A DNA stretch of 64,000 nt from Puccinia triticina. Lineage: Eukaryota; Basidiomycota; Pucciniomycetes; Pucciniales; Pucciniaceae. Positions 1 to 64,000 of the stretch are shown in pieces; the first letter of the stretch is position 1, and every line of letters starts with the position of its first letter. The notes under the pieces were generated by a model, which was not told where the DNA came from, ran no database searches, and saw nothing but the letters and a program-made list of their open reading frames with translations. Where the stretch lies: assembly GCF_026914185.1 (NCBI RefSeq), contig NC_070572.1:310001-374000 (forward strand), given 5' to 3'. Made by a program: the position numbers and the translations under genes.

Positions 1-496
1 CAACGGCAGCTTTTGGCTCCGCGTGGAATCCCTGTGGATTCCCTGTGATCCCAACGTGAAGGTCGGGCACCAGGGGATGGGGGAAACTAAAAAGACAAGG
101 GGGACTCTTTTCACAGGCTGGGTGCTTTTTGGCGGCGCAAGCAATTGGCTGAAGGGTGGCTGGATGGCCTCCGAGGGGGATTGGGAGTCAAAGAAAGAAC
201 AGTCAGCGGGTTCAGCAAAAAAAAGGTGGATGGGGTAGCGGTTGCGGAAAAAGATGGGATGGGCGGCTGCTGGGGGGCTGGGTTGTGGGTGTGACCAGTC
301 GGGTGGGGAGGGGGGGCTGGGTTGAGGGGCATTTTTGTGGGGGTAAGTGGGAAGGAAGGAGGAAGTGTTTGGTAAGCGGACCACAAGGTTTCCGCCTGTG
401 CTGCAGGTTGTGCAGCTCTTATTGACCCCAATCCTTCTCAGCTGGCAAGGCTGCACCCGTCGGGGCGTCAAGATTTTCATGCAAAGTGTAATTGAT
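1..496. other. Gene-free flank, GC-rich
   Basis: No supported gene. The stretch is purine-rich on the plus strand with runs of G and short open frames on both strands that lack protein-like composition. I see no repeat boundary until the MITE that begins at 497. Confidence 0.4.
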
Positions 497-1110
497 CCAA
501 CTTAACTAAGACCCTCTCTTTGTGGAGGGGGGACGCCGTCCCGCAGGGACCCTCCAAAGGAGGGACTTATACACTATGCACCAGTGCTTGCCCTACTCTT
601 TCTTGTTTTTTTGCTGTTTTTCATTCTATTGCTTGTACCTCCTCAGTCGTGAGGAATAGAATGAAGGTTCCACTGAGCCAAATGACCCCTTCCTTCTCCT
701 GCATCTTGTAGACCTTCTCACCATTTTTTACTGTCATAATAAGACTTTCAAAGTGCTCAGGTTTGATGGCACCACTCCCTGTACTCTGACTGGTGGCTTT
801 GCATTACATAAGCAGCCTGCAGATGTATTGCCCATGGAAAACAAGGAAAAAGACCAATTTTGAAGTGAGTGGGACACTTGATTTTTGGCATGCTTGTAGA
901 GAAGAAGCAGGCGGTCATGGCACACTGAACAAGAAAAAAAAAGGTTGAGTGGATCAAATTTGACAGTGTTTCTAAAATAATGCCCTGCCAAATGCCAAAA
1001 AGAGTAGGGCGGGTAGGGGGGTATACAGCGCAAGTCCCTCCTTTGGAGGCTTGCTTTGCAAGGGGAGCTCTGCACCAGGCCCTCCAAAGAGGGTCTTGTG
1101 TTAAGTTAGG
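497..1110. mobile_element. 614-bp MITE-like element, 8-bp target duplication
   Basis: The ends are inverted repeats: CCAACTTAACTAAG on the left and, read from the other end, CCTAACTTAACACAAG. Similarity continues inward through CCCTCC-rich sequence including a shared CCTCCAAAGGAGGGACTT block. The flanks carry an identical 8-bp TAATTGAT (489-496 and 1111-1118), read as a target-site duplication. No transposase frame lies inside, so it is non-autonomous. An 8-bp duplication fits hAT mobilisation, but the ends do not match a family I recognise. Related ends occur at about 17641 and 29819. Confidence 0.75.
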
Positions 1111-1118
1111 TAATTGAT

Positions 1119-1557
1119 TGGGTGCAACACTTACCAGCTGGTGAGGATGCTCCATCTCATCAGGAGTGTTCCTGTCACCTCACTGGCTGGGAGCAATGCA
1201 TTCCAGTCAGCGAGAGCAATTTGGTCAACTACACCACGGGCGCACCAGAACATCATCTGGAGGTATGCGCTGCCGTTGTTCTGATGGTTTGTCTGCCCAC
1301 GGCGGCAACCATTGGAGATTGGTACACATGTATGTTCCGGTAAACGTTGGGCCAACCAAGCCGTTGGCTGGGCGTTGGAGGTAATCCCCGGAGCGGGTGC
1401 AAAACGTACCCGGGTCACCCCATTGCCGCCCGGAGGCCTGGTGGCCTGGGCCGCCACCGCCACCTGATGGGGGCCCAATCGGCAGGCACCAATAGGCATG
1501 TTCTGGCCAGTGGCTCGGCTGCAAGCAGTGCTGATGCCACTGGACGAGTGTAGTAAC
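1119..1557. other. Gene-free repeat-derived stretch
   Basis: No supported gene. It contains palindromic GTTGG/CCAAC motifs (around 1340-1375) resembling those in the inverted repeats near 3090-3290, so it is probably part of the same repeat complex. Confidence 0.35.
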
Positions 1558-2462
1558 ACTGTGGGCATCTCAATGTTGCTGCGGACCGCAGCAACATCTG
1601 ACGATTCAGTGGGGATTCAAACCCCGCGCAACAAGTATTGCAGCAACACTTGGCCGGCTGTCCATCAGCCAGCCACCGGGGTATGTACACACAACGCACC
1701 TCTTGATGGCCGGCACAACAACCAGTCACCAAGAGGAGTACGCACTCCTCTTGATGGCTGGCCCAACAACCGGCCATCAGGAGGAGTCCTTGTGCCGGCC
1801 GTTGAGAGTTGTCCACACTCCTCTCAATGACCATCATAACAACTGGTCATTGGGAGGAGGAGTCCACACTCCTCTCAATGACCAGCACAAGGACCAGTCA
1901 TTGGGAGGAGGAATCCATACTCCTCTCAATGCCAACACAGGCCGGCGTCGAGAGGAGTACATGCACCTCAATGCCCGGTCTGTGCCGTCCATTGAGGGAA
2001 GTGTGTATTGTGATTCCAGGAATGCTTGGACGGATTTTCAAGCTGTGCACTTGAAATCATGGGATCCTGAAATTTGAGTTCAGGATTTTATCAATTTTTT
2101 CTCCCAATTAGGGCAGGGTGACTTGTAAGCTGTGCAAAAGATAAAAATTTAACTGTTGCTGTACACTTCAAACCCATAACTATATCCCGATGAAAATTTT
2201 GAGTTGTCCAAGACTAAGCAGAAACACAATATGTACTCCTCCCAATGACCGGGCCTTGGGCCAGCCATTGAGAGGAGTGTGTACTCCTCTTGGTGACCGG
2301 TCGTTGTGCCGGCCATCGAGAGGTGTCTGTACTCCTCTTGACGCCGGTGTGTGCTGGCATCAAGAGGAGTGTGGACTCCTCCCGATGACCGGTCCATGAG
2401 CTGGTCACTGAGAGGAGTGAGAGGAGTGTGTAATCCTCTCAATGGCCGGCAGTCCTTGTGTT
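1558..2462. repeat. Hairpin-unit array, copy A
   Basis: A tandem series of imperfect palindromes of about 45-55 bp. A typical unit opens with ACTCCTCTCAATGACCAGC, has a short spacer, then the complementary GCTGGTCATTGGGAGGAG arm. At least eight such units run through the block, with arms that differ by compensating-looking substitutions. The block starts with a segment (1558-1640) also found at 3441-3520 and is a direct duplicate of copy B. A 222-bp insertion (2008-2229) separates the units here but not in copy B. No coding function is implied by the open frames that pass through it. Confidence 0.75.
2008..2229. mobile_element. 222-bp MITE, TA target site (Tc1/mariner-like)
   Basis: Copy B of the hairpin array reads straight through this point, so copy A shows the filled site and copy B the empty one. 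The insert begins TTGTGATTCC and ends GAAACACAA, giving short inverted ends (TTGTGNTTC). It is flanked by TA on both sides (2006-2007, 2230-2231). A TA target fits the Tc1/mariner superfamily. There is no coding capacity. Confidence 0.6.
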
Positions 2463-2614
2463 ATGTATGTATTTCAAAGCAACCAGTTGACCAACGGTCT
2501 GACCACCGTGGAGCCACCAACCAGGGTTTCTCACCAGTTTGCCAACGCCTGAGGGGTTGGCAAGACGGTCGAAGAGCTCAGCCGCGGGACCAACGGTCCC
2601 AATTTGAGAAAGTG

Positions 2615-2912
2615 CGCCCGTGGTGTAGAGTTGTATACACCACCAGGCCTGTTTCTGGCATCCCAGACCGTTGTTGCAACGGTCTGGTTCAGCAGACATG
2701 TTCCCAACGGGCCTGCATCGTCTATGTCAAGTGACCCGTCGAGCATGCGGAGGTCTGACCGCTGCAACAACGGATGGAAATAATCCGTTGTGCAGACGAG
2801 TTTTCAACGAAAAGACAACATTTGGTGTCTTGATGAAGACTCTGACCCCAGGAATGAAACCCAGGACCTTCCTGGGGACCTAGATAGGTTGCAATTCCAG
2901 GTGTGCACTTCA
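2615..2912 (+). repeat. Inverted repeat arm 1 (partner 4218-4498)
   Basis: This segment is present in reverse orientation at 4218-4498 with about 90% or better visual identity. It includes a repeated AACGGTCTGG motif pair and a tRNA T-arm-like block near 2850-2875. It has no gene. Confidence 0.7.
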
Positions 2913-2914
2913 AT

Positions 2915-3134
2915 CAATTGTGCATAGTGCTTGCTGATTGCACCATGCCCTGTGCCCCTCGTGATCAGAGTTTGCCCTGCGGCAACCAGCAAACCACCAT
3001 GCGTCCCGAGGTGTGGCGCCCCCTTTTGCACGCTCAGACACCCGCCCGCACGCTCAGACACCCCGCCCAACCAATTGCAAACCGTGGTCCCACCAATAAA
3101 CCAACGGTCTGGTGGGCCCAACGTTCATCAGAAT
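2915..3134 (+). repeat. Inverted repeat arm 2 (partner 3233-3436)
   Basis: From CAATTGTGCATAGTGC to the CATCAGAAT at 3134, the sequence is repeated in reverse at 3233-3436. The roughly 100-bp spacer between the arms makes this a large foldback structure. Confidence 0.7.
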
Positions 3135-3232
3135 GACATGAACGTACACCACGGGGGCAATTCACCGATGGGACAATGTTCTCCCACCGGTTTGCCTTCG
3201 GAGGGGCCGCCTGCAGCAGCTTCCGTTAAAAC

Positions 3233-3436
3233 ATTCTGATGAACGTTGGGCCCACCAGACCGTTGGTTTATTGGTGGGACCACGGTTTGCAATCAGTTGG
3301 GCAGGGCGTCCGAGCATGCAAAAGGGGGCACTACACCTCAGGACCAAGGCATGGTGGTTTGCTGGTCACCGCAGGGCAAACTCTGATCACAAGGGGCACA
3401 GGGCATGGTGCAATCAGCAAGCACTATGCACAATTG
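3233..3436 (-). repeat. Inverted repeat arm 2, partner copy
   Basis: Reverse-complement partner of 2915-3134. It joins directly to array copy B at 3441, so the foldback and the array moved or duplicated together. Confidence 0.7.
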
Positions 3437-3440
3437 ATTG

Positions 3441-4142
3441 ACACTGCGGGCATCTTGATGTCGCTGCGGACCGCAGCAACATCTGACGATTCAGTGGGGA
3501 TTCGAACCCCGCGCGACAAGTAATGCAGCGACACTTGGCTGTCTGATGGACAGCCGGCCACCGGGGTATGTACACACAACGCACCTCTCAATGGCCGGCA
3601 CAACGACCGGTCACCGAGAGGAGTACGCACTCCTCTCGATGGCTGGCCCAAGGACCGGCCATCAGGAGGAGTCCTTGTGCCGGCCATTGAGAGTTGTCCA
3701 CACTCCTCTCGATGACCAGCATAACAACTGGTCATTGGGAGGAGGAGTCCACACTCCTCTCGATGACCAGCACAAGGACCGGTCATCGGGAGGAGGAATC
3801 CATACTCCTCTCAATGCCAACACAGGCCGGCGTCGAGAGGAGTACATGCACCTCGATGCCCGGTCTGTGCCGTTCATCAAGGGAAGTGTGTATGTACTCC
3901 TCCCGATGACCGGGCCTTGGGCCAGCCATCAAGAGGAGTGCGTACTCCTCTTGGTGACCGGTCGTTGTGCCGGCCATCGAGAGGTGTCTGTACTCCTCTT
4001 GACGCCGGTGTGTGCTGGCATCAAGAGGAGTGTGGACTCCTCCCGATGACCAGTCCATGAGCTGGTCACCGAGAGGAGTGAGAGGAGTGTGTTATAATCC
4101 TCTTGATGGCCGGCACAAGGACCGGTCATTGAGAGGTTGTTA
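3441..4142. repeat. Hairpin-unit array, copy B
   Basis: Direct duplicate of 1558-2462 lacking the 222-bp insert. It is the same succession of palindromic units built on CTCCTCTCGATGACCGG and its complement. Many substitutions between copies fall on both sides of a palindrome, which suggests gene conversion or template switching within units. Confidence 0.75.
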
Positions 4143-4217
4143 TGTATTGGTGGCCGGCTGTCCAAAGGCAAATCGATCAGCCGGCCAGATGTCGCTGTTC
4201 TGATATGCAGCGTCATG

Positions 4218-4498
4218 ATGTTGAAGTGCACACCTGGAATTGCAACCTATCCAGGTCCCCAGGAAGGTCCTGGGTTCGATTCCTGGGGTCAGAGTCTTCA
4301 TCAAGACACCAAATGTTGTCTTTTCGTTGAAAACTCGTCTGCACAACGGATTATTTCCATCCGTTGTTGCAGCGGTCAGACCTCCGCATGCTCGACGGGT
4401 CGCTTGACATAGAGGATGCAGGCCCGTTGGGAACATGTCTGCTGACCAGACCGTTGCAACAACGGTCTGGGATGTCAGAAACAGGCCCGGTGGTGTAG
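4218..4498 (-). repeat. Inverted repeat arm 1, partner copy
   Basis: Reverse-complement partner of 2615-2912. It holds a T-arm-like GGTTCGATTCC (B-box consensus) around 4268, but no A-box or cloverleaf accompanies it. Confidence 0.65.
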
Positions 4499-4499
4499 A

Positions 4500-4800
4500 A
4501 CCTCGTCGACCAGGAGGCTATCACATTGCTCCCGGTCAACGAGACTGTACCGCGCGGCGTCGAGCGAGATGCATTCCTCCCGGTCAACGACTCTCTCCCG
4601 GTCAACGACTCTCGTTGACCAGGATGCATTTTATACCCAGTCGGCGAGATTATACAACCTTGCCGACTGCCGACTGGTAAGGCTGTGCAGTCCAGTTGAC
4701 CGGGTGCAATCGATGTCTACCAGCCGGCGAGGTTGCACCCTGCCGGTCGGCGAGAGTGTGCTGCAACCTTGTCGGCTGGGATGAGTACCTCTGCCCTCTT
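4500..4800. repeat. Second type of short palindromic units
   Basis: Repeated CCCGGTCAACGA / TCGTTGACCGGG and GTCGGCGAG / CTCGCCGGC blocks form short inverted repeats, including two adjacent direct copies near 4576-4610. This resembles the hairpin arrays in design but differs in sequence. From 4800 to about 5500 I see no gene or clear repeat. Confidence 0.45.
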
Positions 4801-5529
4801 GTGTAGCCGGGCCTCAGCCAAAGTCAAACGGAGCATCATGGTTGCTCATTGGGAAAATGCAGGAAGATGCATAATTCCCAGTGACTAATCCTACTCCAGA
4901 CTCTTGGAGGATACCCCGCATCTCCAGTGAAGATGGCCGCGGGAGCCGACCCTGCATGCTGTAAAGGCTGACCATTTTCTTGGGCAGGTCGGCTCAACCA
5001 ATGACGATCTGAAGAGGCTCGCTACATAAATATTTACATCTGGCGTAGACGTCTGGCCGTGATAGGAGTTGGCCACCAGTGAGCCGAGCAGGGATCTGGC
5101 AGGATGGTTACATAAGATCGGACTCCCAACATCGTTACATATCGCTGGAGATAATTCGGGCACCCTTTTGCGTGGTGACAGATGGCGACAACGTACGTTT
5201 TGCACATGGAAGCGCGAGCTATAATGCGGTGGCGACGATGTGACTCGCGTCCTGGCCCAGGTCGGTGAGGATGATCCCTCGTCGAGTCGTCTCGCCCTTC
5301 TGACTGGGCCTAAGCAGATGGCCGGTAATCTGGCAGCGGGCTGCTTGCTACTGAGGGCGGTGGGAAGATCGCTTGAGCTCGCGCATTGTATCCTTTATGG
5401 ATCGTCGGCTAAGCAGCAACCATATTCAGAGATATCCAACTGACGGAAACTAACTGAGTCAGACTGAGGCTAGCTGAGTCGTGACTCTGAGGAGGCCATC
5501 GCAACATTTCCGGCGGTCGATCTGGTGGA

Positions 5530-5537
5530 TATAAATA
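5530..5537 (+). promoter_or_regulatory. Probable TATA box of chitinase gene 1
   Basis: TATAAATA lies 340 bp upstream of the start codon at 5870. The surrounding sequence (CGGTCGAT to CATGCG) is recognisably conserved upstream of chitinase 2, where the equivalent position (about 14536) reads CATTAAAG. The distance to the ATG implies a long 5' leader or a 5' intron. Confidence 0.45.
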
Positions 5538-5869
5538 CCATGCGCTTTGTCGCCTTTGTGACACAAATAAATACATACCCCATCCTACCCCTCCCTTGCC
5601 TTTATCTGCCTCCCTGGATATCCTACTCTTCTCCGCCTGATTATTAAACCAACCAGGCCTCGCGTCCACCTCCCCAGACCACCCATCCCCGCACTCATCA
5701 AGAGCCCACGGGTCCCCTCTTTCCCCTGCTGCATTTATACACATTCCCCCATCGGCCCATCTCTCGCCGAAAGGCCCATCCCTCGAACACTTCCGTTCGA
5801 CTAGTTACTCACCCCGAATCACGCCCAATACAACTTCGCTAACGTATATCAGCAGATCCTCCGCCTACT

Positions 5870-7993
5870 ATGAGGTCCTCAACATCATGGACAGTTTGGC
5901 TCTCGTCATGCATCCTCATGCTCTCCGTCTTGGGCCCAAGCTTCGTGGATTCCAAGAAACACAAGGGCGCCTGCTCCAGCGTCGGCAAGTTTAGAAAGAC
6001 GAAGAAGGTTATGGGTTACTACCCCGTTTACAACTTCGAAATTCAATCGCCGAAGCAAGTCGATTATTGTAAATTATATTTTTACTCTTGACAAGCTCCC
6101 TCTATGCCCGGCATAATTATCCAACTGAAGAAGCGTTGTTTCTTCTTCTCTCCCGACGTCCTCTGATGTCCAGCTCTTTACACGGACGTGCTCTTTTTCG
6201 TGGCTGTGCCTGAAACCAACCACACCTTCAGTTACGGTGATAAGCTTACCCCGCAGCATGCAGAAGAGCTGGCAGTCGAGTTCGTTCATCTAGCGAAGAA
6301 AAGTCAGTCATATCATTTCCCGGACTTCCGTCAAAGCAGACGGTATTTCCAGCCGCTAAACATTTCCTTTTTCCGCCCCTGACGTTCACACACAACCCCA
6401 TCTCAACGCTTATCCAGACAATGTGAACCCACTCATTTCTTATGGTGGCTGGGCCGGCTCAAGGTCAGTCCCACTGGGCTCTTTCTCCTGCGTCTGTTCT
6501 CATCCAGCCACGTGCCAACTTTCTTCCTTCTATAGACACTTTTCCGAACTGTCTTCGACAGCTGATCGCAGGACTGTCTTCGCGAAGACGATGGTCCAAT
6601 ATGCGAAAAAGCTTGGGTTTGTTGGCTTGGACCTCGACTGGGAATGTGAGCCTAATTTTCTCCACCAGCTATTGTCTATTCACCAAGATGTTCTGACTCT
6701 TTGTTTGATGCTTCTCCAGATCCCAACGGGTAAGTTTTTTCTCATTGACATATGGAGCTCTCCGCATGACCAAACCTCCTGGGCTACAAATCTGACGCAA
6801 TTTATGCCCTTACAGTGAGGGAATCGGTTGTAATTCTCGCTCGCCTCAAGACACTGTGAACTTTGGCCTGCTCATCAAGGTATTTCTTTCTTCCTCCTTG
6901 GCAAGCTCTGGAACTGTCGTTAAGGTTGTCTGTTAACAAATCAACGCCAACAGGAAATCAGACGTATATGGCCACAAGCACAGCTCACTGCAGCACTCGG
7001 TCTTTCCGGGCTCGTCGGCTCCGATGGAAACCCTGCCAGCTCGTCCGAGACTGCTGAGATTGCTCACAACTTGGATTTCGTGTACGTATCCAATTTATTT
7101 CCGACACACGATCTGACCAAGCTTCCAACCGCCCAGCTGACCCCTGGTGTTCCACATTTCATAACCGTAGTAATCTGATGGCCTATGATGTATTTGGAGC
7201 CTGGGCCCAATACACCGGCCCGTTGGCTCCGCTTGATGGCAGCTGCGCGCCCGCCGGATTGACACAGTCTGTTCAAACCGGTGTCGAGGTGATGGTCAAG
7301 CAAGGCTTCAAAGCCGAACAAGTCGTTTTGGGTCTGCCCGCCTATGCTAAGCGTCTGCAGCTAGTCTCACCGCAGCTGACGCCGATGACTGTCAATGGCC
7401 ACAAGACATTGATTTATCAGAAACATACCGAAGTCACCCCGGTAAGTCTTTCAGTGTCAATGCCGATTGAATGGTGTACTCATAGTGCATACCGTTTTCC
7501 TTTCCCCAGCCCGGTGGTATCGCCGACGATAAGCCAGGAAAGGATGTCTGTGGGAAAGAGCAGAACTGGGGAGGCTCTTTCCTCACCACCGAACTGATCT
7601 CCAACGGATGGTTGTCCTCCGATCACAAAACTGGTCTCAATGGCTACAAACGTCATTTCGACGAGTGCAGCGGAACTGTGCGTAGCGTTTTCTTCGCGGC
7701 TGCGCTCCGATGCCTGATCTCAAGCTGATCAGTTGAAACCTTCCTCATCATCAACAGCCTTTCCTCACAAACGGGACGTATTTCATCACATATGAGGACC
7801 ACAAGACATCGGTTGCCAAAGCTAAATTCGCCCAGGAGCACCACCTAGCCGGTGTCTTCTTGTAAGCTTATCTCGCCAACTCGTCGCACCGCCCATGATC
7901 TGACCCCCTCTTCTGATTTTTCTCTCGGTTTATAGTTTTGATACAACCGGTCCCACCAATTGGACGGTCTCTGCTGTCGGCCGAGCGCTTTGA
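5870..7993 (+). CDS. GH18 chitinase, paralogue 1 (11 exons)
   Basis: Secreted glycoside hydrolase family 18 protein, expected to cleave beta-1,4 bonds in chitin with an acid-base glutamate. Exons by splice sites and frame: 5870-6068, 6174-6302, 6418-6463, 6536-6645, 6720-6729, 6816-6879, 6954-7081, 7171-7441, 7510-7677, 7758-7861, 7936-7993, giving 428 residues. Residues 1-28 form a signal peptide with a hydrophobic core. SYGGW (strand beta-3) and the catalytic FVGLDLDWE motif are present, with Glu161 as predicted proton donor. The first Asp of the usual DxxDxDxE is Val154. MAYDVFG marks beta-6. There is no chitin-binding module. Exon 5 is only 10 nt. The ATG is the first in frame and directly precedes the signal peptide. 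Its paralogue is at 14852. Likely roles are cell-wall remodelling or host interaction. Confidence 0.9.
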
Positions 7994-9642
7994 AAACTAC
8001 GAACTCTCTCTATTCAAGGAGATTTTCTCATCCAATCGTCCCCGTCACATCCTGTCTGGGAGCTTCATTCGTTATGATTCTTGAATATTGATGTAAAGGG
8101 CGTATAAGTACATAAAAATATCGAACAAAAGAACCACATAGTCGATCACTTAAATTATATCTTCACTTTATTTGTGGTTACGCATCGCTATCATTGATCT
8201 CCTTTCTTCCCTCCGGCCTGGGCTGCCTTTTGCGAACATATTGTTTCATCTTTCTGGTCGGGCGTTTTCAGCGGATTGTTTTTATTTTTCTTGGGATGAC
8301 GTCTTTAAACTCAATAACAAAATTATATACGTTTATACAACAGAATTTTGGCAAATAACCTGCAGCGTTTGTCCTTTCCTCCACAACCAGCATGTGTAAA
8401 GTCTCACATGGGACTGAATGCATGCCAGCCATTGGGCGTAGCAAACCAAGCTTCTCGGAGTTAGAAAATAATCTACGAAACTACCAACTTGAAATTTGTC
8501 TTGGGTTTAAGAAACCAGAATCCATAAATCCATGATTCCAGCACTTGTAATTGTTTGCTAAGTACAAATACAATTTAATTTTTTGTATTCTTTGTAATCA
8601 GTGATGGGAAGACAAGATCTATAAAGACAACATCAAAAAGATGACAATGCTAGCTCTGTGTTACTAACTCCCTTAGGTCTTTTCAATTCAGGAAAGATGC
8701 TCTAGGTGAGTTGGAAGAGTATTATATATTCTGGATTACTAGTGGAAGACTGTTAGCTTACTTGATGACCAGCAACTGGTCATTGAGATGAATGAGTGGA
8801 TACTTGTCCTACTCTCAGTGGCTGGTATCTATGTAGTGGTATGAGTGTGGTATGCAGTCATGTGTTGCGTCCGGTGTGGGCCGGAGGAGGCTAAGTGCTC
8901 CTCCGGCTGGCTGAGCCGCAGCCCATTACAGTCTACAGAAATGTGACCTTGGTTACAAACTTTGTAGCCGGCAGTTGAATCATAAACAGCAAAGTGTTGC
9001 TGCAACTGACAATTCATGCTCACATTGTGGTGTGCTGTGCCTGTGCCTATGCTAAAAGCATTAATGCAGTGGTGTAGGCATATTGCAGTTACATACAATT
9101 ACAAACTACAGGAATTAAAAGAGGAGGATGTTCATAGTGTACAGACAGGTATGACGTGAAGCAAGGGTATCATCTTGAGTTATAAATCCTCCTGAATTTC
9201 CTTGGTCTATACAAGCAGAGAATCAGATCCAGAATTTTGCAGATTGGCTGAGTTCAATGGTGAATTAAGGGCCTATGGGTTCAAAAGCTGATGAAGTTGG
9301 TGGTTTACCTTGAGGCTGGACTTCACACACAAACACTGTGGGCCTTGAGAGCACCAAGTCTATCCATATTTCATATTACATGTTGCACTGTCAGTATGCA
9401 TAATCCTGCCACACTTAAACTACAGATTGGGGTCATTCATTCAACAATTGCATATTGGAGGGTGAAAGAATAATTATGGAGGAGAGGAAGGAAGATGGGA
9501 GGAGAGGCTTTGACCCCCAACAACTAGGATGTGAGGAGTTGGAAACAGGACAGGCAGCTGTGTGCAGAGTGTGTGGAAGAGGATGCAAGGTTGCACAGAA
9601 GACATGACATCATGCAGCACATTACACACATGCCAATCCTTT
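7994..9642. other. Intergenic region without supported gene
   Basis: Downstream of chitinase 1 the sequence is AT-rich with no long protein-like frame. Positions 8764-8788 hold a perfect hairpin, GATGACCAGC with its complement, identical in design to the array units at 1.6-4.1 kb. A small GGCCGGAGGAG / CTCCTCCGGC palindrome lies at about 8880-8905. Confidence 0.4.
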
Positions 9643-9995
9643 GAGGACCCTGGAAAGCCCTGACCAAGCCACCTCATGTAAATTTTGCTAATTCCATTTT
9701 TTGGATACGTGGGGAAATTGTGTTTTTCCCAATTGGACATGAGGAGGATTTTTTGGGAGAAAGGCCCACTGGGGCAAAATTAGACAAAAAAAAAGCCTTT
9801 TTTGGCTGGGAATTGAACCCAATAGTTTTTCTTTCCAGGCAAGCCCAAAATATACCAATTACATTAGGAACATCTTGGAAAAATAAACCAATTTAGATAT
9901 GTATCCAGTGATTTACATGAGGAGCATTTTGCAAAAAAATGTCCCCCAGATATGTGTTACATGAGGTGGCTTGGTGGGGGCTCTCTGGGGTCTTA
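9643..9995. mobile_element. Probable MITE with ~40-bp inverted ends
   Basis: The left end includes ACCAAGCCACCTCATGTAA and the right end its complement TTACATGAGGTGGCTTGGT, with further similarity outward (AGGACCC versus AAGACCC). Internal ACATGAGGAG motifs repeat. A target duplication is not clear, so the outer boundaries are approximate. Confidence 0.45.
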
Positions 9996-10754
9996 TGCTG
10001 TGTAGCTGAGTGCCTCCTGCAGCATAAATACTGAAAAAATTATAGCTGGAGGCAAGGGAAAGCAGAAGGAAGAACATTGGCTTAGCTATAAGGCCCTGTT
10101 TGGCACCAATATAATCAGTGATGTATTTCAAAAATATTTCACAATTATATCAATGAAATACCGGTGGTTTTTGGCAAACCAATATAAAAATTATCCTGTA
10201 ATTACAATCATTACACCTTAATATATTGGCAGCTCAGCCGTTCAGTCCCGGCAGCTCACAAGGTAAACCAACATCCACCAAACCCAACACCTGAAATCTC
10301 TCCAGGGGACCAAGTACACACCCAGCCATCGCCTCAAACACCTCATTGTGGAAGTTTCGGCCGCGGACAAGTTTGTCCGAGAGGAGGAGCAATTCAAAAC
10401 TCAAGAAATCACGCGGCTGCTCAGTGGGAAATGCAGCAACTGACTGCCTCACCTCAAGATTCTCAACCAATTGGTACACAAGATTCCCAACCTGGTTAAA
10501 TTGAAGAACTCCGTGGATCACTTACCACTCTGAATGCCTCCCATTCCAATTTCCCACCACCCAGGGCAAAATCTGTTTATTGATGATATTGCACTTGGCA
10601 GCAAGGGTGGAAACATCCACCCACCCAAGAAACAGCCAAATGACATCTGTCAGCCCTATCACCAACGGTGAAACAATCCGATACAATCCGGGTATTGGCC
10701 GATACGGTGTATCATATTGTTTTTTTGCTACATACCAATTTGATACTATGTATT

Positions 10755-10886
10755 GTATTGAAAAAGAGATACAATACACTGTATTGTATTGAAAAAGAGA
10801 TACAATACACTGTATTCTATTGAAAAAGAGATACAATACACTGTATTGTATTAAAAAAGAGATACAATACACTGTATTGTATTGAA
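10755..10886. repeat. 31-bp palindromic AT-rich minisatellite, ~4.3 copies
   Basis: Each unit contains ATACAATACACTGTATTGTAT, an almost perfect palindrome, joined by a GAAAAAGAG spacer. Degenerate relatives of the ATACAATAC motif continue to about 11070. The unit does not code. Confidence 0.7.
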
Positions 10887-11185
10887 AAAACAATACAGTG
10901 TAGATCCCCCCAATACACAGAATATGGGACTGTATTGGCAACCCAATACGCATGTATCAGACTGTATTGGATGGTATTGGCAACCTGATACACCATATTG
11001 GATTGGATCAGCGGACCAACACAATACTGATACAATGTATTGGGACCAAAACCAATCCAATACATGTATTGAATTGGTTTCAGTGTTGCTACCACATCCG
11101 CACCTGGCCATCTGGCCAAGTACATGGACCTCCCCCAGCCCAAGAACCTCATCCAGGCTGAGTACGTCTGGATTGACTGAACCGG

Positions 11186-12488
11186 TGTGGTATACAAAAT
11201 GGGAAAAATCAAAAGTATTCTCTCACTAGTATATTTCACCCATAGAAGACCTCCAGATACAACGGTGGGCCAGCTACGCTAACCGCAGCGTTAGCGTGGC
11301 GTAGCGTAGCGGAATTCCGCTAAATTTTAGTGTAGCGTTAGCGGATTGCGCCTTCTCTGCGCTAACGCTACGCGCAAAGGGTGCGCAGCCAATTTATCTG
11401 TTAGCGTAGCGTTAGCGCGGATGCGCGCAATTGCGCTCACGCTACACACGCAGGGCGCAAAAGAGCGCGCGCTACGGTGCACCACACTGATTTTAGCTGA
11501 AAAAAAGGCCTTTTTTTCCGCTAAAAGCGCTGTAGCGCAGCGTAGCGTAGCGTAGCGTAGTGACTGTAGCGGCGCGCTAACACTAACAAACAATTGGCGC
11601 CCTGTTAGCGCCGCTGAAACGTAGCGCAGTGTAGCGGCGCTAACAGCGCGCTAACGCTACTCAAAATGGGCAGGCGCTTTTTGCCGCTACGCTAACGCTA
11701 AGTGGCCCTGTAGCGTAGTGTAGCATAGCGGCCCACTGTTGCCAGATACAACCAAACAGACCCCTTAATCAGATTCTAAAGCCAACTTAACCCCTAGTCA
11801 CCACTGAACGTGTAACTGGAGCCCCACTACATTGGAAGTAGACCCTCTGGACAGCCTGTAGCACCCAGTCAAACCCCTGTCACATGCCTCAAGGCACCTT
11901 TCCCCAATATACACATAAATTTCCCTACTCCATGGTATCTCCACTCCATATGTCAGTTTGCCTTTGTTTGCTATCTGCATGACATCATTCAGCACTGCCC
12001 CTGCAGTCTGTGCCATTGTTCTCCGCATTCTAGAACTTTCACCTCCACTTTTGTTTGATTTTATTGCATCACATGCCATTGTTCCCCGCATCATGCATGC
12101 ACTCCTTGCATAAAGTGTACACAGCCCAGGCCAGCTAAAATCCCTCACTGGGGCTGCCCTGGAGCTAAAATACCTCACATTTGTCTATATAAGGAGCTCT
12201 CTCCCCCCCATTGGGTGTTCCTCAGTTTATTGCTGACCAGTTATTCACTCAACACCTTGTACAAATTAAAAATATACTCATAACAACCCTTACGTATCAA
12301 TAACAAACTCTTTATATGGTGTCTCAAACAAACTCATCTTGTGCATCCACTCCTATCACCTTATTACAACTGGCCAAGCGGAGCTTGGTGGGTCTTGTAG
12401 CTGGTAGTATAGAAGGGCAGAGCTTGCAACTCCTTCATCCCCTTCTCCATTCAGCAAAAGGGTTTCACAACCACTTTTGAGTCTTACA
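11186..12488 (+). mobile_element. Solo LTR carrying a nested MITE, 4-bp target duplication
   Basis: Begins TGTGGTATAC, ends GTCTTACA, and is flanked by CCGG on both sides (11182-11185, 12489-12492). It aligns throughout with the LTR at 60594-61529 in reverse orientation. Shared landmarks are AGATACAACCAAA, GCTAAAATCCCTCAC, TATA-box region GTCTATATAAGGAGCTCTC (about 12183) and GAAGGGCAGAGCTTGCAAC. The 11260-11741 MITE splits it. Without that insert the LTR would be about 0.8 kb. No internal retroelement sequence flanks it. Confidence 0.65.
11260..11741. mobile_element. TAGCG-rich MITE, copy 1
   Basis: The ends are CAACGGTGGGCC and GGCCCACTGTTG. The interior is dense in TAGCG/CGCTA motifs in both orientations. 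It is flanked by CCAGATA duplications (11253-11259, 11742-11748). The related LTR at 60.6-61.5 kb is uninterrupted at the matching point, confirming an insertion. Same family as 32578-33188 and 36303-36633. Confidence 0.8.
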
Positions 12489-12492
12489 CCGG

Positions 12493-13311
12493 CGGCTTAC
12501 GTTGCAAGACAACTGTTCATCATCCTAATTTTTTGATGGCCATCCCTCCAGACTATTGATTGACTGTTGCAGATGGTGGGGGAGCTGAGTGAGAGAGAAT
12601 CAACCATACTGATTGATTGGCTGAGGGAGAGAGAAACAACAATTACCTGATCAATTGGCCAACTCAAGAGCTTGAAGGCTTACTTGACAAGGACCTTAGA
12701 GATTGGCAGCTGGGCAAGCCTGAAGCTGCGTGATGGAGAGGGGTGTCCAAGGTTTAACCTGAGGCCTTCAAGGCTGTGCTGAATGGAGGCGAGATGAGTC
12801 AATGACCTGTTTATGCAAAAAAAAACTGGTGGTACCCGTGGACAAGTACCACTGGTACCCACCAGGCGGTGCTGGGTGCTGCTTTTTTGGAAAAAACAAG
12901 CGAGTACAGGTGGTGCAACTGGTACCTGGGTCCATTTCTACATTCTCTATAGTCAAGACTATTAGTTATTTACATAGTACCATTCTTAGGGGCAGGTCTT
13001 TCAAACCATCCATAAGTTGTAGTAGCCTTTCAACCTATTTTGCAATCTATTTCCCCCCATGGAAACCTTCAAATAAACCTTATAACCATTTGTCCAACAG
13101 GAGTCCTACAAAATGAGTTACTGTGAGGTTGCTGTGCCCCTCAGCAACACCAAGATGTCTGCAATGTGATAATGAAACATGCAATAGTGGTAGTGGTGGG
13201 GTATGTACTGTGGTATTTACTGTGGACAGTCCATGGTGCTGGCAGGGTGAGGGACCAGGTCTCCTGTTGGATTCCAGCTGGGATAATTTTTGCTGAACAG
13301 CTGCAAGATAT
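12493..13311. other. Intergenic, no supported gene
   Basis: Mixed-composition sequence with short open frames only. Repeated GGTACC/GGTGG motifs occur around 12830-12930. Confidence 0.35.
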
Positions 13312-13562
13312 TCCTGACATCCAGGTAGTCTTACCTGACATCCAGGTAATCTTACCTGACATCCAGGTAATCTTACCTGACATCCAGGTAATCTTACCTG
13401 ACATCCAGGTAATCTTACCTGACATCCAGGTAATCTTACCTGACATCCAGGTAATCTTACCTGACATCCAGGTAATCTTACCTGACATCCAGGTAATCTT
13501 ACCTGACATCCAGGTAATCTTACCTGACATCCAGGTAATCTTACCTGACATCCAAGTAATCC
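13312..13562. repeat. 21-bp minisatellite, ~12 copies
   Basis: Nearly identical units contain the interrupted palindrome TTACCTGACATCCAGGTAA. Both strands are open in one frame through the array, but the encoded peptide is a simple seven-residue repeat. Each unit carries CAGGTAA on both strands, and CAGGTAAG on the minus strand, which is the consensus 5' splice site. Confidence 0.85.
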
Positions 13563-13571
13563 CAGCTTAAA

Positions 13572-13938
13572 GACCTGAGAGCATCCGCATCCGTGGCTAG
13601 ATTAGCCTGGGCTAACTAGCTCGGATTAAGATCGGAATAGGCTAATCCGATCGGCCATCCGCATGGGTGGGGATTAGCGGGTCCGAGGCTGTCGGAGGTT
13701 ATGTGTTTAGGTGCCTATATGTTATGTGTTTGGCACCTAAACACATAAAGTTCATGCTAACAAGCATGATGAATATTCATTTTGGGATTAGTCCCAGGAT
13801 TAGTGGGGGCTAGATTTATACCCCACTAGCTCCAAACGGAGCTCCGGGTTAAGTTGATCCCCGGTTGATCCAACCCGATGCGGGTGCGGGGTCGAACTAA
13901 GTGCCCTAATCCGGGCTAACTTAGCGCCCGGTGCGGAT
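13572..13938. mobile_element. Probable MITE with CATCCGCA inverted ends
   Basis: The left end GCATCCGCATCCG and right end CGGTGCGGATGG are inverted. Subterminal GATTAGCC / GGCTAATC motifs recur in both orientations. I could not define a clean target duplication. Confidence 0.45.
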
Positions 13939-14851
13939 GGTCTGATGTCAGGGTACATAGAATCAATGGGGCAGGGCCGCTGGCCATTGTCAGGGGCAGC
14001 TCGACCTTCCGGCCACTTTCTCTCCCAACATCGGCCTTACGTCCGTTATTTGCAGGAGCAGACAGGCAGCGGCCGACGTCGCAGCGGACGTCGGGCCGCC
14101 GTCCGCACCATGGTGTACGTTCGAGCACCGCGGTATTTGTCTCCGGAATCACCTCCATGGGGGACGCGTCGTTGCAAACCAACGCGCTTTTCCGATTGTG
14201 AATCGAGTCTGCCAGGCTACTTGTTGATGTTCCCGTGCGGGGTCGCCAGGGGGGATCGCCCGTGGTCAAGGGGGAAAGAGAAAGTTTTGTTGATAGAGAA
14301 TCGAAGATGTGCTCCTCGAGCTTGTGGTACCGTATAAAGTAAACGGATGGAACTCATGATTGGGTCGTTACACACGCTACATGAAAGCTGCGAGACATCT
14401 GAGGCAGAAACAGATTTGAAGCTCACCAAATCCATTCAAGCAGACCCACGCCCAATCGGTCCAAGATTTCGTCGAGTTTAAAGTCGTGACTTTGAAAAGC
14501 TCATGAGCACAAAATTTCCAACGGTCGATGCGGGACATTAAAGACCATGCGGTCTTTCGCCTTTGCCTTGGGCCTGGCTGCGGCCATATTACACATCCCA
14601 TCCTATTGCATCACTCCTGAGTTCTTGCCTTTAATTCCCTCATCGGATATCTTCAAAGCATCCAGACCTCGGAACCACCCAACAAAAAGACGCTCTTTCT
14701 CGGGTGCCCTCTTTCCCTTGCCACATTCACACGTTGCCCCATCAGTTCCTCTCTCAAAGAAAGGCCTAAGTATCACTCGATCTGTTTTTTTTCGTTGACG
14801 TGCAGTTCTACGTCCAATACTTCTTGACTTACTGGCTCTGCCTAAAGTAAC

Positions 14852-16934
14852 ATGAGGTCCGCCACATCGTTGATAGTCTGGCTATCGCCATGCATTCTAG
14901 TACTCTCCCTCTTTGGAACAAATTTCGTGGATTGCCAGAAGGACAAGGACACATACGCCAGCGTCGGCAAGTTTAAAAGGACGAAAAAAGTTATGGGTTA
15001 CTACCCCGTTTACAACTCCGAAATTCAATCACCCAAGCAAGTCGATTATTGTAAATTGTGTTTTTAATCTTCTCTCCCTGTTTGATTATCCCACTGAAGA
15101 AGCATTGCTGTTTGGTTACCTTCTCTCCTCTCCGTATGCTCTGATGTCCAGCTCTCTACACGGATTTGCTCTTTTTTGTAGCTGTACCCGAAACCAACCA
15201 CACCTTTAGTTACGGTGGACTGCTTACGCCGAAGCGTGCGGAAGAGCTGGCAGTCGAGTTCGTTCATCTGGCGAAGAAAAGTCTGTGACAACCACACCTT
15301 GACCGCCCCACTCTACATCACCAAACCAGATGTTGTTTCCAGTCTCCAAAAGTTCATTCTTTTTGTCCTTGATGATCTCTCGACGTTTATCCAGATAGTG
15401 TGAACCCACTTATTTCCTATGGTGGCTGGGACGGCTCCAGGCCAGTCTACTGGTCTCATCTTCTTCCTTTCGCGTGATTTCATCCAACCTCGTGTGTACT
15501 TTTTTCTTCTACAGGTATTTTTCACAGCTATCTTCGACAGCTGCTCGCAGGACCGCCTTCGCTAAGTCGATGGTTCAGTACGCGAAAAAGCTTGGGTTTG
15601 TTGGATTGGACCTTGACTGGGAAGGTGTGATTAAATTCCTCCTCCAGCCCTCGCCTATATAACGACATTGTCTGACCCTGTTTGATCTTTCTTCAGCTCC
15701 CGCCGGGTAACTTTTTTCATGCTGCTCTCGGGGTCGCCCAATGTAATGGGATCTCAGGGCAAATCTAATGATGCACGTAATTTTTGCCGTTCCAGTGCAG
15801 GAATCGGTTGTAATTCTTACTCGCCTCAGGACATTGTTAACTTTGGCCTGCTTATTAAGGTTTTTTTCCCACTCCATGGCAAGATCACTATGTAGTGTGT
15901 TGACAAATCGACACCAACAGGAAATCAGACGTATATGGCCACAAGGACAGCTTACTGCAGCAATCGGCCTTTCCGGGCTCGTCGGATCTGATGGCAAACC
16001 CGCCAGTTCGTCCGAGACTTCAGAGATTACTCGAAACTTGGACTTTGTGTCTGTGGCCAATTTTACAAAATACCTTCTGACCATATCTCCACCCGCCTGG
16101 CTTGTACTGACGTCCTCCGTTGTGATCGCAGTAATCTGATGGCCTATGACGTCTTCGGTTCCTGGGCAAACACCACCGGCCCGTTGGCTCCGATCCATAA
16201 CACCTGCGCGCCCGACCCATTCAAACAGTCCATTGAAAGCGGTTTCGAGGTGATGATCAAGCAAGGCTTCAAAGCCAAACAAGTTATTTTAGGCCTCCCC
16301 GCCTATGCCATCCGAGTACAGCTAGTCTCTCCAAAGCTAACACCGACGACTGTCAATGGCGACACAACATTCATCTATCAAAACAATACGGGAGTGACCC
16401 CGGCAAGTCTTCCAGTCTCATTTCAATTTCTCCGAAATGGTTTGCTCATACCTTATGTGACCCTTCATCAGCCCGGTGGTATATCCGATGACAAGCCAGG
16501 AAAGGATGTCTGTGGAAAAGAGCAGCTATGGGGAGGCTCTTTCCTCACCACCGAACTGATATCTAAAGGCTGGTTGTCCAAAGATCAGAAAACCGGTCTT
16601 AATGGCTACAAACGTCACTTTGACGAATGTAGTGGAACTGTGAGTAGCTATTGACTGGCGGCTGCGCTCCGATGCCTGATCTGAAATCTGCAACCACAGC
16701 CTTTCCTCACAAACGGGAAGTATTTCATCACCTATGAGGATCAGAAGACATCGGTCACGAAAGCCAAATGGGCGCAAGCGCATCACCTAGCCGGTGTCTT
16801 CTTGTAAGCCTACCTCCGCAACTCTTTGCACTGACCGTGCTCTGACCCACTCTACTTGTCTACTCTCTTTATTTAGCTTTGATACAACTGGCCCCACCAA
16901 ATCAACAGTCTCTGCTGTTGCCCGAGTGCTCTGA
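14852..16934 (+). CDS. GH18 chitinase, paralogue 2 (11 exons)
   Basis: Paralogue of the gene at 5870 with every exon the same length: 14852-15050, 15152-15280, 15395-15440, 15515-15624, 15697-15706, 15796-15859, 15921-16048, 16132-16402, 16472-16639, 16700-16803, 16877-16934, giving 428 residues. Signal peptide, SYGGW, FVGLDLDWE (Glu161, Val154) and MAYDVFG are kept. Introns 3 and 8 start with GC (GCCAGT, GCAAGT) where paralogue 1 has GT. GC-AG introns are spliced in fungi, but the first is a weak site. The promoter homologous to paralogue 1 lacks the TATAAATA box. The frame is intact, so I call it functional, with possibly altered expression or splicing. Confidence 0.88.
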
Positions 16935-18115
16935 ACATTCTAGCCTCCACGATCTCTACATTTACGGAAAGCTTTCCAATCAGTCGTCCCCGTCAGATCC
17001 CTCGTTGGAGCCTCGTTTGTTATGATTCTCAAGTAATGATGTGAAGAAGAGCATGTGCATTTTACAGGTCAGCCATCAATGTGGAGAATGCGGCACCTTC
17101 TGTCCCCTAAGTAAAGCCGAATAAGATTTGCCCTGCTGCGTCAAAGGGCACCAAAATATCAAAGCTCTAAGAAAGCCCCCCCTGGGATGATTGGTTGAAA
17201 TTCCCACTAAGACCACGGTTTTTTTATCTGGTTGATGTGGGCGGAAACACTCTGCTTTTGGCTCTCACATCAGAGAAACAACCCTCGAAACAGCAGGGAC
17301 CAAAAAAGGCGGTCTCCGCCGCCTTCACAGGAAACTCACTTGGGGACGTCAACCGACTTTGGGAGATGTGTGCCCAAAAGTTGGAGCTACAATGGGCAAC
17401 TTCCCGTTGACTCTGCATCCCTCCCAGATTTCAACCAAAAACACGTGCAGTCGTTCCTCCGACTGTCTCCAGTGGGCGTTCAGAATTGGTCCCGTCGACG
17501 TCAACTAATGTCGGTAGTTTGTTTCTCTAAATTGCAAGTTTCGCGAGTTTTTTATTCAAGACTTACGTAAATTTTTTCACAGCTGCGAAGTGACGCTATA
17601 GAGGCTGATGGGTGAAACGGTGCAGCGGAGTGTGCATCAAACTTAACACAAGCGTACCCTCCTCGGGGGCAGCGTACTCTCCTTCGGAGACACTTCACGG
17701 CTCCTCGGAGAGGCTTTGTTAAGCTCGAGTGTGCATATGGCGGCTTGGGTAGATGGTTTCAGTGAGGCTTGCAGCTACGCAGTTGCATATCCATGGACAA
17801 AACAAGTTTTCGTGGTTAGCTTGGTTGATGATGTGCGACGTGTTGTGTGCAGAAGTTGAGACGAAATCGGCTGCGTTTCGAAAGATGCGAGACGTTTCAA
17901 GCTGATTGGTGTTTGGAAGACTCGCCCACACAGCCTGGACTGACGATGTGGCACCGGCCAAGCTCCACATGGCCACCTGTGCCGCCATATACCCCAGCGT
18001 CCACCATCGTCTTCCCCTGCCGATGAGCACTGCTTGAAGACCAGCCGAGCTCACCATTTGGCAAGCCCCATCCTCGTCCCTAATACCAACCAACCACCAC
18101 GACAACTCGGCAGGG
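16935..18115. other. Chitinase 2 / SEC63 intergenic region
   Basis: No gene supported. It holds the 3' region of chitinase 2 and the promoter of SEC63. Open frames around 17195-17570 lack recognisable domains. Confidence 0.4.
17641..17725. repeat. Short relative of the 497-1110 MITE
   Basis: About 85 bp between AACTTAACACAAGCGTACCC and a GCTTTGTTAAGCTCG end, with CTCC/GGAG palindromes inside. The left end matches the terminal AACTTAACACAAG of the 497-1110 element. No target duplication seen. Confidence 0.35.
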
Positions 18116-21026
18116 ATGACGGCCTCATACGTATACGATGAATGTAATGTCCAAAACCCTCTTCATCGTTCTTCTCCTACGAGTATTCCATCTCCCACAA
18201 CGGACGCAGGGACTCAATCAAGCTTGCAATGATCCGAGAAGAAATAGAAAAGCATTTAGGCTGACTCTATATATCTTTCTTCTCTTTGCTCGGCTTGGTT
18301 TGCAGCCGGCCAATCGAACTTCTTCGTATTCACGCTCTTGCTATGCGTCTTGATCCCATGGACCCTCTCAAGCCTATCGAAGTTATCCAGTGAGTAGGAA
18401 TGATTGCCCCCAGTCTAAGCGGCTTATCACTGAACTTGAACCGCCCCCCAGGTACAACGGCCAAGCCACCATGTCCCGGATGGAACTCAAAGGACGAACA
18501 AGTCAAAAAGGCAAAGCAAAAATCTGCTGCAATCAGCCTGAGGTAAGCTTGTCAAACAATTTTTTTTTTCTTCTAAAAATTGACCTGGTGGTCACATCGC
18601 TTAGAACTTGTCTCTATCAATTTTTTATATGTTTAAAATAGTCACATATGTTTAGCGCTAGGATGGGCTCTCTTGGCATACGTAGCATACAGAGCTAGTT
18701 TTGTCGAAGCCTCATCTGGTACATACGACCCATTCACCATCCTAGGCCTCAATCCAGTGAGTAAATGTTTGAATTTATTCAGCTTTACCCAGTGTTAGCC
18801 AGACATTTAGGTTGGTTTTCGGAATGTTCTCGCAGGGGTCAGACGAAAAATCGATCAAACGACACTTCAAAAGACTCTCTCTAAAATTGTCAGCTCTCAA
18901 TCTGTCCCATCCTTTGCAACGCATGTTTCCCAAGCTGATAACCGTCCCAAAAAAACTGTGCTGTTGATGTTGGATGTAACAGCCATCCGGATAAATTGAA
19001 ATTGAAGGCGAACCAAACCATGGAGGAAGTGAACGAACATTTCGTCAACCTCACCAAAGCCTATAAAGCGTGAGAGGCCGCTATTCATCCACTCCTATAA
19101 TCCCCGATCATTGAAGGATTAACATCATTTCCTCATCGGTCCATTGGTTTAGTCTCACAGATGAAACCATTCGCGAAAACTACGAGCTGTACGGCCATCC
19201 CGACGGAAAACGAGAGACGTCAATGGGAATCGCACTGCCTAAATGGATTGTCGAGACCAACAACCACGGATACGTCATCGGACTATACCTGATTTTGGGA
19301 TTGATGCTGCCTTACTATGTTGTAAGTTGCCCCAGCCTGATTGCGCCAACTGTCAGTCTATCTTTCCTGGCCCTGACCTGAATTGTTCCATACGCAGAGC
19401 AAATGGTGGCACGGCTCGAGAAAGTACACCAAAGATCAAGTGCTGAACGCATCGGCTTCGCGATATTTCTTGCATCTAACTGCCGAAACCAAGTTTGCCG
19501 GGGCCGTCGAAGTCTTGTGCTCGTCGCTCGAATTCAAGGCTTTGGAGTCCAAACACAGCCGCGTATTCGAGGCGAACAAGTCGTACAAGAAGCTCGAAGA
19601 TCAGGTGACGACCACGCTGTTCAACTCGACCGGCGAAAAGCTGGAGGGCAGCTTGTACAATAACAGCACCGAAAGGTTTGTCAAGAGGACTGCAGTTTTG
19701 GTTTATGCCCATTTGTTCAGGATCCCGATCTCCGATGTTGCTATCTTGAAAGGTCAGTCCATTTCATCTCACCCTGCCACTGACATAAAAGTATGGCTGT
19801 AATAACTAACCTTATTCAACCCATCCTCCCAGCCAAACACGATGTCATCAATTACGCCCGTCATTTAACCAACGGCATGCAGTCCATCACGTTAGGATTC
19901 AACTGGCTCAGTACCTATTTAGTCATCATCAAACTCCAACAACATTTGGTCCAGGCGATGCACCCCGCACATTCCCCCTTGGTCCAACTCCCTCACGTCT
20001 CGGTCAAGACAGCTGAACGAGTTGCCAAGAGTAATGGCATCGGGTCTCCTGAACAATTTGCTACCTTGTCTGAGCAGCAGAAAGACTCTTTGTTTCCTGA
20101 ACTCAAGGGCCAGGATCACATCAAGAAGAAGATCCAGTCTATTTCGGAACATTGGCCTAAGTTGGAATTGGTCAGCTCTGAGTTCAAAGGTGGGCATCCT
20201 TCTTCTTTACGATTATACCCATTGTTTTGGTTTTGGCATCAGCTCACTTGCTGCTCGATGTCAATCCAACAGTTGTCGGAGAAAAAAATGTCACTCCTGG
20301 CTGTGTGATCCACTTTACCATGAAAGTCAGGATCAAGAATCCCAAGTCGACTTCCGCTGCTCAGGCAAATGGGAAGACCGCTGAACAGGAATCCGAACAG
20401 AAAACCGAACAGGACGTCCAGGGTGAAGAAATGGAGATCGATGAATTGTTAGGCCGAAAGAAAGCTGGGGCTGATGGCGAGGAGAAGAGTCCCATAGTAC
20501 ACGCACCCCATGTTACCAAGGTTTGTCCCCCATACAATCTAAAGCTCTTGACTGTGCCCAAGAAGGCGCAAATCAACGGCTGACTTGTGTTCCGGTTGAT
20601 GACCAGGACACCAAAGCGGGATACTACTGGCTAGTTGGAGACCACAAGATGAACCGGATCTTTGTCCAGCCGAAGAAGATCACCGATGTCGGATACACGA
20701 AGACCCGGGTGCTCAAGACCACCTTCCAAGCGCCCCAAAGTCCCGGTCTGTACACCTTCCAAGCCTATGTCAAGAGCGATTCGTACGTCGACACCGACGT
20801 CCAGGCCAGCATGCAACTCCGCGTCCAGGACAAGGAGGCTGTCGGCCAGGATCTCAACGCTGACGACGATATCTCCGAGCCCGATCAAGATACCCTCGCT
20901 GGCCAAATGGCCGCGATGCGCGGTAAACCCACCAAAAAACTTAACGACAATGACTCCGATGATTCTAGTGCCACGGAGAGCGGCGGCGATGATAGTAGCT
21001 CGGACTCGGACTCCGATTCCGATTAA
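18116..21026 (+). CDS. SEC63: SEC63, ER translocon J-protein
   Basis: Subunit of the Sec61/62/63 complex that recruits the lumenal Hsp70 (BiP/Kar2) for post-translational import into the ER. Exons: 18116-18143, 18306-18389, 18452-18542, 18642-18756, 18836-18888, 18983-19069, 19153-19321, 19398-19752, 19833-20189, 20243-20520, 20607-21026, giving 678 residues in one frame. The start MTASYVYDE matches the family's N-terminal YxYDE. Membrane segments fall near residues 14-29, 69-86 and 192-209. The J domain spans about 97-165 with HPD at 125-127. The Sec63/Brl region follows to about 640, then an Asp/Ser-rich acidic tail of the type that binds Sec62 (SDSDSDSD end). Length agrees with yeast Sec63 (663). 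All introns are GT-AG and 52-162 bp. Confidence 0.95.
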
Positions 21027-21504
21027 CTCCGTACTTTTTTTTTCTTGACTTCTTGGATATCGGTATTTCCTCTTGCTCGGTCGCTTCTTTGAGTTTTTTT
21101 TTCTTCCTTTTTTCAGTTGTTGGATCGTCAATATCGTTGCTTGGATCATTCTCTCCTTGTTTTGCTTTCTTCTGAGCCGTCTTAGAGTTTCTTTTGCTCC
21201 TCTCGTCGATATCGTTCCTTCCAGTTGCTTCGTCTCTTCATACACCAAATTCCAAAACAAAATCATACAACAAACATATAAATATTTAAACAAAAAGACT
21301 AAATAATGTTAGGCTACTGCGTTTCTCCTGTTCTATTCATTCATTTTTGGAGGGAAAAGAACAAACTTCGGCCTGTACCACAGGGCATGAAAATCCAAAT
21401 TTTCCAAATTTACTTCACCCAAAATTTCTTAGAACTAAAACTAACCCTGGCCAAAATGTAGTCTTGAGCCCAAATGTGAAGTATTTCCTAAATGGAACCC
21501 TCCC

Positions 21505-21831
21505 CTATCTTTCACTTTTTGTGTAGAGGACAACAAAATCTTGACGTTGATCAGAGATTTCATCGAATTCGACGGGGGTGAGTGGGTCGAATTGAAAGGA
21601 TGGGTCAGCTGGGGAGAATGTGGAGACTCCTGGGAATTCTGTCACGTTAAAGATGACATCGTGACAGCGCCCCACTTTCCCCCCTGGGAGGAGGACGCGC
21701 CAGTTATGCGTCCCCAGCTGGTACCCTACCAAGATGCCCTTCTTCGAGGTGTCCCCGAATTTCCCGTTTCGAAGCTGCTTTGGAATGTTGACGTATGGTT
21801 GGCATCCAAAGGGTTTGAGGCGACTGACATT
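21505..21831 (-). pseudogene. Older copia integrase, C-terminal fragment
   Basis: The minus strand reads an integrase C-terminal segment (LKPFGCQPYVNIP, then KGILVGYQ), typical of Ty1/copia. It is the downstream continuation of the fragment at 26808-27399, cut apart by the young copia element. No reverse transcriptase follows, so the older element is truncated. Confidence 0.7.
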
Positions 21832-21836
21832 GAAGG

Positions 21837-22174
21837 TGTTAGAGTAGCCATGCACTTATGCACAAATTATGGCTTAGCAACTATGTACTTACTCACCATG
21901 TACATAGTTTCTAACCTAGTCGGTGACAGGTACCAAACCTAAACTGTCACCGACGCGCGCCTACAGTTCCGGTTCTCACCTGCCCGGGCTCTCCTCTTTT
22001 CCTCACCGAGATTGGAGACCCCGGGACCGACACGTGAGAGCTGACCCGCCGCCGGACTGTATCGCGCAGGTTAGTCAACTCATTAGCAATGTAACCGAGA
22101 TTGGAGACCCCGGGACCGACACGTGAGAGCTGACCCGCCGCCGGACTGTATCGCGCAGATTCCGTGCCTTCATA
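21837..22174 (+). mobile_element. 5' LTR of young Ty1/copia element
   Basis: 338 bp from TGTTAGAG to CTTCATA, flanked on the left by GAAGG (21832-21836). Within it a 65-bp block (22005-22069) is repeated at 22094-22158. It differs from the 3' LTR at one position that I can find, in the first 65-bp block (GAGAGCTG here, GAGACCTG there). Confidence 0.9.
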
Positions 22175-22248
22175 GGTTAAAAGCCGGCTCACTCCTAGGC
22201 CACGTTTGTCGGAGGTCGTTTCTTTCCAAATCTACGGGAGGTCGATAA

Positions 22249-25200
22249 ATGAATAGGGCACAACAGGACATTGAAATAGATAGGATCTGTTTACGGGACG
22301 AAGGAGTCCCTGAGGAAGAAATTGAAAGGATCTTACAGGAAAGATACCCCCAGAACCCCCCCATCCCGACCGATATGGCAGCAAATCCCAATGATGCGCT
22401 CGCTACCCTCCAACGCCAAATGGCCGATATGACGGCCGAGTTGAACCGTCTGAAAGCGGCCCCGCCCCACATCCACGACCCGGTAACTGCTGCTGTTCGT
22501 GCCCAAGAACACCGTCAGGAAGTCATCCTTAGCAGTTTCTTGAAGTCCCCACTTAAGCTACACCGCGAAGTAAACCCAGATCATGTCGTTCTATCTTACA
22601 ACTCGGCTAACTATTCGCAATGGGTTGAATCAATCGAGGCGACACTTCAATATGCATTCTCTGTTACCGAGCCTATGATTGCGAAGACGAACACCTTCAC
22701 TGATCTGGCGACCGAATATAACCATGCGATCGCCAGCTTGATGAAGAACACGATCGACAAGTCGCTGCTGGGAATCGTCAAAGCCGCGGGCCACAAAACC
22801 GCCAAGACAATCTTCGAGGCGTTGAAACTTAAGTGTGAACGATCAGACCGCCGACACAAAATCGATCTGATGACGACGCTTTTGGAGTTGGCTAACGATA
22901 CCGGCCTAGCGAATGAGGTGACGATGTCGCGGTGGGCTAAAGTCATGAGCGAGCTGGAGCAATCAAAACTCACCCTTAATGAGGCCGTCGGGATCATGCT
23001 TCAAATGACCTTCAAACCTGTCACCGGTGCCGCATTGACAAAGTTCGAATTTACGGTCGACCAAAACCTCAATGACAAGAAGGATCCTTCCTTCGCCGAT
23101 GTTGCCACGGTGATCCAGTCTGCGACCGGCAAAGTTAGCAAGAAAGATGTGGATAGCATGGCGATGGATATTGACCGGATTCAGGCTTTGCATCAGGGAA
23201 ACAGAGGCAAATACGTTGCTCCTCAACGACGTACCTCGGATGATAAATCCTCGAAACTCAGTCACCCGCGCTTTGCGGTCGAACGGGCCGAGTACTACAA
23301 GGGAAAGGGCCAAACCGAGTCGCAAATACAACGTCACGGTTTCGATTGCGCGTACTGCTCAAAGTATGGACATTGGTTCGCCGATTGTTCTGAATATTGG
23401 AAGGCGGTTGCGATGAAGGAAATCAAACCTCCACCACCGGATTTTGACTCGAAAGATTCGAAATACATACCGCCGCGACGTTCAGAACACCACGTCCGCA
23501 AAGTGGCGTTCCCAAACCTGACCGAAGGCGTTCTTCTGGACTCTGGGGCTTCTGCTCATGTGAGTGGGAAATCCAGTCTCTTCGAGCCGACTCGCAAGCT
23601 GACGACTCCACGTACGTTTTATCTTGCTGTCACCGACTGCAACGTTACGGTATCCGACGTCGGTAGGGTAACGATTCCGACGCCAGCGGGGAAGATCACG
23701 ATTGAGGATGTCTACTTCGTTCCTGGTGTAGACGGTGTCATCCTGTCGACGGGTAGATTGATTGCGTCAGGCTGGAAGCTAGAATACAGGGGAACAGAAG
23801 CAACTTTATTAGATCCGTGTAATAACCGCTACCCCACCATCTTTCACAACTACTGCTGGTCTTTAGAGACTGTTCCGGATTCCATTAAAGCCAATAAAAT
23901 CTCGCAATTACCTTCTTTCAACCCGTATATATGGCATGTCCGCCTAGGCCATGCGTCCGATGAAGTCGTCAAACAATACCTGAGAAACAACTACCCTGAA
24001 GTTAAAATTAAGTGGTCAGCTTTTTTTTGTGACCGGTGCGCGAAGTCTAAAAGCACGAACCGAAAGTCGATGGGTGTTGAGTCAAAGATTGTCCGTGAGA
24101 AGCCCCTAGATCTCATGGTCTCAGATGTCGCAGGCCCATTTGAGACGGACCTACACGGTATGCGTTACAGTATTACTCTCCGGGATCACGCAAGTACGTT
24201 TTCGTTCGTCGGAGCAATCGAGAAAAAGTCGGACGTCCCGGACAAGATCATGTCGTGGATTGCGCATGTGAAGAACTACTTTGGAAGATACCCTGTTCAT
24301 GTTCGTTGCGACAACGCCCCGGAATATGTTCAAAGTCTCCGTAAGCGTCTTGATGAAATCGGAGTGAAGACTGCCCCGAGTGCCCCGTATACGCCCCAAC
24401 AGAATGGTGAAGCTGAGCGGCTCAACAGAACGATCGGCGATATGGCGAGAACCATGTTGCATGAGAGCGGGCTTCCTCGACGGTTCTGGAGCTATGCATG
24501 GTCGACCGCTGGGCATATACACAATAGGTTGCCCAACTCGAGGTCAGGAGGAAAATGCCCCGTAGAACTCTTCTATGGAATAAGGCCGAACCCGGATGTT
24601 CTGTACCCGTTCGGAGCGAAGGCCATCATTCACATCCCCAATGAGCGAAGAAAGAAGCTGGACGAGCGAGCCCAGGATGCCGTCTTGATTGGATACCCGG
24701 ATGCTGGAGCGGGGTGGCTGTTTTTCTCGCCGAGGGAGCGTCGCGCAATCCATTCGACTGCAGCAGTGTTCCCAGATTTTCAGAATCTGCCGGTAAAGAA
24801 GGAAGTAAAGAAATCAGATCTTGATTTTGTACTGAACCAGATAATGCTGAAACTCGGTGAAGAAAGGACGGACCTCATTGCGGCAGAAGAATCAAAGCAA
24901 CTGCAAGATTTGACTGTTGGACCGGAGATCGACTTACCGAAGACAATCAAGATGGCGTTAAGCGGCTTGGATGCGAATTCGTGGAGAAAGGCGGCGGACT
25001 ACGAGATGGAGAAATTCGGGGAGCTGGACGTGTGGGAGGCTGTTGATCCGTTCAAGGGAATGAAGGTGCTGGGAGCTTGTTGGGTCTTCTCACTCAAGCG
25101 ACGGCCGGATGGATCGATCGAGAAGTTTCGGGCGCGGTACGTGGCGAAGGGCTTCAATCAACAGATTGGGGTCGACTGTAATGAAACCTATGCGCCGACT

Positions 25201-26442
25201 GCTTCACTGAATACGTTGCGCTTGCTTATCTCCATGGCAAACAAGTTCGGATTACCATCGGCCACGTTCGATGTCAGTTCAGCGTATTTGTACAGCCCGA
25301 TCGAGGAAGACGTTTACGTGCAGCCACCTGTCGAGATTTTGCCCGCCCTGAAAGGAAAAGTCATGAAACTCAAGAAAGCACTCTACGGGACCAAACAGGC
25401 CGCAAGGTGCTGGTGGAAATTTTTCAAACAAACCGTAGAAAAGTTGGGTTTCGAAGCGAGTGAAATAGAACCATCACTTTACCTTTTCCGGAAGGGTGCT
25501 GGTTTTGTCATCATATGGCTTCATGTTGACGACGGTTTCGCGCTGGCGTCGGACAATTTCCTCTTGAACCAGTTGCGGGACGGGATGACCAAAGACCTAG
25601 AAATAAAATGGTCTGCGAAAGTTGAGCGCCTGGTTGGAATCAACATCGAACAGAAGTCAAACGGCGTTTTCTTGGATCAGAGTTTGATGGCGCAGAAGAT
25701 TGTTGAAAAATACAAACGGAATGCTCACCTGAAGACGAGTCCTTTACCCGATGACGCCCTGGAAATTTCAACGGCGGAACCTATCGACCCGACTGAGTTT
25801 CGCTCAGTCATTGGCTCCCTGGTGTATTTATCTAGTGGCACTCGCCCTGATATTTCGTATGCGGTCAACTTGCTGGCACGTTTTTGTTTGAATCCCGGAG
25901 AAATGCACTGGAAGGCGCTCGATTGTTTGATTGGATATGTGCGGAGGACGATCGGAAAGCGGCTGGCGTACAGAGGAAGTGGCGATGGACTCCAGTTGTG
26001 GACGGATGCGAATTGGGGGGGGGAACACGAGCGATCGACAACGGGGTATGCGTTGACTTTTTGTGGTGATGTCATCGCATGGGGTTCTCGGCGGCAAACA
26101 GTAGTGGCCTTATCTACGTGTGCCGCAGAGTATGTTGCTCTCTCAGAAGGATCACAGCAGCTTGCGCATCTGATGAATATCCTTGAAGATCTCGATCAAC
26201 ACCCGCAGATTTCAATACATGTCGACAATGAAGCGGCTATATTGATTGCAACGGATAATACATCAAAGAAGAAGACGAAATATCTACAACGAGCCTTTTA
26301 TTTCGTGAATGATCTTATCAGAGCAAATGACATCAAACTCGAATGGACCAGCACAGTAAACCAGTTGGCAGACGTATTCACAAAAAAACTTGGCGCGACG
26401 AAGATGGTGGATGCGGGCAACAAATTGGGTTTGGTCGGGTAA
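22249..26442 (+). CDS. Ty1/copia gag-pol polyprotein, intact
   Basis: A single uninterrupted frame of 1,397 codons supplying all retrotransposition functions. In order: gag; CCHC knuckle CAYCSKYGHWFADC at about residue 366; aspartic protease LLDSGAS at about 430; GAG-pre-integrase WHVRLGH at about 561; integrase with HHCC finger and D-D-E (DVAGP about 625, RCDNAPEY about 687, NGEAERLN about 721); reverse transcriptase from about 930 with the YVDD box as HVDD near 1092; RNase H with WTDANWGG near 1251. Domain order IN-RT-RH defines copia. Gag and pol share one frame, so a protein ratio control must be post-translational or by splicing. Near-identical LTRs and no stops suggest it may still be active. 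Confidence 0.95.
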   Translation: MNRAQQDIEIDRICLRDEGVPEEEIERILQERYPQNPPIPTDMAANPNDALATLQRQMADMTAELNRLKAAPPHIHDPVTAAVRAQEHRQEVILSSFLKSPLKLHREVNPDHVVLSYNSANYSQWVESIEATLQYAFSVTEPMIAKTNTFTDLATEYNHAIASLMKNTIDKSLLGIVKAAGHKTAKTIFEALKLKCERSDRRHKIDLMTTLLELANDTGLANEVTMSRWAKVMSELEQSKLTLNEAVGIMLQMTFKPVTGAALTKFEFTVDQNLNDKKDPSFADVATVIQSATGKVSKKDVDSMAMDIDRIQALHQGNRGKYVAPQRRTSDDKSSKLSHPRFAVERAEYYKGKGQTESQIQRHGFDCAYCSKYGHWFADCSEYWKAVAMKEIKPPPPDFDSKDSKYIPPRRSEHHVRKVAFPNLTEGVLLDSGASAHVSGKSSLFEPTRKLTTPRTFYLAVTDCNVTVSDVGRVTIPTPAGKITIEDVYFVPGVDGVILSTGRLIASGWKLEYRGTEATLLDPCNNRYPTIFHNYCWSLETVPDSIKANKISQLPSFNPYIWHVRLGHASDEVVKQYLRNNYPEVKIKWSAFFCDRCAKSKSTNRKSMGVESKIVREKPLDLMVSDVAGPFETDLHGMRYSITLRDHASTFSFVGAIEKKSDVPDKIMSWIAHVKNYFGRYPVHVRCDNAPEYVQSLRKRLDEIGVKTAPSAPYTPQQNGEAERLNRTIGDMARTMLHESGLPRRFWSYAWSTAGHIHNRLPNSRSGGKCPVELFYGIRPNPDVLYPFGAKAIIHIPNERRKKLDERAQDAVLIGYPDAGAGWLFFSPRERRAIHSTAAVFPDFQNLPVKKEVKKSDLDFVLNQIMLKLGEERTDLIAAEESKQLQDLTVGPEIDLPKTIKMALSGLDANSWRKAADYEMEKFGELDVWEAVDPFKGMKVLGACWVFSLKRRPDGSIEKFRARYVAKGFNQQIGVDCNETYAPTASLNTLRLLISMANKFGLPSATFDVSSAYLYSPIEEDVYVQPPVEILPALKGKVMKLKKALYGTKQAARCWWKFFKQTVEKLGFEASEIEPSLYLFRKGAGFVIIWLHVDDGFALASDNFLLNQLRDGMTKDLEIKWSAKVERLVGINIEQKSNGVFLDQSLMAQKIVEKYKRNAHLKTSPLPDDALEISTAEPIDPTEFRSVIGSLVYLSSGTRPDISYAVNLLARFCLNPGEMHWKALDCLIGYVRRTIGKRLAYRGSGDGLQLWTDANWGGEHERSTTGYALTFCGDVIAWGSRRQTVVALSTCAAEYVALSEGSQQLAHLMNILEDLDQHPQISIHVDNEAAILIATDNTSKKKTKYLQRAFYFVNDLIRANDIKLEWTSTVNQLADVFTKKLGATKMVDAGNKLGLVG

Positions 26443-26455
26443 TTTGTGCAGGCGT

Positions 26456-26464
26456 GGGAGGGGG
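26456..26464 (+). other. Polypurine tract of copia element
   Basis: GGGAGGGGG sits immediately upstream of the 3' LTR, the expected primer site for plus-strand synthesis. Confidence 0.75.
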
Positions 26465-26802
26465 TGTTAGAGTAGCCATGCACTTATGCACAAATTATGG
26501 CTTAGCAACTATGTACTTACTCACCATGTACATAGTTTCTAACCTAGTCGGTGACAGGTACCAAACCTAAACTGTCACCGACGCGCGCCTACAGTTCCGG
26601 TTCTCACCTGCCCGGGCTCTCCTCTTTTCCTCACCGAGATTGGAGACCCCGGGACCGACACGTGAGACCTGACCCGCCGCCGGACTGTATCGCGCAGGTT
26701 AGTCAACTCATTAGCAATGTAACCGAGATTGGAGACCCCGGGACCGACACGTGAGAGCTGACCCGCCGCCGGACTGTATCGCGCAGATTCCGTGCCTTCA
26801 TA
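26465..26802 (+). mobile_element. 3' LTR of young Ty1/copia element
   Basis: 338 bp, same boundaries as the 5' LTR, followed by the GAAGG target duplication (26803-26807). The pair with matching 5-bp duplications delimits an element of 4,966 bp (21837-26802). Confidence 0.9.
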
Positions 26803-26807
26803 GAAGG

Positions 26808-27399
26808 GAGATCCGAACCATTTGTTATGTGGAGTATCCCATTTTAGCTTGCGCATCGGTGTGATATTCTCCAGAAGAACCGCCGTTGAAACCGCTTCTG
26901 CCCAGTATTCAGAAGGCAGGTTCGCTTGTTTGAGCATGCATCTAGCCTTTTCCGATGTGGATCGATTTCCTCTCTCAGCCACGGAGTTTTGTTGAGGAGT
27001 ATACGGAGCGGTAACTTGAACAGCGATCCCTTTTTCTTTGAGGAAGTCAAGAAATTCATTTGAGTTGAATTCTCCACCTCCATCAAAAATGACAGTTTTA
27101 ATGTTGGCGGAATGATGATTTGTGACTTCATTGTAATATTGCAAAAAGAAAGAAAATGTTTCGGATTTCTTAGACAATAGATACACGTGACGGTACCGAG
27201 TGAAGTAGTCTGTGATTTTGAAATAATACTCCTTTCCTCCGAAGGATCTTGGATTGGTTCGACTGTAGAGGGAATTTCTCAAAATTGAAGCCCATGGTAC
27301 GGGCCCCAACAAATGGCCCGCGAGGTGTTTTTGACCTCCAGCGGAGCCTCTACAGGAGCTGACAATCACCACGGGTGTGGACCAAAGCGAAGTTAACAC
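26808..27399 (-). pseudogene. Older copia integrase core fragment
   Basis: The minus strand encodes an integrase core: KITDYFTRYRHVYLLSKK, a DGGGEF block in place of the usual DNGGEF, then PYTPQQNSVAERGNRS with the catalytic Glu. The frame is interrupted at 26807 by the young element and resumes at 21831. Sequence upstream of about 27300 is not recognisable as gag, so this is a relic. Confidence 0.75.
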
Positions 27400-27969
27400 A
27401 ATCTATTCATATTGAACATTTACTGTGACATACTGCTCCCCACCTATGTTAATTTTGGATTTGAAAGTGGATCACAGGTGCAGTTGAGGAAATATAGCTT
27501 GTCATCTCATATCCCAACCACACAGGAAAGTAAACTGCAGGGGAGGATTGCAAGTTTGAATGGGTGGTTGGAACACCTGAAATATTGGGGGTATCTTGGG
27601 GGTTTTTGAGGTGGGTTTGGTGAGGTTGGCGGAGAAGGCAATTGTGAGCTAGCAGAGGTTGAGTGGCCTTGGGCCCTGCAGCGGCGAAGCCGCCTTGTAG
27701 TAGTCTTTGTATAACGAACTCAGCGGAGTCGGGGGGACCAGTCCTACGCAACTACATAAAAATCTTTCCTTCAAGGATGGTGCACATCAGGTTTGATCGG
27801 CTCCATGTTTGAGAATGATCCAGGCATCATCGCCACCGCCATACCCACTTTCAAGTAAAGTGCGTACTTACATACATCTCTCGCTCAATCGCATGAAAGC
27901 GGTGTTCCCATTGAGCGGGAATCTCAGATTTCTCATTCTCCATCTGACCAAAAAACTCACAAGACCAAC
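27400..27969. other. Upstream region of secreted-protein gene
   Basis: No separate gene seen. From about 27715 the sequence resembles the upstream region of the paralogue at 37030 (from about 36835), including ACATAAAAA (about 27754) versus GCATAAAAA, a possible TATA-like element kept in both. Confidence 0.45.
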
Positions 27970-29415
27970 ATGCACTACACCATTGCTAAGTGCTTGCCTT
28001 TAGTGTTCTATTGCATCGCAGAAAGCGCCCTGATGACACTGCCAGAGAAAGAGAAATTTGATCTTGACTTGAACAATGAGCCGACGGAGGAATTTTCCAA
28101 TGTGTTGGTATTCTCCATGTTTTCAGAGCCTTCATTTTCTGCTTCCCAAGCTACTACTGTAAAAAGAGAACCGGCGGACCCTTGTTACACAGGTTGCGTC
28201 CAAGATTCCTCTTGTACTATCCCTAATTTAAATGGTGTTTGCAAGCGGAAAAGTGACTTCATGGATGTCAAACCAATAACCAAGAAGTTAGACCATGAAT
28301 CAAAGGCACAACTGAATTTTCCAGAGAAGGACAGCAATGCTTGCAAGAAACTGAAAGTCAAAGGAAAATTCTTATTGCCAGATCAATCCCAATCACAAAA
28401 AATCAAAAAAGAACACACTGAATTATCAAAAGGCACTTTCAATGTTCAAGCAGACCATGATATTGGAGTAGAAAAAATTCAGAAAAAGGCTCAAGTCTTT
28501 GATGTTTCTGACTGGATTTTTTACATGATGGATCCAAAGTTGGAATTAAACCAAGAAATTCCTAGAAAGTTTGACCCTATAAAAAAGCTATCAAACTTCC
28601 TGAGTAGCTTGAAAGAAGAGAAACCCTCTGCTGGGGGTTTTTCTTTCATTTCAAGAGAAAAAGATGTAAATGCCTTTCCCAGATATCATGGAAAAAAATC
28701 TGAACTTCCCTATCCAAAATTCATCAATAAAAGGCAAAAAGAAAAAGAAACCCTTGGAATAATACTGAGAATCTCTGATGAAAAATTGGAACTTGAGAAT
28801 TATTTTGATTTTTTTGAAGAGATTCAAGATAGATTGGTATCAAAGTTTGAAGTCAACCCCACCCCATCTGTCAAAAAATCTGGAAGCAAGCTCCAATTGG
28901 TTCTAGCCCAAGCAAGGATTAGATATATGAAGAAAATAATTAAAACAACAACAACATTGATAGTTTTGTATCTTTCACTCTTTGGTGAGCATGAGGGGGG
29001 CAAGCTGACAGAAACAGGCCTTAGCAACATCATGGATTTCTTTAAATCTTTCTGGACAAAAATTGAAAATGGTAAAGGTTTAGAATCCAAGGACAAGAAT
29101 GACTTTGAAATGAAATTGCATGATTTGGTGAACTGCCAATCAATAAAAAACTTCAAGACAAACAACATGAGTACTTCAAGTACCCTTTTAGGAATGCCTT
29201 GGAGGATTGTTGGACATTGGTCGGAGATAAAGAGAGGAAGAGCATCACTTACAAATGCTGTTAAGAAATGTAACTCAAAAAGATTAGAATACCATCTAGA
29301 TTTGGTTGAGATGATCAACAAAATCATTTTCTATTTAAATTATCAATACATTTCCAATAGATACAGAAAAAATGAAAAGCATCAAATTGAAGCCATTCAA
29401 GAAGAAGGGGGATGA
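27970..29415 (+). CDS. Probable secreted protein, repeated family, unknown function
   Basis: One 481-codon exon. I do not recognise the family. Residues 1-20 have a short basic start and hydrophobic stretch (LPLVFYCIA) compatible with a signal peptide. The putative mature start carries FDLDLNNEP, which contains DLNxxP, the pattern of plant EAR repressor motifs, at residues 33-38. A four-Cys segment (DPCYTGCV to VCKRK) follows near 75-98, then a lysine-rich middle. A helical C-terminal half includes a LYLSLFGEHEGG block that is also conserved in the copy at 57.5-58.0 kb. A second copy, split by the giant transposon, lies at 37030 and 57238. Conserved upstream sequence suggests whole-gene duplication. 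It could be a host-directed secreted protein or a repeat-borne gene. Function unproven. Confidence 0.65.
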   Translation: MHYTIAKCLPLVFYCIAESALMTLPEKEKFDLDLNNEPTEEFSNVLVFSMFSEPSFSASQATTVKREPADPCYTGCVQDSSCTIPNLNGVCKRKSDFMDVKPITKKLDHESKAQLNFPEKDSNACKKLKVKGKFLLPDQSQSQKIKKEHTELSKGTFNVQADHDIGVEKIQKKAQVFDVSDWIFYMMDPKLELNQEIPRKFDPIKKLSNFLSSLKEEKPSAGGFSFISREKDVNAFPRYHGKKSELPYPKFINKRQKEKETLGIILRISDEKLELENYFDFFEEIQDRLVSKFEVNPTPSVKKSGSKLQLVLAQARIRYMKKIIKTTTTLIVLYLSLFGEHEGGKLTETGLSNIMDFFKSFWTKIENGKGLESKDKNDFEMKLHDLVNCQSIKNFKTNNMSTSSTLLGMPWRIVGHWSEIKRGRASLTNAVKKCNSKRLEYHLDLVEMINKIIFYLNYQYISNRYRKNEKHQIEAIQEEGG

Positions 29416-29788
29416 GAGTTCTGAAACTTCTGTTTAAATTTTTGGGCTGTCTTTATTTTTCAAATCACACACCCTGGATGCTTTTGATAGTTGGAATATT
29501 GGTAAAGTATCAGTGGAGGCTATAATAGCTTGCTTCCATACTGTTAGAAAGCTATTTATTCTAGACAGTTACCCTTCTACCTCCTGTCTAAATCTTTTTG
29601 TATGGACTCAATGGAGTCATTCTATGAGGGAGGTTAACTTACAGGGGCCCTTTTGGATACTGTATTTTTTTAGTTATCCAAGTTAGCCATTTGAGTAAAT
29701 TAACTTTTTTAATTTGGATTTACTTTGCGCACAGAGGGAAACTTTTTGCGCACAGGAATTTCTGTTGACTTGATGTTGCTTGACGTCG
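29416..29788. other. Gene-free AT-rich stretch
   Basis: 3' flank of the preceding gene. No repeat or frame of note until the C tract. Confidence 0.35.

Positions 29789-29819
<31 letters not shown>
29789..29819 (+). repeat. 31-nt poly-C tract
   Basis: Uninterrupted C from 29789 to 29819. It directly abuts TAACTTAACACAAG, the end sequence of the 497-1110 MITE family, so a truncated relative of that family may begin here. Tract length is likely to be unreliable in assemblies. Confidence 0.8.
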
Positions 29820-29822
<3 letters not shown>

Positions 29823-30542
29823 CTTAACACAAGTTCCTTGCTTTGGAGGGCCCAGGCGGAGCCTGAGCTGGCGCAAAGTGCAAGCCTAAAAAGGAGGGAC
29901 TTGGGATTTATGTCAATACTAGAGTATAAGGCGGCACTTCCAGGGGCACAGCCTTATTTTATCAGCTGTATCACAGCTGTTCCACCCATTGAAAGTGCTT
30001 GTTTACTGCCATTGGTGATTCTGTGTGGCATGGGTTCTATCTGATGCAAGGTTCTGGATCACATGCATCTACTCTTCTCAAAACTGATCATCCTGTGGAC
30101 ATTGGTACTCAAAATACCTTCATGAGAGCTGTAATGCAGAATTTCAATTGAAATATTACAATTCATGTGTGGTTTAAAACCTCTGTGTACATTCAATCTT
30201 GTTATGGTCAGGTCTGTGGAGAGGAACACGTGATCTTGGGTTTTGGGGTTCTGGGTTTCAGGGTCTTTGTATATGGTACATTGCCAATTTGCAGGATAAG
30301 GACTCCAGCCTCTAAAGCCATGAATCTGTGGTCCATGACATCATCATGGACATGTGTGTGTTAGCCATGTACATGAGAGACTGCACCAGGGAGTCCGTAC
30401 TACAGCTCACAAAAACTTCATTATATTTTGATCATTATCATCAAACTCTTATGGACTGGGTTTCTTTTCCTTGCTTTGGTTGGCAGCTTTGTGGCTTATG
30501 AAGAATTTCAACAATTCTTGCTTGCCATCTTGAGACCAATAA

Positions 30543-30691
30543 GGCCCCGTTTGGAGCTGATATATTGCGCGATATAATCTGGAAACTTGTGACATCTGAT
30601 CAAGTTTTGGCGGACCTGATCAGATGTCACATAGGATGTCATGCAAAAAAACTTATATATTGCCTGGATTATATCGGCTCCAAACGGGGCC
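30543..30691. mobile_element. 149-bp PIF/Harbinger-type MITE
   Basis: Inverted ends GGCCCCGTTTGGAGC with similarity extending into ATATA-rich sequence, flanked by TAA on both sides (30540-30542, 30692-30694). The terminal GGCCC..GTTTGG pattern and the 3-bp TAA/TTA target are typical of PIF/Harbinger. It also contains an internal ACATCTGATCA / TGATCAGATGT inverted repeat, so the whole element can fold. Confidence 0.8.
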
Positions 30692-30694
30692 TAA

Positions 30695-32085
30695 GTTTTT
30701 CAGGACTTTATGAACAAGTGCAATCTGTTTTTAACATTGGGTAAGAAATATACCACTTGCTTCTCCAGGAAGGAAGGGACTTGGGAGAGAAAAGTACAAA
30801 TTTGTGCTTCTGAAAATGAAGCACATCAAAACAATTTTTTTCTGCCTTGTAAAACTTGATGCCTTGAAGTTGATGTGACTCTCAGCATGTGCTCATGTAG
30901 CCAGAGTTTGCTTACATCTTTGAGGTCTCATTTTACAACATACACATTTCCATAATTCTTCTTGGGGACCCATGCCTGCATGTTACACAACATTTACTCC
31001 TTTCTTAATCAAATCAAATTTTTACTTTCCTTACACACAACATGTAACTGGTATTGCAGCTTTTGGCTACATGGCTAAGAAAAAAACGTATAACAACAGT
31101 AAGCTATTGGAAAGGATGTAAGAGATATAGGCTTGAAATGATGTGATCATCATTTCAGTTAGCAATGACAATACCAACCTGGTCAGTATTGTTGCCATTG
31201 TGCATGTCATTCAAGTGTTAGTTGCTTGATATTTTTCAATAATCTATTTTAAATTGACATAATGACCAGTAGCAGGATGAGGATTGAAGAAGAAAGTCAA
31301 ACTTAGCCATCACCCTTTACGTGCCTGTTGACTTGGTGAAATCAACAAAAAAACTCACGGCCTGGGCATTCATGGGGGCTTTGAAGTGAGGGAGAGTAAG
31401 GGGACACCTGTTTACATGTTTTGACAACATTGAATTGATTAGTAAGAGTCGCAGCCAAAGCGCCGCTGAGGGAGTTCGCAAAGAAGCTCTGGAGGGCAAG
31501 CTGGTGCACGCTGGCCCGATTATCATACTCTCTAAAGCTGACCCCTCTGCTGAGTTTCCGCCCGGCAGCCTTGAGACGGTTGAGGGAGTCAAATGGTGGT
31601 TGGATGAGGCCGAGCGTAGCATATTGAACGCAAGAATATAAACTACATGGTCTCAGTCCAGGATGGTGACCTTCGGGGTAGGCACAATTCCTCGCCACAG
31701 CGAGCCGATTCCCTTGAAGCGGGCACCAAGGTTGTGGCTGGGTTGTTCTTGTTTGAGAAGCGGTTGGAGGCTTGAATCCGAGCGCAATCTGGCTGCCATC
31801 CAGCACCCTGATCATCCATCAGGTCGTCAGTATGAACACTTGTCAGTTCTTATAACGCCTGGCTTGGCTTTTCATCTTGTATTCAGTTGGTCCGTGTGAA
31901 ATCTCTAAAGACCAAGCTGGTTGTCTGCCCATTGGGAGCAGAGTAGACAGCTTTCGATTAGGCTTTGGAGCATGAATACTCAGGCAAACAACAGATCTAT
32001 AGATGGCCGTTGAAGAGAACAGAGCAAGTGCGGCGGGGTCAATTATAAGTTTTAGAGAGAAAGAGCGGAGGGAGAAACAATTAAC
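30695..32085. other. Region without supported gene
   Basis: Short open frames on both strands around 31320-31900 show no domain. The sequence probably includes the 3' part of the hAT element whose coding relic ends near 32090, but I could not find its left terminal inverted repeat. Confidence 0.35.
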
Positions 32086-32577
32086 TCAGCAGCCAGGGGG
32101 TGGGCAAGAGCCAAGCAAGGAGGATTGCTGTTTGCAGAGGACGGCGCGCAGGTTGGATCGGAGTGGTAAATGAGCAACGAATGGAAGTGGGTGTAGAGCT
32201 TGAGCCGGTTTGAACCACGCGGCCGGGCCCTCCTGAGAAGATATCTGGTCAGCAGCACCAGCAGCAGGCCTTGCAATCTTTGGGAGGCCCGGTCCGCTGC
32301 TGCACACAATCTTCCCCTCTTTGACTGCTTGTAGTACTCGTCCTAGATCTCGAACAACATTGTATGCGTCTTGGTGTGTCAGCGAAGTGAGTATGTGTGG
32401 AGGTAGTTGGAGTCCACTTCTGAGGAGCCACCACAGGTTGCCAAAAAAGGGCTCAACGGAGGTTGGACTGAGACTGCTCCGTTGAGGACCAACTATAGAT
32501 TTGGATCTCAAAAAAACTCGCTCCGAGGGAGCGCTGGTGGCAGGGATGGCAAGATAAAATTTTGCCATTGCTGCAAG

Positions 32578-33188
32578 CAACAATGGGTCGCTACATTACG
32601 CTACATTATCTGGATCTCCCAGTAGCGTAATGATTTGAATGACTGCCCCGCTACATTACCGCTAACCGTAGCGGGGAATTTTTACCTTAAGCTGTAGCAT
32701 AATGTCAGGGGTCATTTTTACCCCTAGAAACCAGATAGCGCTGCATATATTGACCTAAGAAAGCGCATGAGTGCGCTTTCTTAACCCATTGTTGCTTGGA
32801 GAAACTGGAAGCTCCTGTGCTGTTGAGAGACTATTCTCTGCAGCTTTGGATGTATGTAGCAGCAACCAAGGCAGGCTGCTCCCGGCAACAATGTCTCAAG
32901 CCTTATGTGGCTTCGGGAGGAAATACCTCTGACGGGGGATTTCTCCAAGGCTGGGAAGGTTTTGAAGGCAATGCTGCCATCCAAAAAGAAATGAATTTCC
33001 ATTCTGTAATGTAATGCAAAAAAACCCCTTCCAATAGCGTAGTTTCAATGAAAAATCTTTAAAATTATGCACAGATAATGTAGTGCACAAAAATTACATG
33101 TAAGTACGTGTAAGGTAGTGGTAGCGACCTTAAAATCGCTACTTTACCATTACGCTACCGCTACGGGTAGCGTAGTCACCCATTGTTG
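32578..33188. mobile_element. TAGCG-rich MITE, copy 2, inside hAT relic
   Basis: Ends CAACAATGGGTCGC and CACCCATTGTTG, flanked by CTGCAAG (32571-32577, 33189-33195). Removing it with one duplication joins the hAT motif YPSLAA in frame to AMAKFYLAIP, which proves insertion into coding sequence. An internal ACCCATTGTTG at about 32785 suggests a composite or partly duplicated element. Confidence 0.85.
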
Positions 33189-33490
33189 CTGCAAGTGATG
33201 GATAGATAGCTTTGTTGCTCCGCCAAAATTCAAGAACCTTGGTGTTTCCCAACTCGGTAGTTGCACGGAAGTAGTTCTGAATTTCAGTGTCCAAGTTGTT
33301 TGCTGCTTGTTCCGAACCAAAGATGTCAGACATGATGGAGCTCTGAATCTGTTGGGGCTGTGTTGCACCAAATTTTGCTGGACTGCAATCGAAACGGCGG
33401 GCCTTGGTCTTGAAATCCCTGAGAACAATAGCAGGATAAAAATCCAAGGCAATCTCCTCTCAAATAAAATCTGAGTTCTTCTCAATGTAC

Positions 33491-34166
33491 AGTGGGTCAT
33501 CTAATGTTTTTGGCACCACATTTTTGAATGCAGAAGCTCAGGCCACAGCCTTTAAGTCATAACATTGGCTACAGGGGTGGAAAATAAGTTCCTAAGAATG
33601 ATTATGAAATAAAAAAAAGTAAAAATAAAAAAATGGAAAATGTGGAATTTTTTTAATTTCTTGCAAATTTCTCAGAATGTTCATTACTGTTCAAACCAAG
33701 GAAGGAAAATTGGAGAGCAAAGTGTGGCATACAAAAAGAATGATAAAAAATGAAAATTTTTGAAACCATTTTCAATGATTTTTATTGGATAAAATAAATT
33801 GAGTCAAATTAGTAATGATTTGGGCTACAGTCCCTGAGTTCAAATGAAATTGGTTGATAACCCATCCACCCAAAAAATCATTGAAAATGGTTTCAAATTT
33901 TTTCATTTTTTATCATTCTTGTTGTATGCCACACTTTGCTCTCCAATTTTCCCTCCTTGGTTTGAACAGTAATGAACATTCTGAGAAATTTGCAAGAAAT
34001 TAAAAAAATTCCACATTTTCCATTTTTTTATTTTTACTTTTTTTTATTTCATAATCATTCTTTGGAACTTATTTTCCACCCCTGTAGCCAATCTCATGAC
34101 TTGAAGGCTGTGGCCTGAGCTTCTGCATTCAAAAATGTGGTGACAAACACATTAGATGACCCACTA
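33491..34166. repeat. Long inverted repeat: ~295-bp arms, 86-bp loop
   Basis: Positions 33491-33785 are the reverse complement of 33872-34166 with a few mismatches. The outer ~75 bp of each arm is hAT coding sequence and the inner part is AT-rich non-coding sequence beginning GGCTACAGGGGTGG. The left arm therefore is an inverted extra copy inside the hAT gene. A transcript through it would form a long hairpin. Confidence 0.8.
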
Positions 34167-36109
34167 TACAACATTTTGATGCGCGGATCAAGTATCATTG
34201 CACATAGCGGGGCCGTTTTCTCCAGAGCAAGTAGTAGATATTTCTTGAGTTTCTCAATCATCTGCTCTGCAGATGGCAAGAGCTGGCGAGCATTGTAGGC
34301 CGATCGCGCAAGCTTGATTTGCTTCATCAATGATATGTACATTGGAACAGAGATGTTGAGGGTTGGGTATTGTGAGGAGAAAAGGAATTCTGTTGCTTTG
34401 TTCAGTGGTCTCAAGAATTCTATCATTTGGGAGACTTTCTCCCACTCGAGCGATGAGAGTGAAAATTTAGCTGCTTCCGGTTGCTGACAGAACATGTTGT
34501 AGACATCTTTGAGTTTGAGAGCACACTCAAGCATGAGATAGGTTGAGTTCCACCGTGTCTTCACATTGAGGAAAAGGGTTTTTGAGCTGCTTTCCGTTCA
34601 CACTTTGGGGGCTGTCATACTAGTTTCAGTATTTCCTTTTGAGGATGAGAGATGCTTGTACTTCAATGGATCCATGTGTCAAGTACCAACTGAGGCCATG
34701 ATTCCTTGAAACTGCTGAAGACGTTGCGGAGTAGCTTGGACAAAGACGGTTAGACCATGAACACGTGAAATAATGGTCTTGAGATTGACATTGCTTCCTT
34801 CGGCCATGCGATGAGTTACGGCCTGACTGCAAGGATTGTCCATCTGATCCAGCGTTATCTCAGCTTTGGCCTCTTCAGGCTCAATACCAAATGCTTCAAG
34901 TCCGTCCTTTGCAGCAAGATTGATGACATGAGCCATGCATCCCAACAGATGTTCAGATGCATAGAATCCACCGCCTAGTAGTTCTTCAATTCTTGTTGCA
35001 AGGGTGGAATTATTGCTTGCATTATTGGCGGTGATGCTTACTAGCTTTTCTGTGATTTTGTACTTGTCCAGGACATCAATAAGGACTTCGGCAAAGTTGA
35101 CTCCAGTATGAGAACCTGGATTATAATGGGTATAAAATCACACTTATTCAAGCTGTGAAATTTTTTGTTCCATTTTGATTGTGGAGTTACCCTGAACTTC
35201 AGGCATGGCTACCACAAAATCAACCAATTCCCAGTTCGCTGTAATTGCATGAGCCGTGATTCCCAGGAACGCAGCGGTATTTGGCGAAGTCCAAGCATCG
35301 AGAGTAACTCCAATATGTTTGACATTTTCAAAAATGTTGACCAGATGAGAGGTGTGAGACTTGTGCAAGTAGTGCACCTCCATTGCAATTGTTTTCCGGG
35401 AAAACATCATGTTACCAGGCCTTACCATTGGATTCAAAAGAGACATTAGATCCCGGAAAGATTGTTGTTCAACAAACAAAAATGGCAAGTCGGCATCCGC
35501 AACAAGATAAGCAAGTGCTTCCTTTAGAGAGTTTGATGTGAGATTGTTGTCAGAATTCTAGAAAAAACATCAATTTTAATTAAACATAATATCTGGGCCT
35601 TGAAGGTTAGAATATCTTACTTACCGTTTCATTTTTCTGCTTTTTTATCATTGCTCCAATGTTTTGCAGACCAGCTTCCACTTTACTGGGGTTGAGTATC
35701 TGATGTTTCCAGAATAAATACTCACTCATAGATTTGGTGCTAGAGCTTTTGTCACGGGCCAGCAAAGCATTGCACGATTGACCATTTTTCTTCAAAATAG
35801 CTGTACGGCGTACTTTATCCTCCTTTGGATCATCAAAAAAATACTTCCACACCCATGACTTGCGGGTTCACTGGGAAGTTTGAGGCGCTTTCAGAGGGGA
35901 CGGTGGGTTATCTTCTGGAGCGGAGCGTTTTTTTTGACATTGTGTTGCTGGTACCAATCTCAATTCTCTGCTGGGAAAATCTTTCTACACGCCCTGGAGC
36001 AGTGCAACTGCCAGTCCCCGCGGGTGCTACCCGATATCCGTTGGATAGTGCCCGGGAATAGCAAATTTTGATACCCGAGCTTGGGTATACCCGGGACCAG
36101 CGCGGGATG

Positions 36110-36147
36110 CTCTCTAGGCCTTGGATATCACCTGGGGCCCAGCCCTA
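36110..36147. other. Possible right terminus of hAT element
   Basis: Read from the outside in (minus strand) the sequence TAGGGCTGGGCCCCAGGT resembles hAT terminal inverted repeats, and GGATATC/TACCCG motifs recur subterminally (36010-36130). The opposite end was not found. Confidence 0.35.
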
Positions 36148-36302
36148 AATTTGTATGAGCCTGGTATGAACTAGGTATGAACTTGAGTATGCTGCATGTC
36201 AACTGACAGCACTTTCTTTAGTTTTTTTTTCCTTATCTAGCCTTTCTCACTTTTGTACTTTCATACATAATGATACCGCCATTTACAGCCCCTGCCTGTC
36301 AC

Positions 36303-36633
36303 CAACGGTGGGCCGCTACGCTAAACCATCCGTAGCGTGCGCTATCCGCTAGTTTAGCGTTGTGTAGTTCCTGACACATTGCGGTTAGTTGTAGCGCCCG
36401 CTACAGGCCGCTAAACTACGCTAACGGGCGCTAACAGCGCTATCAGCTTTTTTAGCGGTTGAATAGCACTGCTAGCGCTGATAGCGGCGATAGAGGCCCT
36501 GTAGTTTCAAGGGGTGCCTGTTAGCGGTAGCGGGCAATCACTGCCCGCTAACGGAAAACCCTGTCATTTGTAGTTTAGATCCGCTACGCTGCGCTGAACT
36601 ACAGACTAAATGTAGCGTAGCGGCCCACCGTTG
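36303..36633. mobile_element. TAGCG-rich MITE, copy 3
   Basis: Perfect terminal inverted repeats of at least 20 bp starting CAACGGTGGGCCGCTACGC, flanked by CTGTCAC on both sides (36296-36302, 36634-36640). The interior is almost wholly TAGCG/CGCTA-type motifs. Confidence 0.85.
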
Positions 36634-37029
36634 CTGTCACTAATCAATCTTTTTTCTCTCAAATCCCAAACACTGTCTCACGTGCATTTATCCTCTAGCT
36701 CTCTAAACAAACAACTCCTTAATATCTGCTCTAATTCTCATCTGAACCTTGATTCTCATCCAAGATCCCAGTTTTCACCGGGAGCCCTGTGACAAAATTT
36801 AATTGCAGTCGCGCTGTATCTGACATACATACTGAGTGAACTCCGTGCAGTCGAAAAGGGGGGGGGGTCCGCAACTGCATAAAAACTCAACCCCTCTTCA
36901 ATGGCGCACATAAAGTTTGATCGGCCCCATTTTTGGAACTGAAGTCCAGGCATCGCCCACACCGCCAAACCAGCTTTCAAGCAGAATTGCGTATTTACGT
37001 ATCTGAGCGGAGTTAACAAGACGGCCAAG

Positions 37030-37573
37030 ATGAATCACACCTGGGCTCAATGGCTGCCTTTTGCGTTCCATTTCTTCGCAAAAAGCGCCCTAATGACACT
37101 GCCAGGCAAAGAAAAAGTTGATTTGGACTTGAACGAGCTGCAGCGGGAGGAATCTTCAAGTGGTTTGTTATCTTATACGTTGTCAGCGCCATCATTTTCT
37201 GTTTCCAGAGCTTGTCCTGCTGTAAAAAGAGAACCAGTGGACCCTTGTTATGCAGGTTGCCTCCATGACTACACTTGCACCATCCCCAATTCAAATGGTG
37301 CTTGCAAACGTAAAAGTGACTTGCTGGATGTCAAACCAATAACAAAGAAGTTAGACTGTGGGGCAGAGACACAGCTGGCTTTACCAAAACAAGAAGACAA
37401 GGCTTATAAAAACCTGGCAGGCAACAGCAAATTCATCATGCCAGAACAATCCAAATTATTACAAAAAATCAAAAAAGAATCAAAAGATCAAGCATCACAA
37501 GATGCTCACAATGTTCAAACCAATAACTATAATGAAAGAGAGAAAAATCAGGAGAAAGATCAGCAGGGCTTCA
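37030..37573 (+). pseudogene. 5' half of second secreted-protein family gene
   Basis: Homologous to the first ~181 codons of the gene at 27970: same hydrophobic leader, ALMTLP, DLDLNE, four-Cys segment and KPITKKLD. DLNxxP is lost (DLNELQ). The giant transposon interrupts it at the TCA of 37571-37573, and the gene resumes at 57238. Open reading continues into the transposon end as an artefact. Confidence 0.8.
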
Positions 37574-37707
37574 CACTTCAAACATTGTCCAATGTTCTGG
37601 ACGGAATATCCTGTAAAGGTCACGGAATATCCGGTAAATATTCGGAATATCCGGTCATTTTCCGGATCCGAGATCCCTCTCTCATTTACTGTCTCACAAT
37701 CATTGCC
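37574..37707 (+). repeat. Left terminal inverted repeat of giant transposon
   Basis: Contains three spaced copies of CGGAATATCC followed by T/GGT, candidates for transposase binding sites, then GGATCC and TCTCTCATTTACTGTCTCAC. Weaker similarity to the right end continues some 30 bp further in. Confidence 0.85.
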
Positions 37708-38429
37708 ACTTTCTCACGCTCACCCAGCACGTCTGGAGACTTCATTTCATTTTCAGTTGTAACAGTACAGAACAACAGTGACAAAGAGGAAGAAAAATAA
37801 AAAAACACATGCTTCCGTTGGATTTAGAGGATCTCATCCTCACTGTCATCTGCGAGTGAGTTAGACAGGCTTGCAAGGAATGCTAGAGAGGCGTGTACGG
37901 CTCGGATTGAAGGACTATCGCCGAGGGGGTGGTACGTTTCAGGGATGGATTGGTCTGTAAACCAAAGACCATTACTACTTACGTTGTCGCCGAATGAATC
38001 ACCTGCATCAGCTGATTCATAACTCGCTTCAGACGACGTTTGGTATCCTTGGAAGTCGGCGTGAGACGCGGAAGCGCGTAAATCGTGCAAATCTGGGTAT
38101 GCGAGGATGGGGAGGGGAGGGGGGGAGGAATGGGGACCATGTGGATTTGTCAGCTGAGGAACCAGAGCTCTGGGGGGAGTTGTGTATCTCGATTTGCTTA
38201 CCAGCTGATTCCATTACTGTCGTAGAAGGTGATAGACAAGGCTCAAAATGAAGGTTTGCCGCCGGGGCGGTCGTAGAGTCTGAGCCTGAGGCGTCGTCCT
38301 CAGCCCTTGGGAGTGATGGGGAAAAGTAAACGTCCTGCTCGGCGGCGATTAGCAGCTCCAATGAAGCTTCTGTGAGCTGAGGAAGAGCCGGGGCAGTTGA
38401 AGTGTCTGAGGCGTCGTCCTCGGCCTTCG

Positions 38430-39900
38430 GGAGTGGCAGGGAAGACAGGGCGTCCTCCTCGACGACGGCTGGGAGCTCCGAGACAGCCCCTGGAAGCTGA
38501 GGGGTCGTCCTCGACCTTTGGGAGTGGCGGGGAAGACGGGGTGTGCTCTTCGACGGCGGTTGGGAGCTCCGAGACGGCCCCTGGAAGCTGAGGGAGGGCA
38601 GGAGCGCCGTCGTTGGCCTTCGGGAATGGCGGGGAAGACGAGGCTTCCTCCTCGTCGACGGTTGGGAGCTCTGGAACAGCCCCCGGAAGCTGAGGAAGGG
38701 CTGGGGGGTCGTCCTTGGCCTTTGAGAGCGGCGGGGAGGAGGGGGCGTCCCCCTCGTCGGCGGTTGGGAGCGTTGAGGCAGCTTCAGGGAGCTGAGGAGG
38801 GGCTGGGGCGTCGTCCTCGGCCTTTGGGAGTGGCGGGGAAGACGGGACGTGCTCTTCGACGGCGGTTGGGAGCTTCAAAACAGTCCCTGGAAGCTGAGGG
38901 GGGGCTGGAGCGCCGTCGTCGGCCTTCGGGAATGGCGGGGAAGACAAGGCTTGCTCCTCGTCGACGGTTGGGAGCTCCGAGACAGCCCCTGGAAGCTGAG
39001 GGAGGGCTGGGGCGTCGTCCTCGGCCTTTGGGAGTGGCGGGGAAGACGGGACGTGCTGTTCGACGGCGGTTAGGAGCTCCGAGACAGCCCCTGGAAGCTG
39101 AGGAGGGGCTGGGGCGTCGTCCTCGGCCTTCGGGAGTGGCGGGGAAGACGGGGCGTGCTGTTTGACGGCGGTTAGGAGCTCCGAGACGGCCCCTGGAAGC
39201 TGAGGGAGGGCTGGGGCGTCGTCCTTGACCTTCAGGAGTGGCTGGGAGCTCCGAGACAGCCCCTGGAAGCTGAGGGGTCGTCCTCGACCTTTGGGAGTGG
39301 CGGGGAAGACGGGGCGTGCTCTTCGACGGTGATTGGGAGCTCCAAAACAGTCCCTGGAAGCTGAGGGAGGGCTGGAGCGCCGTCGTTGGCCTTTGGGAAT
39401 GGCGGGGAAGACAAGGCTTCCTCCTTGTCAACGGTTGGGAGCTCCGGAACAGCCCCCGGAAGCTGAGGAAGGGCTGGGGGGTTGTCCTTGGCCTTTGAGA
39501 GCGGCGGGGAGGAGGGGGCGTCCCCCTCGTCGGCGGTTGGGAGCGTTGAGGCAGCTTCAGGGAGCTGAGGAGGGGCTGGGGCGTCGTCCTTGGCCTTCGG
39601 GAGTGGCGGGGAAGACGGGACGTGCTCTTCGACGGCAGTTGGGAGCTCCAAAACAGTCCCTGGAAGCTGAGGGGGGGCTGGAGCGCCGTCGTCGGCCTTC
39701 GGGAATGGCAGGGAAGACGAGGCTTCCTCCTCGTTGATGGTTGGGAGCTCCGAGACAGCCCCTGGAAGCTGAGGAGGGGCTGGGGGGTCGTCCTCTGCCT
39801 TCGGGAGTGGCGGGGAAGACGAGTCTTCCTCCTCGTCAACGGTTGGGAGCTTTGAGCCAGCTTCTGGGAGCTGAGGAGCGGCAGGGGCGGTCTCAAGGGC
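38430..39900 (-). repeat. 102-bp coding minisatellite, ~14 units
   Basis: Tandem 102-bp units encode 34 residues each on the minus strand of gene C. Two units share the same ~11-bp internal deletion that shifts frame, so they arose by duplication of a defective unit or by conversion. The plus strand also stays open over long stretches, but only as a shadow of the repeat. Confidence 0.75.
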
Positions 39901-40384
39901 TGGGGTGTTCTCCTCAGCCTTGATGGAAGGCCTGTCCCAGACGCTGGGCTTGCCAGTTTTGAAAGCTTCAGTTTGCTCTGGCGTAGAGCAGCCGAATACG
40001 TTCAGGAAGACTGATAGTCAGCTTAGTGAAAGATGCCACACGGAAGCCGGATAGGCACTAACCTTGCTTAAAATCAACCGGCTGAGTGTACGCGGGAACC
40101 CAAAATTCAAAAGTAGCGGATCCGAAGTGGGTCGTTGGGGGCGCTGGTGGGAGTTGACTCTCTGGTTGTTGTTGGAGTGGCGTGATGCTTGTCAGAGGCA
40201 CAAATGGCGGGGGGGGCGACTGAAGTCGCAACTTCGCCGCTTCAATATCCTTGTCAAGCCATTGGAAGATATCGTCGACGGTGCGCGGCCCGGGTTCTTC
40301 AATAGGATCCTCAATGGGGGCCTTGTGATAATCAGTGTCCACTTCCATGGGCACAATGGCTTCGCTGATGGTGCCGTCGCACTT

Positions 40385-41356
40385 TGTGAGCCTGAGTCTC
40401 TATAGTGACAGCAGGACACAAGAAATGGGGGGGCAATAGTTGGATTTCTTGGGATAAAGAAATTACAACTATAAAAGAAAAAAAGAGAAAGAGAGAGAGA
40501 AACCAAGCAGGATAAGAAGGAAGGGAAGTACTAGGTTATTCTAGTGGGAATGCACGTCCACTGGCAATGCTACTCTTCAGAAGAGTGCTGCTAATCTGTG
40601 CAAGAAGTGCTACAGCTTCCTCTCAGGAGGGTATCTGGATTAGATAAGTCTTAATCCAGCCACAGTTTTTTTAGACTTCTCTCTGGACAGTCAAGGTTCT
40701 TAAAGGGAAACCTGAGGGACAGCCCTGAACCTAGATTTTGAGGCAAAGGCCTGATGATAAGAAGGGACAGCCCTGTGATCAAGATGGAGGCAAAGGCCTA
40801 TAGATTTGGAGGGACAGCCCTGTGATCAAGGAGGAAGCAAAGCAAGAAGAAAAGGCAGATCCAGCAAGACACAGAGTTGTACCTCTGAGATAAACAAGGT
40901 TCAGTGAAAGAGGTTACTTACTGTCAATATCCTAGGCGCCTGTGACGGTAGGTATACTGGGAGTATAGTAGGCTCTTTGGTGGTGATCCTAGAGTTATCT
41001 GGGTGGTGGTTCTGGTGTGCTGAAGTCTGTGGATCCGCCTCAGGCAAGGGGGATCCTGACTACGAAAATTTTCACAGTTTGCTTATGTAATTTACATATG
41101 TACATGTGGTTTGGCGCGCCTAGTAGCGCTGACACGTCACAACTGCGCAAGGGCGCTACAACTCAGTAACTCAGGGAAGGAGTATAGTTACAATGAATTG
41201 GTAAGTTGTAACTAGGGTTAAAATTGCATGAGGAAACAGAATATGAAGTCAAAACAGGGATATCTCTTAAGATGAAAAAGATATAAAGTAATTTATATGT
41301 AACAAAGGTAGAACAGGCAGCTTTTTAGGTCAGCTGTGATGACTCTAAGGCTGACA
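40385..41356 (+). mobile_element. Solo LTR, 972 bp, in accessory gene C
   Basis: Starts TGTGAGCCTGAG, ends AAGGCTGACA, flanked by CACTT (40380-40384, 41357-41361). About 95% similar by eye to 55880-56895. No internal retroelement sequence, so it formed by LTR-LTR recombination. Confidence 0.88.
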
Positions 41357-42915
41357 CACTTAGACTCGCATAGCTGATTGTCCTGGACTTTGAGACTATC
41401 GTTCTTCTGTGGCAATAGGGATACACTTTTCACTGGTAAGATCGAGTGCGGGAGGGGGATGTTACACATTTCCAACGGCGCATTCGAGTAGATGTCCGAG
41501 GGAATATGAGTCATACTACAGTTGGCATTTGAGGGCGAAATGGGAACGTTAACCGCGTCCAACGGCACATCCATGTAGATGGCCGGGGCAGTATCATTCA
41601 CACTGGAATTGGCGTTATCCGGCAATGACTTTGAGAAATTGATGATCGTTAAAATCTGCATGTTGTCGGATTGGAAGAGGTCGGGTTTTATCGCAAGATG
41701 CGCTGCGTCAGAGGGAATTTTGCTGGATATGATATCGATTAGGATTGGACTGATTCTGCCAGAGGATTTCTTGGATGATGATGCAACCGGTGATCGATCT
41801 TGAAGCTTGGACGGGGTTAGTGGTTCAGATTTGGTGCGTCCCACTGGTGAATCAATGATGGAAACGTTCTTTGAGGTTGTTGCTGGCGGGTGTGGCATGG
41901 AGCAAGACGCCGCGGGAACTTCATCCTGTCGCGGGGTAGAGAAGATGAGCGGCATTCCTGGATGCCACAAATGTGGCGATTTGTTCACTTCCCGTTGGGG
42001 TTCACCGGGTGGTTGCTTAGCCGGTTTGTGCTGGGTTACGGGCTTCGCCGGTTTGGGAGCTGGGCATTTCGTCGGAGTTGGGTTTGAAGCTGGACTGACA
42101 TCAACAGATTTACCTTTTTCTGGAGCCTTGAAACGCCCACCGGAGCGCGTGTGTGGGCCACGAGTACTGCCTGGCACTGGAGTACTGATGGTGTCGCCTT
42201 TTTCTGGAGTCTTGAAACGCGCACCGGAGCGCGTTCGTGGGCCACAGGTACTGCCTGACACTGGAGTACTGATGGTGTCATCACGGTAACACGAGGGACT
42301 CCCGCTGGTTAGCTCTTGCGCAGGGGGGCTTGAAGTCGGGACGCGACCACCAGTGCGGGTATCCTTCACCGGTTCGATGTCCTCATCTTCGGATCCACTC
42401 TCAGAGTCAGATGTGGCGCGATCAGAGATGGCCGTCAGCTCAGAGCCTGAGTCCAAGTCTTGTTCTGGGCATTGTTTTAGTACATATAATGTCCGGTCAG
42501 CTATAGATTCAAACCAGTGGATCAACAAATACGTACCCTGCAATTTCTCTGTAGCAAATTTCCTAAGCTCATTGATCTTCAGTTTGCGAGGGGCCTCAAT
42601 TGGGTTTTCAAGGTTACGCAGCATTTCCTTTATTTGGGCGATAGTCTTGCCAACAAGACGGGGGTCATAGGGAAATCTGCCAGGATCGGGTGACACTGGC
42701 GTACATTCCAGGCAATTAGCAACACGGAATTAGCAGTTCATGGTAAAAGGCACACCAGCTTGCAAACGTCGAGTGGCCAGCTCTCTGATTTCGTCAATCT
42801 TGATCTTTTGAGGTATATCGATTGTGCCGTCCAGTCGCTTGAGGAAACTGACAATGTCCCTCGTGGTCATTCCAACCAGTCAAGAGTCATATGGCCCACT
42901 GCGTGAAGGAGTCAT

Positions 42916-43860
42916 TGTACGATTAATAATATGAAGGCCTGGCTGGTGCTGGAGGGGTTATGAAGCGCTGTCAGTGTATGCTGGGGTAGGGAGAGCGGAG
43001 CTGGAACGGGATTCAATCACATATTTATATATTCCAAGTCCCTCCAGTTCAGCCGGTGCAAGGCTCATGATCGATGAGAATGTTGAACAACAACACCTTT
43101 GTTAGCCGATTGCTTGGGTGCGACCGGGAGCTGTGCTGGTCACCTGTCGTATTTCTGGTCGCAGGCCTAGGTTTCAGTAGTTTATTAGTGATGATTTCAA
43201 CACAAGTGATCTGTAAGATCTGACGGAGGATTGGACTTGAACCTTTCTGGTGTCAGACTGTACGGTACACGGAGCCGTTGTTCAAGCATTCCAATGTGAG
43301 TCTATAGAGTCGATTTCAATTTTCAAAGCGGCCTCTTCTGACGGAGCTACCACCGTCTGAGAGTTGATGGATGCAATACACTGAGTCGAGAGACCCCCGC
43401 CGGGCATGCCGGGATAGTTGAGCCAGAGAGAGATTTTGGCCTCATATGTATAATACCGTGTACCGGAGTAGACCAGATCAACTGCGCTGAGAAACTTCAA
43501 ATCATCAGCAAGACCTCCACTACTTATAAGTTGAAGTTGATAGTCGATAGATAACATTAGGTTCGGACAATAGATAATATACTGGTTTCTTGGTTTCACA
43601 GTAGCTGATAGATGATAGATCAACAAGCTTCTGCAAGGATGATGTCAGTGACGGCAGATGGTGCGTTGTACATATGTATTTTGCCAGACATTCAACGGTT
43701 TTTCCTGAAAGCTTGCTTATAACTGACCGGGAAACTGTTCTCCATGACGGCCTTCAGCAGAGAAAGAGGAATGGCCAGGTGAGTATTCCGGAATTTTCTT
43801 CATCCACAAATCAGATCCTTATGACTGATTTTATCCATCTATCTAATACAAAGACCCCAA
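42916..43860. promoter_or_regulatory. Divergent intergenic region between accessory genes C and D
   Basis: Genes C (minus) and D (plus) point away from this segment, so it should hold both promoters. A minus-strand frame at 43282-43626 has no recognisable domain. I saw no clear TATA box. Confidence 0.35.
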
Positions 43861-44219
43861 GAAGCTATTAGTTCCGGGCTTGAAGAAGCACCTCGAGAGC
43901 TGGGGTATACCTTTTGATTCAAAAGCTCGTCGCGGTGAATTAGTTCAAATCTACAAGGACAACAGACCGCTTTCCCTGCGTGGTAATCCAAGCACCACTA
44001 CCAAAGGCCGCGGAAAAAGATTATTTGTGCCTGATCAGGCACAGGACAACCCACTGGCCCAGACGACTAAGCGTCCACGTAGAGGCCAGCCGGCAAGTAG
44101 TCAAGCGGAATCTCCAGCGGACCCGCCGCCTAGAGGCAAGCGCGTAATCAAGCAGCCTACACGCCCAACGGAGCCTCAGGCAGAGGCAGTTTCAAAGTCT
44201 AACGCGCAGCCCGGCACGA

Positions 44220-45111
44220 TGTGGAACTCCTAAAAGATCAGGAAAGAGCTGTGAGGGGAAATAGTCAACTACACTACTAATAATGTAGAAGAGGCTACGG
44301 GTGCTGGTGAGGCTGCCCTCTTGACTAATGCTGATGGAGAGAGGGTTACACTAAGAAAAAGAAAAGGGTGTGGCTGATGATTCTCTTTGACTTAGATGGC
44401 TTTAACACTTTATGAGTCTGAGGTGTATCAATCCTACTGAGTGAGAGAGGAGAAGTGAGAAGGGGAAAAGCAGAAGCTCTTGAGAGTCACTCTGAGATGG
44501 GTAATGAGATATATGCTGGGGGATATATTTCTATGGTGATGAAAGTGTATCTAAGTGTGATGTGTAAAGGTGCTACAGAGGGGATGTAGTAGAAAGTGCA
44601 TGATCAGGAATACAACATCTAGAGGGGTGTTTATATATGTGAGAAGTACTACAGGGGGGTGATACATGATGAGCACATAGTAACAATATCTGAAGATGAG
44701 CAGTAATGATGAAGGTGCAATGACCAAGGAGTGTACATGAAAGGTAACTATGTAGAAGATGAAATAATGATGAGCATTTGATAATAACTACAAGAGCTAT
44801 GAAGGAATGTACTGCTGATATCATATGAAGGGTAAAAATGAGTAATGAAGTTATGTAAGATCTGCAGTCCTATGTAGCTATGATACTAATGAATGATGTA
44901 TGTAATAATGCTAAGGATATGTATGAAGAAAATACCTGCCAAAACTATACATGCCAATAACTGCTGGTCCATTTGGAAATCCTAGGTGAAATGAGTGGGT
45001 GACTAGGGGTAAAATGGGGTGTAGAATCTGAATATGAAGTAATAATGAAGTATTTATGAAGGGTTTTGGTGATATGAGGGTGATAGTATGAACAGGAACA
45101 GGGTTACCACA
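44220..45111 (+). mobile_element. 892-bp LTR-like insertion in accessory gene D
   Basis: Runs from TGTGGAACTCC to GGGTTACCACA, so the ends form TGTGG/CCACA. Flanks ACGA and ACAA may be a 4-bp duplication with one change. Removing it joins QPG to TSTNGLPES in frame and restores the repeat of gene D. The interior is AT-rich, non-coding. Confidence 0.6.
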
Positions 45112-46789
45112 ACAAGCACCAACGGCCTACCGGAATCCCACAACGCCCCCTCTTGCCCAAAGCAACAGGCTGAGTCCAGCCTGCCTCATGCAGATGCGCC
45201 AGAGGTTTTGCCTCGACCGGATCCTATACCACCTGTAGTCTCAAAGACCAACGCAGTGCCGGGCAAAATTATCAATGGGCAACCAGATATCCACCAGCGG
45301 ACGGAATCTAGCCTTATTTTGAACGGTTTACCTCGGTCCAATCATATATCACCCATGATCTCGCAGACCAATGCACAGCCCGGCACAAGTGCCACTGGCC
45401 AACCAGAACCCGAAAGCACCCCCCCTTGCCCCAAGCAACGGGCTGAATCCAGCGCAAACGGTTTGCCTCTACCGGATTCTGTACCGCCCGTGGTTTCAGA
45501 GACCAACGCGCAGTCGGGCGCGTCCACCAATGGTCAACCTGAATCACACAGCAAGCCCACTTCATCGAAGCGACGGGCTGAGTCCAGCTTCCCTGAAGAT
45601 GCTTCAAATGGTTTGCCTCAGCCAAATCCCTTGTCAAGGCCCCGAGTTGAATCTAGCCTTCCTCAGGAGGATGAGTTAGCCGATTTGCCTCAGTCACATA
45701 TATCCTCAGAAACCCCTCAGCTGGTAAGTGGTAACTTGATTCATTCCTTTCCAAAATTGACTGACGATGGATGTTGAAATCCACATACAGGACCCTGCTT
45801 ATCCTTCGAAACGCCCACGCAGCTATCCGACACCAATGTTGGACCCTATCCGCCGGCGACCCGCATGGATTGTTGAGCGGCATTTGGCCACGCTCGGTAA
45901 GCTTAATTCTGGAGAGGTTCAGGATCACACGAGCCCCGGGACTATGGATAATGGGGCAAATGATAGTGAAGTGTCTTTGGGCCATGTTGCTCACAATTCT
46001 GTACTTCCTGAGACAGCGGATAATGGTAAAAACAGCAATCGAGCGTGCCTCGGCGTCGACTTGATAAACTTTTCCGATTCTGCGGAGGTGCCTCAACCGC
46101 TTGCGTTGTTGCAATACAACAATTCAAGCATTCACCCCAACTCCCCTAGTACGAAAGATCACAATGGGGGTGTTGACCCACGCCCCAATTCCACTCAGGT
46201 ACCTGCTCAGGGTCATAGTACACAATCCTATGACTTCGGCTCTCCAGCTGCACGATCCCCCTTTCAAGAAACTGCTTTGGAACCGGCTGATCTGGCGAGT
46301 TCTACATCGAAGATCCAACCTGCTCATGGAGAACAATGGGGAAGCAGTTCAGAGGATCCTTTGATTCCAGTGAATGGCCTATCCGACGAACAGACAAGTG
46401 TGCCGCAGTTGCTCCCATTGGTACTTAACTACCATCCCATCGAGTGCCCAACCCCGGTCACCACCTCTCTCAATCCTATTCCCTTCGAACAGGAATTACC
46501 ATCAGTCGAGTACAACCAGGAAGAAATACAAGCTCCGGATCTGCTGATTGACTTAGACAGCTTCCCTTCAGTAGAAGTAACGGAAGACCAATCGTCCTCG
46601 AGGGTTCCTACTGCTATTCACGGGGACCTTGCAGGCTTGATGCCGGAGGGCTTCAACAGTCCTCGACTACTATTACACGGGTCAACAGATCCTACAACCT
46701 TTGAAGCTGCTATGGCCTCAAACCCACGGCCAGGCAGCTCGAATACCATTGCGAGCGAGCTTTTTCACCACCAACCGCACCATAACGCC

Positions 46790-47990
46790 GCCAGCCAGAG
46801 CTTACCGGACCCACCGCCGCTGCCGCGGAGTGTCACACCTAGCGGTGATGCTTCCCCGCAGCTGCCTGCCAGCTTAGAAACTGCGAACAAGTCCGCTCAA
46901 CACCAACGGGACCATAACACGGCCAACCGGAGCTTACAGGACCCACCCTTGCTGCTGCCGAGTGCCACTCCGAGGGGCGATGCTTCCCAGCAGCTGCCTG
47001 CCGGCCCAGAGGCTGTCAACGAGCCCGCTCGACACCCACCGGACTACAACACGGCCGATCAGAGCTTAGCGGACCCACCGCCGCTGCCGCCGAGTGCCAC
47101 TCCGAGGGGCGATGCTTCCCAGCAGCTGCCTGCCGGCCCAGAGGCTGTCAACGAGCCCGCTCGACACCCACCGGACTACAAGAGTGTCACACCTAGAGGT
47201 GATGCTTCCCCGCAGCTGCCTGCCAGCTTAGAGACTGCGAACGAGTCCGCTCGACACCAACGGGACCATAACACGGCCAACCGGAGCTTACAGGACCCAC
47301 CCTCGCTGCCGCCGAGTGCCACTCCGAGGGGCGATGCTTCCCAGAAGCTGCCTGCCGGCCCAGAGGCTGTCAACAAGCCCGCTCGACACCCACCGGACTA
47401 CAACACGGCCGATCAGAGCTTAGCGGACCCACCGCCGCTGCCGCCGAGTGCCACTCCCAGGGGTGATGCTTCCCAGCAGCTGCCTGCCGGCCCAGAGGCT
47501 GTCAACGAGCCCGCTCGACACCAACCGGACCATAACACGGCCGATCAGAGCTTAGCGGACCCACCGCCACTGCCGCCGAGTGCCACTCCAAGGAGCGATG
47601 CTTCCTAGCAGCTGCCTGCTGGCCCAGAGGCTGTCAACGAGCCCGCTCGACACCAACCGGACCATAACACGGCCGATCAGAGCTTAGCGGACCCACCGCC
47701 GCTGCCGCCGAGTGCCACTCCAAGGAGCAATGCTTTCCAGCAGCTGCCTGCCGGCCCAGAGGCTGTCAACGAGCCCGCTCGACACCAACCGGACTACAAC
47801 ACGGGCGATCCGAGCTTACCGGACCCACCCCCGCTGCCGCCGAGCGTGGCTCCTAGCGGTGATGCTTCCCAGCAGCTGCCTGCCAGCTTGGAAGCTGCGA
47901 ACAAGCCCGCTGATCACCACCAAGCGGACTGTAACATCGCCGATCAGAACTTACCGGACCCACTGCTGCAGGTATTGCCTAGTTGCGACG
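46790..47990 (+). repeat. 132-bp coding minisatellite in gene D, ~9 units
   Basis: Units encode about 44 residues, GDASQQLPAGPEAVNEPARH.. with Pro-rich ends. One unit carries TCC TAG where all the others have TCC CAG, locating the premature stop as a single C-to-T change. Confidence 0.8.
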
Positions 47991-50967
47991 TTGGAATTCC
48001 TTCTTCACATCTAGGCAAGCACCCCCCAACAGCGTCAACAGAAAGCCCGCGTGAGTTTCACAAATTGTATACTTTTCGAAGAATCTGTCACCATCCTAAC
48101 CCCCTTGTGCCATCTTACATACCAGGTGAAGAGGACTTGGATCAGAGACGCAAGCGTTTAAAGGAGGTCTATAAGGAAAATCACAACTCTGCAACCCCAT
48201 CCGATCGAACCCAAAAAACGAGAAGACGCATTGTTATCACAACGTCATCAGATGAGGAAGATGGTCACAACTTTTGCCCAGAAATTGGTAGCCGGCCAGG
48301 CTTTGCAAACAAAGATCGGGCAGATTCCCCTCAACTCGATTCCACCTTGCCCCCAACACCTCCGCTCGCTGCCCCCCAGCCCACGACGTCTCAGCCCGCT
48401 GCCCCTGATCAGTCCGCTACACCTCAGCTTGTCGCGCTTCGACCCCCTCCCCCCACCCCCCCCCCAATACCCACAGCGACAATGGCACACAGATCCGAAG
48501 AAACTTACTATTGCGAAGATCAAGGAGGTACTGACCGAATTTGCAATCAAACCGCACTCGAGTGACAAGAAGGAAAACTACGTAAAGCATTACGAAACCT
48601 TGGCTAAACAGCAAGAGGAAGTGTGGGCTAAATACCTGGAAGAAAAGGAATTGTGGGCGAAACACTCGGGACCGTCATGCGAGAGGCATCAAGCAAACAA
48701 GGAGACGCAGAAGACTCCCCAGCTTGATCAAGAAATACCGGTAAACGTTCCCGTCACCCAATCCAAAACAGCAAAAGGTAAACAGAGAGCGGATGATCCT
48801 GCCCATGTAGGTGGCTCTCTGAGCGTTCGAAGTGTCAAAGTGCTAGAGCCCCCGAATCTTTGCGACAAGGATTCAGTAGAACCAGTTCCGGAGATCCCCG
48901 ATCTGATCAACCTATCACCGGCGGTTAATCCACCACGCCAGTTACCCTCCCACAAGCAGCCGGGACCATCGACCGCCCAACAGTTCAAAACCCCGTTTCC
49001 TACGCAACGGCTAATCCGATGGGCCGCAACCGTGGATGACGCAATGCACCAAATGGATGTAGATGATCCCCCCATTCACACCGACAAACCCGATGATCCT
49101 GCTGTACCGGGGAATTTATTGGATATTGCTAAGTCATTACTACAATCTATGCAAACCATAGCAACTGGTGTCTCATCACTCCAAGCCACACCTGCCTCGG
49201 ATCCGACTCATTCGGGCGCTGCCTCCCGTTTGCGCCCACCCTCCCGAGCTGTGCCATCAGACCAAGAAGAAGAAATTCACAAAACCCCCAGTGCAAGGCC
49301 CCGTGGCCGCAGGGCGACCCCAAGACCTGCACCCTCTGGACCCATACCACGAGGTGGACCCATCCCGGTATGCTTTGTTTAGCCTAGTGGGGATGATACC
49401 GTATTACTGATCTATTTTTCCTATATTAGGATGCAATACGGCAACACTGTGCCACCCTCCTTGGGCGCGGTCCGCGAGATCTACTCCCACCTCCTGCAAC
49501 TGCCGCGGAACGGAGATCCTGGATTTACACGCTAGAGCAGCAATCCGACGGACACGCGTCTGACACCAATAGCAACAGCAGCGTCGCTCGTGACAGTAGC
49601 TGAGAAAATGACAGTGCCGGCGAAGACGGTGAGGAGGATCACATGGAATTAGATGTTGAGTATCGAAGTGGTCGGCCGCGCAACCCAAAAGCTTCCCGAG
49701 AGACCCTCCAAATCATGTGACGCATGATGCGGCAAGCAGGGGTTCAATCTTTCCGGCCAGATCTTGGTTTGCCGACAAGCACGGCCGCCAACACATTCCT
49801 GTGGGACCTCGCCGTTTGGATCTTCATGACATTAGTGGATGCTGGCAAATACAAGGACGTCACGCGGGAGACATGTAGTGAAGAGTTGGCTGCCACAATG
49901 ATATATAATCATGCTACCAATATTCTGATGAAAAGGTCAGGATTTCAAATTCTTCACTGTAGCTGGCGTTGGTAACTAACATGCATGATCTTAGGTATCG
50001 GGAACAAAATAGGATGACACCTGAGCAGAGAGCATTACGCGACAAGGCCCACCGACGAAATACCCGTCGGTCAAGGGTAAAGCATTTTTTGAAACCCTTT
50101 TCTACAGCTTGCATGGTAGCTGATATCTCCCGACTCTTTTGATAATATGTACATAGCTTCGCGAGTGGCGCATCTCCACACTTCTGTCCGAGCCGTCTCT
50201 CGCCCAACTCTTGCCAATTGTGGAAAGCTGCTGCAGTGAAGACAAGACCGACGACGAGGCACCCGAGCCGCCGAATGCGCGACAAAAATCTTGTGTCACG
50301 CTCACGATGCCATGGCGCCATTCACGAGTCACTCGTCTCATGATGGAGCTCGATCGAATAAGAAGCAATCGCCGGGACAAGCACAGCAATGCACCCCCAA
50401 CGCGTACACGCAGGCAATCAGCAAACCCAAATCAAAGTACAGTCTCAGCCCCGCATGGGTTACCAATAGGAACGTACAACCAAGACTGGTTGCGCCAACT
50501 TTTGGGTTACGACGCTGAGAGCTTGAAGCCCACGACAGCGCCCGCCATTGGTCACTTCATCGAGGTCCTCAAGACTCTTTGAACCGGCTGTGCAATGATG
50601 TGCCAACCTGTCATTTTTCTTTCATCTTATCCTGTCCTTGTTTGTAATATTAGAACCACTGAAGCAATACAAGAACATTCAAATTCTATTTGCTTGTTGA
50701 TCTGTGGCAGGGCGGGGCACAAGATGATGGGCTTGGTAGAAAATTATGTACTTGTGTACGAAGGTATGTAAGAATATCAAATATGGGACTGATTTGCGCA
50801 TATGTAACGGATCGGAGTCATGACAAAGGTAAGCCCAACGGGCCTGGGCCAGGCTAACCAGCGGCTGTAGCGGCCGAGCTTGCCCAACAGCTACAGATCC
50901 ACCCTTCCCCATTCCACACTCGGCCATCACATCAGTTACACATCTCGCAAATCCTGTTCAAGACGTG

Positions 50968-53900
50968 CCATGCCCACCGGCCGTTCCACAGTTTTGTGTA
51001 CTTGTCAACAATGCATTGTATTCCAAAGCATCGATCCCTCGACCAGAATTGCACGACCTGGACAGCAAGTAAGTGGGGACACCAGAAAGTCACATCTTAT
51101 CAAAGAGCAACAACTAGCAAGTTGGGCCCGGGGGGCAAACGAAGACGGTAAACTACTTTACTCTTTTGACACTCACACTTCAGTGGCGTTGCTGACAATT
51201 CTGATGAATTACTTGAAGGACCGTCTGTTGAATTTCAAATTAGTGAATTTCGTCACCATGGAAACCAGAATGAAGACGAATCGTCCGGATATGATAATGA
51301 GGTACAAGACCAACTCACTCAGGCGATTGCTGATATGTCTTTGCAAGCATTGGAGTCGGAGCCTGCGCCAGCCACGGTTCATGCGCCAGCCACGGTTCAT
51401 GCGCCAGCCACGGTTCATGCGCCAACCACGGTTCATGCGCCAACCACGGTTCATGCGCCAGCCACGGTTCATGCGCCAGCCACGGTTCATGCGCCAGCCA
51501 CGGTTCATGCGCCAGCCACGGTTCATGCGCCAGCCACGGTTCATGCGCCAGCCACGGTTCATGCGCCAGCCACGATTCAATACAATTGCTGTCAGTCTTT
51601 AACTCATTGGCTCTGATTAGCACATAGACTAACATGCCCTTTGCAGCTCGCTTCTTCTCGCAATTCTCTATCAGTTCAATTAGTCCCTCCATAACGTTCA
51701 TCACTCTCAAAACAGCGATTTTCTACGTTACCAAAATGGTTTCAGGTTATACATCGAGTTGCATGCTGAAAATGGATCGTGAACTCGTTAAATTAATAGT
51801 CACTCAGGGGCTGCATGGCACTTCTACCCCCACTGATCTATCCTTCGCCAATAACTCAACCATCAAAGCTATTCCTGGTGACACTCGCACGGTCCTGAAG
51901 AACCTAGCGATAGAACCAGATCTCATTTATCGCATATGCTGTCCCAAGTGTTTTGCGATGTACCCGGACGACAAAAGTGCACCCCAGACATGCTCTTTTC
52001 GCCACCTTCCTGAAAAGCCTCCGAAAGCCGTACAAAGCAAAGCCAAACAAAGCAAAGCTGCACAAGGCAAAGCTGCACAAGACAAAGCGGAACGAGGCAA
52101 CATTACACAAGACAAGCAAGCAGAACAAGGCAACGTTACACAAGACGAGCAGCCCTCTACCGGAGCTGCGCAAGCCAAACAAACATCTGCCGGAACTGAA
52201 CAAGTCAAACAGGTACGATTCGAACAAACCTCTTCCGGAGCTGCCGAAGACGGATCTCCCGGGACTCAGTTAGACGGAGACAAATCTGCCAAAACTGCAC
52301 TAGACGATCGATTGTATATATGCGGGGCCGAACTTTTTGACGAAACCTCACAATATTTTTCGCCCCTTCGTCGTTTTGCCGTTCAAGATCTCAACAGCTG
52401 GCTCGCTCGCTTCTTCAGCAGAGAGGGTATCAAAGAGGCACTAGAGCAAACGGCCGAGAAGTCCAGGACTCTGTACGACAAGAAGAAAGAGATGACTGAC
52501 ATTCACGACTCCCGTGGCTGGAGAGAGTTCCTTGGTCCTGACGGTCAACAGTACACCGCCAGTAGCAGCAACATCACATTTGCTATGTTCATGGATGGTA
52601 TCAATTCCCATGGGAATAAAATATCTGGCAAACACGTCTCAATCACTTTTATGATCATGGTTTGCATGAGTTTACCTGTCTTGCTTCGCTACAATCCCGA
52701 AAATATCTTCTTAGTAGGAATTGCCCCTGGCCCACACGAACCCTCTCTCGAACAAATTAATTGGATTATGCAACCGATCGTCAAACAGCTCACAGCTCTG
52801 TGTCTGTCCAAAACGTACCAACACCCCAATGGTCGGGTGGTTTCGGCAGCCCTTTTGACCTTCTTTGCGGACTTGCCAGCGCTTCGTCGGGCTCTTGGAT
52901 TTGCAGGCCCCACTGCAACGCGCATGTGCTCTTATTGTCTTCTGCCCAAAAATGAGATAAGCAAAATTAAAGTCGAATCGTGGCCTAAACGGACCCTCGA
53001 CAACCACCGACGCTGGGCGAGCAAGTCTCGTGAAGCAGCCAGTGTAGAAGAAAAAGACCAAATCTTATTTGAGCACGGGGTACGCTACTCCGTCATGTTG
53101 GAACTTCCATATTGGAACATCCTCGAGTACCACGTGGTGGATTCGATGCACAATCTACTCCTAGGCCTGCTTAATTGGCACTGTCGACGATTTTGGCAAA
53201 TGTCTGACGATGATGCTGAAGCAGACATAGAATCTGTCTCCCAAGCTGAACTCGACGACTTATCCTCTAGTAGTGATGAGGATCCTCCCAAAGCTCCAAA
53301 GCCCAGACCTCGCAAAAAAGCTCCAAGGCCCAGACCTCGCGAACCACCGAACGAGCAGGGCGAACCGGGTTTTCTGGATCTGTTGTTTGGTGACGCAACG
53401 GAAACCCATGATTCCGAGTTCATACCTGATGCCAGCACTCATGAATGGGGGGGGAAGTGGGTCCCCCCTCCGATGGCATGGCCGTATTGGACGGGCCTGT
53501 GCTGGCTCGCATCAATTCATCCCTTAAGCGAATTCGCACCCCTACATGGATCAAACAAGTGATCCCGGTGCTTGGAAAGGCGGCCTTCGGCTGCCTCAAG
53601 GCTGACGAATGGCGGAATCTATTTACGGTCCAGCTTCCCCTCATCTTGCCGGCCATTTGGAATGACAATCACACCGCTTCCGAGTCTCTACTCCATAACT
53701 TTGCTCATCTGGTTTCTCTTGTAAACCTCGCGCTCAAAAGGAAAATGACGATCGACCGCGTGGAGAAGTACCGCCACCACATATATCAGTACATTGGAAG
53801 TTGCCAAATTCTTTTCCCGGATGTCAACCTCGCTCCCAATCACCACATGGTGTTCCACCTGGCAGACTGTCTGGACAGATTTGGACCTTGTCGTGCATGG

Positions 53901-54590
53901 TGGTCGTTCTCGATGGAGCGACTCATGGCTCATGTCTTGAAGAGTACAGGAAATAACCGACTAGGTAAGTGCTTGTTTGTGAGGAGAAAACAGGAATCAA
54001 AACACTGATTTTGAGTATTCACAGGTCAACTCGAAATAACATACTTGACAAACTTCGCCAGAATCGGCAATCTGCGGGCAGCGCTGGCGAGTGGTAGTTT
54101 TCCCAAATCTTTCAAACCCTATGTGAAACAGATACAAGCTCTCTACCAACCCATCCCATTCGCCGCGGAAACCGCGACCAATCGGCGTCAAAGCACCCTC
54201 GAAGTTGGCATGCTAAACCAACTAATTGATTGGCTAAATCAAATTTTCCCCCTCGAGAACGGCGGCCAGTGGACTGCGTCCAGCAAATGGAGCATGTCTT
54301 TGGCATCCGTGAACAAGGCCCCTGTCAACTCACTAATCCAAATCTTCCCAAACTTGAAGCAGGGCGACGTGGTGTATTCAAGCATGAAAACTAACAAAAG
54401 TAACTGTGTAGTCAAGCTGAAGCCGGGTTCTCAAACAAAGTATGGGATGATCAAAACGATTTTCACTCATTTACGAAGGGCCCCCGGTTCCGAAGCTGTG
54501 AAAGATACTTGGCTAGCAGTACATCCGCTGGTTACCGTCCGTCGTAACCCCAACCCTTTTGCCCAACTCCACACCAGGAAAAAAAAATAG
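50968..54590 (+). pseudogene. Plavaka/Tnp2-like (CACTA) transposase
   Basis: Transposase expected to cut at the CACTTC ends. An N-terminal exon (from ATG 50968) has CTCQQC and GQQVSGDTRKSHL. An 18-bp HAPATV-coding repeat exon follows (51184-51589). The main exon (about 51647 on) has a Cys cluster CCPKCFAMYP..C and CGAELF, YFSPLRRFAVQDLNSWL, FMDGINSHGNK (Asp codon 52594), FFADLPALRRALGF (Asp 52870) and DSMHNLLLGLLNWH (Asp 53140). The last exon is 54025-54590 after a GT-AG intron (53965-54024). The frame breaks once, at the G8 run near 53444-53452, after which ADEWRNLFTVQLPLILPAIW continues in another frame. The first intron junction is also out of phase as I read it. If both are sequence errors the gene is intact. 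Confidence 0.8.
51359..51578 (+). repeat. 18-bp coding microrepeat, ~12 copies
   Basis: Near-identical GCGCCAGCCACGGTTCAT units encode PATVHA in the transposase frame. The other two plus frames and one minus frame are also open here, but phase with the flanking splice sites supports PATVHA. Confidence 0.8.
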
Positions 54591-54719
54591 TCACTTGATG
54601 GCAAGTGACATGATGCAGCTTTGGTTTCTGCTCCAGAGCTACTCCAGCGCTGCTCCAAGTCTGCTCCACCAGCACTTTTAGAGCTTGCAGGACTGCACCA
54701 GAGCACTCAATGTGGCACA

Positions 54720-55640
54720 GTCAGCTGATCCTAATTTTTTCCCAGGAACAGCTGATGCTCATCATAAGCTGAGCAGTAGGCATTGACTGAGCCTGGGCCA
54801 AAGCTGAGCATTGGCTGAGCCTGGGCCACAGCTGAGCATTGGATATTCCAAGCCTGAAACAAATCCAAGTGTCAGCTGGACCAAGAATATTCCAAATCTG
54901 AGCATCAACTTAGCCAACAATGGTCCAAAGCTGAGCATCATCTTGGAAAAGGCTTGTGCAGAGCTTAGGATCAGCTAGGACAATACTGTTCCAAAGATTA
55001 ACACCAGCTGGGCCAAAACTTTTCAAAAGCTGCGCATCATCTGAGCCAATGCTGGTACAAAGCTGAGCATTGGCTGAGCCAAGGCTGTGCTAAAGCTGAG
55101 TATCAGATGTTTTGAGACTATTCAAAAGATTAATATCACCTGAGCCAAGGCTTTTCCACAGCTGAGCATCAGCTGAGCCAAGGCTGGTCCACAGCTGAGC
55201 ATCAGCTGAGCCAAGGCTGGTCCACAGCTGATCATCAGCTGAGCCAAGGCTGGTCCACAGCTGAGCATCAGCTGAGCCAAGGCTGGTCCACAGCTGATCA
55301 TCAGCTGAGCCAAGGTTGGTCCACAGCTGAGCATCAGCTGAGCCAAGGCTGGTCCACAGATGAGCATAGGCTGTTACAGGAGTGGTCAGACTCAGAATCT
55401 GAGCATTGGCTGGGCTGAGATTGATCCAAAGCTAAAAATCAGCTGAGCCAATACTGGTCCAAAGCTGAGCATTGGCTGGGCCAATGATAGTCCTAATCTG
55501 AGTCTAAGCTGAGCCATGACTGGAATAAAGCTGAAAATAAGCTGGGCCAGGACTGGTTCTGAGCTGGGCAACAAAGCTGAGCATGAGCTGGGCACCAAAG
55601 CTGAGCATAAGCTGGGAGCTAAAGCTGAGTATCAGCTGAC
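54720..55640 (+). repeat. GCTGAGC minisatellite downstream of transposase
   Basis: Irregular tandem repeats built on AGCTGAGCATCAGCTGAGC and CCAAGGCTGGTCCACA, most regular (about 48-bp period) between 55140 and 55370. CAGCTGAG/CTGAGCATCAGCTGAG is partly self-complementary. An 11-bp AGATGATGGGT repeat follows at about 55705-55763. Non-coding. Confidence 0.7.
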
Positions 55641-55879
55641 CAGAAATGGGGATCAGTGGTGCCCAGCAAAAACTGAGGATCTCCTGTGGAAATTCTTAAA
55701 CTGGTTAGATGGTGGGTAGATGATGGGTAGATGATGGGTAGATGATGGGTAGATGGTGGGTAGCCCGCTGGAGCTGGCATGATGTCACATGTCATCAAGT
55801 GACTATTTTTTTTTGCTGGTGCCAACAGTACGACGCAGTTGGCGTTGCCTTGCGAAAAGTCGAATACAATCAAGAGCAC

Positions 55880-56895
55880 TGTGAGCCTGAGTCTCTATAG
55901 TGACAGCAGGACACAAGAAATGGGGGACAACAGTTTGATTTCTTGGGATAAAGAAAATACAACTGTAAGAGAAAAAGAGAAAGAGAGAGAAAGAAACCAA
56001 GCAGGATAAGGTAGAAGAGAAGTACTAGGTTATTCTAGTGGGAATGCACGTCCACTGGCAATGCTACTCTTCAGAAGAGTGCTGCTAATCTGTGCTAGAA
56101 GTGCTACAGCTTCCTCTCAGGAGGGTATCTGGATTAGATAAGTTTAATCCAGCCACAGTTTTTTAGACTTCTCTCTGGACAGTCAAGGTTCTTAATGGGA
56201 AACCTGAGGGACAGCCCTGCAACCTAGATTTTGAGGCAAAGGCCAAGTGATTATAAGGGACAGCCCTGTGATCAAGATAGAGGCAAAGGCCTGTAGAATT
56301 GAAGGGACAGCCCTGTGATCAAGATAGAGGCAAAGGCCTGTAGAATTGGAGGGACAGCCCTGTGATCAAGGAGGAGGCAAAGCAAGAAGAAAAGGCAGAT
56401 CAAGCAAGACACAGAGTTGTACCTCTGAGATAATCAAGGTTCAGTGAAAGAGGTTACTTACTGTCAATATCCTAGGCGCCTGTGACGGTAGGTATACTGG
56501 GAGTAGAGTAGGCTCTTTGGTGGTGATCCTGGGGTTATCTGGGTGGTGGTTCTGGTGTGCTGAAGTCTGTAGATCCGCCTCAGGCAAGGGGGATCCTGAC
56601 TACGAAAATTTTCACAGTTTGCTTATGTAATTTACATATGTACATGTGGTTTGGCGCGCCTGGTAGCGCTGACACGTCACAACTGCGCAAGGGCGCCATA
56701 ACTCAGTAACTCAGGGAAGGAGTATAGTTACAAGGAATTGATAAGTTGTAACTAGGGTTAAAATTGCATGAGGAAACAGAATATGAAGTCAAAACAAGGT
56801 TATCTCTTAAGATGAAAAAGATATAAAGTAATTTATATGTAACAAAGGTAGAACAGGCAGCTTTTAGGTCAGCTGTGATGACTCTAAGGCTGACA
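55880..56895 (+). mobile_element. Solo LTR, 1,016 bp
   Basis: Same family and orientation as 40385-41356. Starts TGTGAGCCTGAG, ends AAGGCTGACA, flanked by AGCAC (55875-55879, 56896-56900). Different target duplications show two independent insertions, not one element. It carries one additional copy of a ~44-bp internal repeat (AGGGACAGCCCTGTGATC). Confidence 0.88.
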
Positions 56896-57100
56896 AGCAC
56901 ATAGTACTTCTTGAGGAGGTTTTGGCACAATGCGCGTGGATGACTTACAAGCCCAAAGAGCTTGTCCCGGCTATAGATTTTGAAACTATAGCAGTAGTCT
57001 CCCTTGATTGTTAATTTTCTCATTTTGTATCATGTCTGCTATTTTGTACACAATATACATTGATGGACCCCGAGGATGTGCTCGGTGAGCATCAGACATT

Positions 57101-57234
57101 GGAAATGATCGTGAGACAGTAAATGAGAGAGGGATCCCGGATCCAGAAAATGACCGGATATTCCGAATATTTACCGGATATTCCGTGACCTTTACAGGAT
57201 ATTCCGTCCGGAACATCGGACAATGTTTGAAGTG
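57101..57234 (-). repeat. Right terminal inverted repeat of giant transposon
   Basis: Inverted copy of 37574-37707 with the three CGGAATATCC motifs. Ends GAAGTG immediately before TCA (57235-57237). Confidence 0.85.
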
Positions 57235-57237
57235 TCA

Positions 57238-58078
57238 ATGTCTCCAACTTGAATTTTTTTTTATGATAGATACAAGCTTGGAATTGAACCATCAGATTCT
57301 TAAAGACTTTGACCCTATAAGAACACTATTTGAATTTCTGAGCAGCTTGAAAGAAGAGAAATATTCTTCTGGGGGCTTCTCTTCCATTTGAAGAGATGAA
57401 GATGTAAACACCTTTCCTAGATATCATGCAAAAAGAAATGCACTTGGCTATCCAAAATTCATTGAACAAGGAAAAAAAGAGAAAGAAACCTATGAAATAA
57501 TGTTGAGAATCTTGATCTGATGAAAAATTGGAACTTGACAAATATTTTGATTTTTTTGAGAAGATTCAGGATAAATTGGTATTAAAGTTTGAATCTGACC
57601 TCTGCCTTCCCAATTCAGGATGCAAGTCTCAACTGAATCTGGTCCAAGCAAGAATTAGATATATGAAGAAACTTACCAAAATCACAACAAAATTGATAGT
57701 CATTTACCTTTCACTCTTTGGTGAGCATGAAGGGGGAAAGTTGACAGAAACAGACCTTGGGTACATCATGGATTTCTTCAAATCTTTCTGGAAAAAGATT
57801 GAAATTGGTGAAGGTTTTGTAACAAGAGGTGAGAATAAATTTGAACAGAAACTGCATGAAATGGTGAACTGTCAATCAAACAAAACATTCCATTCAAACA
57901 ACATGAGTACTCCACGTAACCTTACAGCAAAGGCTTGGAAGATTGTTTGGCATTGGGCTGAAAATGAAAAAAGAGTTCCACTTACAAATTCTGTTCAAAA
58001 AATATAATTCAAAAAGAGTAGAATATCATCTGGATTTGGTTGAGATAATCAACAAAATCATACTCTATTTGAATTACT
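57238..58078 (+). pseudogene. 3' half of second secreted-protein family gene
   Basis: Continues the gene at 37030-37573, aligning with codons about 182-457 of the 27970 gene (LSLFGEHEGGKLTET, NMSTPRN). A 2-nt insertion close to the join and a TGA near 57390, plus a shift near 57515, break it. These lie outside the transposon, so the copy may have been non-functional before or after insertion. Confidence 0.75.
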
Positions 58079-58693
58079 AGAGGCCAAAGCGGCTTCGCCG
58101 CCGCAAGCAACCACGTCCCCCGGAGAATTATCATAAATGCCAGGCCCCCCGCCCAAATTCCCACACCAAGCCTCCTTGCCCCCGAGCTCCCCCCAAAGAG
58201 AGCCGCCCGCCGCCACCGGCAAAGCGGTGCAAAACACATCCCCCATGAATTAATGATGCATTTCTCCAGCATGAAGGCGCTGGCACCCCTTCAGCCCCTA
58301 ACGGCACCAAAAATTGACAGGAGCTCAAATGGGTAGAGACCTAACGGACCAAACCCAGGTTGACACCATCTTCCTCGCAAATCACGAAGTTGAGCCCTGC
58401 TTAACTACGGGGCAAGTTGATTGCTTAGCATTTGAGCAAGCTATACACGCCTAATATCAGTTAAATTCGCGAAACACAGATCGCTCGCCGCTCCATCATA
58501 ATCCACGCCGTGAAAACCGCCGCGGCAATCCAAGGGCCTCGACGAGCCCCTCGAACCCACCAAACACAGCCATCCTCCCATCGCCCACCATTTCACCACC
58601 TACCCGCGGCTTGAATTCATCCTAGAAGCCGCCAACCACATCAGCGTTCGCCCGACCTCACACAACTATTGCCGAGAAGAGCATTGCTGCCGC
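58079..58693. other. Gene-free stretch
   Basis: GC-rich sequence with short overlapping frames. GGCTTCGCCGCCGC near 58088 resembles GCGGCGAAGCCGCC at 27685 in reverse. Nothing else supported. Confidence 0.35.
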
Positions 58694-59670
58694 TCACTTG
58701 TACTTCCCCAAAATTCCCGCCATGACCGCCGGCCTGTTGCACAAGGAAAGACGCCAACGCTCGACGTTTGTGAATTCGCCGATCTCGATTTGGCAGACCT
58801 TCAATACGTTTACCCAGCTGACGAGACCAGCAAGTTAGAAACTACGCCAAGACTTGCACAACAAGGGCGACAAACGGCCAAATCATCATATCCGCCAACG
58901 AATAGGCCCCACCACCTCCGCCCACGAAAAAACACCTAGATGTGCCGCCACCTGCTCCGCCCAGCAGCTTCTCCAAATGCTTGTACCCCTCAATAAGACG
59001 AGACCTCCAGTAATCTCTAAGCAATGGCGCCTCGCCGTCGACAGAACCTGCGACACAGACAGCATCAACAACACCATTGAAGACTCCAGATTGCGCCAGA
59101 TCGCAAACGCACGCTCGAAATGGATCAATTCATTGGTGGGAACTGCAATATTTGTCAAGCCTTACTCCATCAGGTTGACCACGTTGGAATCTTCACGCTC
59201 ACCCGCGCCATAAAATAAGTTAGCTTTGTCAATCTGTTTCGCCAAGTGCTAGCCGTTGTTGAGAAAAGCGGTCAGCACGTTTAATCCGGATGTTCAACAC
59301 GACACGTCTTACCAGCATAATCGCGCCAGCTCCCAACAAAGCGAAGGGCGCCGCCGACTTGTTTAAGTAATCCGCGTTGTTATCAATCAGCACTGGAATC
59401 TCGCCTGAATCAGTGACATGTCAGTAGTGCGGTGGGGTCACGGCTAAGCAATATACACCAAGCCATGACGCCACATGACGAACCATTGGGGCTGAGGGCA
59501 AGGAATGCATTCGATTTTTCCACTCCGGTCCTGACATCCAAGACGAGATGGTCGATTCGTGCGCGGTACCGTAGTTGAAGCTCCTCAACCAAAATCTGGG
59601 CCGATTGTCCGCTCGGCGTGTTCATCGTCACTAACCTCAAGGGCCTATCATGGTGAGTAGACTCCGACAT
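58694..59670 (-). CDS. Glutathione S-transferase, Ure2-like
   Basis: Minus strand. Exon 1 (59670-59484) has the thioredoxin-fold start, RLVTMNTPSGQSAQILVEEL, and FLALSPNG. A GT-AG intron joins it in phase to exon 2 (59404-59313), GEIPVLIDN..GAGAIML. Exon 3 begins HLAKQIDKANLFYG (about 59246). The C-terminal all-helical domain includes YKHLEKLL, FFVGG and YSLADMMIWPFV (about 58970-58850). After a short intron it ends FTNVERW..NRPAVMAGI, stopping at 58696-58694. GSTs conjugate glutathione to electrophiles; SPNGEIPVL supplies glutathione contacts. The stretch around 59190-59050 could not be threaded without a short intron or frameshift, so a damaged gene is possible. Confidence 0.65.
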
Positions 59671-59924
59671 TGGATTTCGACTCGCCAGTGGGGTATTGAA
59701 ATCAAATCTCATAAGCCCACACGCCAATCAAGTTATGATAGTCGTCAGCCCCAACTAAGCTTGTCCACCCGCATCGTCCGCCAAGGCCACCCCCCGGCAA
59801 AACCCTCAGTCCCCAAAAACCCCCCCCTCCACAGCAAAAGTCACCGATTATCATTGCAATGGAGCGCATTGTTCGCAAGGGGGAATCAAGACACCTTACG
59901 ATTACACTTGACAAAACGTACGCA

Positions 59925-60280
59925 GGCAAATGCAGCGAGATGATTAGGTCAGTGCGCCTAGTTGGTTTCGAGTTTTCTGAGGCTTTGGGCAAGAGCGACG
60001 AGACTAACGGTATAAAGTTTGTATTGTGGAAGGGTGCGGCCAGTTGAATGCGCAAGCGTACTGACCCGGCCAACAATTGAGTGCTCAGGTAATTAGCAAA
60101 GTGGCCTGGGTTGGTTGCTAGATCCAGGCAAATGCAGCGAGATGATTAGGTCAGTACGCCTAGTTGGTTTCAAGTTTTCTGAGGCTTCAGGCGAGAGGGA
60201 CAAGACTAACGGTATAAAGTTTGTATTGTGGAAGGGTGTGGCCAGTTGAATGCGCAAGCGTACTGACCCGGCCAAAAATT
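59925..60280 (+). repeat. Tandem duplication, ~150-bp copies, 200-bp period
   Basis: The block from CAGGCAAATGCAGCGAG to GTACTGACCCGGCC at 59925-60070 recurs at 60127-60275 with few differences. It lies upstream of the GST gene, in its divergent flank. Confidence 0.7.
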
Positions 60281-60593
60281 GGGCGCTCAGGTAAGAGCAA
60301 TCAGTTGACCAGCGCTGCGGAGACGATATTATGGTATCAACACGGAGGCGAGGGTCCCAAAGGAGGCAATTCCGTTGTCAAGCACTGTGTAGGCCTGATG
60401 TTAAGGTAAGGGGAGTAAGGGGGCTGGAGCGGCTAAGTCAATAGTCAGAATTTCGAGTCAAGCCGCATGCTGTGGAAGAAAAAGGGGAAGGGACTGTGGC
60501 GCCCGTTGAATTGTACTACACGGATGGTTCCTGTTTGCCGGGTTGGGCTTGTAGGGGAGGTGAAGCTGCACGAGGGGTCTGGATATCTGACGG

Positions 60594-61529
60594 TGTAAGA
60601 CTCAAAAGTGGTAATGAAACCCTTTTGCTGAATGGTGAAGGGTATGATGGAGTTGCAAGCTCTGCCCTTCTGTTATCAGTCAACAAGACCCACCAAGCTC
60701 AGCTTGGCAAGTTTTATTAAGTGATAGGTCTGGTCTGTTCCAGATGAAATCTGTTTGACTGGCAACGTGTAAGTGTTTCAATTACTTTGTTATAAGGGTT
60801 GAAATGTTGTTATAAGGGTTGATTTATTGTTATAAGGGTTTTAGGATTTGAGTGTGGATGAGTGTTGGGTGACTTGTGAGTTCTGGGTGAGGAACTGGGG
60901 AGCAGGCCACTGGGGGTGGAGAGAGCTCCTTTTATAGACAAAAGGGGAGCCCCAAAGGGGCTTGTGGGTTAGGGTTTCAGCTAATCTAGACAACAGGGTG
61001 AGGGATTTTAGCTGGTGGGAGTAGATACAAATGATGTCATAGCCCCTCAGGGGCGCATGAATGGTGTCAGAATATACAACAGAACATTCTAACGCATGCA
61101 TGAGGTGACAGTAGACTGCATGAGCTGTCATACAGGGGGAATTAGTGTATACACAAAGTCTGAGGCTGCAGAAACAGTGTAAATGATGTCATACTATGTA
61201 TATAAAGGAGTGTATGTAGTTAATATGTAATGAGTGTAGCCTGACAGGGAGATGTATGTTTGTATCCTGTGATATGTATAAGTGTACTACTGTGAAACTT
61301 GGGTTGGGGCAGGTGACAGCTGGGTTACTGGGCTGGCCGTGTGATAGGTGTCCATGAGGTGTAACTTCCATGCTAGCGGGGGTCCAGGGGTGCTTCCAGT
61401 GGTTACTAAGGGTGAAATTGGCCGTAGAATCCATTTCTGGGGTCCATTTGGTTGTATCTTGAGGCCTAGTATGAGTAATTATGTGGTATAGAAAAAACTT
61501 TTTATTTTTCCACTTTTCCGTCTACCACA
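60594..61529 (-). mobile_element. LTR (minus orientation) with adjacent polypurine tract
   Basis: Minus strand begins TGTGGTAGAC and ends GTCTTACA, 936 bp, with TATA box CTATAAAAGG (about 60934). Immediately outside its start is GGGGGAGGA (61530-61538), a polypurine tract, so this is the 3' LTR of a minus-strand retrotransposon rather than a solo LTR. Internal sequence beyond about 61700 is not recognisable. Relative of 11186-12488. Confidence 0.65.
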
Positions 61530-63666
61530 TCCTCCCCCAAATTATTGTCTGTCCCCAGACAATTTTGACGTGAAAAGTGCTTTCTGTCAACTTTTGAACC
61601 TGTGACATGGTGAATTTACGTGATGATTTGCAGGATCCTTGGAGAATTGGCCATTTTGACGTCTTCTGGGCCACGTGGCTTGAGAGGCTGCGCAGGGTGA
61701 AAATTGGCCAAAAATTTGATTTTTGTTAATTTTAGGGTTTTTCTTGACAAAAACTTTTTGTTGGTTCTGGGAGTTAAAGTGCTGCGCGCAGTCCGCAGTC
61801 CGCAGTCCGCAGTTGCGCAGTTGCGCAGTAGTGCTGCTTGTGCTGTGGTGGCGGCCGCAGCTGTTGCTCTAGCGCCTTAGGGTGCGCGCTATTGAAGCCG
61901 CGGGCCTCGGGTGTCGAGTAGTGATCGGGGACTCGACCCGTCTCCGATGATTGGTTGGTCGGGCTTGGGGCCCGGGTACACAGTGATGATCGTACCCGCC
62001 CGTCAAGCTCTCGTTTGGTCTTGAGTGTTTACTCCCTACCCCGCCACGGGGTATGTGTATGTATATTGACCTTACCCCATAGGGGGGGTATTGATGTATC
62101 CTCTACCTTTCGTCCTTGGCCAGCACCCAACCCTTCGACTTCGCCGATCTTCCAACCTCTTTGACTACATACGTCACCGGCGCCGCTGGCTTGGTTTCCT
62201 CAAGTTGGTTCTCTTGACCTCGGACCACTTTCGTCATATGGAGTGGGTTTTTCTCTTTTCTGTTCTGCTAGCGGTTCTTTGATTTGGAGCCCGCTTCTTC
62301 TTGGTTCCAAAGAAGACAAAAAAGAAACAGAACCCATCTGTGTATACCAGATTTGACAGCTGACAGCCCTATTCTACTTCGACAGCGCTCCTCGTACCAC
62401 CGCCGCGGACAGATTCGCTCGCTGGACTCGATAGCCCATACCCTCAACAGTGTATGTACATACATGTTCCTTTCTTTTGACCGGTGCTAAGACGGAGAGA
62501 CTGACGACCGTCTCTTTGTCTCGTTCTTCTAGATCTTCCAACGACTTCTAATGCGCATTGCTGCCGCTGATCAAACGAGGTCGATCAAAGGTCCTTTAAG
62601 CCCTGCAGCTGTGTGTATTGGACATGGGCCGAGCCCTCCTCCATCGACGTCATCGCCTCAGTAGTTCGGATTTGAGTGCCTCCCCCCCAGTGAGTCTACC
62701 GAGGGTTTTGCGAGGGTATAAAAGGTCTGCCTCGCCTCGTCATCTCCATCCTCACCCGTACCACATCGGGTCCTCATTTTAACTAGTTGTTCTACTACCA
62801 TATCGTCCAAACGATACTGTTGTGCATAGCTTGTTATCCCCAAACCATTGCAAAGATTGTTGTCGATCTCGTTTGTCCTTGATGATCGCTTTCGGGTGTA
62901 GAACTGATAAGTCCTCCTTCCCCCTATTGCCCAAACGTTACTATCGTTGACTAGCGAGTGGCGCGATATAAAGCTAATCAAACTGTTGCAAAGCCCGCCC
63001 TCCAGTTTGAGCCCGATCAACCCGGAACAAGGTGAGTTGTCCTTCTGTGAGCTTTGTCGCTTGCGCCAAGAAGCGTAGAAATGATGATTGGGTTTTTGAA
63101 GTCCATATTGAGTTCACGTCCGACCAATCGTTCCCAATCGTCCTAACACAAGCAAAGCTGTTTGTATCTGGAGCTGCCATCCTTCGTTCCCAAGACTAAA
63201 TATGTGTAACAATAGCTGTGTAATCAATAATGTTGATCCAGTATAGCGTTGATCCAGCGGTTTCTACTGATCCTTTTTATCATGAAATTTGAAAATTCTG
63301 AATCCCAGAATGAAGTTGAAAGCCCTCTCCCCCAACTGAGAAGGTTGTCCTCAACCTCAAAGAAAGTGAGTTATTTGTAAGAAAGAAAGAAAAGTAAAAA
63401 AGAGTGTGGTTTTTTTAAAAACAAGTGTTGATAAGCAGTTTAAACTCTTGCTGAGGAGGTAGATTTAGTTGGAGGTTTCCATAGACTTTTGAGATATTCT
63501 GAATTGTGTATTGTGAGATTGATGGTGGGAGGATGGTGATAAAAGAGTGACTTTTTGAAAGAATGTGAGTTCCTCCCCCAACTTGAAAGATTTAAGCCCC
63601 AATAGTTTCAGAATTTAGAGCTGATATCTGTTTTGATGATTCAGAAAATAGAAAAATGGTAAATGT
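61530..63666. other. No supported gene; simple repeats and a TATA motif
   Basis: Contains short repeats of CGCAGTC/GCGCAGTT (61785-61830). GGGTATAAAAGG at about 62714 looks like a core promoter, possibly of an LTR or of an unrecognised gene. From 63190 the sequence becomes AT-rich. No domain-bearing frame found. Confidence 0.35.
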
Positions 63667-64000
63667 TTAACCAATTCCAACAAGGAGCCTTGGGCGGTTG
63701 AAGTGTGTCTGAAGTAGTCCAAAGAGGTCAGGCGGAATCTTCAGTGATGGTTGAACAAGGAGCTTCCTGAGTGAGTAAAATAAGTAAATAAATTGATTCC
63801 TTTGTGATTCAAGATGATATAGATCATTGATTGATCCTTTCAATTCTTGTTTAGGTTCTGAATGGTATTCATTGTGTTTGCTACTTGAATTTGTTTTTGT
63901 TGAGTTAATATCTGGTGGTACCGGTGCAGGCAGCAAGATAAACATGTCTTCAGAGGGTGTACAGATTGGATTTGGACCGATTGGAATTTGTGAGTCTGTT
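63667..64000 (-). other. Open frame reaching the right edge, unrecognised
   Basis: A minus-strand frame open from the window edge to a stop at 63667 (about 110 codons), with Pro/Asn/Ser-rich then Leu-rich composition. It may be the last exon of a gene that starts beyond 64000, or chance. No domain recognised. Confidence 0.25.

What the first reader, a model, noticed from the sequence alone, without database searches (positions are those of the whole stretch)
37574..57234. 19.7-kb CACTA/Plavaka transposon carrying two large accessory genes
Inverted 134-bp ends starting CACTTC, a 3-bp TCA duplication and a Plavaka/Tnp2-like transposase define one transposable unit of unusual size. Beyond the transposase it carries two divergent multi-exon genes with SAP/HeH-like segments and long tandem repeats. 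The combination suggests a multi-component transposition or genome-interaction module rather than passive cargo.
Basis: partly seen in the sequence, partly recalled or inferred. Interest (0 to 1): 0.9.

Follow-up and report, generated by a model that had tools for sequence, protein, structure and literature searches.

The report
Decayed rust CACTA transposon, partner genes
This is a worn-out 19.7-kb cut-and-paste transposon of the wheat leaf rust fungus; one of its two extra genes looks like a regular partner of this kind of transposase rather than cargo, and short relatives with similar ends carry a piece of a host signalling gene.

Summary
In Puccinia triticina Pt15 haplotype A, 37574-57234 is one unit: 164-nt inverted arms (92%), TSD TCA, and flanks that align separately to adjacent parts of an uninterrupted paralogue at 27.9-29.4 kb. 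It is a rust EnSpm/CACTA element; the Plavaka profile does not match it. About 4.1 kb is nested insertion, and all three genes of this copy are broken.

Genes C, D and the transposase occur together at 4 of 4 near copies. The C-terminal domain of gene C lies within 25 kb of 29 of 29 transposase loci of 45% identity or more, and of 0 of 38 more distant ones. So gene C is a regular partner; gene D was found only in the 4 close copies.

Each TIR holds three GGAATATCC sites 20-21 bp apart. Best reading: gene C works like plant TnpA, binding phased end sites beside a Tnp2-type transposase (binding inferred, not shown). Three short relatives carry a stretch of a RasGAP gene. New variant of a known kind.

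The parts
37574..37733 (+). left terminal inverted repeat, starts CACTTC; TSD TCA at 37571-37573
57075..57234 (-). right terminal inverted repeat; TSD TCA at 57235-57237
37602..37652 (+). three exact CGGAATATCC sites (37602, 37623, 37643), spacing 21 and 20 bp
   Evidence: conserved block in the alignment of 18 related ends
57156..57206 (-). three exact CGGAATATCC sites in inverted orientation (57156, 57176, 57197), spacing 20 and 21 bp
37824..42879 (-). gene D (boundaries approximate): tandem 41-aa units near 42754-42879 and 42574-42657, main exon 41362-42696, further coding pieces 40061-40378 and about 38167-40014 with a 102-bp (34-aa) tandem array; split by the nested insertion 40385-41356
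43847..50582 (+). gene C (boundaries approximate): HeH-like unit at 43847-43984, proline-rich 132-bp repeats 46769-47963, HeH-like unit at 48486-48623, rust-specific C-terminal domain 49430-50582; in-frame TGA at 49601-49603 and 49718-49720, and nested repeat 44219-45112
51628..57011 (+). Tnp2-type transposase: coding pieces 51628-53562, 53448-53999, 54015-54571, 55811-55879, 56895-57011; split by two nested insertions
40385..41356 (.). nested insertion, TG...CA ends, TSD CACTT; reads as a solo LTR (95% like 55880-56895)
44219..45112 (.). nested repeat absent from the C10 and C2 copies; ends not defined to the base
54572..55821 (.). nested 1250-bp element with 45-bp inverted ends CACCA..TGGTG and TSD CCA, itself CACTA-like; a relative sits at another site in the C2 copy
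55880..56895 (.). nested insertion, TG...CA ends, TSD AGCAC; reads as a solo LTR
27859..29412 (+). uninterrupted paralogue of the gene into which the element inserted (no Pfam match), used as the related empty site

Best explanation
37574-57234 is a decayed copy of a rust EnSpm (CACTA) cut-and-paste transposon that inserted into a gene and duplicated TCA (shown). The family encodes a Tnp2-type DDE transposase and a regular second gene, C, placed directly upstream on the same strand in the closest families (shown by co-location). I propose that gene C does the job of plant TnpA: its HeH-like units and its rust-specific helical C-terminal domain bind the three helically phased GGAATATCC sites in each TIR, bring the two ends together and load the transposase, which cuts at CACTTC and makes a 3-bp staggered insertion (DNA binding and end pairing inferred). 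Gene D is a later, lineage-specific third gene, under weaker but real purifying selection, perhaps a helper for end binding or against silencing (inferred, weak). The family has since been hypermutated at CpG, mainly TCG, and broken by nested insertions, so this copy is very probably unable to make its own proteins; its ends could still be mobilised in trans if a related source exists (inferred).
For: TIRs, TSD and paralogous empty site. Tnp2 profile match; D, D, C(2)C, HNLLLG..H and E motifs present in own, C10, C2, C7 and C5 as far as aligned. Rust EnSpm with CAC..GTG ends and 3-bp TSD is published, P. triticina included (PMC12730594, passages). Four loci carry D, C and transposase; TIRs at both ends for own, C10 (TSD ACA) and C7, one full and one truncated end for C2. 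Gene C domain: 28 of 29 transposase loci within 20 kb and 29 of 29 within 25 kb, against 0 of 38 distant transposase loci; about 0.3 gene C loci expected by chance; the nearest gene C is on the same strand and upstream within 10 kb at 16 of 29. dN/dS against C7: transposase 0.23 (0.19-0.28), C 0.39 (0.32-0.47), D 0.51 (0.41-0.63). Six exact CGGAATATCC sites, all in the TIRs, at 20-21 bp; block conserved in 18 related ends; a family with a 57%-identical transposase appears to end CACTTCAAA with GGATAT sites 21 bp apart. Own against C10: 430 differences in 15,263 sites, 350 transitions, 269 of them at CpG, 169 of those at TCG.
Against: No binding, expression or mobility data. HeH matches are sub-threshold; gene D is not matched and its profile does not align with gene C units (hhalign probability 5.6). 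The predicted fold of the gene C domain has no convincing PDB match. The partnership count uses single-sequence searches of capped depth (69 of 362 transposase candidates scored); a diverged gene C at the 38 distant loci would be missed. In 13 of 29 loci gene C is downstream, on the other strand or more than 10 kb away, so the fixed layout holds only for the closer families. Whether C and transposase lie between the same TIRs was checked for the four close copies only. C7 has no matching TSD.
Confidence: 0.68

Rival explanations
1. Genes C and D are captured host genes carried as passive cargo by a single-gene CACTA transposon, as host genes are in Pack-CACTA elements.
For: Gene capture does occur in this group: three short elements with similar ends hold a RasGAP gene stretch. 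No database protein with a known function resembles C or D.
Against: Gene C domain lies by 29 of 29 related transposase loci, and both genes show dN/dS well below 1. The named database relatives of gene C are rust hypothetical proteins and no separate host gene emerged: 29 of 32 gene C loci are near a transposase. For gene D this rival stays open: 4 loci only.
Confidence: 0.15
2. Gene C and/or D act in anti-silencing (as TET/JBP genes are proposed to do in other rust transposons, and as maize TnpA does at its methylated promoter), not in the transposition reaction.
For: The copies carry a strong CpG/TCG transition bias, so silencing pressure exists. Maize TnpA is described both as end-binding and as active on methylated promoters (PMC1636069 and PMC2613891, passages). 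TET/JBP genes in rust EnSpm are published (PMC12730594, passages).
Against: No enzymatic domain was found in the pieces tested. The TET/JBP profile search rang nowhere, controls included, so it is uninformative. The phased sites sit in the TIRs.
Confidence: 0.15
3. The co-location of C and transposase reflects two neighbouring mobile units or nested insertions, not one element.
For: Gaps and orientation vary: 13 of 29 loci are not same-strand, upstream and within 10 kb. Nested insertions are common here.
Against: In the four close copies all genes lie between the element's own ends (one end truncated in C2), at four different genomic sites. In the nine loci of at least 56% identity other than C7:2014557, gene C is upstream on the same strand, 1.4-3.0 kb away.
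Confidence: 0.05

Closest known systems
Fungal/rust EnSpm (CACTA) families of Kojima 2025 (PMC12730594; abstract, passages and Discussion seen)
   Same: CAC..GTG ends, 3-bp TSD, Tnp2-type transposase, stated for P. striiformis with relatives in P. triticina and other rusts
   Different: No TET/JBP gene was detected here, but that search was uninformative. The family's own entries are in supplements that I could not read, so this element may already be catalogued there
Plant CACTA elements Spm/En, Tam1 and the 20.5-kb soybean Tgmt* (PMC2613891, passages seen)
   Same: Two-protein logic: Tnp2/TnpD transposase plus a second protein that binds repeated sites near the ends; 3-bp TSD; large size; non-autonomous relatives
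   Different: Gene C has no detected sequence relation to a known protein family above cut-off; here the repeated sites lie within long TIRs; gene D has no counterpart that I found
Plavaka (PF18759)
   Same: Related Tnp2-like transposases; 7 of the 38 distant transposase loci overlap weak Plavaka profile matches
   Different: The element itself is not among the 29 Plavaka matches in the genome and its ends differ from those given for PlavakaA and PlavakaB
Pack-CACTA elements of plants (search listing only)
   Same: The short relatives C12a, C12b and C2b carry host gene sequence between ends of this family
   Different: Reported here in a rust fungus; only three full examples plus one partial, found in passing

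Membership tests
EnSpm/CACTA superfamily | Tnp2/Transposase_21-type DDE transposase | tested here: met
   PF02992 38.2 bits, cut-off 28.6
EnSpm/CACTA superfamily | D, D, E catalytic residues with C(2)C and an H motif between the second D and E | tested here: met
   motifs present in the aligned pieces of own, C10, C2, C7 and C5; C11 only as far as fetched; assignment of the catalytic residues by motif, from PMC12730594's description and recall
EnSpm/CACTA superfamily | CAC..GTG ends with 3-bp TSD | tested here: met
   own TCA, C10 ACA, and the RasGAP-bearing C12b CAC; not met at C7 and C2b, not testable at C2a and C12a
Plavaka | match to PF18759 | tested here: not met
   29 matches in the genome, none in the element; not listed for the transposase pieces at E <= 1
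Plavaka | TGT..ACA or CATCA..TGATG ends | tested here: not met
   ends are CACTTC..GAAGTG; definition from PMC12730594 passages
HeH/LEM domain (PF12949), gene C | score over the curated cut-off | tested here: not met
   HeH is the top match of 5 of 6 gene C units tested, 13.4-23.6 bits, all below 28.9
HeH/LEM/SAP-type fold, gene D | helix, extended loop, helix | tested here: inconclusive
TnpA-type end-binding partner (works like) | encoded together with the transposase | tested here: met
   for the four close copies within the same ends
TnpA-type end-binding partner (works like) | binds repeated sites near the ends | not testable with these tools
   candidate sites only
Pack-CACTA (for the short relatives) | host gene stretch between CACTA ends, with a donor copy lacking ends | tested here: met
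   C12a, C12b, C2b align to C5:5487501-5495500 at 84-97%; no TIR match in those 8 kb; that the C5 copy is the host gene is inferred

The most novel reading that the evidence does not exclude
Rust EnSpm transposons use a three-component system unlike that of plants: a Tnp2 transposase; an obligatory partner, gene C, of a new TnpA-like class built from HeH-like units and a rust-specific helical domain that reads helically phased sites inside long TIRs; and, in one young branch, a fast-evolving third protein, gene D. The same end-recognition system also mobilises captured host genes such as RasGAP.
Probability: 0.3. Interest if true: 0.65.

Novelty: new variant of a known kind. Interest (0 to 1): 0.46.

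Why it matters
Fungal CACTA elements are abundant in rust genomes, yet I found no paper in hand that describes what their non-transposase genes do (searches; supplements could not be read). If gene C is the end-binding partner, it supplies a testable counterpart to plant TnpA that arose on an unrelated protein, and marks autonomous copies. The RasGAP-bearing relatives point to gene shuffling by CACTA elements in a rust pathogen.
Full report
What was checked. The window lies at C15:310001-374000 of a genome of 122,823,596 bases in 18 contigs. These figures equal those of Puccinia triticina Pt15 haplotype A in Table 1 of PMC9927501 (passages seen), and two proteins named PtA15 lie on contigs whose lengths equal C11 and C7. 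The assembly is described as gapless and phased, from HiFi reads of mean 14.6 kb.

The unit. Inverted arms of 164 nt, 92% complementary, enclose 19,341 nt. Both ends start CACTTCAAACATTGTCC and are flanked by TCA. The insertion is confirmed by a paralogue of the interrupted gene inside the same window: the left flank aligns up to 28493 and the right flank from 28502 of an uninterrupted 518-aa ORF at 27859-29412 (flanks compared separately).

Nested insertions and decay. Against the copies on C10 and C2, the window copy has four extra stretches: 40385-41356 (TG..CA, TSD CACTT) and 55880-56895 (TG..CA, TSD AGCAC), 95% alike over a 300-nt stretch and best read as solo LTRs; 54572-55821 (CACCA..TGGTG, TSD CCA), a small CACTA-like element; and 44219-45112, a repeat without defined ends. 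Together about 4.1 kb, leaving about 15.5 kb. They split gene D, gene C and the 3' part of the transposase, and gene C has two further in-frame stops at 49601 and 49718. Own and C10 differ at 430 of 15,263 aligned sites; 350 are transitions, 269 of these at CpG, and 169 of those 269 at TCG. This fits the TCG hypermutation of Pucciniomycotina repeats mentioned in PMC12730594 (Discussion seen). Other copies also show stops or truncations.

Class. The transposase matches Transposase_21/tnp2 over its cut-off. CAC..GTG ends and 3-bp TSD agree with rust EnSpm in PMC12730594 (passages).

Copies. The left end finds 41 matches (40 of 47 candidates scored). Genes D, C and transposase occur together at four loci: the window, C10:2196816-2212495 (TSD ACA), C2:2934876 onward (outer 67 bp of one end missing) and C7:3450174-3489812 (39.6 kb, about 75% DNA identity in the aligned parts, ends inward, no matching TSD). 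No other place with gene D was found in two searches.

Gene C is a regular partner. The gene C C-terminal domain of the C11 relative (P0001 is its annotated protein) finds 33 matches, 32 loci after joining two rows of C10. Of the 29 transposase loci with at least 45% identity, 22 have a gene C locus within 10 kb, 28 within 20 kb and 29 within 25 kb; of the 38 loci at 32-40% identity none has; about 0.3 are expected by chance. Three gene C loci (C18:461585, C4:417487, C7:3392255) have no listed transposase near. In 16 of 29 the nearest gene C is upstream, on the same strand and within 10 kb; in 5 it is downstream on the same strand within 10 kb; the other 8 are on the other strand or further off. 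Limits: capped single-sequence searches, so counts are lower bounds and a diverged gene C may be missed. Database relatives: 8 proteins among 2581 candidates and 5 in a profile search, 3 of them new; all those with a species name are rusts (P. triticina, P. sorghi, P. graminis, Phakopsora pachyrhizi). No Pfam family in the copy at hand matches them over its cut-off, though one (P0004) bears a precomputed PF26792 tag that I did not reproduce.

Selection. Against the C7 copy dN/dS is 0.23 for the transposase, 0.39 for C and 0.51 for D, with bootstrap intervals below 1. Against the nearer copies ratios are noisy and in places above 1, as expected after decay. So D was selected too, more loosely.

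End sites. CGGAATATCC occurs six times exactly in the window, three in each TIR, 20-21 bp apart and mirror-imaged; with one mismatch allowed there are two more, both inside the element. The GGAATATC core is among the most conserved blocks of 18 ends of this and related families. At C5:2410779 a family with a 57%-identical transposase appears to end CACTTCAAA, about 1.07 kb past the aligned transposase, with two GGATAT 21 bp apart; CACTTCAAA alone is not rare (3 in 17.4 kb there), so this is suggestive.

How it most likely works. Shown: TIRs, TSD, transposase, partner genes, phased sites, decay. Inferred: gene C binds the phased sites and assembles the ends, as TnpA does at subterminal repeats in maize (PMC2613891 and PMC1636069, passages); the transposase then cuts at CACTTC. 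Gene D's role is unknown; a helper in end binding or in escape from silencing is a guess.

Relatives with other contents. C12b (6,959 bp, TSD CAC), C2b (5,668 bp, no TSD) and C12a (7.1 kb, one end damaged) share a 3-4-kb interior that aligns at 84-97% to C5:5487501-5495500, where no TIR match was found. One of five pieces tested matches RasGAP (2.4e-17). A fourth, at C3:3692323, has one end of this type and 76-85% identity to the same locus. This reads as capture of a host RasGAP gene. C2b and C12a also keep a gene-D-type repeat near one end.

Noticed in passing
L015 1049-8007, L016 4146-9813, L014 about 1022-8130, L035 from 323; possible donor L034: Short elements with ends of this family carry a stretch of a RasGAP gene (Pfam RasGAP 2.4e-17 in one of five pieces); the similar locus on C5 has no such ends in the 8 kb looked at. 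Looks like gene capture by a CACTA element.
   Followed up: partly
window 54572-55821: A 1250-bp nested element with 45-bp inverted ends CACCA..TGGTG and a 3-bp TSD: a second, small CACTA-like family; relatives occur at other sites in the C2 copy and in the C5 locus.
   Followed up: partly
window 40385-41356 and 55880-56895: Two solo-LTR-like insertions of one family (TG..CA ends, 5-bp TSDs) within the same transposon.
   Followed up: partly
window 27859-29412, 36870-37562 and 57238-58076: Two paralogous genes without a Pfam match, about 74-78% alike in DNA, one interrupted by the transposon.
   Followed up: partly
window 22249-26439: 1397-aa open frame with RVT_2, integrase and GAG-pre-integrase matches: a Copia-type retrotransposon polyprotein.
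   Followed up: no
window 13313-13561: 21-bp unit repeated 11.9 times at 99% identity.
   Followed up: no
window 1556-2008 and 3441-3893; 6401-8098 and 15378-17046: Direct duplications of 454 and 1729 aligned bases at 93% and 77% identity.
   Followed up: no
   Followed up: no
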